From Mesorhizobium sp. NZP2298 (lineage in GTDB: Bacteria; Pseudomonadota; Alphaproteobacteria; Rhizobiales; Rhizobiaceae): a stretch of 64,000 nucleotides of DNA. The stretch covers positions 5,964,001-6,028,000 of the forward strand of contig NZ_CP033365.1 of the NCBI RefSeq assembly GCF_013170825.1, read 5' to 3'. Below, one piece after another: positions 1 through 64,000 of the stretch. The position numbers were made by a program, and so were the translations under genes. How positions within the stretch are numbered: the first letter of the stretch is position 1; the number at the start of each line of letters is the position of its first letter. The notes under the pieces are model-generated. The model made no database searches, had not been told where the DNA came from, and saw only the letters and a program-made list of their open reading frames with translations.

Positions 1-1
1 A

Positions 2-1261
2 GCGATCTCGCTCCTGCGGCGCCTGGTCGCGACCAACAGCATAAATCCGCTATTCCCCGGAATCCGCCGGGAAGACGTGATCGGCGGAGAGACTGCCTGC
101 GGCGCGATGCTTGCCGATCATCTGTCCCGGTTCGGCTTTGCGTCCGAGACCGTTGCTCACGATCCGGAGCGCAAGAACACCGTCATGCGCAAATCAGGTA
201 CCGGCGGCGGGCGGTCGCTGTTCATCAACGGCCATGTCGACACGGTCGCGCCGTTCCGGCCATCCGAATGGCTCGACGGCAATCCCTGGTCGGCCACAAT
301 CAAGGATGGCCGCCTCTACGGCCTCGGCTCGACCGATATGAAATCCGGCCTCGTCGCCGCAGCACTCGCCGCCTCCGCGCTTGATGCGGCCGGCGTAAGA
401 CTGAAGGGCGAACTCCAGATCCATGCGGTCGTCGGCGAAGAAACAATGAGCCACGAGCTTGGCACCTCGTCGGTTCTCGATGCGGGTTTCGGCGGCGACG
501 CCGCGATCGTCGTCGAGCCCACTTCGCAGCCACGGCCGCTTTCGGTGACCGCTGTGTCGGCCGGAAACTTCAACCTGCAGATCGACGTCAAGGGCTACGG
601 CACGCATTCCGGCAATCGCGGTCCTTCGATCCGGGCGGGCGGCGAAGGCAACGCCGCGGGTGTCAATGCCGTCGAAAAGGCGATGCTGGTCGTACAGGCC
701 TTGCAGCAGCTCGAGCAGGAATGGGGCATCACCAAGTCGCACCCCGCCTTTCCAGCCGGCATCTTCTCCATGGTGCCCGGTGTCTTCCACGGCGACGCCG
801 GCGTGCCGAGCGTGGGATATCTCGCCGAATCCGCGACCGTTGGCTACCTCGTCTGGTATCCGCCGAACGAAAGGCCCGCGGCGATCCGTGCCGAGATCGA
901 GAACCACGTGCACCATGCATCGCAGCTCGACAGTTGGCTACGGCATAATCCGCCGGTCTTCCGCTGGGAGAGCCACTGGCCGGTTTTCGATACGTCGACT
1001 GACCATCCCCTCATCCAGTCGCTGGTGGCGGATCGCGCCGACGTGCTCGGCGCACTGCCGGCCGGATTGGCGCAGACCCATTCCTTCAACGCCGTTTGCG
1101 ACGCTTCCTTCATCGCGGAGAAAGGCATCCCGGTTGCCGCCATGGGCCCGGGAGACCTGCGCTGCGCGCATGCGGTGAACGAATTCGTGCAGTTGACCGA
1201 AGTCTCCGACTGCGCGCGCATTCTCGCCCGAACGATGATGAGGTGGTGCGGTGTGGCTTGA
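2..1261 (+). CDS. M20 family metallopeptidase (ArgE/DapE/CPG2-like), 5' end outside window
   Basis: Zinc-dependent amidohydrolase of the M20 family, which removes acyl or peptide groups from amino acids. The frame is open from the first bases of the window, and the residues before the GTG at 77 read like a normal M20 N-terminus (a LVATNSINP stretch), so the true start lies upstream and the gene is partial. Metal-site motifs appear in the expected order: GHVDTV, GSTDMKSG, GEE, VVEPT, and near the end a His in CAHAVNE. The dimerisation-domain signature GYGTHSGNRG lies between them. It is followed by an ABC importer and hydantoinase genes on the same strand, suggesting that it trims N-acyl or N-carbamoyl amino compounds brought in by that system. 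The exact substrate cannot be read from the sequence. Confidence 0.9.
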   Translation, partial: AISLLRRLVATNSINPLFPGIRREDVIGGETACGAMLADHLSRFGFASETVAHDPERKNTVMRKSGTGGGRSLFINGHVDTVAPFRPSEWLDGNPWSATIKDGRLYGLGSTDMKSGLVAAALAASALDAAGVRLKGELQIHAVVGEETMSHELGTSSVLDAGFGGDAAIVVEPTSQPRPLSVTAVSAGNFNLQIDVKGYGTHSGNRGPSIRAGGEGNAAGVNAVEKAMLVVQALQQLEQEWGITKSHPAFPAGIFSMVPGVFHGDAGVPSVGYLAESATVGYLVWYPPNERPAAIRAEIENHVHHASQLDSWLRHNPPVFRWESHWPVFDTSTDHPLIQSLVADRADVLGALPAGLAQTHSFNAVCDASFIAEKGIPVAAMGPGDLRCAHAVNEFVQLTEVSDCARILARTMMRWCGVA

Positions 1262-1355
1262 CTGCGAGCGCCCGCATCGAAGGGGCGCATGCTCGCCGCA
1301 AGGGTGCCCGGTCGCACGGGGCCTCACGTGTTAATCCGAACAGGAATATCTCCGC

Positions 1356-2123
1356 ATGGTATCTCCGATTCTCGAAGCGCGGGACGTCTACAAGAGCTAC
1401 GGCCATGTCCGTTCGCTCCAAGGCGCCAGTCTTGAACTCTATCCCGCGGAGATCGTCGCTCTGATCGGGGACAACGGTGCCGGCAAGTCGACGTTGACGA
1501 GAGCACTCTCCGGTGTAACGCGGATCGACAGGGGCGAAATCCTCATCGACGGCCAGCCGATCACCTTCCAGTCCCCCCAGGACGCTCGCGAACACGGGAT
1601 CGAGACCGTCTATCAGGACCTGGCGCTCGCCGTCGACCTGAGCCCGGCAGAGAATATCTACCTGGGACGCGAGATCCCACGTGCCGGGATCCTCGGCAAA
1701 CTGGGTTTCATGGATCGGCGTGCCATGCTTGGCGAGACGGAGCGGCGTTTCAAGGATCTGGGCGTAAACCTGAAGGACATACGCGGCGCCGTCGCCAATC
1801 TGTCGGGCGGTCAGCGCCAAGGCGTCGCGGTGGCGCGCGCGCTGATCTGGGCCAAGCGCGTCGTGTTCATGGACGAACCAACCGCGGCGCTGGGTGTTGC
1901 CCAGACGCGCAACGTCCTGAGTCTGATTCAGAGGGTCCGTGACCAGGGCGTTTCGGTCGTCCTCATCAGTCACTCGATGCCTGACGTGCTTGCGGTTTCC
2001 GACCGCATCGTCGTCCTGCGGCACGGTGCGACCGTGGCCCAGTTCAATCGCGGCGAAGCCAAGTCCGACGATCTCGTGGCCGCGATGACCGGCTCGTTGC
2101 AGATGGAAGGACTGGCGCAGTGA
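1356..2123 (+). CDS. CUT2-type sugar ABC transporter ATP-binding protein (single NBD, FrcA-like)
   Basis: Cytoplasmic ATPase of an importer. At 255 residues it holds one nucleotide-binding domain, as in FrcA, rather than the tandem domains of RbsA. Visible motifs are Walker A GDNGAGKST (about residues 38-46), the Q-loop region VYQDLAL, signature LSGGQRQ, Walker B VVFMDEPT and the switch His in LISHS. Its stop overlaps the permease start (GTGA at 2120-2123), so the two are translationally coupled. Despite the sugar-type family, the flanking peptidase and hydantoinase genes suggest a nitrogenous ligand; that is inference from context. Confidence 0.93.
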   Translation: MVSPILEARDVYKSYGHVRSLQGASLELYPAEIVALIGDNGAGKSTLTRALSGVTRIDRGEILIDGQPITFQSPQDAREHGIETVYQDLALAVDLSPAENIYLGREIPRAGILGKLGFMDRRAMLGETERRFKDLGVNLKDIRGAVANLSGGQRQGVAVARALIWAKRVVFMDEPTAALGVAQTRNVLSLIQRVRDQGVSVVLISHSMPDVLAVSDRIVVLRHGATVAQFNRGEAKSDDLVAAMTGSLQMEGLAQ

Positions 2124-3154
2124 CGGTCATCGAACGCCGCAAGGAGACTTCCGTATCCATGGATCCCACAGCGCCAGAAGGAAATTCGGTTCTTCGCCGC
2201 ATCATGGTCGATCGACCGGAAATGATGATCATCATCGCCCTCGTCATCATCGTGGGCTTTTTCGTCGCCGTGCGGCCGGATGCCTTCCTGAGTGGCATCA
2301 ATATCCGCAACATGGCGATCGAGTCAGCCATGATGATGTTCCTTGCGGTGGGCATGACCTACGTCATCATAACCGCCGGCATCGACCTCTCGGTCGGCTC
2401 CGTTCTGGTACTGTCCGGCGTATGCGCGGTGATGGTCATGCGCGCTGTCGGCGTGGATCATCCGCTAGCGCCCTGGATCGGGCTTGCCGCGGCAATGGCC
2501 TGCGGGACGCTCTGGGGGCTGGTGAACGGCTTTTTCGTCGCCAAGACCAAGCTCTCCCCGCTGATCGTCACGCTTGCAAGCATGGGCATCACGCTCGGCC
2601 TCGCGCGGTTGCTTTCGGGCGGCGTCGACATCACAGGCGTGCCGCGCTCGCTCGTCAATTCCGTCGGCATCGGCAGGGTAATGGGCGTACCGGTGATCTT
2701 TCTGATATCGGCCGCTTTCGCGGTCCTGGCAGGCGTCATTCTCCACGGTACGCGGTTCGGCCTGCATACTTTCGCCATTGGCTCCAACCCGCAGGCGGCC
2801 GAGCGCGCCGGCATCAACGTCACGCGTCATTTGATCGTCGTCTACGCGATCTCAGGCTTTTGCGCAGGCTTGGCCGGTTACTTGACGCTTTCGCGTTTCG
2901 CCTCGACGACCATCGCCGGACATTCGATGGACAATCTCAAAGCGATCACGGCGGTCGTACTTGGCGGCGCAAGCCTCTTCGGCGGCGTCGGAACAATGTT
3001 CGGCACCTCGATCGGCGTCCTGATCCCCGTCGTTCTGGCCTCCGGGCTGGTCATCGTCGGTCTCCCGAGTTTCTGGCAGGAAGTGGCCGTTGGCATCGTC
3101 CTGCTTGCCGCTGTCCTCGTCGATCAGTGGAGGCGCAACAGCCGCAGTCGATAA
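2120..3154 (+). CDS. CUT2-type ABC transporter permease (RbsC/FrcC-like)
   Basis: Integral membrane permease of the BPD_transp_2 family, 344 residues. It has a short charged N-terminus and then about 8-10 hydrophobic helices. The characteristic ITAGIDLSVGS segment follows the second to third helix and the VVLGGASLFGG segment lies near the C-terminus. It starts at a GTG that overlaps the ATPase stop by 4 nt. It forms the membrane channel for the ATPase at 1356 and the binding protein at 3278. Confidence 0.93.
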   Translation: MTVIERRKETSVSMDPTAPEGNSVLRRIMVDRPEMMIIIALVIIVGFFVAVRPDAFLSGINIRNMAIESAMMMFLAVGMTYVIITAGIDLSVGSVLVLSGVCAVMVMRAVGVDHPLAPWIGLAAAMACGTLWGLVNGFFVAKTKLSPLIVTLASMGITLGLARLLSGGVDITGVPRSLVNSVGIGRVMGVPVIFLISAAFAVLAGVILHGTRFGLHTFAIGSNPQAAERAGINVTRHLIVVYAISGFCAGLAGYLTLSRFASTTIAGHSMDNLKAITAVVLGGASLFGGVGTMFGTSIGVLIPVVLASGLVIVGLPSFWQEVAVGIVLLAAVLVDQWRRNSRSR

Positions 3155-3277
3155 GGCACGAGACCTCCCTGCGGTGTGCAAGTCCGGATCCGGCTCCTGC
3201 CCGCGCGCAACGGCAAGAAGAAGCACCAAGAGGCGGAAGCAACCTGCCCCCAATCCAACATCCAGATGGAGATCACA

Positions 3278-4231
3278 ATGAAATTGCCTCGGTTGGGAAT
3301 GGCGATAGCCGTGATGGCGATGCTCGCCGGCCAGTCACATGCACAGGAGGTTCGTCCAAAGGTCGAACTCGTTCTCGGTATCCAGATCGGCTTCCACGAA
3401 GCCATTGCCTGCGGTGCCCGGGCTGCCGCGGAAAAGTTCGGCGCGGACATCAAGATCCAGGCCGCCAAGAATTACGGTCCGGCAGACCAGGTGCCGCTTC
3501 TGAACTCGGTTCTGGCCCGCAAGCCCGACTTCATCGTGCTCGACCCGACCAACCGCACGTCGCTTGTCGCGCCGCTGATGGACGTCGTGAGCCAGGGCGT
3601 GAAGGTGATCGCCATCGACACCACGCTCGACGACACCTCGATGCTGACCGCGCGCATCGGCACGGACAATGTCGAAGTGGGCCGCCAGCTCGCCCGCGCG
3701 CTTGCCCAGCAGATCGGTGACAAGAATGGCAAGGTCGTAATGGTGGGGTCGAGCCCCGGAATCTCGACGGTCGACCAGCGTATCCAGGGGTTCGGGGAAG
3801 AGATCGCGAAATTCAAGAACATCACCTTCCTCGGCACCCAATATGCCGGCAACGAGGTGTCGCAGGCGCAGAACATGTTCTCGTCGCTGCTCTCGGCCAA
3901 TCCGGATCTGGTCGGTGTCGCCTCCCCTTCCGAGAACCCCACGATGGGCGTTGCCGGCGCCATCCGCAATGCCGGCGTGGCGGACACCGTTTCTCTTGCT
4001 GGCGTCGACGCCAGCGAAGCCGAGATCGAGCTTCTCAAGGAGGGTGTGATCGACGCACTGGTCATACAGCAACCCTATGCGATGGGATATCAGGCTGTCG
4101 AAGACGCCGTAAAAGTCGCCAACGGCGGCGCGGTGGAGAAGGAAGCCGCCACCGGTGCGATCATTGGAACCAAGGCCAATATCGATACGCCTGAAGTCTC
4201 CAAGTACCTCTACAAGGGCAGTTGCATCTGA
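3278..4231 (+). CDS. CUT2-type ABC transporter substrate-binding protein
   Basis: Periplasmic binding protein of the Peripla_BP_4 (ribose-binding-like) family, 317 residues. The ATG at 3278 is preferred over upstream in-frame starts because it follows a GGAG at about -10 and begins a clear signal peptide (MKLPRLGMAIAVMAMLAGQS, cleavage after SHA). Family features include the LDPTNRTSLVAPLMD region, VKVIAIDTTLDD, and the hinge motif VGVASPSENPTMG. It is third in the ABC set, 123 nt after the permease. A strong stem-loop follows its stop. Confidence 0.92.
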   Translation: MKLPRLGMAIAVMAMLAGQSHAQEVRPKVELVLGIQIGFHEAIACGARAAAEKFGADIKIQAAKNYGPADQVPLLNSVLARKPDFIVLDPTNRTSLVAPLMDVVSQGVKVIAIDTTLDDTSMLTARIGTDNVEVGRQLARALAQQIGDKNGKVVMVGSSPGISTVDQRIQGFGEEIAKFKNITFLGTQYAGNEVSQAQNMFSSLLSANPDLVGVASPSENPTMGVAGAIRNAGVADTVSLAGVDASEAEIELLKEGVIDALVIQQPYAMGYQAVEDAVKVANGGAVEKEAATGAIIGTKANIDTPEVSKYLYKGSCI

Positions 4232-4251
4232 GCTGGCGGTAACATCATCGG

Positions 4252-4284
4252 TGCCCCCGGGTGAACGCTGTCATCCCGGGGGCA
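4252..4284 (+). promoter_or_regulatory. Intercistronic GC stem-loop after binding-protein gene
   Basis: TGCCCCCGGG at 4252-4261 pairs perfectly with CCCGGGGGCA at 4275-4284 (10 bp, 13-nt loop). It starts 20 nt after the binding-protein stop and has no T-run. It is more likely an mRNA-stabilising or attenuating hairpin than a complete terminator, since hyuA starts only 33 nt later on the same strand. Confidence 0.7.
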
Positions 4285-4316
4285 ACAGCGGCCACATACA
4301 GGAACACGCATCCGAC

Positions 4317-6380
4317 ATGAGCAACGTGCTTGGAATAGACATTGGTGGAACGTTCACCGATCTGATCCTCATGCGAGAGGATGGAGCGGTGGTGGAGAAA
4401 GTCCCGAGCACGCCCGCCAATCCAGCTCAAGCCATCGTCAACGGCCTGCAGGTCCTCAAATCGCGGCACGGCGTCGATCTGTCGTCGCTCAGTCTGTTCT
4501 GCCATGGCTCGACGGTGGCGACGAACGCGCTGCTGGAAGGTAAATTGCCGGCGACGGCGCTGGTGGTCACCAAGGGCTTCCGGGACGTTCTCGAGATCGG
4601 CTCGATGATGCGGCCGTCGTTGTTCGATCTGAGGGCGCAGAAGCCAGTTCCGATCGTGCGACGCGAGCTCGTCTTCGAAGTGGAGGAGCGGATCGGCCGT
4701 GCGGGCGACATCGACACGCCCCTGACGAAGGAAGCGATCGACGCGCTGATCGAGAAGCTCCGCTCGGTATCGGTGCGCTCGGTCGCCATCTGCCTGCTAT
4801 TCAGCTTCCGCAATGATCGGCACGAACGCGTGCTCGCCAAGGCCATCCGTGCCGCGCTTCCGGATGTATCGGTCATGGTAAGCGCCGACGTCGCGCCCGA
4901 GATCAATGAATACCCGCGCGCCTCGACCACCGCGATCAGCGCCACGCTCGAACCGCTGGTGGCACGCTACATCGAAGAGATGAGTCGAGGCGTTGTCGCC
5001 GAGGGGCTCACGGCACCGGTCTATGTCATGCAGAGCTCGGGCGGCGTGATGACAGCGGAGGAAACGGCGGCCAACGCGCATCGCATGATCCTGTCAGGCC
5101 CAGCGGCCGGCGTCCTGGCTGCCCAGCGGCTGGCCGAGGCGACGCCTTACGCCAACATGATCACATTCGATATGGGCGGCACCTCGACCGACATATGCCT
5201 CATCAAGGATGCCCGCGCCGAGCTCGAACGCGAATCCGTGTTCGAGGGCAGGCCGCTGCGTGTGCCCCAGTTCGCGATCCACACGATCGGCGCTGGCGGA
5301 GGCTCGATTGCCCGGGTCGACGCCGCCGGCATGCTCAAGGTCGGGCCCGAAAGCTCAGGCGCCATCCCCGGGCCAGTCTGCTATGGCCGTGGCGGAACGC
5401 AGCCGACGGTGACCGACGCGCATGCCGTGCTCGGACGCATAGATCCGTCGAGCTTCCTGGGTGGCGAAATGACGCTGGATGTCGCTGCGGCGCGCAGGGC
5501 TGTAGACGAGCACGTTGCGAAGCCGCTTGGCCTCGGCATCGAGGAGGCTGCCCAGGGCATTCTGGACATTGCCGACGCCGCAATGGCGCGCGGTGTTCGG
5601 GTGGTCAGCGTCAACAAGGGCCATGATCCGCGCGACTTCTCGCTGATGCCGTTCGGCGGGGCCGGCGCCATGCATGCGCTCACCGTTGGTGCGCTGGTCG
5701 AGGTCGGGCGCGTGGTCGTTCCGCAACGAGCGGGGATCTTCTCCGCAGTCGGGCTAGCCAGTTCCGACGTCAAATACGATTTCATCCGCGTGGTCGAGAA
5801 GCCGCTGGATGCAATGCGGCCGACCGAATTCGACGACGTCTACGCGCCGATGAATGCGCAAGCGGTCGACAGGCTGAACCGCAGGATGCCTTCCGGTGCG
5901 ACCATCGACCTCGTCAAGACCGCGCAGCTTCGATACATGCGCCAAGACAACAAGGTCGAGATCAGGCTGCCCACCGGAGAGTTTTCGGCCGAAGCCCTGG
6001 ATAGGTTGGCCGCCGATTTCCATGACGCTCACCTGTTCCAGTTTGGACACAACAATCCGGAAGGCAGGATCGAAGTCGTCTCGCTGTCATTGGAAGCCTT
6101 CGGCCGGATGGGCCATGCGCGGGCCGAGCCGATCGGACCGACGCCCGCTCGCCAACCAACCGAAGCACAGTCCTTCCGCCGGGTCTACTTCAAGGAAACC
6201 GGCTGGAGCGAGGTGGCGGTCTACAACCGAAGTGAATTCCGGCCTGGCGCGTCGTTCGAAGGCCCGGCCATCATCGAGGAACGCGAGGCGACGGTGATCG
6301 TCACGCCGGGCGTCGCCGGTCATGTCGATGGTGGTGGCAACATCGTTCTCGAACGCGCCCCGGCCAAGGTGGAAGCATGA
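4317..6380 (+). CDS. hyuA: Hydantoinase/5-oxoprolinase A subunit (HyuA)
   Basis: ATP-dependent subunit of a hydantoinase/oxoprolinase-type amidohydrolase, 687 residues. The ATG at 4317 is chosen because the protein then starts with the family's N-terminal phosphate-binding motif (GIDIGGTFTDLIL) and an AGGA lies upstream. A second actin/Hsp70-type ATPase motif FDMGGTSTDICLI and GAGGGSIA appear mid-protein, and the C-terminal third matches the A-subunit C-domain. It couples ATP hydrolysis to opening of a cyclic amide such as a hydantoin or 5-oxoproline. Its stop overlaps the HyuB start (ATGA, 6377-6380). Confidence 0.93.
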   Translation: MSNVLGIDIGGTFTDLILMREDGAVVEKVPSTPANPAQAIVNGLQVLKSRHGVDLSSLSLFCHGSTVATNALLEGKLPATALVVTKGFRDVLEIGSMMRPSLFDLRAQKPVPIVRRELVFEVEERIGRAGDIDTPLTKEAIDALIEKLRSVSVRSVAICLLFSFRNDRHERVLAKAIRAALPDVSVMVSADVAPEINEYPRASTTAISATLEPLVARYIEEMSRGVVAEGLTAPVYVMQSSGGVMTAEETAANAHRMILSGPAAGVLAAQRLAEATPYANMITFDMGGTSTDICLIKDARAELERESVFEGRPLRVPQFAIHTIGAGGGSIARVDAAGMLKVGPESSGAIPGPVCYGRGGTQPTVTDAHAVLGRIDPSSFLGGEMTLDVAAARRAVDEHVAKPLGLGIEEAAQGILDIADAAMARGVRVVSVNKGHDPRDFSLMPFGGAGAMHALTVGALVEVGRVVVPQRAGIFSAVGLASSDVKYDFIRVVEKPLDAMRPTEFDDVYAPMNAQAVDRLNRRMPSGATIDLVKTAQLRYMRQDNKVEIRLPTGEFSAEALDRLAADFHDAHLFQFGHNNPEGRIEVVSLSLEAFGRMGHARAEPIGPTPARQPTEAQSFRRVYFKETGWSEVAVYNRSEFRPGASFEGPAIIEEREATVIVTPGVAGHVDGGGNIVLERAPAKVEA

Positions 6381-8068
6381 AGCACGATCCGATAACGACC
6401 GAAGTCGTCCGCCATGCCCTCGAGACCATTGCCGAGGAGATGGGCACAGCCATGCGCCGCACGGCGATGAGCGTGGTCATCAAGGACCTGCGGGACTACT
6501 CCTGCGCCGTGTTTGACTCGCGGGGACGCCTGCTGGCTTGCGCACTGGACATTCCCGGCCTCATGGCCGCCATGGCGCCGGCGCTTCAGGCAACGCTTGC
6601 GAAGTGGGGCGATGATGTCGTCGAAGGCGACGTGTTCATCACCAACCATCCCTATATGGGTTGCGCACATACATCCGATATCAACATCTTCGTCCCCGTC
6701 TTCGGCTCCGACGGCGGCCTGGTGGGGTTCACGGGCGCCATCGCGCATCACGCAGATTGGGGTGGTCGCGTGCCGGGCACGGCCGCCTATGACAGCCGGT
6801 CGCTCTATCAGGAAGGCGTCGTGCTGCCCGCGCTCAAACTGTTCGAGGCCGGCCAGCCGATACAGGCGATCTTCGATATTATACACCAGAACGTACGTCA
6901 TCCTGATCAGAACATGGGCGATCTGCGCGCCCAGCTTGCGTCAGCGCGAGCTGGGCGGGATCGCTTTGTCCAGCTGAGCAAGACCTACGGCCCGAGGGAG
7001 TTGCGGGCAATCCTTTCCGGCCTGATCGACTACACCGCCAAGCGCGTGCGCGCCGAGCTTACCAGCTTGCCCAACGGCACATGGACCGCCGAAGGCGCAA
7101 TCGACGACAATGGCATCACGCCGGGCGCGCGCGTCCGCTATGTCGTCGATGTCACGCTCGAGGAGGATGGCATCACCTTCGACTTTTCGCGCGGCGACAA
7201 GCAGATGCCCGGCGGCATGAACATTCCCTGGGCGTCGCTCCGCTCCGCCGTGCAGTATGCGTTGACCTGCATCCTGCCGGACGACATTCCGGTCAATGAA
7301 GGCGTCATGGACGCCGTCACGATCGTTGCGCCGGTGGGAGGGGCGGTGAACCCGGCGCATCCGGCGGCGGTGGGAGACCGGCATATCGCCTGCGAACGGC
7401 TCTGTGACGTGTTGGTCAATGCAATGGGCCAGATCGCTCCGGAGCGCGGCTCGGCGGGCTGGTGCGTCGGCTTCCCCGTCTTCATCTGCGAAAGCGTCTC
7501 TCCCAAGACCGGCGACAGCGCGGTGCTGCTCGGCATCATTGCCGGGGGTGCCGGCGCCGCGACTGATCGCGACGGGGCAAGCGGCATGGATGTCCATCTA
7601 TCCAATTGCGCGATCATTCCGGCCGAAAGCATCGAGAGCAACTACACCCTGCGGATCGACCGCTATGAATTGATCCAGGACAGCGGTGGGGCCGGGCAGT
7701 TCCGCGGCGGCCTCGGAATCCGGGCCGATTACCGAAACATCTCCGGCAAGGCGATGGACGTGCAGACCGAGGTCGAACAAAGTGCGGCCGACTCGCCGCC
7801 GTGGCCTCTGGCCGAAGGTCGGCCGGGCACGAACTGTTCGGTCTGGATGATCGCGGACGGCAAGGAAGAGGCGCTGCCCTCCAAAGGCTACTTCTCGATC
7901 CCGCCCGGCGGCACCGTCTCCATGCGCGGCGGTGGCGGCGGGGGTAGCGGCGATCCACGCGGCCGCCCCATCGAGACTGTTTTGGCCGACCTGCGCGCCG
8001 GCTTCATCAGCGCCGACGCGGCAAGCAGCCTCTACGGCGTAGATCCGGCGACCGGCGCGAGGGCCTGA
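6377..8068 (+). CDS. hyuB: Hydantoinase/5-oxoprolinase B subunit (HyuB)
   Basis: Partner subunit of HyuA, 563 residues, the usual length for HyuB. Typical features are the N-terminal DPITTEVVRHAL segment, the FITNHPYMGCAHTSDI motif, GAIAHHADWGG with candidate metal-binding His residues, and the glycine-rich C-terminal GGGGGGSGDPRGRP stretch. The 4-nt overlap with hyuA argues for a stoichiometric complex. Substrate (hydantoin, N-methylhydantoin or 5-oxoproline) cannot be decided from the sequence. Confidence 0.93.
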   Translation: MKHDPITTEVVRHALETIAEEMGTAMRRTAMSVVIKDLRDYSCAVFDSRGRLLACALDIPGLMAAMAPALQATLAKWGDDVVEGDVFITNHPYMGCAHTSDINIFVPVFGSDGGLVGFTGAIAHHADWGGRVPGTAAYDSRSLYQEGVVLPALKLFEAGQPIQAIFDIIHQNVRHPDQNMGDLRAQLASARAGRDRFVQLSKTYGPRELRAILSGLIDYTAKRVRAELTSLPNGTWTAEGAIDDNGITPGARVRYVVDVTLEEDGITFDFSRGDKQMPGGMNIPWASLRSAVQYALTCILPDDIPVNEGVMDAVTIVAPVGGAVNPAHPAAVGDRHIACERLCDVLVNAMGQIAPERGSAGWCVGFPVFICESVSPKTGDSAVLLGIIAGGAGAATDRDGASGMDVHLSNCAIIPAESIESNYTLRIDRYELIQDSGGAGQFRGGLGIRADYRNISGKAMDVQTEVEQSAADSPPWPLAEGRPGTNCSVWMIADGKEEALPSKGYFSIPPGGTVSMRGGGGGGSGDPRGRPIETVLADLRAGFISADAASSLYGVDPATGARA

Positions 8069-8073
8069 TACGG

Positions 8074-9372
8074 ATGGACCAGGCGCGCCAGCCTAGCAGT
8101 GCGTTCGGAAAGCCATATTGGCAAGAAGGTGTCGCCTTGCCGGCGATGCCTGCCACGGATCCACCCAAGAGCGCCGATCTCGTCGTCGTCGGTGCCGGCT
8201 ACACCGGGCTCAACGCCGCGCTCGCCGCGGCCAAGGCCGGGCTCGATGTCGTCGTGCTCGACCGCGAGCATCCGGGTTCTGCCGCGAGCGGACGCAATGG
8301 CGGTCATATTTCGACATCCATGAAACCAGGCCTGGCGGAACTGTCGGCCAGGATCGGCGAGACACAGGCCCGGCAGGTTCTGGGCATCGGCTTCTCCGCC
8401 GTACGCTATCTAAACCAGTTGATCGCCCAGGAGGGCATCGACTGCCATCTGGAAACCTGCGGTCATTTCACCGGGGCACATAAGCCGTCGGCAATGACGG
8501 GCCTCGCGGCATGGGCCGAAGAACAACAGTCGCTCGGCAACCCGGTGGAGCTCGTCCGCAAGCAAGATCAACGCAGCTATTGCGGCACCGATCATTTCCA
8601 TGGCGGGGTGTTCATGCCCGCCTGGCAATCTCTGCACCCGGGACGCTACGTCGCCGGCTTGACCGAACGCGTGATGGCGACTGGCGCACGGATCCATGGG
8701 GCGCAGGAGGTCGTTTCGCTAGCTCAATCGGCCAGCGGCGTGCAGGTCGGCCTTGCAGGCGGGGCGGCCATCCGTGCCCGCTCGGTCATCGTTGCGACCA
8801 ATGCGCAAACAGGCCCCGCCACCCCACGCTTGCGTCGCCAGATCATTCCGATCGCCTCGGTCCAGATCGCGACCGAGGCCCTCGACAAGGCGCTGGTTGC
8901 CGAACTTCATCCACGCCGCGCCATGAGCTACGACAGCCGCAGGCTGGTCACCTATACACGCCCCTCCCCCGACGGAACGCGAGTGCTGGTCGGCAGCCGG
9001 GTCCGTTTCAGACCAGGCGACCCCGAGGCTTCGCGGCACAAGATGCACGCGCGCATGGAACGCTTCTTTCCCGAGCTTCGCGGGGTCCGCAGCCAATATC
9101 TGTGGGGAGGGCTGGTGGGCTACACCTTCGATCATCTGCCGCATATCGGCAGCGACGGCGCGGTCCATCATGCGATGGGATATTGCGGCACCGGCGTGGC
9201 GATGGCCAGCTATTTCGGCAATGTGCTCGGCCGCCGGGCCGCTGGTGAAGGTAACGAGACGCTGACGCCGCTCGATGGCATGCCATTTGCGTCGGCGCCG
9301 TTTTACCGCGGCCGACCCTGGTTCCTACCCTTTGCCTTCGCTTGGTACGCGTTCAAGGACCGTTTTGGATGA
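8074..9372 (+). CDS. FAD-dependent amine oxidase of the DAO family (PuuB/OrdL-like)
   Basis: 432-residue flavoprotein. The N-terminal dinucleotide-binding motif is VVVGAGYTGLNAALAAAKAG (about residues 37-56), followed by the ASGRNGGH motif typical of gamma-glutamylputrescine oxidase-like enzymes. GSRVRFRPGD and the C-terminal GYCGTGVAMA FAD-contact segment are present. It probably oxidises a primary or secondary amine released in this pathway, with oxygen or a quinone as acceptor. It starts 5 nt after hyuB and overlaps the cupin gene by ATGA. Confidence 0.85.
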   Translation: MDQARQPSSAFGKPYWQEGVALPAMPATDPPKSADLVVVGAGYTGLNAALAAAKAGLDVVVLDREHPGSAASGRNGGHISTSMKPGLAELSARIGETQARQVLGIGFSAVRYLNQLIAQEGIDCHLETCGHFTGAHKPSAMTGLAAWAEEQQSLGNPVELVRKQDQRSYCGTDHFHGGVFMPAWQSLHPGRYVAGLTERVMATGARIHGAQEVVSLAQSASGVQVGLAGGAAIRARSVIVATNAQTGPATPRLRRQIIPIASVQIATEALDKALVAELHPRRAMSYDSRRLVTYTRPSPDGTRVLVGSRVRFRPGDPEASRHKMHARMERFFPELRGVRSQYLWGGLVGYTFDHLPHIGSDGAVHHAMGYCGTGVAMASYFGNVLGRRAAGEGNETLTPLDGMPFASAPFYRGRPWFLPFAFAWYAFKDRFG

Positions 9373-9896
9373 CATCGCTGGCAATCCCCCTCGACGATCT
9401 GCCAAGTCAGGAGGATCTGCCTTTCCAACTGATACTCGAAGGTGGCGAAGTCTGGCAGCGGGGACACCGCCTGGTCGATCGCACGCTCGCAGATTCGGGT
9501 CGCGTCACGGCGGGAAGCTGGCTCAGCGGATGTTTTGCTACAAAACCCTTTGCGTTTGGCGGCTGCGAGTGGCTGACCGTGCTGCGCGGCCGGATCGTGT
9601 TTGAACTCGACGAAGCAACGCACGAGATCGGCCCTGGCACGTCGGCCTTGGTACCGCGCGGCCTGCCTTGCCGCTGGATCCAGCCCGAACCCGTATTGAA
9701 GTGCTTCCTGCGCTGGGACCACGAAGGTGACGATCAGCCGGCCGAGTTCTGGTCATCGCTCATGCCTGGTTCCCATGCCAGACGCGGTTGCATATCAGCT
9801 TGCGCAAGGGGAGCTTGTTGGCAAGGCGCCGGGCACTGCGTGCAACTCGACGTCAAGGAACTGTTCAGGCCGATCATCATGACGGCGTACACCTAG
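9369..9896 (+). CDS. Cupin-domain protein, C-terminus possibly altered
   Basis: Small single-cupin protein of 175 residues. The ATG at 9369 overlaps the oxidase stop (ATGA), so it belongs to the same operon. Residues about 40-115 have the cupin pattern, including a VLRGRIVFEL strand, a GPGTSALVPRG turn and a following strand. From about residue 140 the composition becomes Cys/Arg-rich and unlike a cupin, and the gene ends at a junction full of broken genes. The native C-terminus may have been lost or frameshifted. The role is unknown; such cupins in oxidase operons are often accessory. Confidence 0.6.
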   Translation: MTSLAIPLDDLPSQEDLPFQLILEGGEVWQRGHRLVDRTLADSGRVTAGSWLSGCFATKPFAFGGCEWLTVLRGRIVFELDEATHEIGPGTSALVPRGLPCRWIQPEPVLKCFLRWDHEGDDQPAEFWSSLMPGSHARRGCISACARGACWQGAGHCVQLDVKELFRPIIMTAYT

Positions 9897-9980
9897 CTAT
9901 TGAAAAACACGGCGCCGTTGACGTCCAGTATCGCGCCTGAAACATAGCTACTGCCGGCGCCAAGCAGGGCATCACGATCC
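9893..9980 (-). pseudogene. Remnant of a short-chain dehydrogenase C-terminus
   Basis: On the minus strand this stretch reads as the last ~28 residues of an SDR enzyme: SSYVSGAILDVNGAVFF followed by a stop. This is the usual SDR C-terminal signature, with no catalytic YxxxK region upstream. It is a truncated gene end. Confidence 0.65.
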
Positions 9981-10190
9981 TCCAAGGCACAGGCGGAGGC
10001 CGACGAGGCCGTGCAGGCGCAGCAGACACGGCGTGGAGCAGCAGTCACCGTGGTGGACAAGGTCTTCAACGCCGCCAGCGGTACGTTCGGAGTTCGATTG
10101 GAACTTCCCAATCCCGATGACCAAATTCCGGTAGGTCAGAGATGCCAGGTCGATTTTGACGTGCAGTCGCAGGCAACCGTCTCGCCCTGA
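9981..10190 (+). pseudogene. Remnant of an RND/HlyD-family periplasmic adaptor
   Basis: The frame reads a coiled-coil-like EADEAVQAQQTRR piece joined to VVDKVFNAASGTFGVRLELP, then NPDDQIPVGQRCQVDF and a stop. The second part is the classic beta-barrel region of efflux adaptor proteins. The lipoyl domain, the N-terminus and any start codon are absent, so this is an internally deleted fragment. Confidence 0.65.
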
Positions 10191-10468
10191 TTGCCGTTTC
10201 GCGGGGGGTGGTGGTTCCCGTCGCAATGGTGCCGCGGGTCATCGAAGACTCGAAGAAGCACCACGATTGGGAAGAGTTCTCGCGCGAGAAGCTCCTGCAG
10301 GGCGTGCAGCTGCAACGCTATTATCCGCTGCATGACGATGCCCGCGCAGAGTACGAGGCGTGGCGCAGCGCAAAGCGCCAACACAACCAGCCAGCGTATG
10401 GATCACCAGCGCGGCTTGACCAGAGCTTTGTGCACTTGGAGCGGTGCAACTTCAAACCAGGGTGGTGA
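10160..10468 (+). pseudogene. Probable RraA-family C-terminal fragment
   Basis: The frame has no stop between about 10160 and 10468. It encodes VVVPVAMVPRVIEDS, EEFSREKLLQGV, YYPLHDDARAEYEAWRSAKR and an extra tail. The order of a valine-rich strand, an acidic helix, a YPL segment and EYEAW resembles the C-terminus of RraA/dimethylmenaquinone-methyltransferase-like proteins. The N-terminal part and a convincing start are missing, so it is treated as a fragment. It could instead encode a short 86-residue protein from the GTG at 10208. Confidence 0.45.
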
Positions 10469-10500
10469 ACCGCTCCAAGTACTTTCTGCCTGGACTATCT

Positions 10501-11094
10501 TTAGTTATGCCGGATTTCCGTGCCGAGCACTTTCAGGCATTCCCGGATGAAGGCTGCCAAGGCCGTCCAGCCTTTGGCCGAAACCATCGTCCCGTCGACA
10601 TAAGCCTCCGTCGGAGACAGGTCGATGTAGGTGCCGCCGGCGAGTGTGACTTCCGGCTCGCAAGCCCCCAATGCGCCAACCTTCTTGCCGCGCACGACGC
10701 CATCGACTGCAATGAGAATTTGAACGCCATGGCAGATCGTGAAGATAGGCTTTTGGGCTTCATGGAAATGACGCACGATCGCCTGAACGCGCTTGTCGGT
10801 GCGGATATACTCAGGGCCACGACCGCCGGCGCAATAGACCGCGTGGTATTGGTCGAGCTGCTTCTCAGCGTCGGAAAACGTCTTGTTGATCAGCGCGTAG
10901 TGGCCGAGCTTTTCGGTATAGGTCTGGTCGCCCTCGAAATCGTGCAGCGAGGTCTTGATCACGTCTCCGGCGTTCTTGTCCGGGCACACGACGTGGACCG
11001 TGTGACCCACGGCTTCCATCGCCTGCTGATAGACGAAGATTTCGTATTCTTCGGTGAACTCACCGGTCAGCATCAGTATCTTTTTGCCTGGCAT
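10501..11094 (-). CDS. DJ-1/PfpI family protein
   Basis: 197-residue member of the DJ-1/PfpI (class I glutamine-amidotransferase-like) superfamily. It starts with a GKKILMLTGEF strand and has the AGGRGPEYIRTD loop and the nucleophile elbow FTICHGVQ, where Cys is the probable catalytic residue. Relatives include glyoxalase III or deglycase-like enzymes and proteases; this one cannot be assigned further. It is the last gene of a minus-strand unit, 69 nt after a sugar-type binding protein, with a stem-loop in that gap. It may handle reactive carbonyl by-products of the pathway. Confidence 0.85.
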   Translation of the reverse strand: MPGKKILMLTGEFTEEYEIFVYQQAMEAVGHTVHVVCPDKNAGDVIKTSLHDFEGDQTYTEKLGHYALINKTFSDAEKQLDQYHAVYCAGGRGPEYIRTDKRVQAIVRHFHEAQKPIFTICHGVQILIAVDGVVRGKKVGALGACEPEVTLAGGTYIDLSPTEAYVDGTMVSAKGWTALAAFIRECLKVLGTEIRHN

Positions 11095-11118
11095 GGCTCT
11101 TCCTCTCGGTTTTGGCTC

Positions 11119-11143
11119 GGCAAGGCGCAGATCGCGCCTTGCC
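11119..11143 (-). promoter_or_regulatory. Intercistronic stem-loop after binding-protein gene
   Basis: GGCAAGGCGC at 11119-11128 pairs perfectly with GCGCCTTGCC at 11134-11143 (10 bp, 5-nt loop). It begins 20 nt past the binding-protein stop and before the PfpI gene. There is no clear T-run, which suits mRNA 3'-end protection or partial termination. Confidence 0.7.
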
Positions 11144-11163
11144 TTTCTGGGAATCGGATCGGA

Positions 11164-12114
11164 TCAGAATGGCGAGTCGGGGAAATAGTATTCCTTGGCA
11201 TTGGCCTGGGTGATCAGCGGCGCATCGAGCTTGACGGTGCCGCGGACAGGTGCCTGGCCGATTAGATTGGCAACGGTCATGTAGATCGCTGTCTTGATCA
11301 TCGACGGCGGATATGGGGTCTCGACTGGTGTCATCGCGTCGCCATCGATCACCTTCTTGACGATGTCCTTCATGCCATTGCCACCGAGGGCCAGCTTGAT
11401 ATCGGTCCGGCCCGATTGCTTCACGGCCTCGAGCACGCCAAGCAGCATGTCGTCGTCATTGGCCCAGACCGCATCGATATGCGGATACTTGGCCAGGTAG
11501 TCCTGCATCAGCTTGAAGGCCTCGTCGCTGTTCCAATGCGCGTACTGGATGTCCAGCACCTTCAGTCCGGTGCCCTTGATCGTGTCCTCAAAGCCCTTGA
11601 TGCGCTCGTCATCGATGACCGTCGGAATGCCGCGCAGCACCACGAGATCGCCCTTGCCACCCAGCTTGTCGATCATGAACTTCGCGGTATTGGAGCCCAC
11701 CGCGATGTTGTCGCCGGCGAGATACAGGTCCTGGATCGAGGAATCGGTCAGGCCCCGGTCGACGACGGTGATGAAGGTTCCCGCGTCCTTGATGGCCTTG
11801 ACGGGCTGGGTCAGTTCTTCCGAACTGTATGGCAGGATGACCAAGGCATCCAGTTTGCGGCTGGCGGACAGATCCTCGAGCGCGCTGACCTGCTCGGCGG
11901 CCGATGGCGAAGTCTTGACGACTACTTCCACGCCCGGGAAAGCCGCGTTGATTTCCTTGGCGGCCTGCTGGGCATGATAGACGACGCCCGCGGTCCAGCC
12001 ATGGTCGGCCGCCGGTATCGACACCGCGACGACCTTCTTGTCCTGTGCCATGGCGTGTCCGGCCAGCAGCAGCGAGCCAAGGGCGGCCGCCGCGATCCAT
12101 TTTCTACTCAACAT
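11164..12114 (-). CDS. CUT2-type ABC transporter substrate-binding protein
   Basis: Periplasmic sugar-type binding protein, 316 residues. Signal peptide MLSRKWIAAAALGSLLLAGH is cleaved near AMA-QDKK. Peripla_BP_4 features include an N-terminal VSIPAADHGWTAGV segment, LDALVILPYSSEELT, the hinge VVDRGLTDSS, and AVWANDDDMLLG, which contacts ligand in this family. It is transcribed after the permease (57-nt gap), so gene order is GntR, ATPase, permease, binding protein, PfpI. The ligand is unknown; a sugar, polyol or small hydroxy compound is plausible. Confidence 0.92.
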   Translation of the reverse strand: MLSRKWIAAAALGSLLLAGHAMAQDKKVVAVSIPAADHGWTAGVVYHAQQAAKEINAAFPGVEVVVKTSPSAAEQVSALEDLSASRKLDALVILPYSSEELTQPVKAIKDAGTFITVVDRGLTDSSIQDLYLAGDNIAVGSNTAKFMIDKLGGKGDLVVLRGIPTVIDDERIKGFEDTIKGTGLKVLDIQYAHWNSDEAFKLMQDYLAKYPHIDAVWANDDDMLLGVLEAVKQSGRTDIKLALGGNGMKDIVKKVIDGDAMTPVETPYPPSMIKTAIYMTVANLIGQAPVRGTVKLDAPLITQANAKEYYFPDSPF

Positions 12115-12170
12115 TCTCTTCTCCCATTGGACCTACAAAAACTTGGCTCCCGCGTGGTCCCGACACGGGG

Positions 12171-13169
12171 CTATTTCGAATTGGAAAACCGCTGGATGAG
12201 CATGGCGATGATGATGATGATGCCCTGAACGGCGGCCACGAGGTACTCGGAAACGAAGTCCGACAGCACCATCAGGTTGGCGATCAGTTCCAGGATGACC
12301 GCGCCGGCGACTGTTCCCCACACATGGCCCTTGCCGCCGCGCAATGCGGTGCCGCCGATCACCACGGCGGTGATCACCTGCAACTCCCAGAGCTGCCCGG
12401 TGGTCGGCGTGGCGGCCCCCAGGCGCGGCACGTAGCAGATCGCGGCGATCGCCACGCACGCGCCCTGGACGATGTAGGCGATGGTGCGGGTCTTGATGAC
12501 CGAGATGCCGGAATAGCGCGCGACATCCTCATTGGCGCCTACAGCCGCGCATTTGCGTCCGTATTTCATCTTGTAGAGGATGAAGGACGCGACGGCCGCG
12601 ACCGCGATGGATATCAGGATCGGGATCGGAATACCCGCGACCGTACCGAAATAGACAGGTCGGTAGGCGTCGCGCAGCGACCGGTCGATCGGGATCGTGC
12701 CGCCGTCGGTCAGATAGGTGATCAGCGCCCGGAAAATTCCCATAGTGCCAAGCGTCGCGATGAACGGCTCGATCCGGCCGACCGTGACGATCAGCCCGTT
12801 GGCGAGCCCACACAGCAACCCGACCAGGATCGCAACGACCATTCCGGCGGGAATGGCCCAGAGGCCGGCATGCGGCGCCATCGCGTTCATGAACATGATC
12901 GTGATGCCGGTGACGAAAGCGGCCATCGAGCCGACGGAAAGATCAAGCCCTCCCGACGAGATGACGAACGTCGCACCAACCGCGATGATCGCGATGAAGG
13001 CGCTGCGGGTGATCACGTTGGCAAGGTTGGTGGCCGAGAGGAAGTCCGGATTGATGAGAAAGCCCGCTACGAGCAGGGCAGCCAATGCCAGGAAAGGTCC
13101 GACGTCGGTCCAGGTGAGATTCAAATCACTGATCCGGCGCGTCGTCGGGGATCCGATCATGACAGCCAT
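12171..13169 (-). CDS. CUT2-type ABC transporter permease
   Basis: 332-residue BPD_transp_2 permease with about ten hydrophobic helices. The ISSGGLDLSVGS motif and the C-terminal VVIGGTALRGGKG segment are diagnostic. The ATG at 13169 follows GGAGGAACAGA and lies inside the 3' end of the ATPase gene, a 13-nt overlap that indicates translational coupling. Confidence 0.92.
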   Translation of the reverse strand: MAVMIGSPTTRRISDLNLTWTDVGPFLALAALLVAGFLINPDFLSATNLANVITRSAFIAIIAVGATFVISSGGLDLSVGSMAAFVTGITIMFMNAMAPHAGLWAIPAGMVVAILVGLLCGLANGLIVTVGRIEPFIATLGTMGIFRALITYLTDGGTIPIDRSLRDAYRPVYFGTVAGIPIPILISIAVAAVASFILYKMKYGRKCAAVGANEDVARYSGISVIKTRTIAYIVQGACVAIAAICYVPRLGAATPTTGQLWELQVITAVVIGGTALRGGKGHVWGTVAGAVILELIANLMVLSDFVSEYLVAAVQGIIIIIAMLIQRFSNSK

Positions 13170-14752
13170 TCTGTTCCTCCCTTGGCCTTTGGCCCCGGCT
13201 TCGGGCCACTGGTTGCCAGCAGCGCCACATTGCTTTCAGTCATTTCGGCGCCGCTGACTTCCCCTGTGACATGCCCTTCACGCATCACCAGGATGCGGTC
13301 GCAGATGCCGATCAGCTCCTGCATCTCCGAGGAGATGACGATGCAGGCCTTCCCCTTGGCGACCAGACCGTGGATGAAGGCGTAGATCTGCGCCTTGTTG
13401 GCTATATCGATGCCGCGCGTCGGCTCATCGATGATGACCACCGACGGGTTGGTCAAAAGGATCTTGGCCAGAAGCAGTTTCTGCTGGTTGCCGCCCGAGA
13501 GTTGAGCCGCCTTTGCGGCCGGGCTTTTCACCCTGATGTCATAGGTCTCGACGGCCTTTTCCAAGGCTTCCGTTTCGCGTCGGCGGCCTATCGAAAGGCC
13601 GGGATGGAAGACGCCGAGCGCAGAGAGTGTCAGATTGGGTGCCAGGCGCTCCTGCAGCAGCAATCCCTTGCCCTTGCGGTCCTCGGTCAGGTAGCCGATG
13701 CCGGCGTCGATCGCGGCGCGCTGCGACTGGAAGTGGACCGGCTTGCCCTCGAGCTCGACCGTGGCGGTTGCCGGGCGCAGGCCGACGATACCCTCGAACA
13801 GCTCGGTGCGGCCGGCGCCGACCATCCCGGCAAAGCCGAGTATCTCGCCCTTGTGGACCGTGAACGACACATCCTCGGCATAGCCGGGAACGGTGGCGTT
13901 CCTGACGCTCAGCATCGGGATATCGGATGATGCCCCGGTCTTTTCGGGGTAGAGCGCAGCCAGCTCACGGCCGACCATGAGGCGCGCCATGTCCATCTGG
14001 TTCATCGTCTTGCCGGGATAGGTGCCAACCATCTTGCCGTCGCGCAGCACGGTCACCTTATCGGCGAGCCTTTGCACCTCGTCCAACCGGTGGCTGATAT
14101 AGAGCACTGCGGTGCCATGGGCCTTCAACTGCAGGACGATTTCCAGCAGCCGTTCGACCTCACCGCCGGTCAGCACGGCGGTCGGTTCGTCGAAGATCAC
14201 CACCTTGTAGTCGTCGAGCAACGCGCGCGCGATCTGCACCATCTGCCGGTCGGCCAGCGAGATGTCGCGCACCAACGCGGTCGGCGATACGAAACAGCCG
14301 ATCTGCGCCAGCTTCTCGGCCGCCAACCGCCGCATGGTACGGTCATCCACGACCGGGCCGCGCGAAAGCTCACGCCCGAGAAACAGATTGTCCGCCACCG
14401 TCAGCGCCTCGGCGAGCAGGATCTCCTGATGCACCAGCGCGATGCCGGCATCCTGCGCCTGGCTGGGCTTGGTGAATTCCACCGGGTGGCCGTTCATCGA
14501 CAAGGTGCCGCTGCTTGGCTCGACATAGCCGGAAAGCAGCCTCATCAATGTCGATTTGCCGGCACCGTTTTCGCCGATTATGGCGTGGATCTCACTGGGC
14601 AGGACGTCGAGCGTGACGTCCGCGAGCACCGTCACCGGGCCGTATTGTTTCGACAGGTGCCCGGCGCGCAGCACCGGTTCGACGGCGCCCGGCATGTCGC
14701 CAGAGGGCAGCGTGCTTCCTCCCTCCCCTGCGATATTGGCGGCAATGGACAT
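13157..14752 (-). CDS. CUT2-type ABC transporter ATP-binding protein (two NBDs, RbsA-like)
   Basis: 531 residues with two nucleotide-binding domains. NBD1 has Walker A GENGAGKST and Walker B VVIFDEPTAVL with a degenerate signature (LADRQM). NBD2 has the usual degraded P-loop (GMVGAGRTEL) but a good signature LSGGNQQK and Walker B VVIIDEPTRGID, as is normal for the RbsA class. The ATG at 14752 is preferred over an in-frame TTG 15 nt upstream, which overlaps the GntR stop; the ATG sits 11 nt after the GntR gene and has GAGG upstream. Confidence 0.92.
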   Translation of the reverse strand: MSIAANIAGEGGSTLPSGDMPGAVEPVLRAGHLSKQYGPVTVLADVTLDVLPSEIHAIIGENGAGKSTLMRLLSGYVEPSSGTLSMNGHPVEFTKPSQAQDAGIALVHQEILLAEALTVADNLFLGRELSRGPVVDDRTMRRLAAEKLAQIGCFVSPTALVRDISLADRQMVQIARALLDDYKVVIFDEPTAVLTGGEVERLLEIVLQLKAHGTAVLYISHRLDEVQRLADKVTVLRDGKMVGTYPGKTMNQMDMARLMVGRELAALYPEKTGASSDIPMLSVRNATVPGYAEDVSFTVHKGEILGFAGMVGAGRTELFEGIVGLRPATATVELEGKPVHFQSQRAAIDAGIGYLTEDRKGKGLLLQERLAPNLTLSALGVFHPGLSIGRRRETEALEKAVETYDIRVKSPAAKAAQLSGGNQQKLLLAKILLTNPSVVIIDEPTRGIDIANKAQIYAFIHGLVAKGKACIVISSEMQELIGICDRILVMREGHVTGEVSGAEMTESNVALLATSGPKPGPKAKGGTEWLS

Positions 14753-14763
14753 CGGTTCCAGCC

Positions 14764-15465
14764 TCAATCGAATGCCGGAAGCAAGCGATCGCGGGAATGC
14801 TCGATATGGACGCGCATGGCCTCTTGGGCGGCGTCCGGGTCGGCCCGACCGAATGCGGCGAGAATCGCCTCGTGTTCGTCGAGCGCTTCCTCGGTCACGC
14901 GGGAATGGTACATCAGGCGGAAGATATGGAAATGGGTGTGCTGGTGGCTCAACGTCTCCCGAATGAGTTCGTTTTCGGAAAACTCCATGATCTTGTCGTG
15001 GAAGATCGCGTCCTGCCGGGCGAAATTCGAATAGCGCAGGCGATCGTCCTTGCCTTCGCGCCGTGACATCACGCCGGCCGCTTCCAGCAAAGTGTTGAGC
15101 TTCGCTTCGTCCATGGCAGCGGCGGCTTTCGCCGCGGCATGCGGCTCAAGCAGAAGACGCATCTCGTACAATTCGTCGAAACGGCGGCGGGTAATCTGGG
15201 GTGCTGCGCGGTAACCAATGAGATGCGTCTTGAGCACCAGGCCTTCGCCTTCGAGGCGGCCGAGCGCCTCCCGGATCGGTGTGTGCGAGACGTTGAATTC
15301 CTTGACCAGGCTATCGACAGTGATGCGTGAACCCGGCGCGATCTTCAGCGCCATAAGCTGAGCGAAGATAGCTTCGTAGACATCTTCGACCAGGCTGTTG
15401 GAGCGCTGGATACGCCCCGCTGCGCCAATCGTTTCGGTCGTGTCGGTTGAGTTCGCGGTCTGCAT
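14764..15465 (-). CDS. GntR-family regulator with FCD domain
   Basis: 233-residue transcriptional regulator. An N-terminal winged helix (about residues 25-90) contains the VSHTPIREALGRLEGEGLV recognition region. The C-terminal all-helical FCD-type effector domain carries conserved metal-binding positions such as the His in FHDKIMEF and HEAILAAF. The ATG at 15465 is chosen because AGAGG lies 6 nt upstream. It is first in the minus-strand transport operon and divergent from the alcohol dehydrogenase gene, so it probably controls both directions from the 210-bp gap, with an organic acid as likely inducer. Confidence 0.9.
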   Translation of the reverse strand: MQTANSTDTTETIGAAGRIQRSNSLVEDVYEAIFAQLMALKIAPGSRITVDSLVKEFNVSHTPIREALGRLEGEGLVLKTHLIGYRAAPQITRRRFDELYEMRLLLEPHAAAKAAAAMDEAKLNTLLEAAGVMSRREGKDDRLRYSNFARQDAIFHDKIMEFSENELIRETLSHQHTHFHIFRLMYHSRVTEEALDEHEAILAAFGRADPDAAQEAMRVHIEHSRDRLLPAFD

Positions 15466-15521
15466 TTTTTGCCTCTTGACAGTGAGGACTGCTAACACGA
15501 TGCTCCGACCGATGCAATCCT

Positions 15522-15549
15522 ATATCCTATACGATTTTAAAGCGGATAT
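15522..15549. promoter_or_regulatory. Candidate GntR operator in divergent intergenic region
   Basis: ATATCC at 15522-15527 is inverted as GGATAT at 15544-15549 around an AT-rich core, in the gap between gntR and the iron alcohol dehydrogenase gene. A TATCCTATA near-repeat overlaps the left arm. Position and symmetry suggest the regulator's site; no footprint or known consensus was matched. Confidence 0.3.
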
Positions 15550-15675
15550 GTTTTTGAACCGTCACCTGGATGTCGCGGCGGCGCGTCCAACAGCCTTCGC
15601 CGACAGGTGGCGGACATGTCGCGATAGCCTTTCCCAGTTCTCAGTTGAGCCGCCGTCAAAGGACAAAAGATCATC

Positions 15676-16902
15676 ATGAGCCTCTTCGCCGCCCTCCGGC
15701 TTCCGCGTGAAATCCTTTTCGGCAAAGGCCAGCGTCATGCGCTGCCGACAGTCGCCAGCAGGTTCGGGCGGCGCGCGCTGGTCTGTACCGACGAGCGCTT
15801 CGCCGGCACGGCGGTGTTCGCGGAGGTCGTCAAATCGCTCCAGGACGCCTCAATAGAGGTGCTGGTGCATGACCGCGTCCTTCCCGACGTACCGCGTGAA
15901 ACAGTCAGCATCTGCGTCGACGAGGCGACAGGGTTCCGGCCCGAGATGGTGATCGGCATCGGCGGCGGCAGCTGCCTCGACTTTGCCAAATGCACCACCT
16001 TGCTGCTCAGCCATGGCGGCAAACTCCAGGACTACTATGGGGAGTTCAAGGTGCCCGGCCCCACGCTGCCGCTCATCGCCGTACCCACCACAGCGGGCAC
16101 TGGCTCCGAAGTGACGCCGGTCGCGGTGATCTCCGATCCTGATCGCACGCTCAAGGTCGGCATATCGAGCCCGTATCTGATCGCCGCGGTTGCCTTGTGC
16201 GATCCCGACCTGACGATGACCTGTCCGCCCGGGCTGACCGCGATCGCCGGCGCCGACGCATTGACACACGCAATCGAGGCTTTCACCGCCATGCGGCGCG
16301 GCGAGGATCCGGACCTGCCGCAAAAGCACGTGTTCATCGGCAAGACGGCGCTGACCGATCATTTCGCGCTGCTGGCCATAAAGCTGCTGGGTCGCAGTCT
16401 GCAGAAAGCCTGCACGGACGGCACCGATGCTGATGCGCGTGCCGATGTGATGATGGGCGCGTTGGCGGCAGGGTGTGCATTCGGTACCGCCGGAACGGCG
16501 GCGGCGCATGCCGTGCAATATCCCGCCGGGGCGCTCACACACACCGCGCACGGCTTGGGTGTGGCAACCATGATGCCCTACGTCATGACCTATAACAGGC
16601 GTGTGGCTGCCGCTGAAATGGCCGAGATCGGCCGCGCGCTCGGGCTCTCCCCAAATGGGCGCAGTGAAGACGAGCAGGCCGGCGCTGCCATAGAGGAGAT
16701 CAGGCGGCTGTTCGCAGCGATCGGCATTACCTCGACGCTGGCGGATCTTGGCCTACCCGCTGATAAGCTAGACTGGACCGCCGAGCAGGCGCTCGGCATC
16801 GACCGCCTCATCAAGAACAATCCGCGCCCATTCGATCTCGCCACCATGCGACGCCTGGTTCAGGCAGCCCACGACGGCGATCTCGCGGCCTGCGCCAATT
16901 GA
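15676..16902 (+). CDS. Iron-containing alcohol dehydrogenase
   Basis: 408-residue group III alcohol dehydrogenase, NAD(P)-dependent. Motifs: GIGGGSCLDFAK (NAD-binding), VPTTAGTGSEVTPVAV, and metal ligands in ADALTHAIEAF (Asp and His) plus His residues in AAHAVQ and THTAHG. The His that normally follows four residues after the third ligand is Tyr here (AVQYPAG), a subgroup feature. The next gene is a semialdehyde dehydrogenase. By analogy with the Agrobacterium attKLM/blc genes it could oxidise 4-hydroxybutyrate to succinate semialdehyde; this is inference. The ATG follows a purine-rich stretch at 15660-15670. Confidence 0.88.
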   Translation: MSLFAALRLPREILFGKGQRHALPTVASRFGRRALVCTDERFAGTAVFAEVVKSLQDASIEVLVHDRVLPDVPRETVSICVDEATGFRPEMVIGIGGGSCLDFAKCTTLLLSHGGKLQDYYGEFKVPGPTLPLIAVPTTAGTGSEVTPVAVISDPDRTLKVGISSPYLIAAVALCDPDLTMTCPPGLTAIAGADALTHAIEAFTAMRRGEDPDLPQKHVFIGKTALTDHFALLAIKLLGRSLQKACTDGTDADARADVMMGALAAGCAFGTAGTAAAHAVQYPAGALTHTAHGLGVATMMPYVMTYNRRVAAAEMAEIGRALGLSPNGRSEDEQAGAAIEEIRRLFAAIGITSTLADLGLPADKLDWTAEQALGIDRLIKNNPRPFDLATMRRLVQAAHDGDLAACAN

Positions 16903-16919
16903 ACGAACGGAACAAGACG

Positions 16920-18398
16920 ATGACCCTTGCCCAGCAAATCGACCAGGATGGCTACGACGTGCGCCGGTTTTCGCACGGGCTTTACATCGACGGCACGTGG
17001 CGCCCCTCTTCCGATGGCCGGCTCATCGATGTGGTCGATCCGTCCTCCGGGGCCGTGATCGCGGCGGTTCCCGATGCAACGCTCGAGGATGCCGCAACTG
17101 CCGTCGAGGCCGCAGCCAGGGCCGCCAAGGGATGGCGGGAGACAGCGCCGCGCAAGCGCTCGGAAATCCTTCGGCGATGTTTCGAACTCATGGTCGAACG
17201 TTCTGAAACGCTCGCCATGCTGATCTCGCTGGAGAACGGCAAGGCGTTGCGGGACGCGCGTGGCGAGGTGGCCTATGCGGCCGAGTTTTTTCGGTGGAAC
17301 GCCGAAGAGGCGGTCCGGATCACCGGCGAATTCGGCACCGCACCATCCGGCACCAACCGGATCGTGGTCGACTATGAGCCGATCGGGATCTGCGTGCTGA
17401 TCACGCCCTGGAATTTTCCCGCCGCGATGGCGACCCGCAAGATTGCACCGGCACTAGCGGCAGGTTGTACGGTCATCCTGAAACCCGCCAGCGAAACGCC
17501 ACTGACGGCCTACGCTTTGGCCGCACTCTACAGTGAGGCCGGGGTCCCGGCCGGCGTCGTCAACGTCCTCACCACGACCAGTCCTGGTCCGTTGACATCG
17601 GCCATGCTGGCCGATCCGCGTGTCAGGAAGCTCTCCTTCACCGGCTCAACCGGAGTCGGCCGAACCTTGCTCGGCGAGGCGGCCAAGCATGTCATCTCCT
17701 GTTCGATGGAACTCGGCGGCAATGCGCCCTTCGTCGTGTTCGACGATGCTGATCTTGATGCGGCGCTCGACGGTGCAATGATCGCCAAGATGCGCAATGC
17801 CGGCGAGGCATGCACCGCCGCCAACCGCCTCTATGTCCAGTCAGGCATCCACGAACGGTTCGCTGACGGGCTTTCCAAACGCATGGCGGCGCTCAAAGTG
17901 GGAGCGGGCACCAATGCCGATACCGAGTGCGGCCCTATGATCACAAAGAAGGCAGTGGACAAGATCAACCGTCTCGTCAAGGACGCGGTGGAGCGGGGAG
18001 CCACGGTGCTTTGCGGCGGCTCGATTTTGGACCGCGAAGGCTTTTTCTATCCGCCGACCGTACTCTCGGCGGTATCGCCAGAAGCCGACATGGCGCATGA
18101 GGAGATCTTCGGGCCGGTGGCGCCCATCACCATGTTCGAAACCGAGGCGCAGGCCATCGCGTACGCTAATGACACGGAATATGGCCTTGCAGCCTATATC
18201 TATACGCGCGATGTGGGACGTGGAATGCGTGTGGCGTCGGGTATCGAGGCCGGTATGATAGGGCTCAACCGCGGGCTGATGTCCGATCCAGCGGCGCCCT
18301 TCGGCGGCGTCAAGCAAAGCGGCCTTGGCCGCGAAGGCGGTCAGCACCACGGCATCGCCGAATTCATGGAGGCGAAATACATCGCCGTCACCTTCTGA
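16920..18398 (+). CDS. NAD(P)-dependent aldehyde dehydrogenase, succinate-semialdehyde type (GabD-like)
   Basis: 492-residue aldehyde dehydrogenase. Cofactor region [20 protein letters not shown], general-base Glu in [11 protein letters not shown], and nucleophile Cys in NAGEACTAANR are all present; C-terminal GGVKQSGLGREGG is typical. The ATG at 16920 is used; an in-frame TTG at 16899 overlaps the previous stop. It follows the alcohol dehydrogenase by 17 nt and precedes an esterase, so it probably completes oxidation of the aldehyde formed upstream to an acid such as succinate. Confidence 0.9.
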   Translation: MTLAQQIDQDGYDVRRFSHGLYIDGTWRPSSDGRLIDVVDPSSGAVIAAVPDATLEDAATAVEAAARAAKGWRETAPRKRSEILRRCFELMVERSETLAMLISLENGKALRDARGEVAYAAEFFRWNAEEAVRITGEFGTAPSGTNRIVVDYEPIGICVLITPWNFPAAMATRKIAPALAAGCTVILKPASETPLTAYALAALYSEAGVPAGVVNVLTTTSPGPLTSAMLADPRVRKLSFTGSTGVGRTLLGEAAKHVISCSMELGGNAPFVVFDDADLDAALDGAMIAKMRNAGEACTAANRLYVQSGIHERFADGLSKRMAALKVGAGTNADTECGPMITKKAVDKINRLVKDAVERGATVLCGGSILDREGFFYPPTVLSAVSPEADMAHEEIFGPVAPITMFETEAQAIAYANDTEYGLAAYIYTRDVGRGMRVASGIEAGMIGLNRGLMSDPAAPFGGVKQSGLGREGGQHHGIAEFMEAKYIAVTF

Positions 18399-18408
18399 TC
18401 GGGATCCC

Positions 18409-19233
18409 ATGCAGAAAGACCCCTTCCGCACCCGCGACCACGTTGCCGATTTTGACGACATCGTGGCCGATATCGTGGCGCGCAGCGCCGCGACCCGGGC
18501 GACGCTGCCCATGGCCGGCGATCTCGCCTATGGCGAGCACCCTGCCGAGAAGCTCGACCTGCTTTTTCCGCCCGCCCGGGGCCGCAATCTTCCGGTTCAT
18601 ATCTTCATCCATGGCGGCTACTGGCGCATGTTCTCCAAAGCCGACTATTCCTATATCGCGGATACCGTGACCAAGGCTGGCGCGATCGCGGTGATCGTCG
18701 ATTATGCGCTGATGCCTGAGGTCAGGATGGCGGCGATCGTGGATCAGGTCCGGCGCGCCAAACAATGGGTGCTGGACAACATCGCCAGCTATGGCGGCGA
18801 CCCCGGCCGGATAAGCCTCAGCGGCCATTCCGCCGGGGCGCATCTGGCGACATTCCTGTTCGAAAAGACGCCAGCGCCTTCGCACATCCATGCAGTGCTG
18901 TTGTTGGGCGGCCTCTACGACCTGAAGCCGCTGCAGACGTCTTTCCTCAAGCCACTAATCGGCATCACCGACGAGGAGGCTGTGGCCTTCACGCCGATGA
19001 CGCGGCGATACGATCCCGATACCGACGTGACGATCGTGGTAGGCGCCCAAGAAACGCCGCCATTCCAGAAGCAGGCGGCTGATTTCGCAACGCGATTGCG
19101 CGCGCACGGGCTCGGTGTCCGCAACCTGTCCCTGAAAGATCGGAACCATATGAACAGCGTACGGGATCTGGGCATCACCAGCACGCAAGCTGGCGATCGC
19201 CTGCTAGAAATCATCGAAGCGACGCGCGGCTAG
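18409..19233 (+). CDS. Alpha/beta hydrolase with HGGYW motif (kynurenine formamidase-like)
   Basis: 274-residue serine hydrolase. The oxyanion motif HGGYWRM and nucleophile elbow SGHSAGAH mark it as a hormone-sensitive-lipase/arylformamidase-like esterase; the late His in KDRNHMNSV may complete the triad. The ATG at 18409 lies 10 nt after the dehydrogenase stop, so it is third in the operon. In context it may open an ester or lactone to supply the hydroxy acid for the upstream dehydrogenases, occupying the place that the AttM lactonase has in attKLM. Kynurenine formamidase proper is a possible alternative. Confidence 0.8.
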   Translation: MQKDPFRTRDHVADFDDIVADIVARSAATRATLPMAGDLAYGEHPAEKLDLLFPPARGRNLPVHIFIHGGYWRMFSKADYSYIADTVTKAGAIAVIVDYALMPEVRMAAIVDQVRRAKQWVLDNIASYGGDPGRISLSGHSAGAHLATFLFEKTPAPSHIHAVLLLGGLYDLKPLQTSFLKPLIGITDEEAVAFTPMTRRYDPDTDVTIVVGAQETPPFQKQAADFATRLRAHGLGVRNLSLKDRNHMNSVRDLGITSTQAGDRLLEIIEATRG

Positions 19234-19267
19234 TCCGGCTGGGTTCCGCGCAACCCAGGGGCGGACT
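19232..19267 (+). terminator. Stem-loop at the end of the alcohol/aldehyde dehydrogenase operon
   Basis: AGTCCG-G-CTGGGTT at 19232-19245 pairs with AACCCAG-GGG-CGGACT at 19252-19267 around a CCGCGC loop, beginning at the hydrolase stop codon. The stem is long (13 pairs with one internal bulge) but there is no U-tract, so intrinsic termination is only probable. Confidence 0.5.
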
Positions 19268-19583
19268 GAGCGCCTTGCGCTGGAGGGGTCATCTGCCGTC
19301 AGTTCCCAGATGACCGCAACGGGGCCGAAGGAGAATGTCCGCTCTCGGGCTTATGTGGCTGAAGGTCGAACTTTTGCGCGTGCTGATCCCTGGTTCCATG
19401 CAACAATCCCTGGGATCCCACATGCACCTCCACACATGAGCACCAACCCTGCGTGCGCAGGTGATGGACACCGAGCGGCAGCGGATAGGCGCGGCGACCA
19501 AAAGCAAAACCGGAATGATCTGTTTTTGGAGAAAATCCCTAATCGGGACGCATGCTCAGGTCTCCTGCACCACACGCCGTGCG
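19268..19583. other. Intergenic stretch with nothing recognised
   Basis: About 315 bp between two convergent genes. Short open frames exist on both strands but none has a ribosome-binding site, family motif or convincing codon pattern. A damaged gene end cannot be excluded. Confidence 0.5.
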
Positions 19584-21068
19584 TTAAGCGATACCGCCGA
19601 AGCAGAGATATTTGAGTTCCGTGAAGTCATCGAGGCCGTACTTCGAGCCTTCCCGCCCAAAGCCGGACTGCTTGATGCCGCCGAACGGCGCCACTTCCGT
19701 CGAAATCAGGCCAGTGTTGATGCCGACCATGCCGTACTCAAGGGCTTCGGCCACAGCCCAAACGCGCGACATATCCTTGGCGTAGAAATAGGCCGCCAGC
19801 CCAAACTCGGTGTCATTCGCCATGGCAATGACATCCTCGACGGCATCGAAACGGAACAGGGGTGCCAGGGGACCAAACGTTTCTTCACGGGCTACCGCCA
19901 TTTTGGCCGTCACGTCGGTCAGGACGGTCGGCCAGATGAAATTGCCCCCCAGGGGGTGGTCCGGGCCGCCAGCCACGATGCTGGCGCCATGAGCGACGGC
20001 GTTTTCGATGTGGCGCCTGACTTTGGCCACGGCGCGATCGTCGACCAAGGGACCGATCTCGGTGCCTTCCTCGAAGCCGTCGCCCACCTTGAAAGCTTTC
20101 ACACGACGGACAAGTTTTTCCGCAAACTCCTCGTAAATGCCGGTCTGCACGTATAGGCGGTTGGCGCAAACGCAGGTCTGTCCGGCATTTCGATACTTTG
20201 AGACTACGGCTCCCTCGACGGCAGCATCGATGTCGGCATCGTCGAACACGATAAACGGTGCGTTGCCGCCCAACTCCATGCTGAGCTTCATCACCTGCGC
20301 CGAAGCTTGCGCCATAAGTGTGCGGCCGACTTCAGTGGATCCGGTAAAGGTGAGTTTGCGTACCTTTTCGTTTTCGCAGACCTCATCACCGAAGTCCGAA
20401 CTCTTGGTGATCGGGACTACGCTCAGCAAACCGGCCGGAACCCCTGCCCTTTCCGCAAGCACGGCCAGTGCCAAGGCAGACAAAGGGGTCAGGGCTGCCG
20501 GTTTGAAGACCATCGAACAACCGACCGCCAAGGCCGGAGCGATCTTGCGCGCCACCATCGCCGAAGGAAAATTCCAAGGCGTCACGGCCCCGACGACGCC
20601 TACGGGTTGCTTGATTACGACGATCCGCTTGTCACGAGCATGCCCGGGGATGGTGTCACCATAGACGCGCTTGGCCTCCTCGCCGAACCATTCGATGTAG
20701 GACGCGCCGTAAAGGATTTCGCCTTTCGACTCTGCGAACGGCTTGCCCATCTCGGCGGTCAAGATGGTGGCTAGATCGTCCAGACTCGCGATTGTGAGAT
20801 CGTACCAGCGACGCAGAACGGCCGCGCGCTCTTTGCCCGTACGGGCAGCCCAGTCCTTCTGTGCGACATGAGCTGCGTCGATGGCTTTCGCGATTTCAGC
20901 TCGTGTGAAATCAGGCAATGTTGCCAGCACCTCGTTCGTTGACGGGTTGGTAACGTCGAAGGTTTGGCCGGACCGCGATCGACCGAGCCATTCGTTGCCG
21001 ATCAATCCCGCTTCGCGGACCAGGTCCCTATCCTTGATCTTGCTTAGGAGCGTCGCTGATACGGCCAT
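19584..21068 (-). CDS. gabD: NAD(P)-dependent succinate-semialdehyde dehydrogenase
   Basis: 494-residue aldehyde dehydrogenase close to GabD. Motifs include the cofactor segment [38 protein letters not shown] with the general-base Glu, and the nucleophile Cys in [18 protein letters not shown], the form seen in SSADH. The C-terminus has [16 protein letters not shown]. Two start codons are possible (21074 and 21068); the inner ATG has AAAGG at a better distance. It oxidises succinate semialdehyde to succinate. It stands alone, flanked upstream by broken gene ends, so its original partners seem to have been lost. It differs clearly from the dehydrogenase at 16920. Confidence 0.9.
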
Positions 21069-21111
21069 GACCATTCACCTTTACTGGATTGCTGGCGCCC
21101 GCGCTTAAACA

Positions 21112-21312
21112 TCAGGCGCTCCGCGCGGTACGGACTTGGGGACGAGCATCCCCGGCGGCGTCGAAGAGCCCCAGCGAACGTATCGAGCGGTTCCGAACTG
21201 CCGCCGGCGACAAGTTGCGTGCGGGCTTTTGCACGAGTTCGGTCGCCGTCACCGGGTTGTCGGGATCGCCCTTGGTGTCGTGGCGCGCAGCGGAGACAGG
21301 TCTTCCCGGGGG
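21112..21312 (-). pseudogene. Remnant of an MmgE/PrpD-family C-terminus
   Basis: A minus-strand frame reads GRPVSAARHDTKGDPDNPVT, then ATELVQKPARNL, and a short tail to a stop at 21112. The KGDPxNP followed by a helix starting TxxEL is the hallmark C-terminal element of MmgE/PrpD (2-methylcitrate dehydratase-like) proteins. The frame is closed by a stop just upstream, so only the tail survives. Confidence 0.6.
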
Positions 21313-21505
21313 CAGTTTCCATTACGATCTTGGCTCCCCATGATTGAGGTAACGGCCGTTCCCTCCAGCGCGCCTGGCATGGCTCGCTCCGTATCCTGCT
21401 TTTCCGATACCATCGCATCGGAAGGGGTCCCTCCGTCAAATAGCGTTTTGTAATGGGAGATATAGCGAAACGGCACACTCGGCCGTTCGCCACCAACCCT
21501 GAAAG

Positions 21506-21625
21506 GTGTCCACTTCCTGTATCGAAGAGCTGGCAAAGGCTGCACCACGTGCAGTTACGTCGCTGCCTTGGAGAATGAGCCGCTCTCAACGACTTTCGAG
21601 AATATTCAAGCTGACGAAGGTCCAA
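21506..21625 (-). pseudogene. Remnant of a LysR-family regulator N-terminus, frameshifted
   Basis: From a TTG at 21625 the minus strand reads LDLRQLEY. After a one-base shift it continues FSKVVESGSFSKAAT, a stop, then LHVVQP. Together these match the first ~35 residues of a LysR helix-turn-helix, with at least one frameshift and one nonsense codon, and with further frame disruption downstream. It is a dead gene fragment. Confidence 0.65.
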
Positions 21626-21685
21626 TCCGGCTCCCTACGATGTGATGGTAGGACCACGAGGCAATGCCTCGAATTGAGCTCTATT

Positions 21686-22636
21686 CTAGCCCTGCCCCAA
21701 TGACACCGTGTCCGCGCTACCCTGCGATTTCTTCAGCCGCTGCGCCAACCGGCGGATTTCGCCAATCAGGACGGGGAGGACGACATGCTGGGCAGCGCTT
21801 TCCTGCGGCCGCACCAGGGCGATGGTTCGCGTCATGTCCCTGTCGGCGATGGCGGAGGCACTTAATGCGTGTTGAGAGAGTTCACGGGCCACGCTTGAGT
21901 GAGGCAGAATGGTTGCATATTGCGTGGCCTTATCCGCGATCACGGTTTTGACCGCGCCAAGGGAATCGAGTTCCAGCTCTGGCTTGAGGGCAATGCCCCT
22001 TGCCCGGTAGACCCGATCGATAATTCGCCGCAACTCATGGATTTCGCTGGGGAGGATCAGCTTCAGACGGCTGATATCGCCGAGCTGGCGTGGTGGTTGG
22101 AGCTTCACACCGGCATAGGACGTTACAAGTACAAGGCGCTCTGAGAACAGATCGATGATATCGAGCCTTTCCGGCGAAGTAGGTCGATAGGTAAGCGCGG
22201 CGTCGAGACGTCCGCCACGCATGAGGCTGGCGAGGTCGCCGCTGTAGGCCTCGACCACGTTCAGTGTCACGCCCTGACATTGACCTCCGACGAAACTGCG
22301 GATGTCCTCAAGGAACAGCGAAGCGATAGTTGGGCAGATGCCCAGCGATATCTCGCCTTTCAGTCCATTGGAACGCCGACGCATCTCGCGAACGGCGTCA
22401 TCCAGGCCATCAATGTGAAGGCGGGATTGGCCCAGCAGGAACCGGCCTTCTGCCGTGGGCTCGGCGCCCCGTCCGCTGCGGTTGATCAGGGAAACCCCAA
22501 CCTCCTTCTCAAGCAGTTTGATCTGCCGCGTCAGCGAAGGCTGCGCTACGCCGATGGATTGGGACGCGCGAGAAAATCCCCCGTGCTCGCACACCGCAAT
22601 GAAATAGCGCAGGCGCCTGAGATCGATGCCATCCAT
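21686..22636 (-). CDS. LysR-family transcriptional regulator at the end of the rhodopsin-like/ABC operon
   Basis: 316 residues. The N-terminal helix-turn-helix (DLRRLRYFIAVCEHGGFSRA, then VAQPSLTRQIKLLEKEVG) is followed by a LysR substrate-binding domain. The ATG at 22636 comes 7 nt after the symporter stop on the same strand, so it is probably co-transcribed as the last gene, with expression coupled to the symporter; a GGGGAG abuts the ATG. A LysR protein at the distal end of its target operon is unusual; it may autoregulate the whole unit. The inducer is unknown. Confidence 0.88.
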   Translation of the reverse strand: MDGIDLRRLRYFIAVCEHGGFSRASQSIGVAQPSLTRQIKLLEKEVGVSLINRSGRGAEPTAEGRFLLGQSRLHIDGLDDAVREMRRRSNGLKGEISLGICPTIASLFLEDIRSFVGGQCQGVTLNVVEAYSGDLASLMRGGRLDAALTYRPTSPERLDIIDLFSERLVLVTSYAGVKLQPPRQLGDISRLKLILPSEIHELRRIIDRVYRARGIALKPELELDSLGAVKTVIADKATQYATILPHSSVARELSQHALSASAIADRDMTRTIALVRPQESAAQHVVLPVLIGEIRRLAQRLKKSQGSADTVSLGQG

Positions 22637-22643
22637 CTCCCCG

Positions 22644-24521
22644 CTACCTGCCCGTGACACGGTCAAGGAGCCGGGCAATCCACGGCGTCGTGGTTGGCTC
22701 AAACAGGGGGTTGACGTCAGGCACAAGGTTGATCTGGTGGCGCGGCAGTTGATCTATCACGGATAGCCGGCCCTGATAGGCTAGCCACCACACGATGAAG
22801 ACGCCGACGAACCAGAACAGGACCTGCCAGATTAGCAGCGATGGCACGCCCGGCGCCACGACAGTTCCGGCAAAAATTGGCTCGCTGAAGAACTTGTTGC
22901 CGAGGATCGCGCCGGGCCCGAGCGCGAAGAACGCCCAGAGCAGGGTCAGCGACCATTTCGCGGTCGTGGCCGCAGGGTTGCCATTGCGCGCCGGTTGGCT
23001 TTTTTCAAATGCATCGTGGAGGCGGTCCCTGCGATCTCTTTCAGCACCACTTCGCGTGAACAGAGAGACCAGGAGGCACGCCGCAAAATTCGGGATCAGC
23101 CCCCATCCGGCCGAATGCACCGATAGAGGCCAACGGCCCCACGGCAGGTCGATGAACAGTCGCTCGAACAGGGCCAAGCCAAAGCTCTCTGTAAACACCA
23201 CGAAGAGACCTCCGACAATTAGCCCCGTCAACACACCGCTACGGCTAATCCAACGCACCCAGCAAAGGCCTAATACTGCCGGCAGGAGCTGCACGGATAG
23301 ACTGAGCGTGAGAGACGAAAAGATCGTCGCGCCAAGCGGCGCATAACTCGCGGCGATGGCGACGGCGCCATAGACGAGGGCTAAGGTTACGCGTGCGGCA
23401 AACCGCGTCGTGCGTTGGTCCATGCCCGGAACAATGTAGCGGGAAGTGAGTTCGACCGTGCAAATGGAAGCACCCGATCCGGCGAAGAACGCCACGGCGA
23501 TTTGGGATGCCGCCACCAAAAGAACAATGAAGCCCACCGCCACCATCTGGTCGAGCGATGCCAGGCGCGCGGTGAAGGCGGTCAGGGACCCTCCTGCCGC
23601 GATCTCGCCCGCCAGGATCGGCCCTACCAATATCAGTGCACCGGCCGCGACCCCCGCGATCATCCAGACCTGGCCAAATGCAAAGCCGCGATGCGGCTTA
23701 CTTGTCATGCCGAGGAAGCTGAACCCGGGACTGATGGCGATGCCGCCCAAAGAGAGTGCGAACGTCAATCCCGCAAACGTCGTCCAGATGCCTCCGATCG
23801 GGAGTTCCTTGCCGATACCGGCCGTGAACTGGATCACTCCGGGGATCATGTCGGGCAGCACGCCCCCGGTTGTCGCAATGCCGCCAGCGGTAAAAGCGAG
23901 CTTGCCAACCGTGAAGCCCGTGAAACCGCCGAAGAACAGAAGGAGGGCCAGGACCAGCAAGGACTGGGCGGCAACGAAATAGGCGGTGCCGCGCCAGCCG
24001 CCGATCACGCTGCAAACGAAGAGTGCAAACGCAATCGCCCAGATTGCAAGCCCGGACGGGATGTCGCCCGCGGTTGAAGCGTCCACCAGTTCGCCCGCCT
24101 GAGACAGAGCCATCGCCGCGAACGGAATGGTGAAGAGAAACAACAAGACAAGCATGAAAATACGCAGGGTGGTGCTACCAAAATAATCGCCGAGCAGGTC
24201 ACCCAGGGTTCGCAACGAGGTTAGTCTCGAAGCGAGCCAAAGGCGCTTCTGCGTGAGGGCCGCAACGAGGGCAACACAGATGATCCCGACAGCAACCTGA
24301 TTGTATTGCAGGCCGAAGGTGGAGAGCAAAACCAGGTGGTCCGAAAGGCTAAGACTTGCCAAGGTAATGCCGGCACCAGCGAAGATGATCACCCAAGGCG
24401 GCAATGATTGACCGCCATCCACGAAGTCAGACGCCTGCTGGGTGTGACGGCCGCTGATGGTTGCAAGATAGAGACCGAAGACCGCAACGATGACGAGTAT
24501 GGAAACCAGCAGGGAGGTCAT
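22644..24521 (-). CDS. Sodium:solute symporter family transporter
   Basis: 625-residue polytopic protein with about 13-15 hydrophobic helices and SSF-like core features: a polar N-terminal segment after helix 1, ASLSLSDHLVLLSTFG, and GWRGTAYFVAAQSLLV in the helix-5 region. The C-terminal third carries extra helices. Its start overlaps the stop of the 154-residue membrane protein gene (ATGA, 24518-24521), so those two are translated together. It would move a small solute with Na+ or H+ across the inner membrane. Its presence in an operon that already encodes an ABC importer is unusual. Confidence 0.82.
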   Translation of the reverse strand: MTSLLVSILVIVAVFGLYLATISGRHTQQASDFVDGGQSLPPWVIIFAGAGITLASLSLSDHLVLLSTFGLQYNQVAVGIICVALVAALTQKRLWLASRLTSLRTLGDLLGDYFGSTTLRIFMLVLLFLFTIPFAAMALSQAGELVDASTAGDIPSGLAIWAIAFALFVCSVIGGWRGTAYFVAAQSLLVLALLLFFGGFTGFTVGKLAFTAGGIATTGGVLPDMIPGVIQFTAGIGKELPIGGIWTTFAGLTFALSLGGIAISPGFSFLGMTSKPHRGFAFGQVWMIAGVAAGALILVGPILAGEIAAGGSLTAFTARLASLDQMVAVGFIVLLVAASQIAVAFFAGSGASICTVELTSRYIVPGMDQRTTRFAARVTLALVYGAVAIAASYAPLGATIFSSLTLSLSVQLLPAVLGLCWVRWISRSGVLTGLIVGGLFVVFTESFGLALFERLFIDLPWGRWPLSVHSAGWGLIPNFAACLLVSLFTRSGAERDRRDRLHDAFEKSQPARNGNPAATTAKWSLTLLWAFFALGPGAILGNKFFSEPIFAGTVVAPGVPSLLIWQVLFWFVGVFIVWWLAYQGRLSVIDQLPRHQINLVPDVNPLFEPTTTPWIARLLDRVTGR

Positions 24522-24982
24522 TCGGAGCCTCCCGTCGAACGGGCTGGATCTCGGTCACCCGAACGGAAGTCGCGGATGGCGTCGAACCCTTCAAATGCCT
24601 GTCGCGCTCCATACCGGATGATCAGGTAGAAAATCACCACGGCCCCTGTGGTGATAAAGCCGACGCTGAGCGGCATGAAGTTATGCGCGGCCAATGGCGC
24701 CCCAACGAGCGACAGAGCCACGAAAAGGACGAGGCCGAATCCATAGATGATGAGGCCAAGTCCCAATTCGCGGGGCGAGAACCCTGTGCCGTAAACAGCA
24801 TTTACGATCACATGCGCCACAAATCCCGCCAGAATAATCGCGAACCCGGAGAGGAGATAAGGCGCCCCGCCTTGGCCGAATCCGTAGTCAAACAAGAATG
24901 CGGCCGGCAGGGCCGCTGCCAACCAGCACGCCATAACCAGGGCGTGGCGGTCTAGCGTTTCATTTGGGCCGAGCGGGGTCAT
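24518..24982 (-). CDS. Small four-helix membrane protein paired with the symporter
   Basis: 154-residue protein with four hydrophobic segments (about residues 16-32, 42-64, 74-95 and 103-123) and a charged C-terminal tail. The 4-nt overlap with the symporter gene argues for a small accessory subunit, comparable in arrangement, though not in recognisable sequence, to small subunits found with some SSF carriers. No known family was recognised. It follows the flotillin-like gene by 28 nt. Confidence 0.7.
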   Translation of the reverse strand: MTPLGPNETLDRHALVMACWLAAALPAAFLFDYGFGQGGAPYLLSGFAIILAGFVAHVIVNAVYGTGFSPRELGLGLIIYGFGLVLFVALSLVGAPLAAHNFMPLSVGFITTGAVVIFYLIIRYGARQAFEGFDAIRDFRSGDRDPARSTGGSE

Positions 24983-25010
24983 GAAAGGTTCTCGCTAAAG
25001 CGGGTCGCGT

Positions 25011-27206
25011 TCAGTCGTCCTTGTCCTTGGGAGCATCCGGCCCCTGGAAGTTGCGGAACGACATCCCGCCCGCGCTCCCGAGATTCTCGATCGGCAGCCC
25101 GAGGTCCTTCATGAGCCCATCTACGAACGCTACCTGGGTGCGGTACTTCATGGCGGAGTTCACGACGCGGTCCGTCATGTTGCCGCCACCCGAGCCGCCA
25201 TTGCCCGCGCCAGCCGTTTCCGAGGGACTGTTGAGGCCTGGCAGTCCATCGACCTGCAGGATCTTGATAGATTCGATATTTTCCATGGGCTTGACCGTCT
25301 CGCGAATAATACTCGGCAGATTGCTGACGAGGTTCTCGTAGATGGCACTCCGCCTGCTGGCGTCCGAACGGGTGTTTTCCGACTCGTTGAGCATGCGCTG
25401 CCCGGCGGCGTCTTTGGCGTAGCGGATTTCGGCTGCGTTGGACTCGGCGATTTCCGCCTGCGCCCTTAGTTCCGTAGCTTCCTTCTCGGCTTTTGCCGAA
25501 GAGACCACGCGTTGGGCGTCGCGCTCGATCCTGGACGAAGACTGGATAAGCTCGATCCGCTTGATGCGTTCGGCCACCTCTTGTTCGCGTGCGCTGTTGA
25601 CCTGCTCTTCCTGTTCAACCTGCTTTTTCAGGGCTTCCGCGGCTTCCGTCTTCGCGTAGGCTTCCTCGATCGACTTGTTGATCACCGCGATGAGCCGTTC
25701 CTTGTCGACGATTTCAACCTCCTTCTGCTGTTCGATCTCATACTTATCGACAAACTTCCGCGCCGCGATGCGCAGCTCATCAATCTGGCGGTTGGCCTCG
25801 ATCGACGCGTCCTGGATTTCTTGGAATGCCTTGGTCTCGGCAAGCTTGATTTTCTGGTTTTTCTCGATCTCGAGTTGCACGATTTCCTCGTCAACCCTCA
25901 AGCGTTCGACGTCGACATCGTAGCGCTTCTGCAGGCGCGCCTTTTCCTGGTCCGCTTCGGCAAGCTCATTGCTGATGCGAACCTCCTTTGACTTCGCCAC
26001 AGCCAGCAATTCAATGGTTTTGTCGGTTTCGATACGGTGTGTCTCGGTGACCCGTTGGCTCTGCAGTTTGGCCTGGTCGATCTCGGCCGATGACGTCGTC
26101 TCAATAATTGACAACTCCTGTCGCGACCGGATTTCCGACTCCTTCACATGCTGCTCGTTTTCGATCCTCTCAGCCTCGACTTCCCGGCGGTTCTGGATCC
26201 GTCGCATCTCGAGCTCGCGGCGCGACATGATCTCCGTCAATTCAGTCTCTTGCTGTTTCTTGATCTCCAGCGACCGCACCTCCGACTGGGTAGTGATCCG
26301 TTCGGAATCAATCAGCCGGTCTTTGGCGATCCGGATCCGCTCGCCTTCTTGCTCGCTGCGAATCCTGGCGTTTTGAATACTGATCGTGGAACTGGACCGC
26401 TCTGCCTCGATTTCCGCCAGCTGGGAGGCCTTGCGGATTTCGATTGCCTGTGTCTGTTCAATGCGGGCGTACTCAAGGTCACGCTCGATCTCCAGAGCCC
26501 GTTGCTCCGTCTCGAAATCCTTGAGCTTGATGCCGATCCGCGATTCGTTTTCGATGCGGTTGCGGAGCTGACGGCGCTCTTCAATCTGCTCGGTCAGCTG
26601 CGTCAGTCCTTCAGCATCGAACGCGTTGGACGGGTCAAATACAGAAATGGCGGTCTGGTTGAGGTTGGTCAGCGAGGCGTTTTCAAGCTCGAGACCGTTG
26701 GAGCCGAGAGTTGTCGCGGCCAGAGCGGCGACCTCGCTCATGTAACGACCGCGGTTGGTGTGGATCTCATCCATCGTCATTGTAGAAGCGATGGCCGACA
26801 TTGCGTCGACGAACCGGCCCTGAACGATCTCTTTTAGCGCGGCCGGATTCTGGGTGCGCTCGCCGAGCGTCCGGGCGGCGGTCGAGACACCGGCTTCCGT
26901 CGGCACGACCCGTACGAAGAACTCTGCGATGATATCGATGCGCATTTTGTTCCTGGTGATCAGGGATTGCTCGCCGAGCCTCCTGATTTCCACCGGGATC
27001 GCGTTCATGTTGACGCGAGTGATGTCGTGGACGATCGGAATGATCAGCGCACCACCGCCCATGACCACTCGCTCGCCCCCGAGGCCGGTCCGGACGAAGG
27101 ACTGATCTTTTGACGAGTGTCTGTAAAGCCAGTGCAGCAGATAGACACCGATCGCGATGATGATCGTTATGAGAATAACGACTGCGATCACATCTGAGCC
27201 ATTCAT
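25011..27206 (-). CDS. Flotillin-like SPFH/Band 7 protein with long coiled coil
   Basis: 731-residue membrane scaffold. One N-terminal transmembrane helix (about residues 6-28) is followed by an SPFH domain (about 30-210; GGERVVMGGGALIIP and QSLITRNKMRIDI are flotillin-like). A highly charged Glu/Arg/Lys-rich coiled coil runs from about 210 to 590, then comes a Gly/Ser-rich tail. The ATG at 27206 is chosen because GGAGG sits 8 nt upstream. Flotillins oligomerise at the inner leaflet and organise lipid-ordered domains. Immediately downstream of a rhodopsin-like gene and upstream of a symporter, it could cluster these membrane proteins; that is inference. The domain layout resembles YqiK-type flotillins. 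Confidence 0.87.
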   Translation of the reverse strand: MNGSDVIAVVILITIIIAIGVYLLHWLYRHSSKDQSFVRTGLGGERVVMGGGALIIPIVHDITRVNMNAIPVEIRRLGEQSLITRNKMRIDIIAEFFVRVVPTEAGVSTAARTLGERTQNPAALKEIVQGRFVDAMSAIASTMTMDEIHTNRGRYMSEVAALAATTLGSNGLELENASLTNLNQTAISVFDPSNAFDAEGLTQLTEQIEERRQLRNRIENESRIGIKLKDFETEQRALEIERDLEYARIEQTQAIEIRKASQLAEIEAERSSSTISIQNARIRSEQEGERIRIAKDRLIDSERITTQSEVRSLEIKKQQETELTEIMSRRELEMRRIQNRREVEAERIENEQHVKESEIRSRQELSIIETTSSAEIDQAKLQSQRVTETHRIETDKTIELLAVAKSKEVRISNELAEADQEKARLQKRYDVDVERLRVDEEIVQLEIEKNQKIKLAETKAFQEIQDASIEANRQIDELRIAARKFVDKYEIEQQKEVEIVDKERLIAVINKSIEEAYAKTEAAEALKKQVEQEEQVNSAREQEVAERIKRIELIQSSSRIERDAQRVVSSAKAEKEATELRAQAEIAESNAAEIRYAKDAAGQRMLNESENTRSDASRRSAIYENLVSNLPSIIRETVKPMENIESIKILQVDGLPGLNSPSETAGAGNGGSGGGNMTDRVVNSAMKYRTQVAFVDGLMKDLGLPIENLGSAGGMSFRNFQGPDAPKDKDD

Positions 27207-27265
27207 TGGAAGATCCTCCACTTAACCGCAGGCGCCGAACAGGTTGGCGCGAAGATTGACAGCCC

Positions 27266-27955
27266 TCAGAAACGTTCCTCGCCGGCGACGGCAAGTACGA
27301 TCATTGAGACGGCGATGAGATTGATAAGGTCAGCGACAGTGTAGAGCACGATGATCGGCGCCACATGTCCCGTGCCGATAACGACATCCACGAAATGCAA
27401 GATCGGGTAGATCGCCCAACCGATGGTCAGGATCAGCCTGATCCAGAAATAACCGAGCCGGATTGGCCGCGTCGACTTGCTGACGGCATCCGCCATCGCG
27501 CCGAAATACATCTCGCCGAGAATGTAGAGCCAGAAGGCGATCGACAGCAGCACGCCAAGGGTTGGATTGAAAATCCGTGCGTCGCCAAGGTACCTTGCGA
27601 GAACCATCAGGATTGCAGCTGCCAGTGTCCGCCAGAAGACACCGACGGGCACTTTTCCCGCGATACTCGCAAAGAAGAACACCGACGCCACCTGCATCGG
27701 TTGAACCACAAACCACGCAACATAGCGCGAAGCCGCACTGAGCTGCTGGCCCGTCAGCCAAATGTTCGATGCAGCGTAGTATTCAATACCCGATGCGAGA
27801 AGCGCGACGCCTGACAGGGCCAGCGGAACCCGCCACCGCTCGGACGTCCACGTCAGGCCCAGCATCGCCAGGGCAGCGGTTGCAAACGTGGCAAGGGTGG
27901 CAACGCTGAGCGCGGTGCTCACAACGGCGCTGGACTGAAAGAGTGTTCCAAACAT
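27266..27955 (-). CDS. Proteorhodopsin-like seven-helix protein lacking the retinal lysine
   Basis: 229 residues, seven hydrophobic helices. Alignment by eye to proteorhodopsin (PR) runs the whole length: helix C RYVAW...P (residues 77-86) matches PR RYIDW...P; RYLGDAR (121-127) matches GYMGEAG; helix F GWAIYP (179-184) is identical; helix G LYTVADLIN (204-212) matches IYNLADFVN. The Schiff-base lysine of helix G is Leu213 (codon CTC at 27317-27319, three changes away from AAG). The proton acceptor Asp97 is Ala80, Thr101 is Val84, the donor Glu108 is Ser91 and PR His75 is Glu58, whereas Arg77, Trp180, Tyr183, Pro184 and Asp209 are kept. It therefore cannot form the usual covalent retinal pigment or pump protons in the PR way. 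An AGGG lies upstream, overlapping the permease stop, 9 nt away. Confidence 0.85.
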   Translation of the reverse strand: MFGTLFQSSAVVSTALSVATLATFATAALAMLGLTWTSERWRVPLALSGVALLASGIEYYAASNIWLTGQQLSAASRYVAWFVVQPMQVASVFFFASIAGKVPVGVFWRTLAAAILMVLARYLGDARIFNPTLGVLLSIAFWLYILGEMYFGAMADAVSKSTRPIRLGYFWIRLILTIGWAIYPILHFVDVVIGTGHVAPIIVLYTVADLINLIAVSMIVLAVAGEERF

Positions 27956-27964
27956 GGGTTTTCC

Positions 27965-29365
27965 CTAAACTTGGGCTCTGATGTCTGGGGCGCGGCCGTA
28001 GAGCGCGACCATCGGCAGGATCAGAAGACCGAAAATGAACTGTTGCCATTCGTATTTGAGCCCGATGCCGATCAGGAAGGCACTCAGGACTTGCAGGACG
28101 AGAACCCCGATCACTGTGTAGCCGTAGCCGCCGTAACCCCCCATAAGCGAGGTTCCGCCGATCACCACCGCAGCCAGGGTTGTGAAAAGATACTGGTCGC
28201 CGACCCCGATGAATCCGCCGCCGCTCCATCCCAGCAGCAGGCATCCTGTCAGGGCGGCCGAGAAGCCGCTTATGGTGTAGGCCACGGTCCAGTATTTGAA
28301 CTCGGAGACACCGATGAGCTTGGCGGAACGGCGATTACCGCCAAGAGCATAAATATACCTGCCAAAGGCGGAATACCGCAGCCCGACAATGACGATAATC
28401 GCAATGACGATCCACAGGAGGATTGTCGGCGGAACGGCTAAACCGAAGGTACGACCGTTCATGGCAGCGAGGTTCTGGAGCCATTTGGGCACTGTCCCAA
28501 AAACATTGCCGCCAAATGACGATCCGATGCTGGTGAGGATCTGGACTAGCCCTGCAATCGCAAAGCCCATGCCGAGCGTCAGGATCAAAGCTTGGCCCTG
28601 CAGTCTGTATGACAGGACGCCGTTGAGGAAACCCAGAGTGGCGCCGATGATCAGCACAAAGACGACTGCCAGCCACGATGGCACGCCGAGCCCGATCAGG
28701 AAGAGCAGCCCGATATTCGAAGACCCGATGACAAATGGGATCGACAGGTCCAAGCCGCCCAGCAGCGCCACCAGCGTTTGGCCAACACAGGCGATACCCA
28801 GGAAAGCGGCAAACAGCAGGATTGCCTTGATATTGGGGGCGGAGAGAAACCCGTTGATCGTGAAGGAGCTGATCACAATCAGCGCCAGCAGGACAATCAG
28901 CCCGATAAACGCGCTCCGGCCGTGAGCGAAACGGTTGCTGACCTTGAACGCGAAGACCAGGATCGCTTCCAGCAGCAGGAAGGCGATCAGGTTGCCAAGG
29001 CTTCTGAAGGACGGGACCGTAGCGGTAATCAGCAGGTACACAATCAGCATCACCGACATGGTGACGATCAGAACCCGGTTACCGGCCCAGACGCCGCCGG
29101 CAGCGGCGGGCGCGCTCCCAGAGTCCAGTGACGAAGGCCGCGGCTCAAATATGACCGCTATGTAGTTGATCAGCCAGAAAAGCACAGCGGCCAGCACGAC
29201 CGTGTAGAGAATGACAATTTGGGCGCTGATTCCCTGCCAGAATCCCAAGCCAAAGCTGATCGCGGCAACTACGAACGTGACCGCCAGGTTAAGCCACACC
29301 AGAGCGCGTGATCGCGGAACAAATAGGCCGCCACTGCGGCTGCCGTCGCCAAACGTCTGGGTCAT
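27965..29365 (-). CDS. CUT2-type ABC permease with extra N-terminal membrane region
   Basis: 466 residues, about 120-140 longer than a usual RbsC-type permease. The first ~165 residues hold about four additional hydrophobic helices and a Ser/Ala/Gly-rich loop. The remaining part is a normal BPD_transp_2 domain with ALLGGLDLSIPF (in place of TGGIDLSVGS), NRRSAKLIGV and the late VVIGGTSLMGG segment. It overlaps the other permease gene by ATGA (29362-29365) and is followed 9 nt later by the rhodopsin-like gene. The two permeases probably form a heterodimer. Confidence 0.87.
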   Translation of the reverse strand: MTQTFGDGSRSGGLFVPRSRALVWLNLAVTFVVAAISFGLGFWQGISAQIVILYTVVLAAVLFWLINYIAVIFEPRPSSLDSGSAPAAAGGVWAGNRVLIVTMSVMLIVYLLITATVPSFRSLGNLIAFLLLEAILVFAFKVSNRFAHGRSAFIGLIVLLALIVISSFTINGFLSAPNIKAILLFAAFLGIACVGQTLVALLGGLDLSIPFVIGSSNIGLLFLIGLGVPSWLAVVFVLIIGATLGFLNGVLSYRLQGQALILTLGMGFAIAGLVQILTSIGSSFGGNVFGTVPKWLQNLAAMNGRTFGLAVPPTILLWIVIAIIVIVGLRYSAFGRYIYALGGNRRSAKLIGVSEFKYWTVAYTISGFSAALTGCLLLGWSGGGFIGVGDQYLFTTLAAVVIGGTSLMGGYGGYGYTVIGVLVLQVLSAFLIGIGLKYEWQQFIFGLLILPMVALYGRAPDIRAQV

Positions 29366-30741
29366 GTCGTGATCCCCACCAATTGTGCGGCCGCCAAAAT
29401 GCCGGCCGCATGGCTTTGCTCGCCGACGACAAGAAACAGGAGCAGGATGAGTGCCGAGACGAACACATAGATGAACGCGCCGAGGCGCACTGATACGGCT
29501 TCAGACACGACCACACGGACCGTAAAGGTAAGCACGGCCAGTATCGCGGCGAAGCCAAAGACGGCCTTTTGAAGCGGGGAAAGGTCGGGCAAAGCGGCTC
29601 CGCTTCCCGATTGCGGGGGCAGCAGCAAATAGCGGGTCAACACGTCCGGATTGGTTTTCAAGGCATCACTGGCCACCGCCGCCACGCCATAGGTATCGCG
29701 GGTACTGACATACAGCATGATCCCGAGAACCACGCAGCCCAGGACGACAAATGCCGCAAAGGGCGAAATGAAATAAAGGTATCGGCCGATAACTGGGACG
29801 AGCAGGGTCAGCAGCAGCGAGAGAACGAGGATTAGCCCATAGAAAAGCTGCGTCACAAACGCTTGCGTCGAGCCGAAATTGAACGTGGCGAGCACATAGC
29901 CGATCAGGAAGAGATTGAGCGCGCCGAGCAGCCCGCCCGCCACGCCACCGCGCCCGCCGGACAGGCTGACGCCCCCGAGTACGAGGGCGGTCACCGCCGT
30001 CAGCGTCATGGTGGTGCCCTGTGTCGGATCTCCGGACGAAATCAGCGCGGTATAGCAGATCGCGCCGAGGCCAACGAAGAGACCGGCGATGACATGGGCA
30101 CCGATCCGAACCACGTTGATGCGCACGCCGCTGGTGTAGGCCGCACGCTCATCGTAACCCATCAGACGCAGGTTTGTGTAGAACGAGGTCATGGTGAACA
30201 GCAACCATGCCGCGATAGCCAGCAATACGATCAGAAGGACCGGTGAAAAGATGGTGTTGCCAAGACCCCAGGACGACATCCAGGCGGGCGCAGTGCCGCC
30301 AGGTCTCGGGAGGATGACGAGGTTGATGCCGGTCAGGGCCAGAAAGCCACTCAGCGCTACAATGATCGGCTGGACACGCACGAATATGATGATGAGCGCG
30401 AAAAAGAGCTGGTAGAGCACGCCGATCCCAAGGGCGACCAGGATGACACCAAAGGGACCCGTCACGATGCCAAGCCCGTTGAGCTTGACGATCGTAACAT
30501 TGATGAAAGCGAGCAGCGGTCCAACCGCCAAGTCGACAGTGCCGCGTCCCGCCACAGCCAGGGCCACAAGGGAGAATGTCGCCAGTATCAGGGGCGCCGA
30601 CACGATGATCGCGCTGCCGAATCCCGATAGCGATACGAGGTTCGGCCCCCTGATGACCGCAGTGCTCAGGAGCAGCGCGATCAGCAGGATCGGGACCAGC
30701 AGGTAGGTGTTTTGGGAGGCCCTGGACTGCGACATTACCAT
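29362..30741 (-). CDS. CUT2-type ABC permease with extra C-terminal membrane region
   Basis: 459 residues. The BPD_transp_2 core occupies about residues 10-310, with VAGRGTVDLAVGPLL replacing the common GGIDLSVGS motif and LVLGGVSLSGGRGG near its end. After it come a further 150 residues with three to four hydrophobic helices and a periplasmic-size loop. It is mirror-like to its partner, whose extension is N-terminal. Start could be the ATG at 30741 or the in-frame ATG at 30735; neither has a strong Shine-Dalgarno. Confidence 0.87.
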   Translation of the reverse strand: MVMSQSRASQNTYLLVPILLIALLLSTAVIRGPNLVSLSGFGSAIIVSAPLILATFSLVALAVAGRGTVDLAVGPLLAFINVTIVKLNGLGIVTGPFGVILVALGIGVLYQLFFALIIIFVRVQPIIVALSGFLALTGINLVILPRPGGTAPAWMSSWGLGNTIFSPVLLIVLLAIAAWLLFTMTSFYTNLRLMGYDERAAYTSGVRINVVRIGAHVIAGLFVGLGAICYTALISSGDPTQGTTMTLTAVTALVLGGVSLSGGRGGVAGGLLGALNLFLIGYVLATFNFGSTQAFVTQLFYGLILVLSLLLTLLVPVIGRYLYFISPFAAFVVLGCVVLGIMLYVSTRDTYGVAAVASDALKTNPDVLTRYLLLPPQSGSGAALPDLSPLQKAVFGFAAILAVLTFTVRVVVSEAVSVRLGAFIYVFVSALILLLFLVVGEQSHAAGILAAAQLVGITT

Positions 30742-30764
30742 TTGTCTTTCGTTGCTAACGCAAC

Positions 30765-31721
30765 CTAGAACTCAATGACCTTCCGGCCCTCGTTGGGCCG
30801 CTCGTTGCGAGACGATGACCGGCTTTCGGAAATGCTCCGCCCCGACAGGGCATTGCTGCCTTGACCGCGCCTTTCCGGATCCGCATTGAGGATTTTCTTC
30901 AGCACGGGAGAGATGACCTCCTTGAATTTCGCCGGGTCTTCCGACGTCGGGAAGTGACCGCCGCCAAAGATGATGCACTCGGAATTCTTGACCTTTTCGG
31001 CGGTACGCTGGGTCATTTCCGGCGTACAGGCGAAATCGTACTCGCCAGTCAGGAAGTAGATTGGCACCTTCCCCGAGATTTTCTGGCACTGGTCGCGGAA
31101 ATCCGAATCGACGCTGTAGAAATAGAGGTCGCCCTTGAAAATGCCCGGGCCGCCCTGCGCGTAGTACCACCAGGTCTCCCACCGGTAATCGTCGGGAGAG
31201 AGCGGCGCCATCAGACCGAACACCGAGGTCGCGACCACTTCGCCACCATGGATGTGGGGGTGATGCAGCGGATCGATCCACCATCCCGGCGAATAGTCGC
31301 AGGCTTCAAGAGCGATGAAGGCAGAAAACTCGCTTTCATAGCGCAGTGCCAGTGCCAGGCAGATGTTGCCCCCCATTGACTGGCCCATCAGGACCGGTTT
31401 GCGCAGATCCAGCGCCCGGCAGAAGGCCACGATGAACTCACAATAGAATTTGGTCGTGAGTTTGTATTCGTCTTCCATCAGATGGAAGTCTGCCGGCGGG
31501 ATCGATTTTCCATGCCAAGGCATGTCGAAGGCGATGACACGGAAATTCTGGCTGATATCGGGATCGCACAGCTGATGCCGGTACTGGCGCCCGTCAGTGC
31601 CGGCGGTATGCAGGCAGACCATCGGAATGCCTTCGCCGTGTTCCTCGTAGTACGTGCGATACGTTTTGCCTTCGCACTGGACATAAACGTAACGCCCGAC
31701 AATCGGATCGTGTGTATTCAT
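30765..31721 (-). CDS. Alpha/beta hydrolase
   Basis: 318-residue alpha/beta-fold hydrolase. An HTAGTDGRQYRH oxyanion region, nucleophile elbow MGQSMGGNIC, Asp in TGEYDFACTP and His in FGGGHFPTSED form a plausible Ser-Asp-His triad. The last ~40 residues are polar, Arg/Ser-rich and probably disordered. It lies between the SCP2-like gene (21-nt gap) and the permease genes (23-nt gap), so it probably acts in the cytoplasm on the imported compound, for example hydrolysing an ester. Substrate unknown. Confidence 0.88.
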   Translation of the reverse strand: MNTHDPIVGRYVYVQCEGKTYRTYYEEHGEGIPMVCLHTAGTDGRQYRHQLCDPDISQNFRVIAFDMPWHGKSIPPADFHLMEDEYKLTTKFYCEFIVAFCRALDLRKPVLMGQSMGGNICLALALRYESEFSAFIALEACDYSPGWWIDPLHHPHIHGGEVVATSVFGLMAPLSPDDYRWETWWYYAQGGPGIFKGDLYFYSVDSDFRDQCQKISGKVPIYFLTGEYDFACTPEMTQRTAEKVKNSECIIFGGGHFPTSEDPAKFKEVISPVLKKILNADPERRGQGSNALSGRSISESRSSSRNERPNEGRKVIEF

Positions 31722-31742
31722 GACAACTCTCCTGCGCTGCCG

Positions 31743-32147
31743 TTAAACTTGTCGCATCAGCGAGAGCATACGCGTCAGCGCCCGCAGATTCTGCCAGAAG
31801 GGGAGCGAATTGCCCTCAATAATCAGCTGCTTGTGCAGCGGATGCGCCATCGCCCAGATGTCGTTGAACATCGGCGGCGGGATTTCCTGGGCAAACTTCG
31901 ACCAAGCGCTGCTCGGAGCCTTGAGCCAAAACTCCACGCCCATATCATTGGGGGTGAGACCCTGTGCAATCTTCTGAATTTTGCCCCCCCGAACATCCAC
32001 CAGATACTCGGTGTCATCGAAACCCAGGACGAATTTGCTCGTAAAAAAACGGCCGACAACCGGCAAGATACGATCATCGTTGACCTTCCTGGCCCATCGC
32101 TCGATCCATTCCAGATCAAAGCTGCTCCTGCTTCCATATCTACTCAT
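31743..32147 (-). CDS. Small SCP2-like protein
   Basis: 134-residue soluble protein. The ATG at 32147 follows GGAGGATCAT, an excellent ribosome-binding site, and removes a long non-coding-like N-terminal extension. The middle reads FDDTEYLVDVRGGKIQKIAQ, then VEFWLKAPSSAWSKFAQ. This strand-turn-strand-helix pattern resembles SCP2 sterol-carrier domains, which bind lipids in a hydrophobic tunnel. The match is by pattern only. It sits between the ATPase-PEBP gene (35-nt gap) and a hydrolase gene (21-nt gap). Confidence 0.6.
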   Translation of the reverse strand: MSRYGSRSSFDLEWIERWARKVNDDRILPVVGRFFTSKFVLGFDDTEYLVDVRGGKIQKIAQGLTPNDMGVEFWLKAPSSAWSKFAQEIPPPMFNDIWAMAHPLHKQLIIEGNSLPFWQNLRALTRMLSLMRQV

Positions 32148-32182
32148 ATGATCCTCCTGATTGGGGAATTCCTGACCCGTTC

Positions 32183-32710
32183 CTAACCGGGCAATGACTT
32201 CTTTGCGGGCCCGTAAACTGCCACGAACGACGCCGCATCGATCGCAACCGGCATCACTGCAGCCGCGAATACCGCGAAATCGGCTTCGGCCGGCAACTCG
32301 ACCTTGTCCACCTTCAGCGCATAGAGCGTGAAGAAATACCGGTGCGCTCGATCCGGCGGCCAAGGTCCGCCGTATCCCTTGCCAAATCCCGGGATCCTGA
32401 ACGTCACGAAGTCGCTGTTGAACTCGACAGCGCCGTGCGGCATTCCCAAGCTCCCGCTCGCCCCTTCCGGCAGTTCCCTAAGTTCCGCCGGAATGTTTGC
32501 CACCAGCCAGTGTGCAAACGAGCGGGGAAAATTAAATGCTTCTGGCAGATCAGGATCGGTGATGGCCAACGCGAAGCTGCGCGTGCCTTCTGGAGGACCT
32601 GACCAAACCAACCTGGGCGAGAGGCGGTTGTCTTCGGCGAACCGGTCGGGGATAACGCGCCCCGGCGCAATATCCGGACAACTCAGTACGAAAGATGGTG
32701 TTGCCGCCAT
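32183..32710 (-). CDS. PEBP/YbhB-like protein from internal start (alternative product of the fusion frame)
   Basis: 175 residues beginning MAATPSFVLSC, the natural N-terminus of YbhB-like proteins. The start is supported by the Shine-Dalgarno at 32717-32724. YbhB/YbcL proteins belong to the PEBP superfamily, whose eukaryotic members bind phospholipid head groups and which here keeps the DPD and HW ligand-pocket motifs. Whether the cell makes the free protein, the fusion or both cannot be told from sequence. No signal peptide is seen in either form, so it would be cytoplasmic. Confidence 0.6.
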   Translation of the reverse strand: MAATPSFVLSCPDIAPGRVIPDRFAEDNRLSPRLVWSGPPEGTRSFALAITDPDLPEAFNFPRSFAHWLVANIPAELRELPEGASGSLGMPHGAVEFNSDFVTFRIPGFGKGYGGPWPPDRAHRYFFTLYALKVDKVELPAEADFAVFAAAVMPVAIDAASFVAVYGPAKKSLPG

Positions 32711-34360
32711 ATGGTTCACCTCCTGGTTCAGCAGGGTCACAGACCTCGGCACCGGCCGGCCCTGCTCAAGTCTCGGACTGTGGCTATCTGCGACCGGCAT
32801 CGGACTGTCCGGATCATTCTCGTTGGCGGCCTCCCCGGGCAACCGCGCCGTTGCGCGGCGACCGAACATGGCGTTGAGGATGACATGTCCGTCGAACGGC
32901 GGCTCAAAATCAGCCGAAATCGCGCCATTGCGAAACACGTGAACCCGCGTGCACAGGTTCAGGAATTCTTCGAGCTCGCTGGATAGGAACACCACCGCGT
33001 TGCCGCGGGCCGCGAATTCCTTGAGGTTGCGGTAGAGGTCCAGCTTGGCCCCGACGTCGATGCCGCGGGCCGGATCGTTGAGCACCAAAACCACCGGCTT
33101 TTCGGCAAAGGCCCTGGCAATCAGCACCTTCTGCTGGTTGCCGCCTGACAGCGATGTGATCAGGTTCTGGGGGCTCCCCATCTTGACGGCCAGTTTGCTG
33201 GACTCCCACTCGAAAACCGGCGTCAGCTTGGTCCGGTTGATGAAGTTCAGCACACCGCCGGATCGGAACTCGCGATACACTGGGAGCAGCAGATTTTCGT
33301 ATATGCTCAGATTGGCAAAGATGCCTTCTTTCTTGCGATCGCCGCTCACGTAGCTGATGTTGTTTCGTCGCGCCGATGCAAGATCAGTAACCTCGCTGGC
33401 CTTGCCGTCACTAACCACCACCAGCCGGCCGGCAATCGGAGACTGGATGCCGGCGATGCACCTTACGAAGTCCGCCTGCCCTTGCCCGTCCAGGCCGGTG
33501 ATCCCGATGACCTCGCCAGGGTACACCGCGAAATTGACAGCCGCAGCGTCTGACCAGACCCGAAGATCAGTCGCGCGCAGGACCGGTCGGTCGCCAAGAC
33601 GCGTCGGCAAAGGCTGATCACGGCTGGTCCCGCTGCGCTCGGCGCCGGCAATGAGCTCGAGAATCCTGGACTCGGTGATCTCCTCTTTAGCCAGCTTGCC
33701 GACATCCACGCCGTCGCGCAGGACCGTCGCGCGGTCTGCAATACGCACCAGCTCGGCGATACGGTGGGTGACGATCAGAATGCTCGCCCCCCTTTGCTTC
33801 AACTGCCGCATCTTACGGAACAGCCTCTCCGTGGAATCAAAGTCGAGCGCGGCAGACGACTCATCGAGGATCAGGACCTTTGGATCGGTAAGGAGAGCCC
33901 TGGCGATCGTGACCCACTGTTTGACGCTCAGGGGCAGCTCGCCCACGAGGCCGGAGAGGTCGATGTCGAAACCGAGGAGCTCGCGCATCAGCGCGGCTGC
34001 CTTGGCTTCCTTTTCCTCCCGGTTCATGGATGAACCCAGCAGGCTGTCCGCCCCTAGGTAAAGGTTGTCCAGCACCGAGCACTCATCTGCAACAAGCACC
34101 TCCTGAAAAACATTGGAGATGCCCAGCTGGCGCGCTTCGTGTGGAGACGTTGCCGACTTTCCCAGGATTGAGACCTGTCCGCTGTCCGGAATCAGAACGC
34201 CCGAAATAACCTTCGCGAGCGTGCTTTTGCCCGAGCCATTACCACCAATGATCGCGTGAACCTCGCCCGCATAGGCCGTCAGGTTGCACCCGCCGAGCGC
34301 TACCGTCGGCCCGAAGGTCTTCCTGACCGATGAGAGTTCAACCGTGGGGTACGACATCAT
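32183..34360 (-). CDS. CUT2-type ABC ATPase (two NBDs) fused in frame to a PEBP/YbhB domain
   Basis: 725 residues from the ATG at 34360. NBD1 has Walker A GGNGSGKST and Walker B LILDESSAALD; NBD2 has signature LSGGNQQK but an altered Walker B, LVLNDPARGID, where the family normally has DEPTRGID. The RbsA-like part ends near residue 500. A ~45-residue polar linker leads, without a stop, into a complete phosphatidylethanolamine-binding-protein fold (YbhB/YbcL type) with DNRLSPRLVWSGPP, LAITDPDLP, SFAHWLVANIP and GYGGPWPPDRAHRY. A perfect ribosome-binding site and ATG occur inside the frame at 32710, so the PEBP part can also be made separately. It follows the binding protein by 94 nt. Confidence 0.85.
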   Translation of the reverse strand: MMSYPTVELSSVRKTFGPTVALGGCNLTAYAGEVHAIIGGNGSGKSTLAKVISGVLIPDSGQVSILGKSATSPHEARQLGISNVFQEVLVADECSVLDNLYLGADSLLGSSMNREEKEAKAAALMRELLGFDIDLSGLVGELPLSVKQWVTIARALLTDPKVLILDESSAALDFDSTERLFRKMRQLKQRGASILIVTHRIAELVRIADRATVLRDGVDVGKLAKEEITESRILELIAGAERSGTSRDQPLPTRLGDRPVLRATDLRVWSDAAAVNFAVYPGEVIGITGLDGQGQADFVRCIAGIQSPIAGRLVVVSDGKASEVTDLASARRNNISYVSGDRKKEGIFANLSIYENLLLPVYREFRSGGVLNFINRTKLTPVFEWESSKLAVKMGSPQNLITSLSGGNQQKVLIARAFAEKPVVLVLNDPARGIDVGAKLDLYRNLKEFAARGNAVVFLSSELEEFLNLCTRVHVFRNGAISADFEPPFDGHVILNAMFGRRATARLPGEAANENDPDSPMPVADSHSPRLEQGRPVPRSVTLLNQEVNHMAATPSFVLSCPDIAPGRVIPDRFAEDNRLSPRLVWSGPPEGTRSFALAITDPDLPEAFNFPRSFAHWLVANIPAELRELPEGASGSLGMPHGAVEFNSDFVTFRIPGFGKGYGGPWPPDRAHRYFFTLYALKVDKVELPAEADFAVFAAAVMPVAIDAASFVAVYGPAKKSLPG
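32708..32724 (-). promoter_or_regulatory. Strong internal ribosome-binding site ahead of the PEBP domain
   Basis: On the minus strand AGGAGGTG (32717-32724) lies 6 nt before an ATG (32708-32710), inside the open frame of the ABC ATPase. This is the best Shine-Dalgarno of the operon and decides the start of the free PEBP protein. Confidence 0.75.
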
Positions 34361-34412
34361 AGGTCCAGTTGGCCGACGTTGGTCGGCTAGACTTGCATGG
34401 AATGAAGGAAAT

Positions 34413-34440
34413 GCCACCCCGTCGGCGTCGAAGGGGTGGC
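34413..34440 (-). promoter_or_regulatory. Intercistronic stem-loop after binding-protein gene
   Basis: GCCACCCC at 34413-34420 pairs perfectly with GGGGTGGC at 34433-34440 (8 bp, 12-nt loop). It begins 14 nt after the binding-protein stop and before the ATPase-PEBP gene. No T-run; probably stabilises the binding-protein message. Confidence 0.65.
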
Positions 34441-34454
34441 CAGACCATTGGCGG

Positions 34455-35633
34455 TCACTGCGCCTTGAAGGTCTCGGGATCAGCCGGGCGCAGGAAAAAC
34501 TGGTCCAGGTAATCCTTGCTTGCCCAGTTCTCGGCGCCGACGTTGTACCAGCCGTCAGAGTCTTCGCTGCAGTCGGCCGGGACGGCCTTTTCGAGCTGCT
34601 CGTAAGTGAGCGTCTGCGGCTTCGTGAGGATGGACTGGACCTTCGGCCCCTGTCCCTGAAGAGTGCGCATCATGATGTTCCATGCGAACTCGAAATCATC
34701 ACCTGGGGGCCATGCCTGGACCGCTTGGCTGACGAAATCCTTGTTGTTGCGCCAATAGCAAAGCGCACCGATTTCGCCGCCGATCGAGAACGGCACCATG
34801 TCGCGTCCACTCTGTTGCAGAGCGCGCAAGGCACCCAGCTCAGACGCCGACTGGATGATGATGCCGTTCAGATCGCCCGGATTGGTGGCCAGCCATTTCT
34901 GGATCTCGGACTGGGCAACCTGGTCGGTCCACATGCCGGCGACTTGACCCACCACCTTGATGTCAGGGTATTTCGCCAGAGCCTTCAGCACGCCAACGTT
35001 CTGGGAATCCGATGCCGAAGCGCCGGGAATGCCTTCCACAACAAGGACGTTGCCCTTGCCATTGATCTGCTTGGCCATCCATTCGCCGAGCATGCTGCCA
35101 CCCACCACGAAATTCGCGGAGGCGTTCACAGCATATGGAGATGTCAGGTACCCGGTGGCCGAAAACACCGGTATGTCACGCTGGTGAGCGTATTCAACGG
35201 TCTGGTTCAGCGAGGTCGGATTGGAGCAGCAGACGATGATTGCGTCGACGCCCTGGTCGACAAGCTGCCGCATCTGCTGGATCTGCGTGGAGTCGTTCAG
35301 GTTCGACTGGGTAATGATCACGTCCTTGACGAGGCCGAGCTTCTTCCATTTCGGAATGAGCTCCTCCTGCAGACGTTTCATCACATCAGCGCGCCACGTA
35401 TTGCCCGCATATGAGCTCGCATAGCCGATCGTCCACGGCGGACCCTTCTTTGGCTTCCAGTCGCGATACGCACTCTCCGCGAGCGGCTGCATCGGATCCA
35501 TCATGTCCTTGTTGTAAAGTTCGTCCTGGATGTTCTTGGGCAGCTCATCCACGCCACCGGCAAATGCCGGACTGAAGCTGGCGATCGTTGCGACAACGGC
35601 AAGCGATCGCAACATGGTTGCGAATGTCGTCAA
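34455..35633 (-). CDS. CUT2-type ABC transporter substrate-binding protein, first gene of the rhodopsin-like operon
   Basis: 392 residues. A TTG at 35633 is chosen as start because GGGAGG lies 5 nt upstream; the next ATG (35615) is too far from it. Signal peptide with hydrophobic core SLAVVATIASFSP, cleaved near AFA-GG. Peripla_BP_4 features are IGYASSYAGNTWRADV, VDAIIVCCSNPTSLNQ, and IIIQSASELGALRAL. It is longer than usual sugar-binding proteins (about 300-330) with N- and C-terminal extensions and five Cys in the mature part. The ligand is not known; the operon context suggests a hydrophobic or ester compound rather than a simple sugar. Confidence 0.88.
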   Translation of the reverse strand: MTTFATMLRSLAVVATIASFSPAFAGGVDELPKNIQDELYNKDMMDPMQPLAESAYRDWKPKKGPPWTIGYASSYAGNTWRADVMKRLQEELIPKWKKLGLVKDVIITQSNLNDSTQIQQMRQLVDQGVDAIIVCCSNPTSLNQTVEYAHQRDIPVFSATGYLTSPYAVNASANFVVGGSMLGEWMAKQINGKGNVLVVEGIPGASASDSQNVGVLKALAKYPDIKVVGQVAGMWTDQVAQSEIQKWLATNPGDLNGIIIQSASELGALRALQQSGRDMVPFSIGGEIGALCYWRNNKDFVSQAVQAWPPGDDFEFAWNIMMRTLQGQGPKVQSILTKPQTLTYEQLEKAVPADCSEDSDGWYNVGAENWASKDYLDQFFLRPADPETFKAQ

Positions 35634-35864
35634 TTTTTCCTCCCTTAGTGCCGGGCGTTGAGCCGTGTGCACGCTGAGTTCAGTGGAACCCGCGAGGGAC
35701 TATCGGGCAATCAGGACCTTGGAGGTAATACATTTTTCAAATGCGCTCTATACGCTTTCGCTATGGAGATCTCTCGGCTGAGGGTCCAAAACCGAAGCTA
35801 TGGGAGTTTCCCAAGGATTGATGTGCTTTGGGGAGGAAGTAGCCAGTCAGCTCTTGAGCGATAG
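35634..35864. promoter_or_regulatory. Presumed promoter region of the 11-gene operon
   Basis: The 230 bp upstream of the binding-protein gene contain an AT-richer patch (35728-35765) and no coding sequence. The promoter of the minus-strand operon must lie here if the operon is one unit, but no convincing -35/-10 pair or LysR-type T-N11-A site could be singled out. Confidence 0.35.
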
Positions 35865-36260
35865 AACAGATCCCCCAGGCTCGTGTCGGTCGTGATCGAT
35901 GATGCTCTCGACGCCATAACCCTGAACGGTGATCCCGACGATCTCAAACTCGTGCTTCGCAACCTGAATGAAAACGCGCTCGAGCATTTGGCGAGTGCGG
36001 GGCGCATTACGTGGTACGCGCTGCCTGACCGAAATGGCGTGGCGATCTCCGATGAGGGGCCAGGCGTGGATGACGATGAGCTGCCACGCATCATCGAGCG
36101 GTTCTATCGAGGGCGCAACAGAAGCGCTTCCGGCACCGGGCTTGGCCTTACGATCGCAACAATGGCGGCGGCGCGACTGGGAGCGGTCCTCAGTTTCCGG
36201 AATCGATCCGACCGGCAGGGGCTGATAGCCGAGTTACAATGGCGCACGACTTCCCGCTGA
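35865..36260 (+). pseudogene. Sensor histidine kinase fragment (HATPase domain only)
   Basis: An open frame of about 130 residues encodes only a GHKL ATPase domain: N-box LVLRNLNENALEH, G1 SDEGPGVDDDE, F-box RIIERFYRG, G2 SASGTGLGLTIATMAA. A stop lies immediately upstream and there is no sensor, HAMP or His-containing dimerisation region. A GTG at 35883 could start translation, but this looks like the 3' remainder of a QseC/EnvZ-like kinase. Confidence 0.75.
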
Positions 36261-36281
36261 AGCCGCGTCACGCGTCCTGGA

Positions 36282-36380
36282 TCAGAACCTATCCGCCCGG
36301 AAAGGTGCCAGATCGATCGCCGGTGGCGAACCGGCGGCAAGTTGCGACACGATCTTGCCGGTGACGGCTCCTCCGATCAG
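36282..36380 (-). pseudogene. Remnant of a DAO-family FAD oxidoreductase C-terminus
   Basis: The minus strand reads LIGGAVTGKIVSQLAAGSPP, then AIDLAPFRADRF and a stop, with an in-frame stop close upstream. The GRPPAIDLAPFRPDRF-like ending is characteristic of D-amino-acid-dehydrogenase or glycine-oxidase-like proteins. Only the tail survives. Confidence 0.65.
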
Positions 36381-36499
36381 CCGGCAAGATCATCGTCTGC
36401 GACAGTGGCGCGCTTTGTACGCCTCACTCCGAGCGGATGCCGTATCGAAATGTACCGCGGCCGATCTTTCCACTCGATCGGGAATGACGGCACCAACAC

Positions 36500-37429
36500 T
36501 CATTCTGGATAAGTTGTCGGTTTCCAGATGTGGGTGGAAATGATGTCCCTCAGTTCCGTGCGCACCGCACGGAAGAGCGGGCGAAAATTCGACGACATAG
36601 GTCGCTGCGACGAGGTCGCGAGGATCAGCTGTCGGGTAATCGGCGGGTCGAATGGCCAGACCTCGATGCGGCCAGCCTCGACAAGGAGATGGACGGAAGC
36701 ATAGGGCAGAACCGTATAGCCTGTGCCCTCCTCGACCAGAAGCAGGGTTGAAGGCATTGCCTCCAGCTCCATCTCGACACGCGGATAGATGCCATGCTCC
36801 GCCAGGGTGTTGTCGATAAGCCGCCGCAGCCCGTGCGGGCGGCTGGGCAGGATCATCGGCAGCTCGGCGAAGATGTTGAGGCCGACCGGCGCGCGCGGCA
36901 GCACGCGCTCTGACAAGACCGGTCCGATCAGAAAAAGCTCGTCATCGGCCAGGGGTTCGGTCAACACGGACGGATGGTTCGGCGAATTGTAGAGCACGGC
37001 GGCATCGATGCGACCGGCAATCAGCCATTCCAGGATATGGCCGCTGAAACCTTCGATCACCTGCAGCGCGACATTGGGAAACTCGTTCTTGATCTTCTTG
37101 ACCAGCGGCACCGTCAGCACGGTGCCGACTGAAGGCGGCACGGCCAGCACCAACCTCCCCTTCGGCGAGGATTTGAGGTTCGAGACCGCATTCTGCGCCA
37201 GCCGCATCCGCTCGACGATCTCGTCGGCATGGGCCTTCAGGAGCACGCCCGCCTCGGTCAGCACGACACCGCGGCCGTTGCGATAGAACAGCTCGACGCC
37301 GAGTTCCTCCTCAAGCCCGCGAATATGGCGCGTGACCATCGGCTGGGTGACGCTGAGGTCGAGTGCGGCCTTCGAGAAGCTGCCAGCCGCACCGACGGCG
37401 ATGAATACCTGTAGCTGCTTCGTGTCCAA
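36500..37429 (-). CDS. LysR-family transcriptional regulator
   Basis: 309 residues. The N-terminal helix-turn-helix (MDTKQLQVFIAVGAAGSFSK, TQPMVTRHIRGLEEELGVEL) and LysR effector domain (VPPSVGTVLTVPLVKKIKNE, DAAVLYNSP) are intact. It lies 53 nt downstream of the SMP-30 gene on the same strand, so it may be the last gene of the sugar-oxidation operon and its regulator. Inducer unknown. Confidence 0.9.
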   Translation of the reverse strand: MDTKQLQVFIAVGAAGSFSKAALDLSVTQPMVTRHIRGLEEELGVELFYRNGRGVVLTEAGVLLKAHADEIVERMRLAQNAVSNLKSSPKGRLVLAVPPSVGTVLTVPLVKKIKNEFPNVALQVIEGFSGHILEWLIAGRIDAAVLYNSPNHPSVLTEPLADDELFLIGPVLSERVLPRAPVGLNIFAELPMILPSRPHGLRRLIDNTLAEHGIYPRVEMELEAMPSTLLLVEEGTGYTVLPYASVHLLVEAGRIEVWPFDPPITRQLILATSSQRPMSSNFRPLFRAVRTELRDIISTHIWKPTTYPE

Positions 37430-37482
37430 CTTTCACCCCAACCATTCGCTGCAGCGCTTCCAGGCTCCCCCAGTGGTCCGTG

Positions 37483-38397
37483 TCACGTGCCGAACGGGTA
37501 CTTCTGGCCTCGGACATTCAGAAACACGGCATAGACCGATGTTGTCGCCGTGATGAACAGCCGATTGTTGCGCGGCCCGCCAAAGGCCAGGTTCGCAACC
37601 ATTTCCGGTACCTGGATTTTCCCGATGAGTTCACCTTCGGGCGTATGGCATTGTACGCCATCCCATGCGCTGATCCAGAGATTGCCCGTAACATCAACGC
37701 GAAAACCATCCGGAATGCCAGGCGATATGTCGGCGAAGATGCGGGAATTTGCCAATCTGTCGCCGTCAACGTCAAACTGCCTGACGTGATGGGGAGCGCT
37801 GCGGTCGGTTAGAAAGCCGGAGTCCGAGATATAAAGGCGCTTCTCGTCGGGCGAGAAGGCGAGCCCGTTCGGCATGGAGAAATCATCGGCAACGACGGTG
37901 ATCTTCCCCGATACCGGATCGATCCTGTAGACGCGGCAGCCCGGCTGCTCCTGCAGGCCCTTGCGCCCGACATAGTCGGAGATGATCCCGTAGTTTGGAT
38001 CGGTGAACCAGATGCTGCCGTCGGACTTCACGACCACATCGTTCGGCGAATTCAGCGGCTTGCCATCGTAGGCGGAGGCCAGCACCGTGATGGAGCCATC
38101 CCATTCGGTACGCACGACACGGCGTTCCCCCTGCATGCAGGTGACCAGCCTTCCACTACGGTCGCGCGTGTTGCCGTTCGGGTTGGAGACATGGCCCCGG
38201 AACAGCGAAACCGCCCCCGTCTCCTCGTCCCAGCGCAGCATGCGGTCATTGGGAATATCGCTCCAGATCAACGAGCGAAGGTCGGCGAAATAGACCGGTC
38301 CCTCCGCCCAGCGATTTCCCGTGTGGATGGTTTCGAGGAATGCGACGGGATCGATCAGATCCCCGAACCGCGCATCGATCATCTCGTAGCAGGACAT
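37483..38397 (-). CDS. SMP-30/gluconolactonase family lactonase
   Basis: 304-residue beta-propeller. Metal-site residues are visible: Glu in NRWAEGPVYF, Asn in PLNSPNDVVV, and Asp in PDGFRVDVTGNLW; PNGLAFSPDEKRLY is a family hallmark. It hydrolyses sugar lactones such as glucono-1,5-lactone to the aldonate. In this operon a GMC oxidoreductase would make a lactone or carbonyl, and this enzyme would open it. It follows the aldehyde dehydrogenase gene by 14 nt. Confidence 0.92.
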   Translation of the reverse strand: MSCYEMIDARFGDLIDPVAFLETIHTGNRWAEGPVYFADLRSLIWSDIPNDRMLRWDEETGAVSLFRGHVSNPNGNTRDRSGRLVTCMQGERRVVRTEWDGSITVLASAYDGKPLNSPNDVVVKSDGSIWFTDPNYGIISDYVGRKGLQEQPGCRVYRIDPVSGKITVVADDFSMPNGLAFSPDEKRLYISDSGFLTDRSAPHHVRQFDVDGDRLANSRIFADISPGIPDGFRVDVTGNLWISAWDGVQCHTPEGELIGKIQVPEMVANLAFGGPRNNRLFITATTSVYAVFLNVRGQKYPFGT

Positions 38398-38411
38398 CGG
38401 CCGCCCCTCGC

Positions 38412-39914
38412 CTATGGCAGCCGGATCGCGACGGTCTTGGTCTCGGTGTAAAGCTGGAGCGCCTGTTCGCCAAGTTCTCGCCCCCAGCCCGATTGCTTGA
38501 AACCGCCGAAGGGCATGGTGACGTCGTTGAAGTTATGGCAGTTCACCCAGACCGTGCCGGATTTGATCTTCGCGGCCAGCCGATGCGCGGCGCCCAGATT
38601 GTTGGTCCAGATCGATGCAGCAAGGCCATACTCGGTGTCGTTGGCATCCTTGGCGAGTTTGTCCAGGTCCTCGTCGTCGAACGGCATCGCGCAGGCCACC
38701 GGCCCGAATATCTCTTCGCGGATCACCGACATGTCCGGCCGCGTGCGGGAAATGACCGTCGGCTTGACGAAATAGCCGGTGTCACCGGCCCGTGTGCCAC
38801 CGGTGACGATCTCGGCGCCATCGCTCCTGCCTTCCGAGATCAGCCGGGTGATGCGTTCCATCTGCTGCTGAGAGACGACGGGACCAAGCTCCGTCGCAGG
38901 ATCAAGCCCGGCGCCGAGCTTCAGCTTTTCGGCGCGCGCCGCGATCCCGGACATGACCTTGTCATAGATCTTCTTGTGAACGAAGAAACGCGTTCCCGCG
39001 CCGCAGCTCTGCCCGGCATTGAAGAATGCCGCGCTCGAGGCGCCCGCCACCGCCATGTCGATATCGGCGTCGCCCAGCACGATGGTCGGCGCCTTGCCGC
39101 CAAGTTCCAGGCTGACCTTCTTGAGATTGCCGGTCGCGGCGCGGGCAATCAGCCTGCCAACTTCGGTCGAACCGGTGAATGCCACCTTGTCGATGTCGGG
39201 ATGGGCAGACATCGCCGCACCGACGGTTTCGCCAAAACCGGTCAGGATGTTGACCACGCCTTCCGGAAAGCCGGCGTCCTGGACCAGCTTGCCGAAATAA
39301 AGCGCGCCGAGCGGCGTCTGCTCGGCTGGTTTGAGCACGATCGTGCAGCCGGCCGCCAGTGCCGGTGCCACCTTCCAGGCAAGCATGCTGAGCGGGAAGT
39401 TCCACGGGATGATCTGGCCGACGACGCCGACCGGCTCGCGGCGGGTGTAGGCATGCCAGTCGCCGGGCGCGTTGATCGTCATCGTCTCGCCATTGATCTT
39501 CGTGGCCCACCCCGCATAGTAGCGGAACGTCTCTGCCGTGAACGGCACTTCGCCTTTGCGGGAATCGCCAATCGGCTTGCCGCTCTCATAGGAATTGAGC
39601 GTCGCCAGCATATCGACATTAGCATCGATCAGATCGGCGAGTCTCCAGATCAGCCTGGCGCGCTCGGCCGGCACCATTTTCGACCATGGACCATCGATCG
39701 CCTTGCGCGCGGCCTTGACCGCCAGATCCACATCGGCGCTGTCGCCGGCCGGCACGGCGGCAATGATCCGGCCGTCCGAAGGATCGACCACTTCCAACGT
39801 CTTTCCCGAGGCCGCCGGTAGCCACGCATTGCCGATAAGCATCGCATGGCTGCCGCCGACGAACGCCGCCACCTTGGGATCGAGTGGCGGCACGGCATCG
39901 AAACGTATGGTCAT
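38412..39914 (-). CDS. Aldehyde dehydrogenase family protein
   Basis: 500 residues. The ATG at 39914 follows GGGAGGAAACC and leaves a normal ALDH length. Cofactor segment IIPWNFPLSMLAWKVAPALA, general-base Glu in SLELGGKAPTIV, nucleophile Cys in NAGQSCGAGTRFFV, and the C-terminal FGGFKQSGWGRELGEQ are present. It resembles the ALDH1/ALDH2-like group that oxidises diverse aldehydes with NAD+. It is 26 nt downstream of a second, different ALDH gene, so the pathway may produce two aldehydes. Confidence 0.92.
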   Translation of the reverse strand: MTIRFDAVPPLDPKVAAFVGGSHAMLIGNAWLPAASGKTLEVVDPSDGRIIAAVPAGDSADVDLAVKAARKAIDGPWSKMVPAERARLIWRLADLIDANVDMLATLNSYESGKPIGDSRKGEVPFTAETFRYYAGWATKINGETMTINAPGDWHAYTRREPVGVVGQIIPWNFPLSMLAWKVAPALAAGCTIVLKPAEQTPLGALYFGKLVQDAGFPEGVVNILTGFGETVGAAMSAHPDIDKVAFTGSTEVGRLIARAATGNLKKVSLELGGKAPTIVLGDADIDMAVAGASSAAFFNAGQSCGAGTRFFVHKKIYDKVMSGIAARAEKLKLGAGLDPATELGPVVSQQQMERITRLISEGRSDGAEIVTGGTRAGDTGYFVKPTVISRTRPDMSVIREEIFGPVACAMPFDDEDLDKLAKDANDTEYGLAASIWTNNLGAAHRLAAKIKSGTVWVNCHNFNDVTMPFGGFKQSGWGRELGEQALQLYTETKTVAIRLP

Positions 39915-39940
39915 GGTTTCCTCCCGAAGCATCTGGTCGA

Positions 39941-41436
<1,496 letters not shown>

Positions 41437-41440
<4 letters not shown>

Positions 41441-41814
41441 GCTCCGACTTCCTGCAAAGCTTCGCGCGCCACCCGGAAGGAATCGACGCCTGCGGGCACG
41501 CCGGCATAGATCACGACCTGTAGAAGCACTTCGCGGATCTCGTCCTTGGTCACACCGTTGGTCAGCGCGCCCTTGACATGCATCTTCAGTTCGTGCGGAC
41601 GATTGAGGGCAGCGAGCATGGCGAGGTTCAGCATGCTGCGGGTCTTCTTGTCGAGCGTGTCGCGGCCCCAGACGGCGCCCCAGCAATATTCCGTCACGAG
41701 TTCCTGCAGCGGACGATTGAAATCGTCGGCGCTGGCGAAGGACTTCTCGACGAATTCCGCGCCCAGAACCGATTTGCGGATTTCAAAACCCTTGTCGAAT
41801 ACATCTTTGCCCAT
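41437..41814 (-). CDS. Carboxymuconolactone decarboxylase family protein
   Basis: 125 residues. The ATG at 41814 has AAGGA upstream. The C-terminal half has the family pattern KTRSMLNLAMLAALNRPHEL, then GALTNGVTKDEIREVLLQ and YAGVPAGVDSFR. There is no CxxC pair, so it is closer to the 4-carboxymuconolactone decarboxylase type than to the AhpD peroxidase type. Role here is unknown; such genes are common in sugar and aromatic catabolic operons. Confidence 0.88.
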
Positions 41815-41842
41815 TGGATTGTCCTTTCCGTTGATTGGGAGA

Positions 41843-42250
41843 TCAAAGGCCGGGAGTCGGCCGATATTTGCGGCCGCGCGCAATGACGTGGCCGAGCGAG
41901 CCGTTGGTCAGGTAAATCTGCGTCGCCTTTGAATCGTAGGGGACGTTCTCCTGGCCGGGATAGCCGATCAGTTCGCGCACGCGCGGGCTCATGTAGTAGG
42001 TGGCGATGGCAATCGTTGTGATCGCCGAGAAGGCTTCGCCATCCTCCTTGTTGAGGCTTTCCAGGCAAGCCTCGGCGCCGCTGGCCGGATCGACCGCGAT
42101 GCCGCGCGCAAAGCCCGGCTTCAGGTCCGTGCGAAAATCCAGCGACTTCTCGACGTCGGCGTAGCCGCAGACGTCGCTGAACTTCGGCATCTTGCCATAC
42201 GCGGGGATCAGGAAATCGGCGAGCGCGAAGAAGGTGTTCTCGTTCGACAT
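41843..42250 (-). CDS. Small subunit-like partner of the GMC oxidoreductase (gluconate 2-dehydrogenase subunit 3-like)
   Basis: 135 residues with no signal peptide. The segment LADFLIPAYGKMPKFSDV near the start and FSAITTIAIATYYMSPRVRE with a following GYPGQ match the pattern of the small (gamma) subunit of FAD-dependent sugar dehydrogenases. It begins 1 nt after the GMC gene ends, so the two proteins probably form a complex. The usual Tat signal of such subunits is missing, which suggests a cytoplasmic or otherwise atypical complex. Confidence 0.65.
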   Translation of the reverse strand: MSNENTFFALADFLIPAYGKMPKFSDVCGYADVEKSLDFRTDLKPGFARGIAVDPASGAEACLESLNKEDGEAFSAITTIAIATYYMSPRVRELIGYPGQENVPYDSKATQIYLTNGSLGHVIARGRKYRPTPGL

Positions 42251-42251
42251 G

Positions 42252-43925
42252 TCAGGCCACCTTCTGGTTGCGGCGCTCGGCGATCATGCGGCGCGTGTTG
42301 CGCAGCGCTACCGCCATGATGGTCGCCGTCGGGTTGGTGGCGCCTGATGTCGGGAAGGTCGACGCGTCCATGACGTAGAGGTTCGGGACGTCGTGGCAGG
42401 CGCCCCATTGGTCGACGACCGAGCGCTTCGGATCGTCGCCCATCACGGTGGTTCCGATGAGATGCCAGCCCGATTCACGCACCGGTGTCGAAACCAGCGT
42501 CTCGATGGCACCGGCGGCGCGCACCGATTCCAGGCAGCGATCGATGTTGAACTTCAACAGCCGGTTGGAGTTCTCGTTGACCTTGTAGACGATCTGCGGC
42601 GCGGGCAGCCCGTCGGAGTCCGTCAGATCCTTGGACAGGATCACCTGGTTGCTCTCTTCCGGAAGATCCTCGCCGACAATGCCCCAGATCAGCGAGTGGC
42701 CGAAGCGGCGCGCCACATTCTCGTGCAGGTTGGCGCCCCAGAAATCCTGGAACCGGCCGCTCTCGGCGACATAGACCTTGGATCCGGTTGCCCCGGATAC
42801 GCCAACCGGTCCGCCCGAGGGCATGCAGTTCCATTTCGAACCGCGCACGAAACCGCGGCTTTCGTCGGTCTCGTAGAACTCGAGCGAATAGACCTGCTGG
42901 CCAAAGGGGCCGCGCCAGGAATCGAGCGGATCCGCGTAAGAGGCGAGTACGCTGGCGAAGGGATGCATCATCAGCCTTTTGCCGACCATGCCCGATGAGT
43001 TGGCAAGGCCGTCCGGATTCCTGGATCCTCCCGACATCAGCAGCAGTCGCGGCGTGCCGACGCCATTGGCGCACAGGATGACCACCTTGGCGCGCTGGCG
43101 CCGCTCCCGGCCGTTCGCGTCGATATAGACGACACCGGTCGCCAGCCCTTGCTCATTGGTCTCGACTTCCTTGACCCGCGCACGGGTGACCAGCCGCGCG
43201 CCGGCTTTCAATGCCAGCGGCCAATGCGACCGGTCGGTCGTGGATTTCGCGCCCTCCGGGCACCCGGTAAGACAGGTTCCGCGGCGCACGCACGGATTGA
43301 GTTCGCCGAACGTCTCCGACGGGATGGCATTGCTGCCGGGCCACCAGTGCCAGCCCATCTTTTCCATGCCCAGCGCACCGCGCAGACCGACGGAGCCGAT
43401 GGGCAGCGCCGGGAAGGGATAGGCACCGCGGGGCGGATAGGCCGGATCGCCGGCGAGACCGGAAACGCCCACCTCGCGCTCGATCTCGAGCTGGTAGGGC
43501 AGCAGGTCTTCATAGCTGAACGGCCAGTCCTCGGCCACGCCGTCCATCGACCGCACGCGGAAGTCCGACGGCAGGAAATGCATCCATTGCGCGCCATAAA
43601 GCGTCGCGCTGCCACCGACGCCGGCGAACATCAGCGGGTTGATGTCCGTCGTCGACGTGTCGACGGGATAGTCGTTGGGATTGTCACGGACGTTGGGATT
43701 GGGATGCCAGAGCTTGGTGCTGACAAGCTCGTGCTCCGGACGCGCGCCGGTATAGTCGGCATAATCAGGCCATTCGCCCTGTTCGAGCACGACAACGGAA
43801 ATGCCGGCACGCGCCAGATGAAGCGCGGCGACCGAGCCGGATGGACCGGCCCCGACGATCACGACATCCACTTCCTCGTCGCGCCTTGCCCGTGCACCGC
43901 GATCCGCCAGAACTTCAACGGTCAT
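42252..43925 (-). CDS. GMC family FAD-dependent oxidoreductase
   Basis: 557 residues. N-terminal FAD motif VVIVGAGPSGSVAALHLARA, mid-region GGSATLYGAQWMHF, a Cys-rich RRGTCLTGCPEGAK loop, and the C-terminal SGWHLIGTTVMGDDP plus DASTFPTSGATNPTATIMA with the active-site His and Asn. GMC enzymes oxidise alcohol groups of sugars, polyols or choline. With the small subunit-like gene, a lactonase and two aldehyde dehydrogenases, it is the first oxidation step of the pathway fed by the ABC importer upstream. The electron acceptor is unknown; no cytochrome gene is adjacent. Confidence 0.9.
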   Translation of the reverse strand: MTVEVLADRGARARRDEEVDVVIVGAGPSGSVAALHLARAGISVVVLEQGEWPDYADYTGARPEHELVSTKLWHPNPNVRDNPNDYPVDTSTTDINPLMFAGVGGSATLYGAQWMHFLPSDFRVRSMDGVAEDWPFSYEDLLPYQLEIEREVGVSGLAGDPAYPPRGAYPFPALPIGSVGLRGALGMEKMGWHWWPGSNAIPSETFGELNPCVRRGTCLTGCPEGAKSTTDRSHWPLALKAGARLVTRARVKEVETNEQGLATGVVYIDANGRERRQRAKVVILCANGVGTPRLLLMSGGSRNPDGLANSSGMVGKRLMMHPFASVLASYADPLDSWRGPFGQQVYSLEFYETDESRGFVRGSKWNCMPSGGPVGVSGATGSKVYVAESGRFQDFWGANLHENVARRFGHSLIWGIVGEDLPEESNQVILSKDLTDSDGLPAPQIVYKVNENSNRLLKFNIDRCLESVRAAGAIETLVSTPVRESGWHLIGTTVMGDDPKRSVVDQWGACHDVPNLYVMDASTFPTSGATNPTATIMAVALRNTRRMIAERRNQKVA

Positions 43926-43961
43926 TTTCTTCCTCCCTTGGGGTCCAACGGCAGCATCGGA

Positions 43962-44933
43962 TCAGGCGAGCCGCGTCCGGTAAAACGCCGCCGCGCCGAT
44001 GATGATGACGCCCTTGATGATGAGCTGCATCTCGATCGGAAATCCGAGCAGCAGCACGAGATTGTTGATCACCACCAGAACAGCCACGCCAAGCAGCGCC
44101 GCGAAAACGTTGCCGCGCCCACCAGTAAGCGCCACGCCGCCCATCACGGCGGCAACGATGGAGTCCAGTTCGTAGCCTTGGCCGACCCAGTTCGAGACGG
44201 TACCGACATAGCCGAGCAGGAACAGGCCGCCTATTCCCGCGCAGACCGAGCAGATGACGTAGCAAAGGATGACCACGCGATCGGGCGCGACACCGTTGAG
44301 GAACGCGGCCTTCGGATTGCTTCCCACCATGAATATCTCACGGCCAAGGCGTGACCGGTGCAGCACGATGCCGAACGCGATCGCCAGGAATGCCAGGGTG
44401 ATCAGATTGACTGGCACGCCAAAAATCCGCCCCGAGGCCAAGAAGCCCATGCCCGGCGGCAAGGTGCTGATCGGCGCCCCGCCGGTATAGGCGAAACGGA
44501 TGCCCTGCAGGATGATCATCATCGCCAGTGTCGCGAGAAACGGGCTGACATTGCGCTTGGCGACGAGCCAGCCGTTCACCAGGCCCACCACGGCCGACAG
44601 GGCGATCGCGGCGATGAAGATCATCGGAATCGCTTCATTGGTGGTGGCTTTGAAAGCGGTCGCCAGCACCGCCACCGTCGCCATCAGCGAGGCCACTGAC
44701 AGGTCCAATCCGCGCACCAGGATGACAAAGGTCTGACCGATCACAACCATGCCAAGCGGTGCCGCGATGGTCAGCACATTGACCAGGTTGGCCGGCCGCA
44801 GAAAGGTCGGTGAGGCAAGAGCCGCGACGGTCATCAGAGCGACCAGGAAGACCACCAGCCCGTAGCGCTCGAAGACAGACGCCAGGGAAATGCTTTGCGA
44901 TCGCGGCATCGGGGTATCGAGAGGCGCCATCAT
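43962..44933 (-). CDS. CUT2-type ABC transporter permease
   Basis: 323 residues, about nine to ten hydrophobic helices. LVRGLDLSVASL and VMGGVALTGGRGN are the family motifs. The ATG at 44933 shares its A with the stop of the upstream permease (TAATG), with GGAG just before; an adjacent ATG at 44930 is equally possible. Pairs with the permease at 44933-45883. Confidence 0.91.
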   Translation of the reverse strand: MMAPLDTPMPRSQSISLASVFERYGLVVFLVALMTVAALASPTFLRPANLVNVLTIAAPLGMVVIGQTFVILVRGLDLSVASLMATVAVLATAFKATTNEAIPMIFIAAIALSAVVGLVNGWLVAKRNVSPFLATLAMMIILQGIRFAYTGGAPISTLPPGMGFLASGRIFGVPVNLITLAFLAIAFGIVLHRSRLGREIFMVGSNPKAAFLNGVAPDRVVILCYVICSVCAGIGGLFLLGYVGTVSNWVGQGYELDSIVAAVMGGVALTGGRGNVFAALLGVAVLVVINNLVLLLGFPIEMQLIIKGVIIIGAAAFYRTRLA

Positions 44934-45883
44934 TATCTCCGCCTTGGTGTGTGGATGCCGACCGCGATGATGATGATAAGACCCTGGATGACCCACTGGT
45001 AGTAGGACGAGACATTGACGAAGTTCAGCAGGCTGTTGAGCATGGTGACGAGCAGCACGCCAAGGAAAGTGCCAAGCACGCCGCCTCTTCCGCCGGCCAG
45101 GATGGTGCCTCCGACCACCACCGGCGTCACCGACTGCAGCGTCAGCGCGGCACCGATGCGCGGGTCGCCAACGCCAGTTCGCGCAGTCAGGAAAATCGCC
45201 GCTATGCCCGCGCACAGGCCCGACAGCGCATAGGCAAGCACCACGATACGATCGACCGGCAACCCGTTCAGCCGCGCCGCTTCCCGGTCGCCGCCGACGA
45301 AGTAGATGCTGCGGCCCGTGCGCGTGCGCTGCAGCCAAAGCCCGGCAAGGGCGAAAATCGCGACGAGCACGACGGCGCTGAGCGGAATGCCGCCGACCTT
45401 TGCATAGGCGATATCAGCGAAGGCACGCGGTACGGAGCCACCGGGCTCCTTGCGGTACATCAGCGTTCCGCCGAAGATGATCGAGGACATGCCGAGCGTG
45501 ACGATCAACGGATGGACGCGCAGCACGACCGTCAACAACCCGTTGAGCGCGCCCACAGCGGTCGCGGCGACCAATGCGAGCGGCAGCGCAAGCCACACCA
45601 GATCGGGGCGCCATTCGAGGAAGTTCGCCAGAAAGACGGTGAGCGCACCAACCAGCGAACCGACCGCCAGATCAATGCCGCCCATCAGCACGACAAACGT
45701 CTGGCCTAGGCTGACCATGCCCAGCACGATGAGCTGCTGGAACAGGTTGCCGATGTTGCGCCAGGTCAGGAATCGATCGGACAAGAAGCCGCCCGCGACC
45801 GCAAGCAGGACCAGCAGCACCGCCACGATCAGGTAGGAAAGCATCAGCCGGTTGCGGCGAAGATCCATCGTGATGGCACTCAT
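44933..45883 (-). CDS. CUT2-type ABC transporter permease
   Basis: 316-residue permease of the BPD_transp_2 family with LMGGIDLAVGSLVG and VVVGGTILAGGRGG. Its start overlaps the ATPase stop by ATGA (45880-45883). Two different permeases in one system suggest a heterodimeric channel, as in some Lsr- and Xyl-type importers. Confidence 0.91.
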   Translation of the reverse strand: MSAITMDLRRNRLMLSYLIVAVLLVLLAVAGGFLSDRFLTWRNIGNLFQQLIVLGMVSLGQTFVVLMGGIDLAVGSLVGALTVFLANFLEWRPDLVWLALPLALVAATAVGALNGLLTVVLRVHPLIVTLGMSSIIFGGTLMYRKEPGGSVPRAFADIAYAKVGGIPLSAVVLVAIFALAGLWLQRTRTGRSIYFVGGDREAARLNGLPVDRIVVLAYALSGLCAGIAAIFLTARTGVGDPRIGAALTLQSVTPVVVGGTILAGGRGGVLGTFLGVLLVTMLNSLLNFVNVSSYYQWVIQGLIIIIAVGIHTPRRR

Positions 45884-47421
45884 CCTACCGGCTCCGCACG
45901 CTGATCAATTTCCGTCTTGCGGTGCCCGACAGATCGCACGGCGAGATCCATGATCGCCTCCTCGCCGAGCGCATCGCCTTTGATTTCGCCAACGACATAG
46001 CCTTGCGCCATCACGAAGACCCTATCGGAAAGGCCGACGATTTCGGGCAGTTCCGAACTGATCATCAGCACGCCGACGCCAGAATCCGCCAGCCGACGCA
46101 CGATGCGATAAATCTCCACCTTGGCCCCGATATCGACCCCGCGCGTTGGTTCGTCGAGGATAAGCAGCCTGCTGGCGATCCGCGACCAGCGGCTGAACAA
46201 CACCTTCTGCTGGTTCCCACCGGAGAGATTGCCGATCTTCACGTCAGGCGACGGCGTCGCGACCGAAAAGTCCTGGATCTGCCGCGTGGCCACCGCACGT
46301 TCTTGCTTGCGGTCGATCAGGCCATGTTTCGTTATGCCTTCGAGGTCGGGCGCTACGATATTGGCGGAAATCGGCAGGCCGAGAAACAGGCCGTCATCCT
46401 TTCGGCTCTCGGTCAGAAAACCGAGACCATGGCGTATCGAGCCCTTCGGAAGCTTCGCCGCAAATGGCTTGCCATCGAATTCGATCACACCACTCTCCAC
46501 GGCACGCGTGCCGAAGATCGCCTCGGCGACCTCCGTGCGGCCCGAACCGACCATGCCGGCGACGCCGACGATTTCGCCAACCTTGACGTTGAGGCTGACG
46601 TCACGGACGCGCGGACCAGCCTTGAGATTGCGAACGGTGAGCACATCCGGGCCGCTCGCCGGTGCGGTACGCCGCGGCGGATAGATCTGGCTGAGCCGGC
46701 GACCCACCATCCGGGTGATCATCTCCTCACGCGTGAGCGCGCTTACCGGGCTCGTGCCTACGAGCTGGCCGTCCTTGAGAATCGTGACCGTGTCGGCGAT
46801 CTCGAAGATTTCCTCCAGCCTATGGGAGACGTAGACGATGCCGACGCCTTCGTTGCGCAGCCTGCGCATGTTCTCGAACAAAAGATCGACCTCGCGTCCG
46901 GCGATGACCGCCGTCGGCTCGTCCAGGATGAGCAGCCGCACCTTGCCAACCAGGGCTTTCGCGATCTCGACCATTTGCTGGTCGGCAAGCGGCAATTCGT
47001 CGATCCTGGCGTGGGTTGGAATATCGACGCCGAGCTGTGAGAGGATTTCAGCGGCGCGGACGTGGCGGGCGCGGTTCGAAATGAGGCCCAGCATGCCGCG
47101 GGGCTGCGTATCGACCAGAATGTTCTCGGCAACGGACAGCTCGGGAAAAAGGGCAAGCTCCTGATGGATCACGTGGATGCCGGCAGCGCGTGCCTCCTTC
47201 GGCGACTGCCAGGAAACCGGCTTGCCGAGATAGGTCATGGTCCCGGAATTCGGTTTGGTTACGCCGCCCATGACGCGGATCAGCGTCGACTTGCCCGCGC
47301 CATTTTCGCCGAGAAGGGCGTGAATCTCGCCGGGTTGCACGGCGAAATCGACCTTGTCCAGGGGTTTGACTCCAGGATAGTCCTTCTCGATCTGACTGAG
47401 TTCAATAACAGACGCTGACAT
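45880..47421 (-). CDS. CUT2-type ABC transporter ATP-binding protein (two NBDs)
   Basis: 513 residues, tandem nucleotide-binding domains. NBD1: Walker A GENGAGKST, Walker B LLILDEPTAVI. NBD2: degraded P-loop GMVGSGRTEV, signature LSGGNQQK, Walker B LLILDEPTRGVDIG. Standard RbsA-type architecture. It lies between the binding-protein gene (73-nt gap containing a 13-bp perfect hairpin) and the first permease. Confidence 0.93.
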   Translation of the reverse strand: MSASVIELSQIEKDYPGVKPLDKVDFAVQPGEIHALLGENGAGKSTLIRVMGGVTKPNSGTMTYLGKPVSWQSPKEARAAGIHVIHQELALFPELSVAENILVDTQPRGMLGLISNRARHVRAAEILSQLGVDIPTHARIDELPLADQQMVEIAKALVGKVRLLILDEPTAVIAGREVDLLFENMRRLRNEGVGIVYVSHRLEEIFEIADTVTILKDGQLVGTSPVSALTREEMITRMVGRRLSQIYPPRRTAPASGPDVLTVRNLKAGPRVRDVSLNVKVGEIVGVAGMVGSGRTEVAEAIFGTRAVESGVIEFDGKPFAAKLPKGSIRHGLGFLTESRKDDGLFLGLPISANIVAPDLEGITKHGLIDRKQERAVATRQIQDFSVATPSPDVKIGNLSGGNQQKVLFSRWSRIASRLLILDEPTRGVDIGAKVEIYRIVRRLADSGVGVLMISSELPEIVGLSDRVFVMAQGYVVGEIKGDALGEEAIMDLAVRSVGHRKTEIDQRAEPVG

Positions 47422-47450
47422 ATCCGGTGCTCGAACTGTTCAATGCACGT

Positions 47451-47480
47451 CCGGTGTGCGCCCAGGAGGGCGCACACCGG
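47451..47480 (-). promoter_or_regulatory. Perfect 13-bp intercistronic hairpin after binding-protein gene
   Basis: CCGGTGTGCGCCC at 47451-47463 pairs without mismatch with GGGCGCACACCGG at 47468-47480 around a 4-nt loop. It begins 14 nt after the binding-protein stop, with no U-tract. It is the strongest of four such elements in the window. Confidence 0.8.
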
Positions 47481-47494
47481 GTCGCTTGGGAGGC

Positions 47495-48709
47495 TTACTT
47501 CGGATAGTCGGGATTGAATGTGCTCGGATTGTAGCCGGCAGGCAGCCCGTTGCTTGGCGACAGATCGCCCGGGTCGCTCATGCTGACATGGTCGAGCAGA
47601 TGCCTGTCGCCCTTGACCGAGACCGTATCCGCGCCGGGCGACGTGACAACCTGGAAGCTCACCTCTACCTTGTCCGGGACCGAGATGCCCTTGAGCACAT
47701 CGAGCGCGGTCTCGATGCCGGTGATGCCCATCGACGTCGGATAGTCGATGCCGACCATCTTGATGTTGTGCTGGTTGGCCAGCTGATACATCCGGGCAAC
47801 GTCGCCACCGGTCATCGGCGGGAATTCGCCGTCCTTGTAGCCGGCGTCAAGAAACGCTTCGATCGCACCATAGCCCTGTAGCGCGCTGTCGGCCAAGACA
47901 CCGTCGATGGCCTTGCCGTGCTTCTGGATCAGCGCGGCCATCACCGACTTGCCGGTTGCCGGATTCCAGTCGCAATACTGCTTCTCCAGCACCTTGATGC
48001 CGGGGAACTTCGAGAACACTTCCTCGTTCGCCTTGATGCGGATTTCCGCGACGCTCGACCCGGCGATGCCTGGCAGCATCACGATGTTGCCCTTGCCGCC
48101 CAGCGTCTCGCACAACCACTGCGCCTCGAGACGGCCCAACGCCCAATCGGATGCCGTGACGTAGGTGATGTAGTTGGCCGGCGTCTTGACCTTGCGATCG
48201 ACCATGACCACGGGAATGCCCTGTTCGGTTGCGCGGCCGACGACGGAATCAAGCGCGTCCTCGGTCGAGGCCGCAATGAGCAGAATATCGACGCCCTGGC
48301 TGATCAGATCCTGGATATCCGCGATCTGCTTGGAAGGATCGTCATTGGCGTCGGTGACGAGAAGATGGGCGATCTCGTCGCGATGCTGGCCGGCGGACCA
48401 CAGGACGCCATGCTGAAAGGCGACGCGCCAGGCATTGGAAATTGAAGCATTGGAGAACCCGATCGTGTACGGACCCGCCTTCTTCCATTTCGAGGTGTCG
48501 ACCATGGTGTTGGCATTGGGGTTCCACATCCAGGTGCGCGGCGCGCCATAGTAGCCAGGCTTCTTTTCCGCCGTCTCTGAAGCGACGGCCGCGCTGGTCT
48601 GGGCGAGTTGGATGGCCGGCGCGGCGGCCATGGCTGCCGCCACGGCCGGCATGCCCCGGATAAAGCCCTTACGGGAAATCTTGTGGTCTAGGATGCTCTT
48701 TATTGACAT
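47495..48709 (-). CDS. CUT2-type ABC transporter substrate-binding protein with Tat-like signal
   Basis: 404 residues. The ATG at 48709 follows AGGAGGAACCA. The N-terminus carries SRKGFIRG before a hydrophobic Ala-rich core, an RK variant of the twin-arginine motif, so export may be through Tat; Sec export is the alternative. The mature part is a Peripla_BP_4 domain: IGFSNASISNAWRVAF, ILLIAASTEDALDS, VVMVDRKV, IDGVLADSALQG. It is the first gene of the GMC/aldehyde dehydrogenase operon and is divergent from etfB. Sugar or polyol ligand is likely given the downstream enzymes. Confidence 0.9.
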   Translation of the reverse strand: MSIKSILDHKISRKGFIRGMPAVAAAMAAAPAIQLAQTSAAVASETAEKKPGYYGAPRTWMWNPNANTMVDTSKWKKAGPYTIGFSNASISNAWRVAFQHGVLWSAGQHRDEIAHLLVTDANDDPSKQIADIQDLISQGVDILLIAASTEDALDSVVGRATEQGIPVVMVDRKVKTPANYITYVTASDWALGRLEAQWLCETLGGKGNIVMLPGIAGSSVAEIRIKANEEVFSKFPGIKVLEKQYCDWNPATGKSVMAALIQKHGKAIDGVLADSALQGYGAIEAFLDAGYKDGEFPPMTGGDVARMYQLANQHNIKMVGIDYPTSMGITGIETALDVLKGISVPDKVEVSFQVVTSPGADTVSVKGDRHLLDHVSMSDPGDLSPSNGLPAGYNPSTFNPDYPK

Positions 48710-49024
48710 TGGTTCCTCCTCCTTAACGCTCGACAGAGCGTTTAAAATTCTCCTCAGACATTCTCGCGCACGAGACAGTATAAACAAAGAATATATGTCT
48801 ATATCTCGAGCAAATCGCACGAACATTCTCCTGACAACCTCCACCTCAGGAAAATTCGATTGAAAGCGATTTGACGCAAATTAGCAGTCGATTACCCACA
48901 ATCGTCAATCTGCCGTCTTGTAATAGCTGCTATTACCTTTTTGGCCATTGGGAGCAGCGAAGAATACGACTTATCTAGCAGCCGGTTCTGGGCGATCGAG
49001 GTGCGTCCCGTCGGAGGAGAGGCC
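48710..49024. promoter_or_regulatory. Divergent promoter region between binding-protein gene and etfB
   Basis: 315 bp, AT-rich compared with flanking genes, no coding sequence. It contains a palindrome TCTCG-CGCA-CGAGA (48762-48775), which could be an operator for both directions, and TATAAACAAAGAATATAT (48779-48796), which may hold -10 elements. No regulator gene adjoins it; the LysR gene at 36500 is the nearest candidate on the left. Confidence 0.4.
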
Positions 49025-49789
49025 GTGAATATTCTTGTCGTCTTGCGCATGATCCCGGATTCCGCGGGCGAGCTGCAACTCGCCGAGGACGGCCGCGGCA
49101 TCGATCGGGAATGGCTGGATTTCCAGCTCAACGATTTCGACGATCATGCCCTCGAGGAAGCAATCCTGCTCAAGGAAGCCAGCGGTGCGAAGGTAACGGT
49201 GGTGGCCGTTGGCGAAGGCGCCAACCGTGTCCTGCAGATGGCCGCGGCGCGCGGCGCCGACGAAGTCGTGGCACTTCAATCGGAGGAGGACGCCATGATC
49301 TCCTCACGAGAGATCGCGGCTTCCATCGCGGCGATGGCGAGGGCAAAGTCGGTCGACTTGGTTTTGTGCGGAGTCCAATCGACCGAGGATGTCTTTGGCC
49401 AGCTGGCGCCCTATGTCGGCGCGCTGCTCGACTGGCCGCATGTGTCGGGAACCAACCGCATCGTTGCGAACGGCGCCGTGCTTCGGGTCACGCAAGAGCG
49501 CGGCGCGGGCGTCGCCGTCACCTATGAGCTGGCCACGCCGGCGGTGCTCGGCGTTCAGACCGCGTCGAAGGCGCCCCGCTATGTCTCGGGCAGCAAGCTT
49601 CGCGAGGCGTCCAAGACGCCCATCGGCCGGGCCACGCCCGAATTGTCGGGCTTCGAGCTTACCGCCGAGATCATCACATTGCGCCTGCCAGTCCAGGGCG
49701 GCTCTGGCGAGAACCTCGGCGGCAATGCCGAGACAGTCGCGGATCGCTTGGTCACCATCCTGGCAGCCAAAGGCCTGGCGAGGAACTAA
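49025..49789 (+). CDS. etfB: Electron transfer flavoprotein beta subunit
   Basis: 254 residues from the GTG at 49025, which follows GGAGGAGAGG and starts with the ETF-beta strand VNILVVLRMIPD. FNDFDDHALEEA-like sequence, VVAVGEG, and DLVLCGVQSTEDVFGQLAP are family features. With EtfA it carries electrons from flavin dehydrogenases to a membrane acceptor. Relatives in dimethylglycine or trimethylamine catabolism are similarly placed next to a large Fe-S protein. Gene order etfB-etfA with a 3-nt gap indicates a heterodimer. Confidence 0.88.
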   Translation: MNILVVLRMIPDSAGELQLAEDGRGIDREWLDFQLNDFDDHALEEAILLKEASGAKVTVVAVGEGANRVLQMAAARGADEVVALQSEEDAMISSREIAASIAAMARAKSVDLVLCGVQSTEDVFGQLAPYVGALLDWPHVSGTNRIVANGAVLRVTQERGAGVAVTYELATPAVLGVQTASKAPRYVSGSKLREASKTPIGRATPELSGFELTAEIITLRLPVQGGSGENLGGNAETVADRLVTILAAKGLARN

Positions 49790-49792
49790 GCC

Positions 49793-50761
49793 ATGAAATT
49801 GATTGCCTGTACCGAAGGCCATTCCGGCAAGATCGAAGCCTTCTCACTTGAAATGATCGCCGCGGCGCGTTCGCTGACCCAGGCCGACGACGAGGTCGTT
49901 GCCTTTTTCGCCGGTCGTGACGCGGAAGGCGCATCCGCTTGCCTCGGTGCCGCCGATCGCCTGATAGTGGCCCGCTCCACAAGATCGGATGTCATTCCCG
50001 CCGAGACCTATGCGCTGCTTCTGCGCGACGTCATCATCGCCGAAAGCCCCGGCCTGGTCCTGGTCCCCTATTCGGCAAACGGGCTGGACGTGGCAGCGGA
50101 CATCGCGGCGCGAACCGGCTGGCCGCTCATCTCCTATGTCAATGAAATCAAGCGACTTGGGGAAAACCTGACGATCGTCGCGCAGATGTATGGCGGCAAG
50201 ATACTCGCCGAATGCGAAGTGCGGCTGCCCGCGGTTCTGATGATCAACCCAGGTGCCTTCGCGGCGGCAGCGCCGGCTCCGATCGCGCCCGTGAACGTGC
50301 AAACGATCGATGCCGAACCCGTGCTCACCAGCGGCAAGGTGAAGATGGTGGCCATCGACATGCCGGATTATGCCGATGTCGATCTGACGACAGCCGACAG
50401 GATCGTGTGCGTTGGCCGCGGCATCGGCGACGAGGCAAGCATCGACCTTGCCCGCAATCTGGCGACGATGCTGGGGGCGGAGATCGCCGGCAGCCGTCCT
50501 GTGGTCGATAATGGCTGGCTGCCGAAGCTGCGCCAGGTCGGCAAATCCGGCCAGAAGGTGAAGCCGAAGCTTTACCTGGCGCTCGGCGTGTCGGGCGCGC
50601 CCGAACATCTCGAGGGCATGTCGCAGGCCGACCTCATCATTGCCGTCAACACCGATCCGAAGGCGCCCATCTTCAATGTCGCGCATTACGGCGCGACCTG
50701 TGACCTGTTCGATCTCGTCGCCAATCTGAGCGACAGGCTGCGGGCCGGTTCTGGCCGTTGA
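49793..50761 (+). CDS. etfA: Electron transfer flavoprotein alpha subunit
   Basis: 322 residues. The N-terminal domain has LVLVPYSANGLDVAADIAAR; the C-terminal FAD domain has ADRIVCVGRGIGDEASI, GAEIAGSRPVVDNGWL, LYLALGVSGAPEHLEGM and IIAVNTDPKAPIFNVAHYG, all standard ETF-alpha elements. It directly precedes the membrane Fe-S oxidoreductase gene (1-nt gap). Confidence 0.93.
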   Translation: MKLIACTEGHSGKIEAFSLEMIAAARSLTQADDEVVAFFAGRDAEGASACLGAADRLIVARSTRSDVIPAETYALLLRDVIIAESPGLVLVPYSANGLDVAADIAARTGWPLISYVNEIKRLGENLTIVAQMYGGKILAECEVRLPAVLMINPGAFAAAAPAPIAPVNVQTIDAEPVLTSGKVKMVAIDMPDYADVDLTTADRIVCVGRGIGDEASIDLARNLATMLGAEIAGSRPVVDNGWLPKLRQVGKSGQKVKPKLYLALGVSGAPEHLEGMSQADLIIAVNTDPKAPIFNVAHYGATCDLFDLVANLSDRLRAGSGR

Positions 50762-50762
50762 G

Positions 50763-52718
50763 ATGGCATCGACCCTGCCACTCTGGATCCTGGTCGTCAC
50801 AGCATTCGCGCTGACGGCCTGGCGCTCTCGCCGTTACGCGGCTGCTCTTGCCAATGCACCGGCAGCGGCCCGCTTCGACCGCCCGATGCTGCGTCTCCAG
50901 GGCGTGATGGTCGCCATCGGCATGCACCGGAAAATGCTCCGCAAGCCGCTTTCCGGCGTGCTTCACGCGATCATCTTCATTTCATTCTTCGTGCTGTTCA
51001 CCGCCACGATCGATGCCTTCGGCTCACGGCTGTTTCCCGGGTTCTCGCTTGCACCCATCGGAGGCGAAACCTGGATTGCCGCTCTGCAGGATATCTTTTC
51101 GGTGCTGATGCTGGTCGGCGTCGCACTTGCGCTCTATCAGCGCTACGTGCTGAGGCCTGCCCGCTTCGATGGCTCGAGCGGCAGCGATGCGGCAATCATC
51201 TATGTGTTGATCGTTCTGATCGTGGCGTCTCTGCTGCTCGAGGCGGCGGCGCGCATAGCCGGCGGCGCCGACGGCTCGTGGCGGCCCGTCGCGTCGGCAC
51301 TGGCAGGACTGCTCGAGCGTGCCGGAATGCCGGGACATGCGGGTGAAGAGCTGTTCTACTGGATTCACGTCGGCGCCATTCTGGCGTTCCTCGTCTATAT
51401 CCCCGGTTCGAAACACCGGCACATGTTCCTTGCCGCGCCCAACATCTACTTCCGCAACCTCGAGCCCCGCGGCCTGGCGCCCGCGGTCCCGGAAGCGCGT
51501 GAGGCTCCAGGCATCGACAGCCTGGGACAGTTCGACTGGAAACAGCAGCTCGACCTTCTGTCCTGCACCGAATGCGGCCGTTGCCAGGCGGTCTGCCCAG
51601 CCTATGCGGCCGGTCTGCCGCTCAGCCCGAAGTTGCTGGTCACCGACATGCGCGATGCGCTTGCCGCGGGACCATCGGCCGCCCCGCTGGTCGGCGGCGT
51701 GATTTCCGAGGAGACGCTTTGGGCCTGCACCACCTGTCGTGCCTGCATGGAAGCATGCCCGGTCGAGATCGAGCATCTGCCCAAGATCATCGACATGCGC
51801 CGTCATCTGGTCGACGAAGGCCGTGTCAGCCCAGGTCTGCAGGAGGCGCTGTCGAACCTGACCCGTCTCGGCAATTCCATGGGCAAGCCTTCCAAGATGC
51901 GGGCCCGCTGGACCAGGGACCTCGGCTTTCCGGTCAAGGACGCGCGCGAGGAACCTGTCGACGTTCTATGGTTCGTCGGAGACTACGCGTCCTACGATCC
52001 GCGCGTTCAGGAAATCACCCGCAAGGTTGCCGAACTGCTGACCGCGGCCGGTGTCGACTTCGGCATTCTCTTCGATGCCGAGCGCAACAGCGGCAACGAT
52101 GTACGGCGCGCCGGCGAAGAAGGTCTGTTCGAGACGCTCGCTCAGTCCAACATCGACGAGATCAAGGCGTGCAGCTTCAACCGGATCATGACCACCGATC
52201 CGCATAGCCTGAATGCGCTGAAGAACGATTATCAGCATTTCGGCGCGGCGTTCGAGGTGCTGCACTATACGGCGCTGCTGGCGGAACTCATCGCGGCGGG
52301 AAAACTCGACCTGCATGTCGCCGACGGCGCCAGGGTCACCTATCACGATCCCTGCTATCTTGGACGCTACAATGGCGGCTTCGATGCGCCGCGCGAACTG
52401 ATCCGGGCCGCCGGCTACACGCTTCATGACATGCCGCGCTGCCGGGAGAATTCCTTTTGCTGCGGCGCCGGCGGCGGCCGCATCTGGCAAGGTGACGACG
52501 GCGTGACCGAGCGGCCGAGCGAGAACCGCATCCGTGAGGCGCTGAGCCTGGGCGACGTCGCTTATTTCGTCGTCGCCTGTCCGAAGGACAAGGTGATGTA
52601 CACAGCCGCGATCGATGCACTCGGCGTGGCCGACAGATTGAAGGTCGTGGACATAGCGGAACTTCTCGTGCCGCGTGCAAGCCAGGCGCTCGAAATGCCC
52701 ACGGTGGAAACGACCTGA
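50763..52718 (+). CDS. Membrane-anchored Fe-S oxidoreductase (DgcB-like ETF partner)
   Basis: 651 residues. The N-terminal ~220 residues have about five hydrophobic helices of the NarI/HdrE-like type. Then come two [4Fe-4S] ferredoxin motifs, CTECGRCQAVCP (about 266-277) and CTTCRACMEACP (about 321-332), and a C-terminal cysteine-rich (CCG) region with HDPCYLGRYN and FCCGAGGGRIW. This architecture is that of DgcB-type proteins, which take electrons from ETF and reduce the quinone pool. The partner flavin dehydrogenase is not encoded here, so the source of electrons is open; the GMC oxidoreductase across the divergent promoter is one candidate. Confidence 0.88.
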   Translation: MASTLPLWILVVTAFALTAWRSRRYAAALANAPAAARFDRPMLRLQGVMVAIGMHRKMLRKPLSGVLHAIIFISFFVLFTATIDAFGSRLFPGFSLAPIGGETWIAALQDIFSVLMLVGVALALYQRYVLRPARFDGSSGSDAAIIYVLIVLIVASLLLEAAARIAGGADGSWRPVASALAGLLERAGMPGHAGEELFYWIHVGAILAFLVYIPGSKHRHMFLAAPNIYFRNLEPRGLAPAVPEAREAPGIDSLGQFDWKQQLDLLSCTECGRCQAVCPAYAAGLPLSPKLLVTDMRDALAAGPSAAPLVGGVISEETLWACTTCRACMEACPVEIEHLPKIIDMRRHLVDEGRVSPGLQEALSNLTRLGNSMGKPSKMRARWTRDLGFPVKDAREEPVDVLWFVGDYASYDPRVQEITRKVAELLTAAGVDFGILFDAERNSGNDVRRAGEEGLFETLAQSNIDEIKACSFNRIMTTDPHSLNALKNDYQHFGAAFEVLHYTALLAELIAAGKLDLHVADGARVTYHDPCYLGRYNGGFDAPRELIRAAGYTLHDMPRCRENSFCCGAGGGRIWQGDDGVTERPSENRIREALSLGDVAYFVVACPKDKVMYTAAIDALGVADRLKVVDIAELLVPRASQALEMPTVETT

Positions 52719-52787
52719 CGGAATGCGATCCAGGAAATCGAGACCAAGCACCATGGGCAATAGGCCCCGAAGGAGGAGAGAGCGATC

Positions 52788-53711
52788 ATGTCGACCCTGA
52801 AAATCGGCTTTGTTGGCATTGGAAAAATGGGCACGCCGATGGCGACCCGTCTCATCAAGGCCGGCTATGAGGTGATAGTCCACGATATCGACGCCAACGC
52901 CGTGCTGGAACTGACCAATTCGGGCGCAAAGGCTGCCGGCAGCGCAGGCGAGGTTGCCGATGCCGCGGAGATCGTCTTTGCCAGCTTGCCCAGCCCGCAG
53001 ATCCTGGAAAAGATCGTGCTCGGCGATGGCGGCATCGCCGACGGCAAGGCGGTCCGCATCTTCGTAGACATTTCCACCACCGGCCCGCGAACGGCCGCCA
53101 GGGTCGCCGAAGGCCTTGCAGCCAAGAACATCGCCATGATCGATGCGCCCGTCAGCGGCGGATTGAAGGGAGCACGCAACGGCACCCTCGCCGTCATGGT
53201 CTCGGGTCCCAAGGCCGCCTTCGAGACGGCGAGGCCGGTCATCGAGAATTTCGGCCGGATATTCTTCATGGGCGAGGTTCAGGGCGCCGCCCAGACCATG
53301 AAGCTAGCCAACAACCTGCTTGCGGCAGCGGCCCTTGCGGTCTCCTCCGAGGCGGTGGTGATGGGCGTGAAGGCGGGCCTCGATCCGAAGGTCATGATCG
53401 ACGTCATCAACGCATCGAGCGGCCGCAACAGTGCCACCGAGGACAAGTTCCCGAAATCCGTCCTGCCCCGCACCTTCGATTTCGGCTTCGCCACCGGCCT
53501 GTCGTTCAAGGATGTGCGGCTGTGCGTGGATGAGGCGGAGGCGATGGGCGTGCCAATGGTGGTGGGCAGTGCCGTGCGCCAGTTGCTGAGCGTGACGAAC
53601 CAGCTCTACGGGCCGGATTCCGATTTTACCTGTATGGTCAAGACGGTTGAGACATGGGCGCATGTGGAGGTTGGCTCAGCCCAGACTCCAGATGTCGCCA
53701 AAGCGAGCTGA
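52788..53711 (+). CDS. 3-hydroxyisobutyrate dehydrogenase family NAD(P)-binding protein
   Basis: 307 residues of the beta-hydroxyacid dehydrogenase family. N-terminal cofactor motif IGFVGIGKMGTPMATRLIKAG, substrate motif DAPVSGGLKGARNGTLAVM, and catalytic Lys in QTMKLANNLL. Family members oxidise 3-hydroxyisobutyrate, tartronate semialdehyde or related 2/3-hydroxy acids; this one cannot be narrowed further. It follows the Fe-S protein by 69 nt and precedes the lactonase-like gene by 2 nt. Confidence 0.9.
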   Translation: MSTLKIGFVGIGKMGTPMATRLIKAGYEVIVHDIDANAVLELTNSGAKAAGSAGEVADAAEIVFASLPSPQILEKIVLGDGGIADGKAVRIFVDISTTGPRTAARVAEGLAAKNIAMIDAPVSGGLKGARNGTLAVMVSGPKAAFETARPVIENFGRIFFMGEVQGAAQTMKLANNLLAAAALAVSSEAVVMGVKAGLDPKVMIDVINASSGRNSATEDKFPKSVLPRTFDFGFATGLSFKDVRLCVDEAEAMGVPMVVGSAVRQLLSVTNQLYGPDSDFTCMVKTVETWAHVEVGSAQTPDVAKAS

Positions 53712-53713
53712 TC

Positions 53714-54508
53714 ATGGGTGACTCCGAACGCTATGAGATCCATGCCGTTCGCTACGGCCATTTCGAACGCCGCTCGGGTGAGAACTTCCTGGGCGGGGAC
53801 GCACATGATGTTCCCATGCCGCTCGACTATTTCGTCTGGGCGATCGTCGGCGAGAAGCGCACTTTCATCGTCGACACCGGTTTCGACAAACCGACCGGTG
53901 ACAAACGCGGACGCAGTGTCGTGAGGCCCGTCGATGACGGCCTGGCGGCAATCGGCATCAACCACGCCGATGTCAGCGACGTCATCGTCTCCCACATGCA
54001 TTACGACCATTGCGGGAACCATCATCTGTTCCCGAACGCGACCTTTCACCTGCAGGATGCGGAGATGGAGTTCGCGACCGGCCGCTGCATGTGCCATCAT
54101 GCCATGCGCCATCCCTTCGAGGCCGAAGACGTCACCACCATGGTGCGGCGCGTCTTTGCCGGAAAGGTTTGCTTCCACGATCCCGACTCGAAGATCGCGC
54201 CCGGCATCACGCTCCACAAGGTTGGCGGCCACTCGCGCGGACTGCAGGTGGTGCGGGTGGAAACCGACAATGGCGCGGTCGTGATCGCGTCCGACGCGGC
54301 CCATTTTTACGCCAATATGGAGCGCGAAAAGCCCTTTCCGGTCTTCGACCGACTGAGCGACGTGATCTTCGGGGTGGAACGGATGAAGCAGCTTGCCAGT
54401 TCGCCCGCTCACATCGTGCCGGGGCACGATCCGCTGGTGCTCGAGCGCTTCGCGCGCAGCCGCCAGGACGTCGAGGACATTGTAAGCCTTGCCCACCCGT
54501 TGGACTGA
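53714..54508 (+). CDS. Metallo-beta-lactamase-fold hydrolase (N-acyl-homoserine-lactonase-like)
   Basis: 264 residues from the ATG at 53714. The zinc-binding signature HMHYDHCGN is present, with later ligands His in VGGHSRGLQ, Asp in IASDAAHFY and His in VPGHDPLV. It is similar in layout to AttM/AiiA-type lactonases, but the signature does not prove quorum quenching. Opening of a sugar or hydroxy-acid lactone is equally fitting in this catabolic cluster. Last gene of the etf operon. Confidence 0.87.
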   Translation: MGDSERYEIHAVRYGHFERRSGENFLGGDAHDVPMPLDYFVWAIVGEKRTFIVDTGFDKPTGDKRGRSVVRPVDDGLAAIGINHADVSDVIVSHMHYDHCGNHHLFPNATFHLQDAEMEFATGRCMCHHAMRHPFEAEDVTTMVRRVFAGKVCFHDPDSKIAPGITLHKVGGHSRGLQVVRVETDNGAVVIASDAAHFYANMEREKPFPVFDRLSDVIFGVERMKQLASSPAHIVPGHDPLVLERFARSRQDVEDIVSLAHPLD

Positions 54509-54615
54509 TCACGTCGATGCCGTGACGGCCGGGATCCAGCGACACGTTCGGTCAGCGGGCGGGTCAGCCATGAGCTGGTTCCCGGCCCTCGTCAGAAGCG
54601 CGTACCGGGCATTCG

Positions 54616-54711
54616 GACACGCGCGGTCTCGCCCGGATCAAGGCGACGACCGACTTCATCGCCAACGCGGTGCCTGAGGCGGGAGATCCGTTCCTGCCGA
54701 GACAGAAATAA
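54616..54711 (+). pseudogene. Possible LysR-family C-terminal remnant
   Basis: The frame reads DTRGLARIKATTDFIANAVP and a short tail to a stop at 54709. LysR regulators often end with a similar hydrophilic helix (HPDLRRxxRxxAxxDFxAEA). No upstream portion is recognisable. Confidence 0.45.
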
Positions 54712-54733
54712 GACGGTGGCCGGGAGCGCCGGC

Positions 54734-54800
54734 TCAGATCCTTTCGACAGCCAGCGCTATGCCTTGCCCACCGCCGATGCACATGGTGATGAGCGCAAAC
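54734..54800 (-). pseudogene. Remnant of a thiolase C-terminus
   Basis: The minus strand encodes ALITMCIGGGQGIALAVERI followed by a stop. CxGGGQGxAxxxE is the C-terminal active-site motif of acetyl-CoA acetyltransferases, with the catalytic Cys. The rest of the gene is missing. Confidence 0.75.
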
Positions 54801-55608
54801 CAGCTCTATTCCGCGCTGACATTCCAGGGGGCGCATCCTGGAGAAAGCGACTTCTGGATGATATCGGGGATCAGGGTCCGGTATCGGAACTCATCGAAAG
54901 CCGTTCGGATGCAGTTTTAGCGGTCCACACTCACGATGCAGGTCACTCAAGGCACGAGAACGGGGGTATTTTCGGCGGCGTTTGGGTAGGCTCAAATCAT
55001 TCCCACTCGATTGTTCAAACAGCATATAACCCCTTGAAATTGCTGTCAAATATTCTTCAGCATAGCAAAAGCTCCGACATCGAGGCCGTCAAAAAGTTAC
55101 GCTTTTGATTTTAAAGGGAAAATCGCCCCCCAAAAAAATTTGGGTTTCACCAACTATCGATGTCAATCGGACGATTTTTGCACTTTGCCGCGTTCGACGG
55201 CCGCACCCAACCCCCATCGAAAAGTACCGTCACCGCTTCAATTAAGCGCGTTGTTTTCGTTGCAAAATCAATGGTCATGGTGGCCCCCCGCAACGGGCAA
55301 GCGGATGGTTCTCCCCGTTGTATGTTCTCCGCACGGTCTGGCGACCCAAAGAAGAGACCTGAATATCCCAGATCTGATCGCCTGCAAGGCAAACTCGATG
55401 GCGCCGTCAAGCACCGTTCCTCTTGATCGTGCCCTGCTAACCGATGTCGGTTGGAAACAGCCACGCACAAGCTTTCCTTTAACCACGCACAAGCTTTCCT
55501 TTAAAAAGAGCGTGCGGCCAAGATTATTGCCCATCGCATTTCCCTCGGGGCCTAATTGCATTGCCGCCTCGAAACGCGCTAACCTTTGGCGTATCTCGGA
55601 GAGCAGCA
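54801..55608. other. AT-richer intergenic region with a tandem 22-bp repeat
   Basis: About 800 bp without a convincing gene. Base composition drops compared with the operons to the left. A 22-bp unit beginning CCACGCACAAG is present twice in direct tandem (55461-55482 and 55483-55504). A minus-strand frame through the repeat can be read but has no family motif or start signal. Confidence 0.5.
55461..55504. repeat. Perfect tandem duplication of 22 bp
   Basis: Two exact copies of a 22-bp unit (starts CCACGCACAAG, ends CCTTTAA) lie head to tail. A replication-slippage duplication is the simplest reading; it is not a CRISPR because there is no spacer. Confidence 0.9.
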
Positions 55609-56364
55609 ATGAAATTGCGCGAACTGGTGGAGTCCGTAGGGGTTTTCGGAGCCATCGCTTTTGGCCTCCTTTTGTTCTACGCTGTAACAACACAGCATGT
55701 CCATTATCCGGTTAGCTTACTTGACGGTCGGTTTTTCATCCTCACGTGGCCCGTATTGCTGGCGGTCGTGTTGTTGATGGGGCAGTTCATACGGAATCGG
55801 CAGGAAGCTTCCAATAACCTAATGGCCGCAGTGGCTGAGGCAAAGGTCCAGGGCGAGTTTGAAGTTCGTGAAGCCGCCAAGAATAGAAGAGAAACCGAGG
55901 CCGCTGAAATCGCTGACCGGCAGTTTTGGAGTGATCTGGACGCTAGCCTTACCGACCGAAGAGCACTGATGGACCATGATGAGCCGGACTACGTATCCGC
56001 AGTCGTGGACAGCGCTCATCTTCTTAGAGACAATATTTCCCGAGCGTTAACAAGCTATCCCGATATCTCAAAGCCAATGCGGATTTACTCCAAGATGCTC
56101 CGTGACGAGGTAAAAGATTTTCTGGACAAGGTACAGATCATAGAGACGCGAGCAAATACGCGATTTAAAGGCGCCGGCATCGATCGTTGGAAGCTCGAGG
56201 AACTCTGCAAAGCGCAATACGACGAGGAGAAGAAGTCCGTTCAGTATGACTTCCATTGCGGCACTGCCTTCGAGGATGCACATGATCAATGGCGGAAGCG
56301 CACTCAAACGCTTACCAGCATAGCCGCAAAGCTCTTCGACCGCCCTGGCCCCAATTTTCAGTAG
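55609..56364 (+). CDS. Unknown membrane-anchored protein
   Basis: 251 residues from the ATG at 55609, which follows CGGAGAG. Two N-terminal hydrophobic helices (about residues 10-28 and 40-62) are followed by a charged cytoplasmic region rich in Glu/Arg/Ala and probably helical (about 70-200). No enzymatic motif or known family was recognised. Codon usage is less GC-biased than in the operons to the left, suggesting acquired DNA. It faces the next gene, which also encodes a membrane-anchored protein. Confidence 0.65.
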   Translation: MKLRELVESVGVFGAIAFGLLLFYAVTTQHVHYPVSLLDGRFFILTWPVLLAVVLLMGQFIRNRQEASNNLMAAVAEAKVQGEFEVREAAKNRRETEAAEIADRQFWSDLDASLTDRRALMDHDEPDYVSAVVDSAHLLRDNISRALTSYPDISKPMRIYSKMLRDEVKDFLDKVQIIETRANTRFKGAGIDRWKLEELCKAQYDEEKKSVQYDFHCGTAFEDAHDQWRKRTQTLTSIAAKLFDRPGPNFQ

Positions 56365-56487
56365 CAGATCGCTGTCCGCGACCTGCCGAGCGATAAGGTA
56401 CAGGATTGAACTATCCCTTTGGTTTCGTCGAGTATTTCACCGTCCAGCGCAAAGCTCGTCCTCCTTGGAACCAAGCTAATTGGCCAT

Positions 56488-57186
56488 TCAAGCGGACTCG
56501 GGATCGCTATGTGTGTCTCCGGGTGGTTGGCTGGATGACAAACCATCATTCTCAGCAGGGAACTCAACATTTTTGTGGGACACGTGCGCGGCTGCCGTTC
56601 TCCTCTTGGGGAATTGCTGCGCTAACTTCTCGACGAACTTGTCCAGCCGCGTCTCGGGATACCAGCCGCGTAGCGCATCCATGAAAAAGCCAGGGGCGAG
56701 ACCTTTCGGCGCATATTCCCAATCCACCAACTGGGCTGATACCCAGCCCAGCGTCGACAGATCTTCGAGCAAGACTGCCCGCTTGTCGCATAGGTCCTTC
56801 GCTCTTTCCAAGTGATTGTAAAGTGCCACAAATGCGTGCCTGTACATCAGAGCGACCTTGTTCTGCTGCAATGACCGCGAGAACTCCGGGGTGAGAGCGA
56901 TCTGCATCGATTTCCGATCGGGCACTATCGCTTTTTCGTCTACGATCTGGCGCCATTCTTCAGGTACAGGTACCAGACCTACGCCCCAGTCTAAGCTCGT
57001 TGTTGCAAACCTCAACATTTCGTCTTGCTCGAGCTGATAAGATAATTGCTGAGCCAACTCCAGTCGTCTCTGACGCCTCGCGTTCAAGTATTCGTAGATA
57101 ACGCCTATGAACGCCGCCAGCGCGATACACGCAGATACCACTTCGCTGATTGAGCCAAAGTTCCAATTGCAGATTGAGTCGATCAT
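56488..57186 (-). CDS. Unknown single-pass membrane-anchored protein
   Basis: 232 residues from the ATG at 57186, which has an AGGG/AGG stretch upstream. One hydrophobic helix near the N-terminus (about residues 14-32) is followed by a basic segment (NARRQRRLELAQQL) and a soluble Trp/Tyr-containing domain. No family was recognised. It begins 76 nt downstream of the giant gene on the same strand and may share its transcript. Confidence 0.65.
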   Translation of the reverse strand: MIDSICNWNFGSISEVVSACIALAAFIGVIYEYLNARRQRRLELAQQLSYQLEQDEMLRFATTSLDWGVGLVPVPEEWRQIVDEKAIVPDRKSMQIALTPEFSRSLQQNKVALMYRHAFVALYNHLERAKDLCDKRAVLLEDLSTLGWVSAQLVDWEYAPKGLAPGFFMDALRGWYPETRLDKFVEKLAQQFPKRRTAAAHVSHKNVEFPAENDGLSSSQPPGDTHSDPESA

Positions 57187-57262
57187 AAACCTGCCCTCAC
57201 TACGCGCCGGCGTTCGGCTACGTCGTGTAGCTACCGCCACCGCGGCTAAACATTTCGCAGCA

Positions 57263-60200
57263 TCACGAGTCGCTGATTTGTGCGCCCCCCGATCGATCGA
57301 ATTTCAAGAGGTCGATGCGGGCATCCTTGGTTTCGGCGCCAGCAAGGGCATATGACCAGACAAAAAGCGCCCGTCGCCTGACGTGGCCGAGCGCCAGATC
57401 CCGAAGCAGTCCGGGAAACTCGATCTTCTGCGGCAGTGGCGCTGCTGCATGCACGCGCACGCGTGCGACGTGTTTTGATGTTTCGACGACGGAGAAGACC
57501 GACGGGGGCGGTCCGATCACCGGCTCGGCTACGATGTCGACCTGGATCATCGCTTTGCCGGCAACGAGTTGCAGCCGATCGCCAGGCGCCAGCGGACAAC
57601 GTCTGCCAGGCAAGGAACCCTCCGCCAGGCTTGGCGAGACGAGGTTTGCAAGGGCCACTTCAAAGACCGTCGCATTGGACAGACTGTAGCGGCCGTAATT
57701 ATCGGGTGCGATCCCCTGCAGCACCAGCGGCTCCGGAGGCGGCTGGTCGCCCCCGAGGGTTCGCGGCGGCAACCTCGAGAAACCGATCTCGTACTTGCCT
57801 TTGTCTTTGACAAACTCGCCGTCATCAGTGGCAGTCAGCCCTCCAGCGAAGTAGAGGGTCGATCCCAAATCATAGGCCACGCGGTCGGCAGCCAGCATGA
57901 ACGAGCCTGCGCCGCCGACTGCGTCGCTGGCCGTCGGGCTGGCAAGCTGGCGGTCGTAGGACGGATCGCCGAACAGAACGGTCTTCGACCACACCGGCAG
58001 CACCCGACGCGCGCCGGGGTCAAGCTGGAGCGGAAGCAGTATCTGCCGTCGTGGGCCATCGGGCAGGTCACCGGGAGGCCCCCCGCCGCCGCCATCCTCC
58101 TTGGTCTTGAGGTCTACCACCAGCCGCAGATGCGTGTCGGCGTTCGCCTCGCGCAGCGCCATTTGGACATCGCCTAGTCCGTCCTGGGGCTGGACGTAGA
58201 ATATCGAGGTCGCAAGCCTTAGGTCGAGCGAGGACGCGAAAGGCCCATTCGCGTCGATTGACAGTTGAACCGGAAACGACAGCGATCCGATCTCGATCCG
58301 ACCTGAGGCCGTCAATTTCTGTTCAACGCCGGCGCCTTCCATACGCGATGCTACCTCGATCGCGATCTGCGCCAGCCCATTCCAGCTGGCGCTGATCGTA
58401 GCCCCGCCCTTGAGCGTGAATAGCGCGCGGTCGTGTCGGCGGGCGTCTGGGGACGAGTACTCGAAACGGGCCGCATCGGCCAGTCCATCCTGAGCGTGGA
58501 AAAGTGCGAGCCGGCCAGCCTTTTCATCGAAATCGGCCAGCGATACGTAGGTGCGGCGGCGAAGGCCGAACGTGATGCGTTCGATCTCCGCCAGGATTGC
58601 CGGCTTCCCATCCTTGTCCGGTGGCATAAGATCGGCCGGAAGAACCGGAGAGCGCGGGTTGCGCAGCTGGTGCGCGACGACGGGGCCGGAATTCGCCGGC
58701 CGGCCGAACTGAACCTGTCCCTCGTCGAAGGCTGCCTCGTCCGCGGGCACGGTCAATGAGGCGACCGAAACGTCGATGACGCCAGGCCTGCGGCCTATGG
58801 TCCCTCGCTCGATGACCGGCGGTAGTATGGCCGCCGCCTGTTTGTGTTGCGGCTTCCCGTCTGCCTTGATGGCGACGGTTGCGTCTGCTTTCTGCGGCGC
58901 CAGCGTATGAAGCACTGTTTCCAGCACTGCCTCTGTGGCTTTAGACAAGGGAGCGCGCCGGCGCGCGACCGAGGGCAGCAGGTGTCGCGCGGCCGGACCG
59001 TCAAAGCCGAATTTGGCGGCAGCGCCGCGATCGTAGGCTATCTGGTTGGCGAAAGTCAGATAAAGACCCGCTGGGTCGACGGATGGTTGCTCCATCGATA
59101 TCGGGATTGCGTCGGAAGAGGCTGGCGCAAAGGCTGGCCAGCCGAACATCTGGAAACGTCCCGCAAATCCTGAATCGTGACCGAGCAGCGGCACCTCGTC
59201 GCCCAGTGCCGGCCCTAGTTGTGCAAGCCATTGCGTTCCCTGCCCCGTCGGCCACCCAAGCGCGGCGGAAGGACTGACATCGCTTTCGGCCGGGGTGAGC
59301 GCGGCTCCCTTGACTAGCCCTGCCAGGGGTCGGGAAACTCGCCGGAGGGCGACGCCAGGCAGGTCGCCAGGAGCAGATGTCATACGGATCGCCATCAAAG
59401 CGTTGGCGTCGACGTTGAGCGCCGCCTCCACCAGCTCATCGCGCATGACTTTGTCGGAAAGATCATCTCCGCCCCCGGCGAGGACACGCCGGTACCTGTC
59501 AAGCCGGGTTGCCCGGCCGCGCGACAGGACGATCAAATCTGCAAACACCGCAGCTTGCGGATCAGCCGACATCCCGGTCGTGTCGGAGCGGATGATAACC
59601 CGCACGGCAGGGGTCGCGGGCCTGCTGATCACGCTTCCTGTTGCAAGAAAGCGTCCGCCCTGCAGCGTCGATGCCTTCCAGTCAACCGCCATGAGATAGG
59701 CGCCAACCTTATCGAGATCGCGACGCGCGGCGATCGCTACCATCGCTCGCAGAAAGAAGGGCGCAGCTTCCAGGTCTGCCGGTTCAAGAGGCACGCCTGC
59801 GTTGCTTTTACGTTTCTCGAAATAGGCTTGCTCTACAGGGATGACCTCGCGAGCCCGTGGGTCGCTATCCGAGCCGTCAGACGTTAGCGGCCCTGCAACG
59901 AACGCAGCATCGATCGCCGCACCTTCGGCCAGGCTTCCTATGGTGACGTTTGCGATCGGTCCGGTCGTTTTCTGCGGCGTCGCGGGCCAAAGGTCCGCGC
60001 TTGCAACCTGCCAGACGCCGGCTTTCGTGTTGAGCGGCTTCTCACCTATCGGCGACTTCGCCAATGACAGGTCCGCCCATGGCACGACCGCAGAGTAGGT
60101 CTGCGCATTATTGTCAGGAAACTGCGCGACTGCCCCGCCAATGAAGAGCGGAGCATCGTCGCCTTTCGACCACCATTGCTCGATGAGGAAATCGTCAAAA

Positions 60201-63200
60201 AAGCCAGACACCGCCGTCGGGAAGGTCGCGATCCCGTTGTGAACATCTGCTTTTTCACCTCGGTAGTTGTCATTGCTTTCAAGCGCGGCGAAGGTTCTGG
60301 CATCCTTGGCGGCGGTAATGAGCTTCGCGGTGGTGATGACAAGATGGTCAAGCGTGGTCCATTGCGATTGCGCTCCCGCCTGTCCCAGCGCATGAGCGGC
60401 TACGACAAGCAACCGCACCGGTTGGCTGACTGTGGCAACGCCTTTGATCGATGCCAGACAATCGCCGTCGATCCGGTGCTGATTGAGAACGAAGACCACC
60501 TCATGCTCGAGCCTCGAACCATCGCTTGCCGCGATATGAAGCTCGCGGCTTCGAACAGTCTGATCGGCGTAATCGGGCCTCAGCCAGGTATCAGGAATGC
60601 TTTTTCCGGTGGCATCCTGAAACTGGGACCGAACCGGCCACTGGATCGGACTCTTGACGCGTTTTGCCCAACTGATGTGGAGGCTGTGATCGCGCTGACC
60701 GTCCGCCGAGGCAAGCAGCGCATGCTCCATCTCGCTTTCGGGCTGCTTTGCGTCGACGGCGCGGACCTCCATCCAGGCCGATGCCATATCGAAGCTGGAG
60801 ATCCTGGAGGCGACAGCTCCAGCCACAACTGGTGCTGCAGCAGTCAAGACCGCGGACAAGGTCAGGCCGTTCGCCTGGAATCCAAAGGGTGCCATCGCAG
60901 CCTTGCTTTCAGCTCTGTCCAGGCGCCACGAAAGCACTCCTGCCTGATGGTCGACGTTGATAGCCAGGTCATTGACGGGGATTGGCAGACCAAGCCAGGT
61001 CAGCCTGCCCTTTTCCAACGTGACAAGGCATTCATCGGCCAGGGTTTTGCCGCCAGGTTGAGGATAGACCCTGACCTCTCCCTCAATGGTCAAGGTGCGG
61101 GATTTTCCGTCTATCGATACGGACGCGCTCCGCGGATAGAACACGACACAGGTTGCCCCTTTCGACAGCGGCGCCGACGGCATTTCAACCGGCAGTTCGA
61201 CCGTAAAGCCGTGAGGCGTTGGCACAACAACGGTATCGGTCATGGCAAAGTCAGTGCCGAACAGCCGGAAGGTGAAGTCGGCGGTTGGTTTGTCGTTCGC
61301 GACGTTGACGCTTACGATGGTCTGAACGTCGTCCACCGACTTGAAAAATGCTCGGCCAGTATTGCCAAGCGAGGTCTGGAATGTGACCGTCGGCTTTGTC
61401 CTGTCAGAGAAGGTGAACGTGTCGCCTGCAGTTGAGACTCCGGTCCCGGCCCATGCGTAGGACCAGTGTCCATCGGCCAATGTCAGCGTTAGCGTAAAGA
61501 GATCGCGCCGAGCGTAGACCTCGTCCTGGCCGAACGGGCCGTCAGCCTTGGGATCGGCATCGACGCTATCCGGATCGAAACGCAGGCCGCCGAGGATGGC
61601 AATCACCGTTGGCTTACCTGACTTGTCGAATATGGCTTTGCGCAGGCGCAAGGGCTTGAACGTGAACGGCCCCCAGCGGATGTCATATGGTTTCGGCCCG
61701 CCGTCCTTCCTGATTTCAAAGAAGCGCCATTCGTAAAGCGAATAAGGAAAATGGTCCGCATTGAAGGCCTGGCCGTCCGTGCCGCAGGCGCTTTCGATCG
61801 ACAGTTTGTTCTCGCCGTCGAAGACCATGTTGTCCAGCGGCAGGTCACGGACGAAAAAGCCGAGCTTGGCCGCGAATGACCAGACCTGTTTGTCATCGAC
61901 AGCCTCGATGACCGCCACTTCTGAGCTGGTCAGCAGACTGATGGACTTTTCATCCTTCGCGGCATCCGCGAGATAGGCCGCGCCGCGGATGCCTTTCTGA
62001 AGCTGTGATGATAAGCCAAAGCCGCGCGAGTCCCAAAGCCTCTCTGGGGCATTCATACTGGCTGAATGCTTGAACAGGTTGGCCGCGTATCCCTCCACCT
62101 GGATCGCGCCATCGCCGACCTTGATTTCCCCTCCGTCGAAATAGAAAGGCACTGCCTTTTCTCCGCCCAGCCCCTCGGCCGCGCGATCCTTCGAGTATCT
62201 GACCTTTTCGAGGAGATACTCGCCCCAACCGTCCATGGCTTCTGGATGAACCTCCACCTTGACCGACCACTCGTAAGGCGCAACAAGACCGCCAACCGCC
62301 TGGTTGACATTCTTGCCGACATCAAGCCAGTCGGTGACCTCGGCGTCCTGGGTTCGGGTCAGCGCCATCCGATTGCGACTTGCCTGCCAGCTGTCGGCCA
62401 GTTGCCCCGGTTGCAAGGCGGTCGGAAGAGCCGGTGGCTTCGTTGTCGTTACGGGCGGCGAGGCCGCCGAGAGTTTTGGCGGATCCGACCAGGCGAACAG
62501 TTCGTCGAGAACCGGCAGGTCGAACCGTAGAATCGCCTTGTCGATCGCGTAGTCGGCGCTTGACCGGAACTCGGTCCCCGACAGCGTGACAAGAACAAGA
62601 CGATCGTCGTCCGTTTCGGTCCCGCCATCTTCAGGCTTGGCCAGGAACCGGAACCATTTAGTGTTTGCGGCGGTGAGCTTGGGGAGATACTCGCTTCCTG
62701 GATTGGACGAAAGCTGGAAAGTGGGATTGGCACGGGGAAGTATCCGTCGCGGCAAGAGGCCACGCGAAACGGACGGGTCAGGCGCAGACGGCAAGCTGCG
62801 GGTCAATGCGAAGTTCGAAATATAGGCGCTGTCGGCTGGCGGCAGCCACGAAAGCGCGGCGTACTCTCCATCAGTCGGAACGGGCACGCCCGTGATCCGC
62901 GCAGAGAATACGCCTGTGTCATGGTTCCAATCGAAATCTCCCCTGATGCATGGATCGGCGGGCTCGGCGCCAAACCACAAAGGCAGATCGCGGGTTGAAG
63001 CCGGACCGCCGCGAAGCGTCGGCAATGCTTCGCGGGCATTGGGGCTGCTCTCGGAAACATAAATCATGCCCAGGAGCTGGCCTTTCGGCGTTCCTGCCCG
63101 AAGCTTGATCAGACTGGGCGTGGACGTTCCTGCAGCAGACCAGCCGATCTTGAGTTCGATTGCACTGGCGTCGTCTATGACAACTCCACGATTGGAGTTT

Positions 63201-64000
63201 TCGTGGGAGACAAAAATGCGTCCACTCATGGCGGAATCAGGTGCGGCGGCATCGTTCGCAACGGCGCGGAGTGTATGCTGAAGCGACCCTGGCGACGCGA
63301 TCTGCAGCCAACCTTCCTGTACCGGCAGGAAGACATAAGGCACCTCATCTGTCCCCTGGCCGATCGCCCCGCCTTCCTGATAGATGGGCAGCAGCCTTTC
63401 GACGACCGGCCTGAGGGGCGCCGAGAAGCCACAATTCTTGATGTCTGCAAGTGCAGCGGTCCAGCCGGCCTCGTAGTCGTTGTCGAAGGTAATCTCGACG
63501 TCGCCCGGACTTGGCTCCTGTTTCATCGCAATCACGCCCGCGCTTATCGTGAGTTCCACCGTTGGCTTGGCCATGCGCACCCAGGTCACGGTTTTGGCGA
63601 AGATCGTGGCGAGACCTCGCTCATCGCTGCTGATGCCCTCCGTCCTGATGCGCACGTCAATGGCGGATGCGTCGATCCGCATCTCGAAGTCCTGGTCATT
63701 CTTCACCAGGGTCAGAGCCTTGTCGCCCTGCTTCAGACGCCATGAGAGTGGAGGCACCACGGGCCGTTTGTCGTAGCGGATGGCCACAGGCGCCGAGGCC
63801 GAGCTAAGTTCGGCCAGCGCCAGAGCGATGCGCCCCTCGGTCTTGTCGATGTTCTCCTGTTTGTCTGCGGCCACCAGGCGCAGCAGGTATTGCGGTTCCA
63901 GGCCGCGGGCGTCGCATTCGAGCCTGAAGGTTCCCTGGATCAGATCGGTCGAGTTCCCGCCGAAGTCGCGCGTCGGATCCGGTAGCGAACCCTTAAATTC
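57263..64000 (-). CDS. Giant protein of unknown function (>2245 residues), 5' end outside window
   Basis: One uninterrupted minus-strand frame runs from the window edge to a stop at 57263. An in-frame GTG occurs at 63874, but coding continues to 64000 with normal composition, so the start lies beyond. The visible 2245 residues have no transmembrane helix and no obvious catalytic motif. They are rich in beta-strand-like alternating segments, Asp/Gly turns and Pro-containing loops, suggesting a large multi-domain beta protein. Loosely similar strand-rich sections recur, but no exact repeat was seen. GC content and codon bias match the host genome. It could be a surface or injection-apparatus component or a large cytoplasmic structural protein; none of these can be shown. 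Confidence 0.8.
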   Translation of the reverse strand, partial: EFKGSLPDPTRDFGGNSTDLIQGTFRLECDARGLEPQYLLRLVAADKQENIDKTEGRIALALAELSSASAPVAIRYDKRPVVPPLSWRLKQGDKALTLVKNDQDFEMRIDASAIDVRIRTEGISSDERGLATIFAKTVTWVRMAKPTVELTISAGVIAMKQEPSPGDVEITFDNDYEAGWTAALADIKNCGFSAPLRPVVERLLPIYQEGGAIGQGTDEVPYVFLPVQEGWLQIASPGSLQHTLRAVANDAAAPDSAMSGRIFVSHENSNRGVVIDDASAIELKIGWSAAGTSTPSLIKLRAGTPKGQLLGMIYVSESSPNAREALPTLRGGPASTRDLPLWFGAEPADPCIRGDFDWNHDTGVFSARITGVPVPTDGEYAALSWLPPADSAYISNFALTRSLPSAPDPSVSRGLLPRRILPRANPTFQLSSNPGSEYLPKLTAANTKWFRFLAKPEDGGTETDDDRLVLVTLSGTEFRSSADYAIDKAILRFDLPVLDELFAWSDPPKLSAASPPVTTTKPPALPTALQPGQLADSWQASRNRMALTRTQDAEVTDWLDVGKNVNQAVGGLVAPYEWSVKVEVHPEAMDGWGEYLLEKVRYSKDRAAEGLGGEKAVPFYFDGGEIKVGDGAIQVEGYAANLFKHSASMNAPERLWDSRGFGLSSQLQKGIRGAAYLADAAKDEKSISLLTSSEVAVIEAVDDKQVWSFAAKLGFFVRDLPLDNMVFDGENKLSIESACGTDGQAFNADHFPYSLYEWRFFEIRKDGGPKPYDIRWGPFTFKPLRLRKAIFDKSGKPTVIAILGGLRFDPDSVDADPKADGPFGQDEVYARRDLFTLTLTLADGHWSYAWAGTGVSTAGDTFTFSDRTKPTVTFQTSLGNTGRAFFKSVDDVQTIVSVNVANDKPTADFTFRLFGTDFAMTDTVVVPTPHGFTVELPVEMPSAPLSKGATCVVFYPRSASVSIDGKSRTLTIEGEVRVYPQPGGKTLADECLVTLEKGRLTWLGLPIPVNDLAINVDHQAGVLSWRLDRAESKAAMAPFGFQANGLTLSAVLTAAAPVVAGAVASRISSFDMASAWMEVRAVDAKQPESEMEHALLASADGQRDHSLHISWAKRVKSPIQWPVRSQFQDATGKSIPDTWLRPDYADQTVRSRELHIAASDGSRLEHEVVFVLNQHRIDGDCLASIKGVATVSQPVRLLVVAAHALGQAGAQSQWTTLDHLVITTAKLITAAKDARTFAALESNDNYRGEKADVHNGIATFPTAVSGFFDDFLIEQWWSKGDDAPLFIGGAVAQFPDNNAQTYSAVVPWADLSLAKSPIGEKPLNTKAGVWQVASADLWPATPQKTTGPIANVTIGSLAEGAAIDAAFVAGPLTSDGSDSDPRAREVIPVEQAYFEKRKSNAGVPLEPADLEAAPFFLRAMVAIAARRDLDKVGAYLMAVDWKASTLQGGRFLATGSVISRPATPAVRVIIRSDTTGMSADPQAAVFADLIVLSRGRATRLDRYRRVLAGGGDDLSDKVMRDELVEAALNVDANALMAIRMTSAPGDLPGVALRRVSRPLAGLVKGAALTPAESDVSPSAALGWPTGQGTQWLAQLGPALGDEVPLLGHDSGFAGRFQMFGWPAFAPASSDAIPISMEQPSVDPAGLYLTFANQIAYDRGAAAKFGFDGPAARHLLPSVARRRAPLSKATEAVLETVLHTLAPQKADATVAIKADGKPQHKQAAAILPPVIERGTIGRRPGVIDVSVASLTVPADEAAFDEGQVQFGRPANSGPVVAHQLRNPRSPVLPADLMPPDKDGKPAILAEIERITFGLRRRTYVSLADFDEKAGRLALFHAQDGLADAARFEYSSPDARRHDRALFTLKGGATISASWNGLAQIAIEVASRMEGAGVEQKLTASGRIEIGSLSFPVQLSIDANGPFASSLDLRLATSIFYVQPQDGLGDVQMALREANADTHLRLVVDLKTKEDGGGGGPPGDLPDGPRRQILLPLQLDPGARRVLPVWSKTVLFGDPSYDRQLASPTASDAVGGAGSFMLAADRVAYDLGSTLYFAGGLTATDDGEFVKDKGKYEIGFSRLPPRTLGGDQPPPEPLVLQGIAPDNYGRYSLSNATVFEVALANLVSPSLAEGSLPGRRCPLAPGDRLQLVAGKAMIQVDIVAEPVIGPPPSVFSVVETSKHVARVRVHAAAPLPQKIEFPGLLRDLALGHVRRRALFVWSYALAGAETKDARIDLLKFDRSGGAQISDS

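Follow-up and report, generated by a model that had tools for sequence, protein, structure and literature searches.

A lysine-less flotillin-associated rhodopsin within an ABC-importer operon of Mesorhizobium sp. NZP2298 and its possible role as an importer subunit

Flotillin-associated rhodopsins (FArhodopsins, FARs) were named by Haro-Moreno et al. (2023, PMC10308929). According to the main text of that paper, most freshwater FArhodopsins lack the retinal-binding lysine and have glutamine, threonine, leucine or arginine in its place, and these lysine-less members always occur with flotillin where the contigs are long enough. A sterol-carrier protein, an inner-membrane translocator, a sodium symporter and alpha/beta hydrolases are given as further parts of the FAR cluster. 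The authors hypothesized that marine FARs help the proteorhodopsin proton pump in dim light; they could not tell whether lysine-less FArhodopsins coexist with a pump, because the freshwater forms came from contigs only, with no single-cell genomes or isolates for the lysine-less ones. The main text mentions translocators and membrane transporters and never ABC, permease, soil or lactonase, while the cluster genes are listed in its Table S2. Our literature search returned no paper joining Mesorhizobium, rhodopsin and flotillin and none naming PsFAR; besides PMC10308929, the paper naming FArhodopsin has flotillin only in its references.

The window, a stretch of 64,000 nucleotides from Mesorhizobium sp. 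NZP2298 (contig NZ_CP033365.1, positions 5,964,001 to 6,028,000), contains such a gene (Table 1). A preliminary description had taken its product for a proteorhodopsin-related seven-helix protein stripped of the retinal lysine and the pump residues, and both points were confirmed. The fold check gave a type-1 rhodopsin fold with seven helices. The Schiff-base lysine in helix G, the mark of a functional retinal protein, is replaced by Leu213, and the counter-ion and proton-donor sites hold Ala80 and Ser91, so that Ala80-Val84-Ser91 stands where marine FArhodopsins have DTT, DTL or DNI. The protein also has Arg121, a glycine in proteorhodopsin, and Trp171, and it retains Arg77 and Asp209. In the PDB its sequence matches the PsFAR structures 9r21 (111 bits) and 9r23 (109 bits), followed by PsPR (76 bits) and other proteorhodopsins at 69 bits and below. 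Gly147 is shared with all 240 listed lysine-less homologues and all 120 listed PsFAR relatives, against Trp or Tyr in two proteorhodopsin-type proteins; tree support for all FARs together is only 84, with an outgroup of two rows. With PsFAR as the nearest PDB entry and a flotillin gene directly downstream on the same strand, the locus has the FArhodopsin arrangement of PMC10308929. The SCP-like protein, the inner-membrane translocator and the sodium symporter of the FAR cluster are present too, the SCP2 and SSF profile matches coming from relatives and not from the window copies. Comparison at the sequence level thus places the window protein firmly in an already published family, and the earlier suggestion that lysine-less rhodopsins had not been seen in this operon setting has to be withdrawn, since PMC10308929 already had lysine-less freshwater members beside flotillin.

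The gene was also described as intact, and this holds. The frame of 229 residues shows a dN/dS of 0.02-0.05 against five close Mesorhizobium copies and many invariant residues in an alignment of 28 proteins. Among the homologues listed, the closest is 97% identical and comes from Mesorhizobium sp. STM 4661; no NCBIfam model matches the protein. A decaying gene without function, which the lost pump residues could bring to mind, is rejected by the dN/dS values and the invariant residues and has practically no chance of being correct.

Table 1. Genes of the FAR operon and neighbouring enzyme genes, with positions in the window
Feature	Position	Strand	Basis and remarks
Iron-containing alcohol dehydrogenase and SSADH-like aldehyde dehydrogenase pair, outside the fixed operon	15676..18398	+	Family matches
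Succinate-semialdehyde dehydrogenase (SSADH), outside the fixed operon	19584..21074	-	TIGR01780, 688 bits (cut-off 646)
Divergent sodium:solute-symporter-family protein, 625 aa	22644..24521	-	SSF PF00474 in relatives
Small membrane protein, four hydrophobic segments, no family	24518..24982	-	Pfam, hydropathy
Flotillin, SPFH/Band_7 + Flot, 736 aa	25011..27221	-	Pfam; start may be ATG at 27206
Lysine-less flotillin-associated rhodopsin (FAR), 229 aa	27266..27955	-	Sequence, structure and alignment comparison
PermB, ABC importer permease, BPD_transp_2 at residues 179-450	27965..29365	-	Pfam, comparison with sister permeases
PermA, second ABC importer permease, BPD_transp_2 at 47-309, C-terminal extension of ~145 aa	29362..30741	-	Pfam, length comparison
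Alpha/beta hydrolase	30765..31721	-	Best NCBIfam a lactonase (3-oxoadipate enol-lactonase), far below cut-off
SCP2-like (sterol-carrier-protein-like) small protein	31743..32147	-	ATG after AGGAGG; weak SCP2 match, relatives only
ABC ATPase, two ABC domains, sugar-importer type, with C-terminal phosphatidylethanolamine-binding-protein (PEBP) domain	32183..34417	-	Pfam/NCBIfam
Periplasmic substrate-binding protein, Peripla_BP_4	34455..35672	-	Pfam/NCBIfam

Gaps of only 9 and 44 nt flank FAR and suggest that FAR and flotillin may be co-transcribed. Promoter-like sites were fewer than in shuffled sequences (2 vs 4.6), and terminator-like sites were in excess (27 vs 13.4) but scattered inside genes, so the scan neither supports nor breaks the idea of a single transcript. 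Several of the operon proteins are divergent. PF02036 (SCP2) was matched by 4 of 18 members of the SCP2-like family (best E 0.013), and a PDB profile search gave no SCP2 match for the window member. PF00474 (SSF) matched 5 of 17 aligned relatives of the symporter-like protein (best E 6.8e-23) and not the window copy; PDB sequence searches found no meaningful match for this protein and none for flotillin. NCBIfam holds no matching model for the small membrane, symporter-like or SCP-like protein, and flotillin scores far below the FloT cut-off (34 bits vs 700). A second flotillin, with a Flot domain of 126 bits, lies away from the FAR operon (G000:C1:5660278-5660625), so this genome departs from the remark in the main text of PMC10308929 that flotillin occurs only once, in the FAR cluster.

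Loss of the retinal site was followed in 240 homologues, two sets of 120 that are the best of 404 relatives and the best of 855 found with a distant profile, and in 38 genome loci in named records that overlap with them. Site 213 is Leu in 122 of the listed homologues, Gln in 76, Arg in 36, Glu in 3, and Val, Ile and Thr in one each; the 38 loci have Leu (29), Gln (5), Thr (3) and Arg (1). Lysine occurs in neither set, and a local mutation as the cause of its loss is therefore rejected. Among PsFAR relatives (best 120 of 1926), 118 keep it. Site 121 is Arg in all 240 listed lysine-less homologues, compared with Glu (104), Gln (9), Gly (5), Lys (1) and Asn (1) in the best 120 PsFAR relatives and Gly in two aligned proteorhodopsin-type proteins. 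The Lys-bearing FARs of L077 and L078, the two aligned, have Ala here, and 9r23 is PsFAR changed by its depositors at this very site (E120G) together with H84. In bacteriorhodopsin we take this site to face the ring end of retinal, and the uniform arginine makes it probable that Arg121 fills this end of the former retinal site. The preliminary description had listed Arg77, Trp180, Tyr183, Pro184 and Asp209 as a surviving pocket. These residues are indeed present, with Trp180, Pro184 and Asp209 kept across homologues and Tyr183 in most of them, but with the arginine at 121 the description is only half correct, since the ring end of the pocket is probably occupied.

The expectation that lysine-less copies form a conserved clade was met by a 75-row maximum-likelihood tree, built without the columns of the lysine site, 121 and 171, in which 62 lysine-less and 13 Lys-bearing rows stand apart with support of 100/99. 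Loss of lysine, Arg121 and Trp171 each required one change on the same branch of this tree, whose outgroup PsPR is a long branch according to a program warning; a quick tree of 102 rows agrees on the lysine loss. Judged from these alignments and trees, the retinal site was lost long ago, and the loss is common to the lysine-less FARs, not local. A possible compensatory exchange between positions 77 and 213 was considered as well: 33 of 36 Arg213 proteins lack Arg77, and 201 of 204 others keep it. As this pattern lies mostly in one clade and an independent-pairs test had 2 usable pairs, it is suggestive, was rejected as a general rule and is not used as proof. His77 together with Arg213 is also found in two plasmid FAR operons, those of Pararhizobium gei (L087; plasmid predicted conjugative) and Martelella sp. 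AD-3 (L088).

The source genome is a single contig of 7,336,816 bases and 100% complete. A search with the rhodopsin family profile returned the window FAR as its one PF01036 match, so the protein is recognized by the family model, and the proteorhodopsin paralogue that accompanies marine forms was not found among rhodopsins other than heliorhodopsins. Neither Blh nor an RPE65-type oxygenase was found in the genome, the latter by a search that gave matches in 2 of 14 control genomes. PF01036 was matched at E 0.001 or better in 36 of 38 relatives, with a second rhodopsin only in G166; the FARs of the remaining two (G163, G164) are too divergent for the model. Blh was matched in 6 of 40 genomes, over the cut-off in 4, and all three genomes with a second rhodopsin (G166, G442, G520) carry it, which indicates that the search works. 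Three others (G171, G172, G178) have Blh and no rhodopsin seen other than FAR, so retinal may be made there, an observation that counts against a retinal-independent reading. Absence of a second rhodopsin or Blh weighs little in the many relatives that are drafts.

These searches bear on two light-dependent explanations. The published proposal that FARs assist a proton pump in dim light (PMC10308929, main text) agrees with two marine-type genomes, G442 and G520, in which a Lys-bearing FAR, a second rhodopsin and Blh occur together, and with the lysine-less relative G166, which likewise has a second rhodopsin and Blh. However, the idea finds no pump in the source genome, where both the second PF01036 match and Blh are missing; 37 of 38 relatives, many of them drafts, show no second rhodopsin, and the Lys-FAR genomes G368, G462 and G540 have neither. 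For the window FAR it is extremely unlikely. Non-covalent binding of retinal or a carotenoid for light sensing would fit the conserved Trp180, Pro184 and Asp209 and the mostly conserved Tyr183, and scavenging could replace synthesis. The missing lysine and counter-ion, Arg at 121 and the lack of any Blh or RPE65-type match in the genome leave this explanation very improbable. A light-independent role, as already supposed in the preliminary description, is judged likely. Separately, the Lys-bearing FARs of L077-L079 (G368, G462, G540) come from 4-Mb genomes in which no other rhodopsin or Blh was found; given the Ala at site 121 of the two aligned, they might bind scavenged retinal.

The genes around FArhodopsins point to a concrete partner. 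We compared 43 loci, 38 with lysine-less FARs and five with Lys-bearing FARs (L075-L079, two families). PermB lies directly before FAR and flotillin directly after it in 42 of 42 loci with room on the respective side, Lys-bearing loci included and one locus being cut in each case, which answers the earlier call to look for the same neighbours in relatives. Over the 43 loci, the symporter (SSS) was counted in 41, PermA in 40, the ATPase in 39 (including the different, 32%-identical ATPase of L010), the SCP-like protein and the hydrolase in 38 each, and the binding protein and the small membrane protein in 36 each. Missing genes correspond to cut contigs, except for the small membrane protein in the five Lys-bearing loci and L038; in L038 it was found in one search and not in another because E-values depend on database size. 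Leu-type operons that are long enough follow the order binding protein, ATPase, SCP-like, hydrolase, PermA, PermB, FAR, flotillin, small membrane protein, symporter, apart from L026 with its binding protein on the opposite strand, and in non-Leu types the SCP-like and hydrolase genes are elsewhere in the cluster. Alignments to the window ATPase extend through its fused PEBP domain in most Leu-type operons of full length, with L019 as an exception, and end before this domain, near residue 520-556, in Gln/Arg/Lys-type operons.

As a control, other rhodopsin loci, assumed to be proteorhodopsins, were inspected over 1.5 kb or as far as the contig reached, and 20 of 20 had neither PermB nor flotillin there. 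Over 36 loci, the pairwise distances of FAR, PermB, PermA and flotillin correlate at 0.94-0.97 (FAR-PermB r 0.97, FAR-flotillin 0.95; 0 of 500 permutations as high), although correlated distances would also be expected from shared descent of a block. Gene order is evidence of co-selection, not of contact.

Related importers that lack FAR provide a comparison. In the genus, FAR is carried by 8 of 146 genomes, the source genome included, and a long PermB (at least 91% identity) occurs in exactly these 8. Five other genomes of the genus have a PermB homologue of 51-56% identity and no FAR, and these homologues lack the first 106-150 residues of the query (about 141-149 in a second comparison). 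Among 385 genomes of the class, a close PermB was found in 7, with FAR in 6 of these; the seventh (G430) is cut at that side. The PermB searches scored the best-ranked candidates per genome, 11 for the genus and 4 for the class. Six FAR-less operons consist of binding protein, ATPase, PermA and PermB, one of them cut, and the stretches fetched (ending at PermB in L085 and running 3 kb past in L083) contained no FAR or flotillin match. Their PermA is 324-327 aa in 6/6 and their PermB 339-344 aa in 5/6, with the L085 frame running to 719, and they lack the N-terminal extension of ~140 aa present in the window PermB. With FAR, PermA reaches 440-560 aa (lysine-less) or 757-797 aa (Lys-bearing) and PermB mostly 455-489 aa; all lengths are longest ATG frames, of which a few are inflated upstream and one is cut. 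Hydropathy suggests that each permease extension would add about four membrane segments. FAR-bearing and FAR-less permeases separate into two clades with an SH-aLRT of 99, the FAR-less one having long branches, so the long permeases and FAR may reflect one old event. In the Lys-bearing operons L075-L079, with PermA of 757-797 aa, a scan of one copy (L077) gave no Pfam match for the PermA extension of >400 residues. The window itself holds another importer built in the same general way, with a binding protein, an ATPase and two permeases (42252-48844), and located beside a GMC oxidoreductase.

Gene order, co-inheritance and permease length, all read from sequence, point to an importer-subunit function. 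With a probability of about 0.5, FAR is a retinal- and light-independent seven-helix membrane subunit that ties the permeases of the ABC importer to a flotillin scaffold. FAR would act as an adaptor that touches the extra membrane segments of PermA and PermB and holds the extended permeases in a flotillin domain. Within the protein, Arg121 would fill the ring end of the old retinal site, and the kept Arg77-Asp209 pair may brace helices C and G together. A broader version is more tentative, and we hold it to be possible without expecting it. Here the opsin would have become an obligate importer subunit when FAR, flotillin and both permease extensions arose as one package; the retinal site would then have been destroyed later in a single step while the package still worked, and partnership with the importer would be what all FARs primarily serve, retinal being optional in the Lys-bearing ones.

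The main rival is a role in lipids, since opsins are reported to scramble phospholipids without retinal (PMC12805836, in the part available to us). FAR would then be a retinal-independent phospholipid scramblase or lipid organiser that gives the flotillin domain a special lipid surface, with the SCP2-like and PEBP parts handling lipids. Flotillin, the weakly matched SCP2-like protein and the PEBP domain on the ATPase are lipid-linked operon parts in keeping with such a role. Yet scrambling is a general opsin property that would need no fixed place between permease and flotillin, and the PEBP fusion was seen only in Leu-type operons, which makes this reading doubtful.

Another possibility is that FAR serves as a sensor or gate, binding a ligand other than retinal, such as a fatty acid or lactone, in the remnant retinal site and reporting it to the importer. 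Precedents, as far as the parts of the papers seen by us go, are the retinal-free proteo-opsin 8cnk with decanoate in its retinal pocket (PMC11322631) and the haloarchaeal lysine-less opsins proposed as non-light sensors (PMC4915679). Lactone-type enzymes lie near some FARs, and on the opposite strand, immediately ahead of the operon, a 125-aa ORF (35883-36260, +) encodes a histidine-kinase-type ATPase domain (PF02518), possibly as a kinase fragment. However, the decanoate is held by the same lysine that the window FAR has lost, Arg121 probably takes up its ring end in the old pocket, and the ten operon genes gave no HAMP/MCP transducer or kinase family match in Pfam. A sensor or gate is thus unlikely, and the special case of a chemosensor with its transducer inside the operon was rejected for want of such a match among the ten genes, although the kinase-type domain lies just outside. 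A non-covalent hydrophobic ligand in FAR is possible, but we prefer a structural role within the importer module.

The neighbouring genes also offer a lead to the substrate of the importer. The SSADH and iron alcohol dehydrogenase of the window are within 12 kb of FAR. In the BlcABC (AttKLM) pathway, gamma-butyrolactone is converted to 4-hydroxybutyrate, succinic semialdehyde and then succinate, as stated in the part of PMC3907764 consulted. AttM homologues of 60% identity or more are near 7 of 46 FAR loci and scored above the NCBIfam cut-off in the three FAR loci tested; within the window, 45 kb were examined and no attM of this identity was found. Among six plasmid records with FAR homologues, the two examined, Pararhizobium gei and Martelella sp. 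AD-3, both have attM upstream and an iron alcohol dehydrogenase downstream, and the Martelella plasmid also has a succinate-semialdehyde dehydrogenase. Beside PermB in the FAR-less sister operon L080 lies a copy of the window SSADH with 60% identity. Perhaps the substrate is 4-hydroxybutyrate or a lactone-type compound. With less confidence than for the adaptor role, the importer may bring in 4-hydroxybutyrate or such a lactone, which the neighbouring enzymes would turn into succinate.

Further features of the window are two more aldehyde dehydrogenases (38412-41686), genes for hydantoinase/oxoprolinase A and B with an FAD-dependent oxidoreductase after them (4155-8068), and an open frame of 2203 residues (57263-63874) for which Pfam gave no match at E 1e-5.

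The permease-FAR-flotillin order is common to lysine-less and Lys-bearing FARs. If an importer partnership is indeed the core of the family, retinal would be an optional add-on in the Lys-bearing members. A lysine-less FAR is now placed in a single-contig Mesorhizobium genome with no other rhodopsin or retinal-forming enzyme found, and because no pump was found in the background, the role of FAR can be tested there by gene deletion. In the literature searched we found no mention of the ABC-importer module, of a single loss coupled to Arg121, of a FAR genome in one contig with no further rhodopsin found, or of FAR-less sister importers.

Compared with the systems described, so far as the portions of the cited papers that we used go, the window FAR shares the fold, the adjacent flotillin and the cluster parts of FArhodopsins, of which Leu-type lysine-less freshwater members were already reported (PMC10308929). 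Marine FArhodopsins keep the lysine and the aspartate and live with a proteorhodopsin, whereas the window FAR lacks lysine, aspartate and donor, has Arg121 and resides in a single-contig genome that shows no other rhodopsin. Rh-noK (Yamauchi 2019, as described in PMC10308929) is similarly a lysine-less type-1 opsin; it is xanthorhodopsin-related, comes from betaproteobacteria and stands in tandem with a functional rhodopsin gene, unlike the window FAR, which has no such tandem partner and belongs to a different operon. The retinal-free proteo-opsin 8cnk binds decanoate through the lysine that is absent here (PMC11322631). In haloarchaeal opsin-related proteins (Becker et al., 2016, PMC4915679), the lysine is replaced by arginine or a hydrophobic residue and a non-light role has likewise been proposed. 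Many of these proteins adjoin HAMP/MCP transducers, while the partners of the window FAR are an ABC importer and flotillin.
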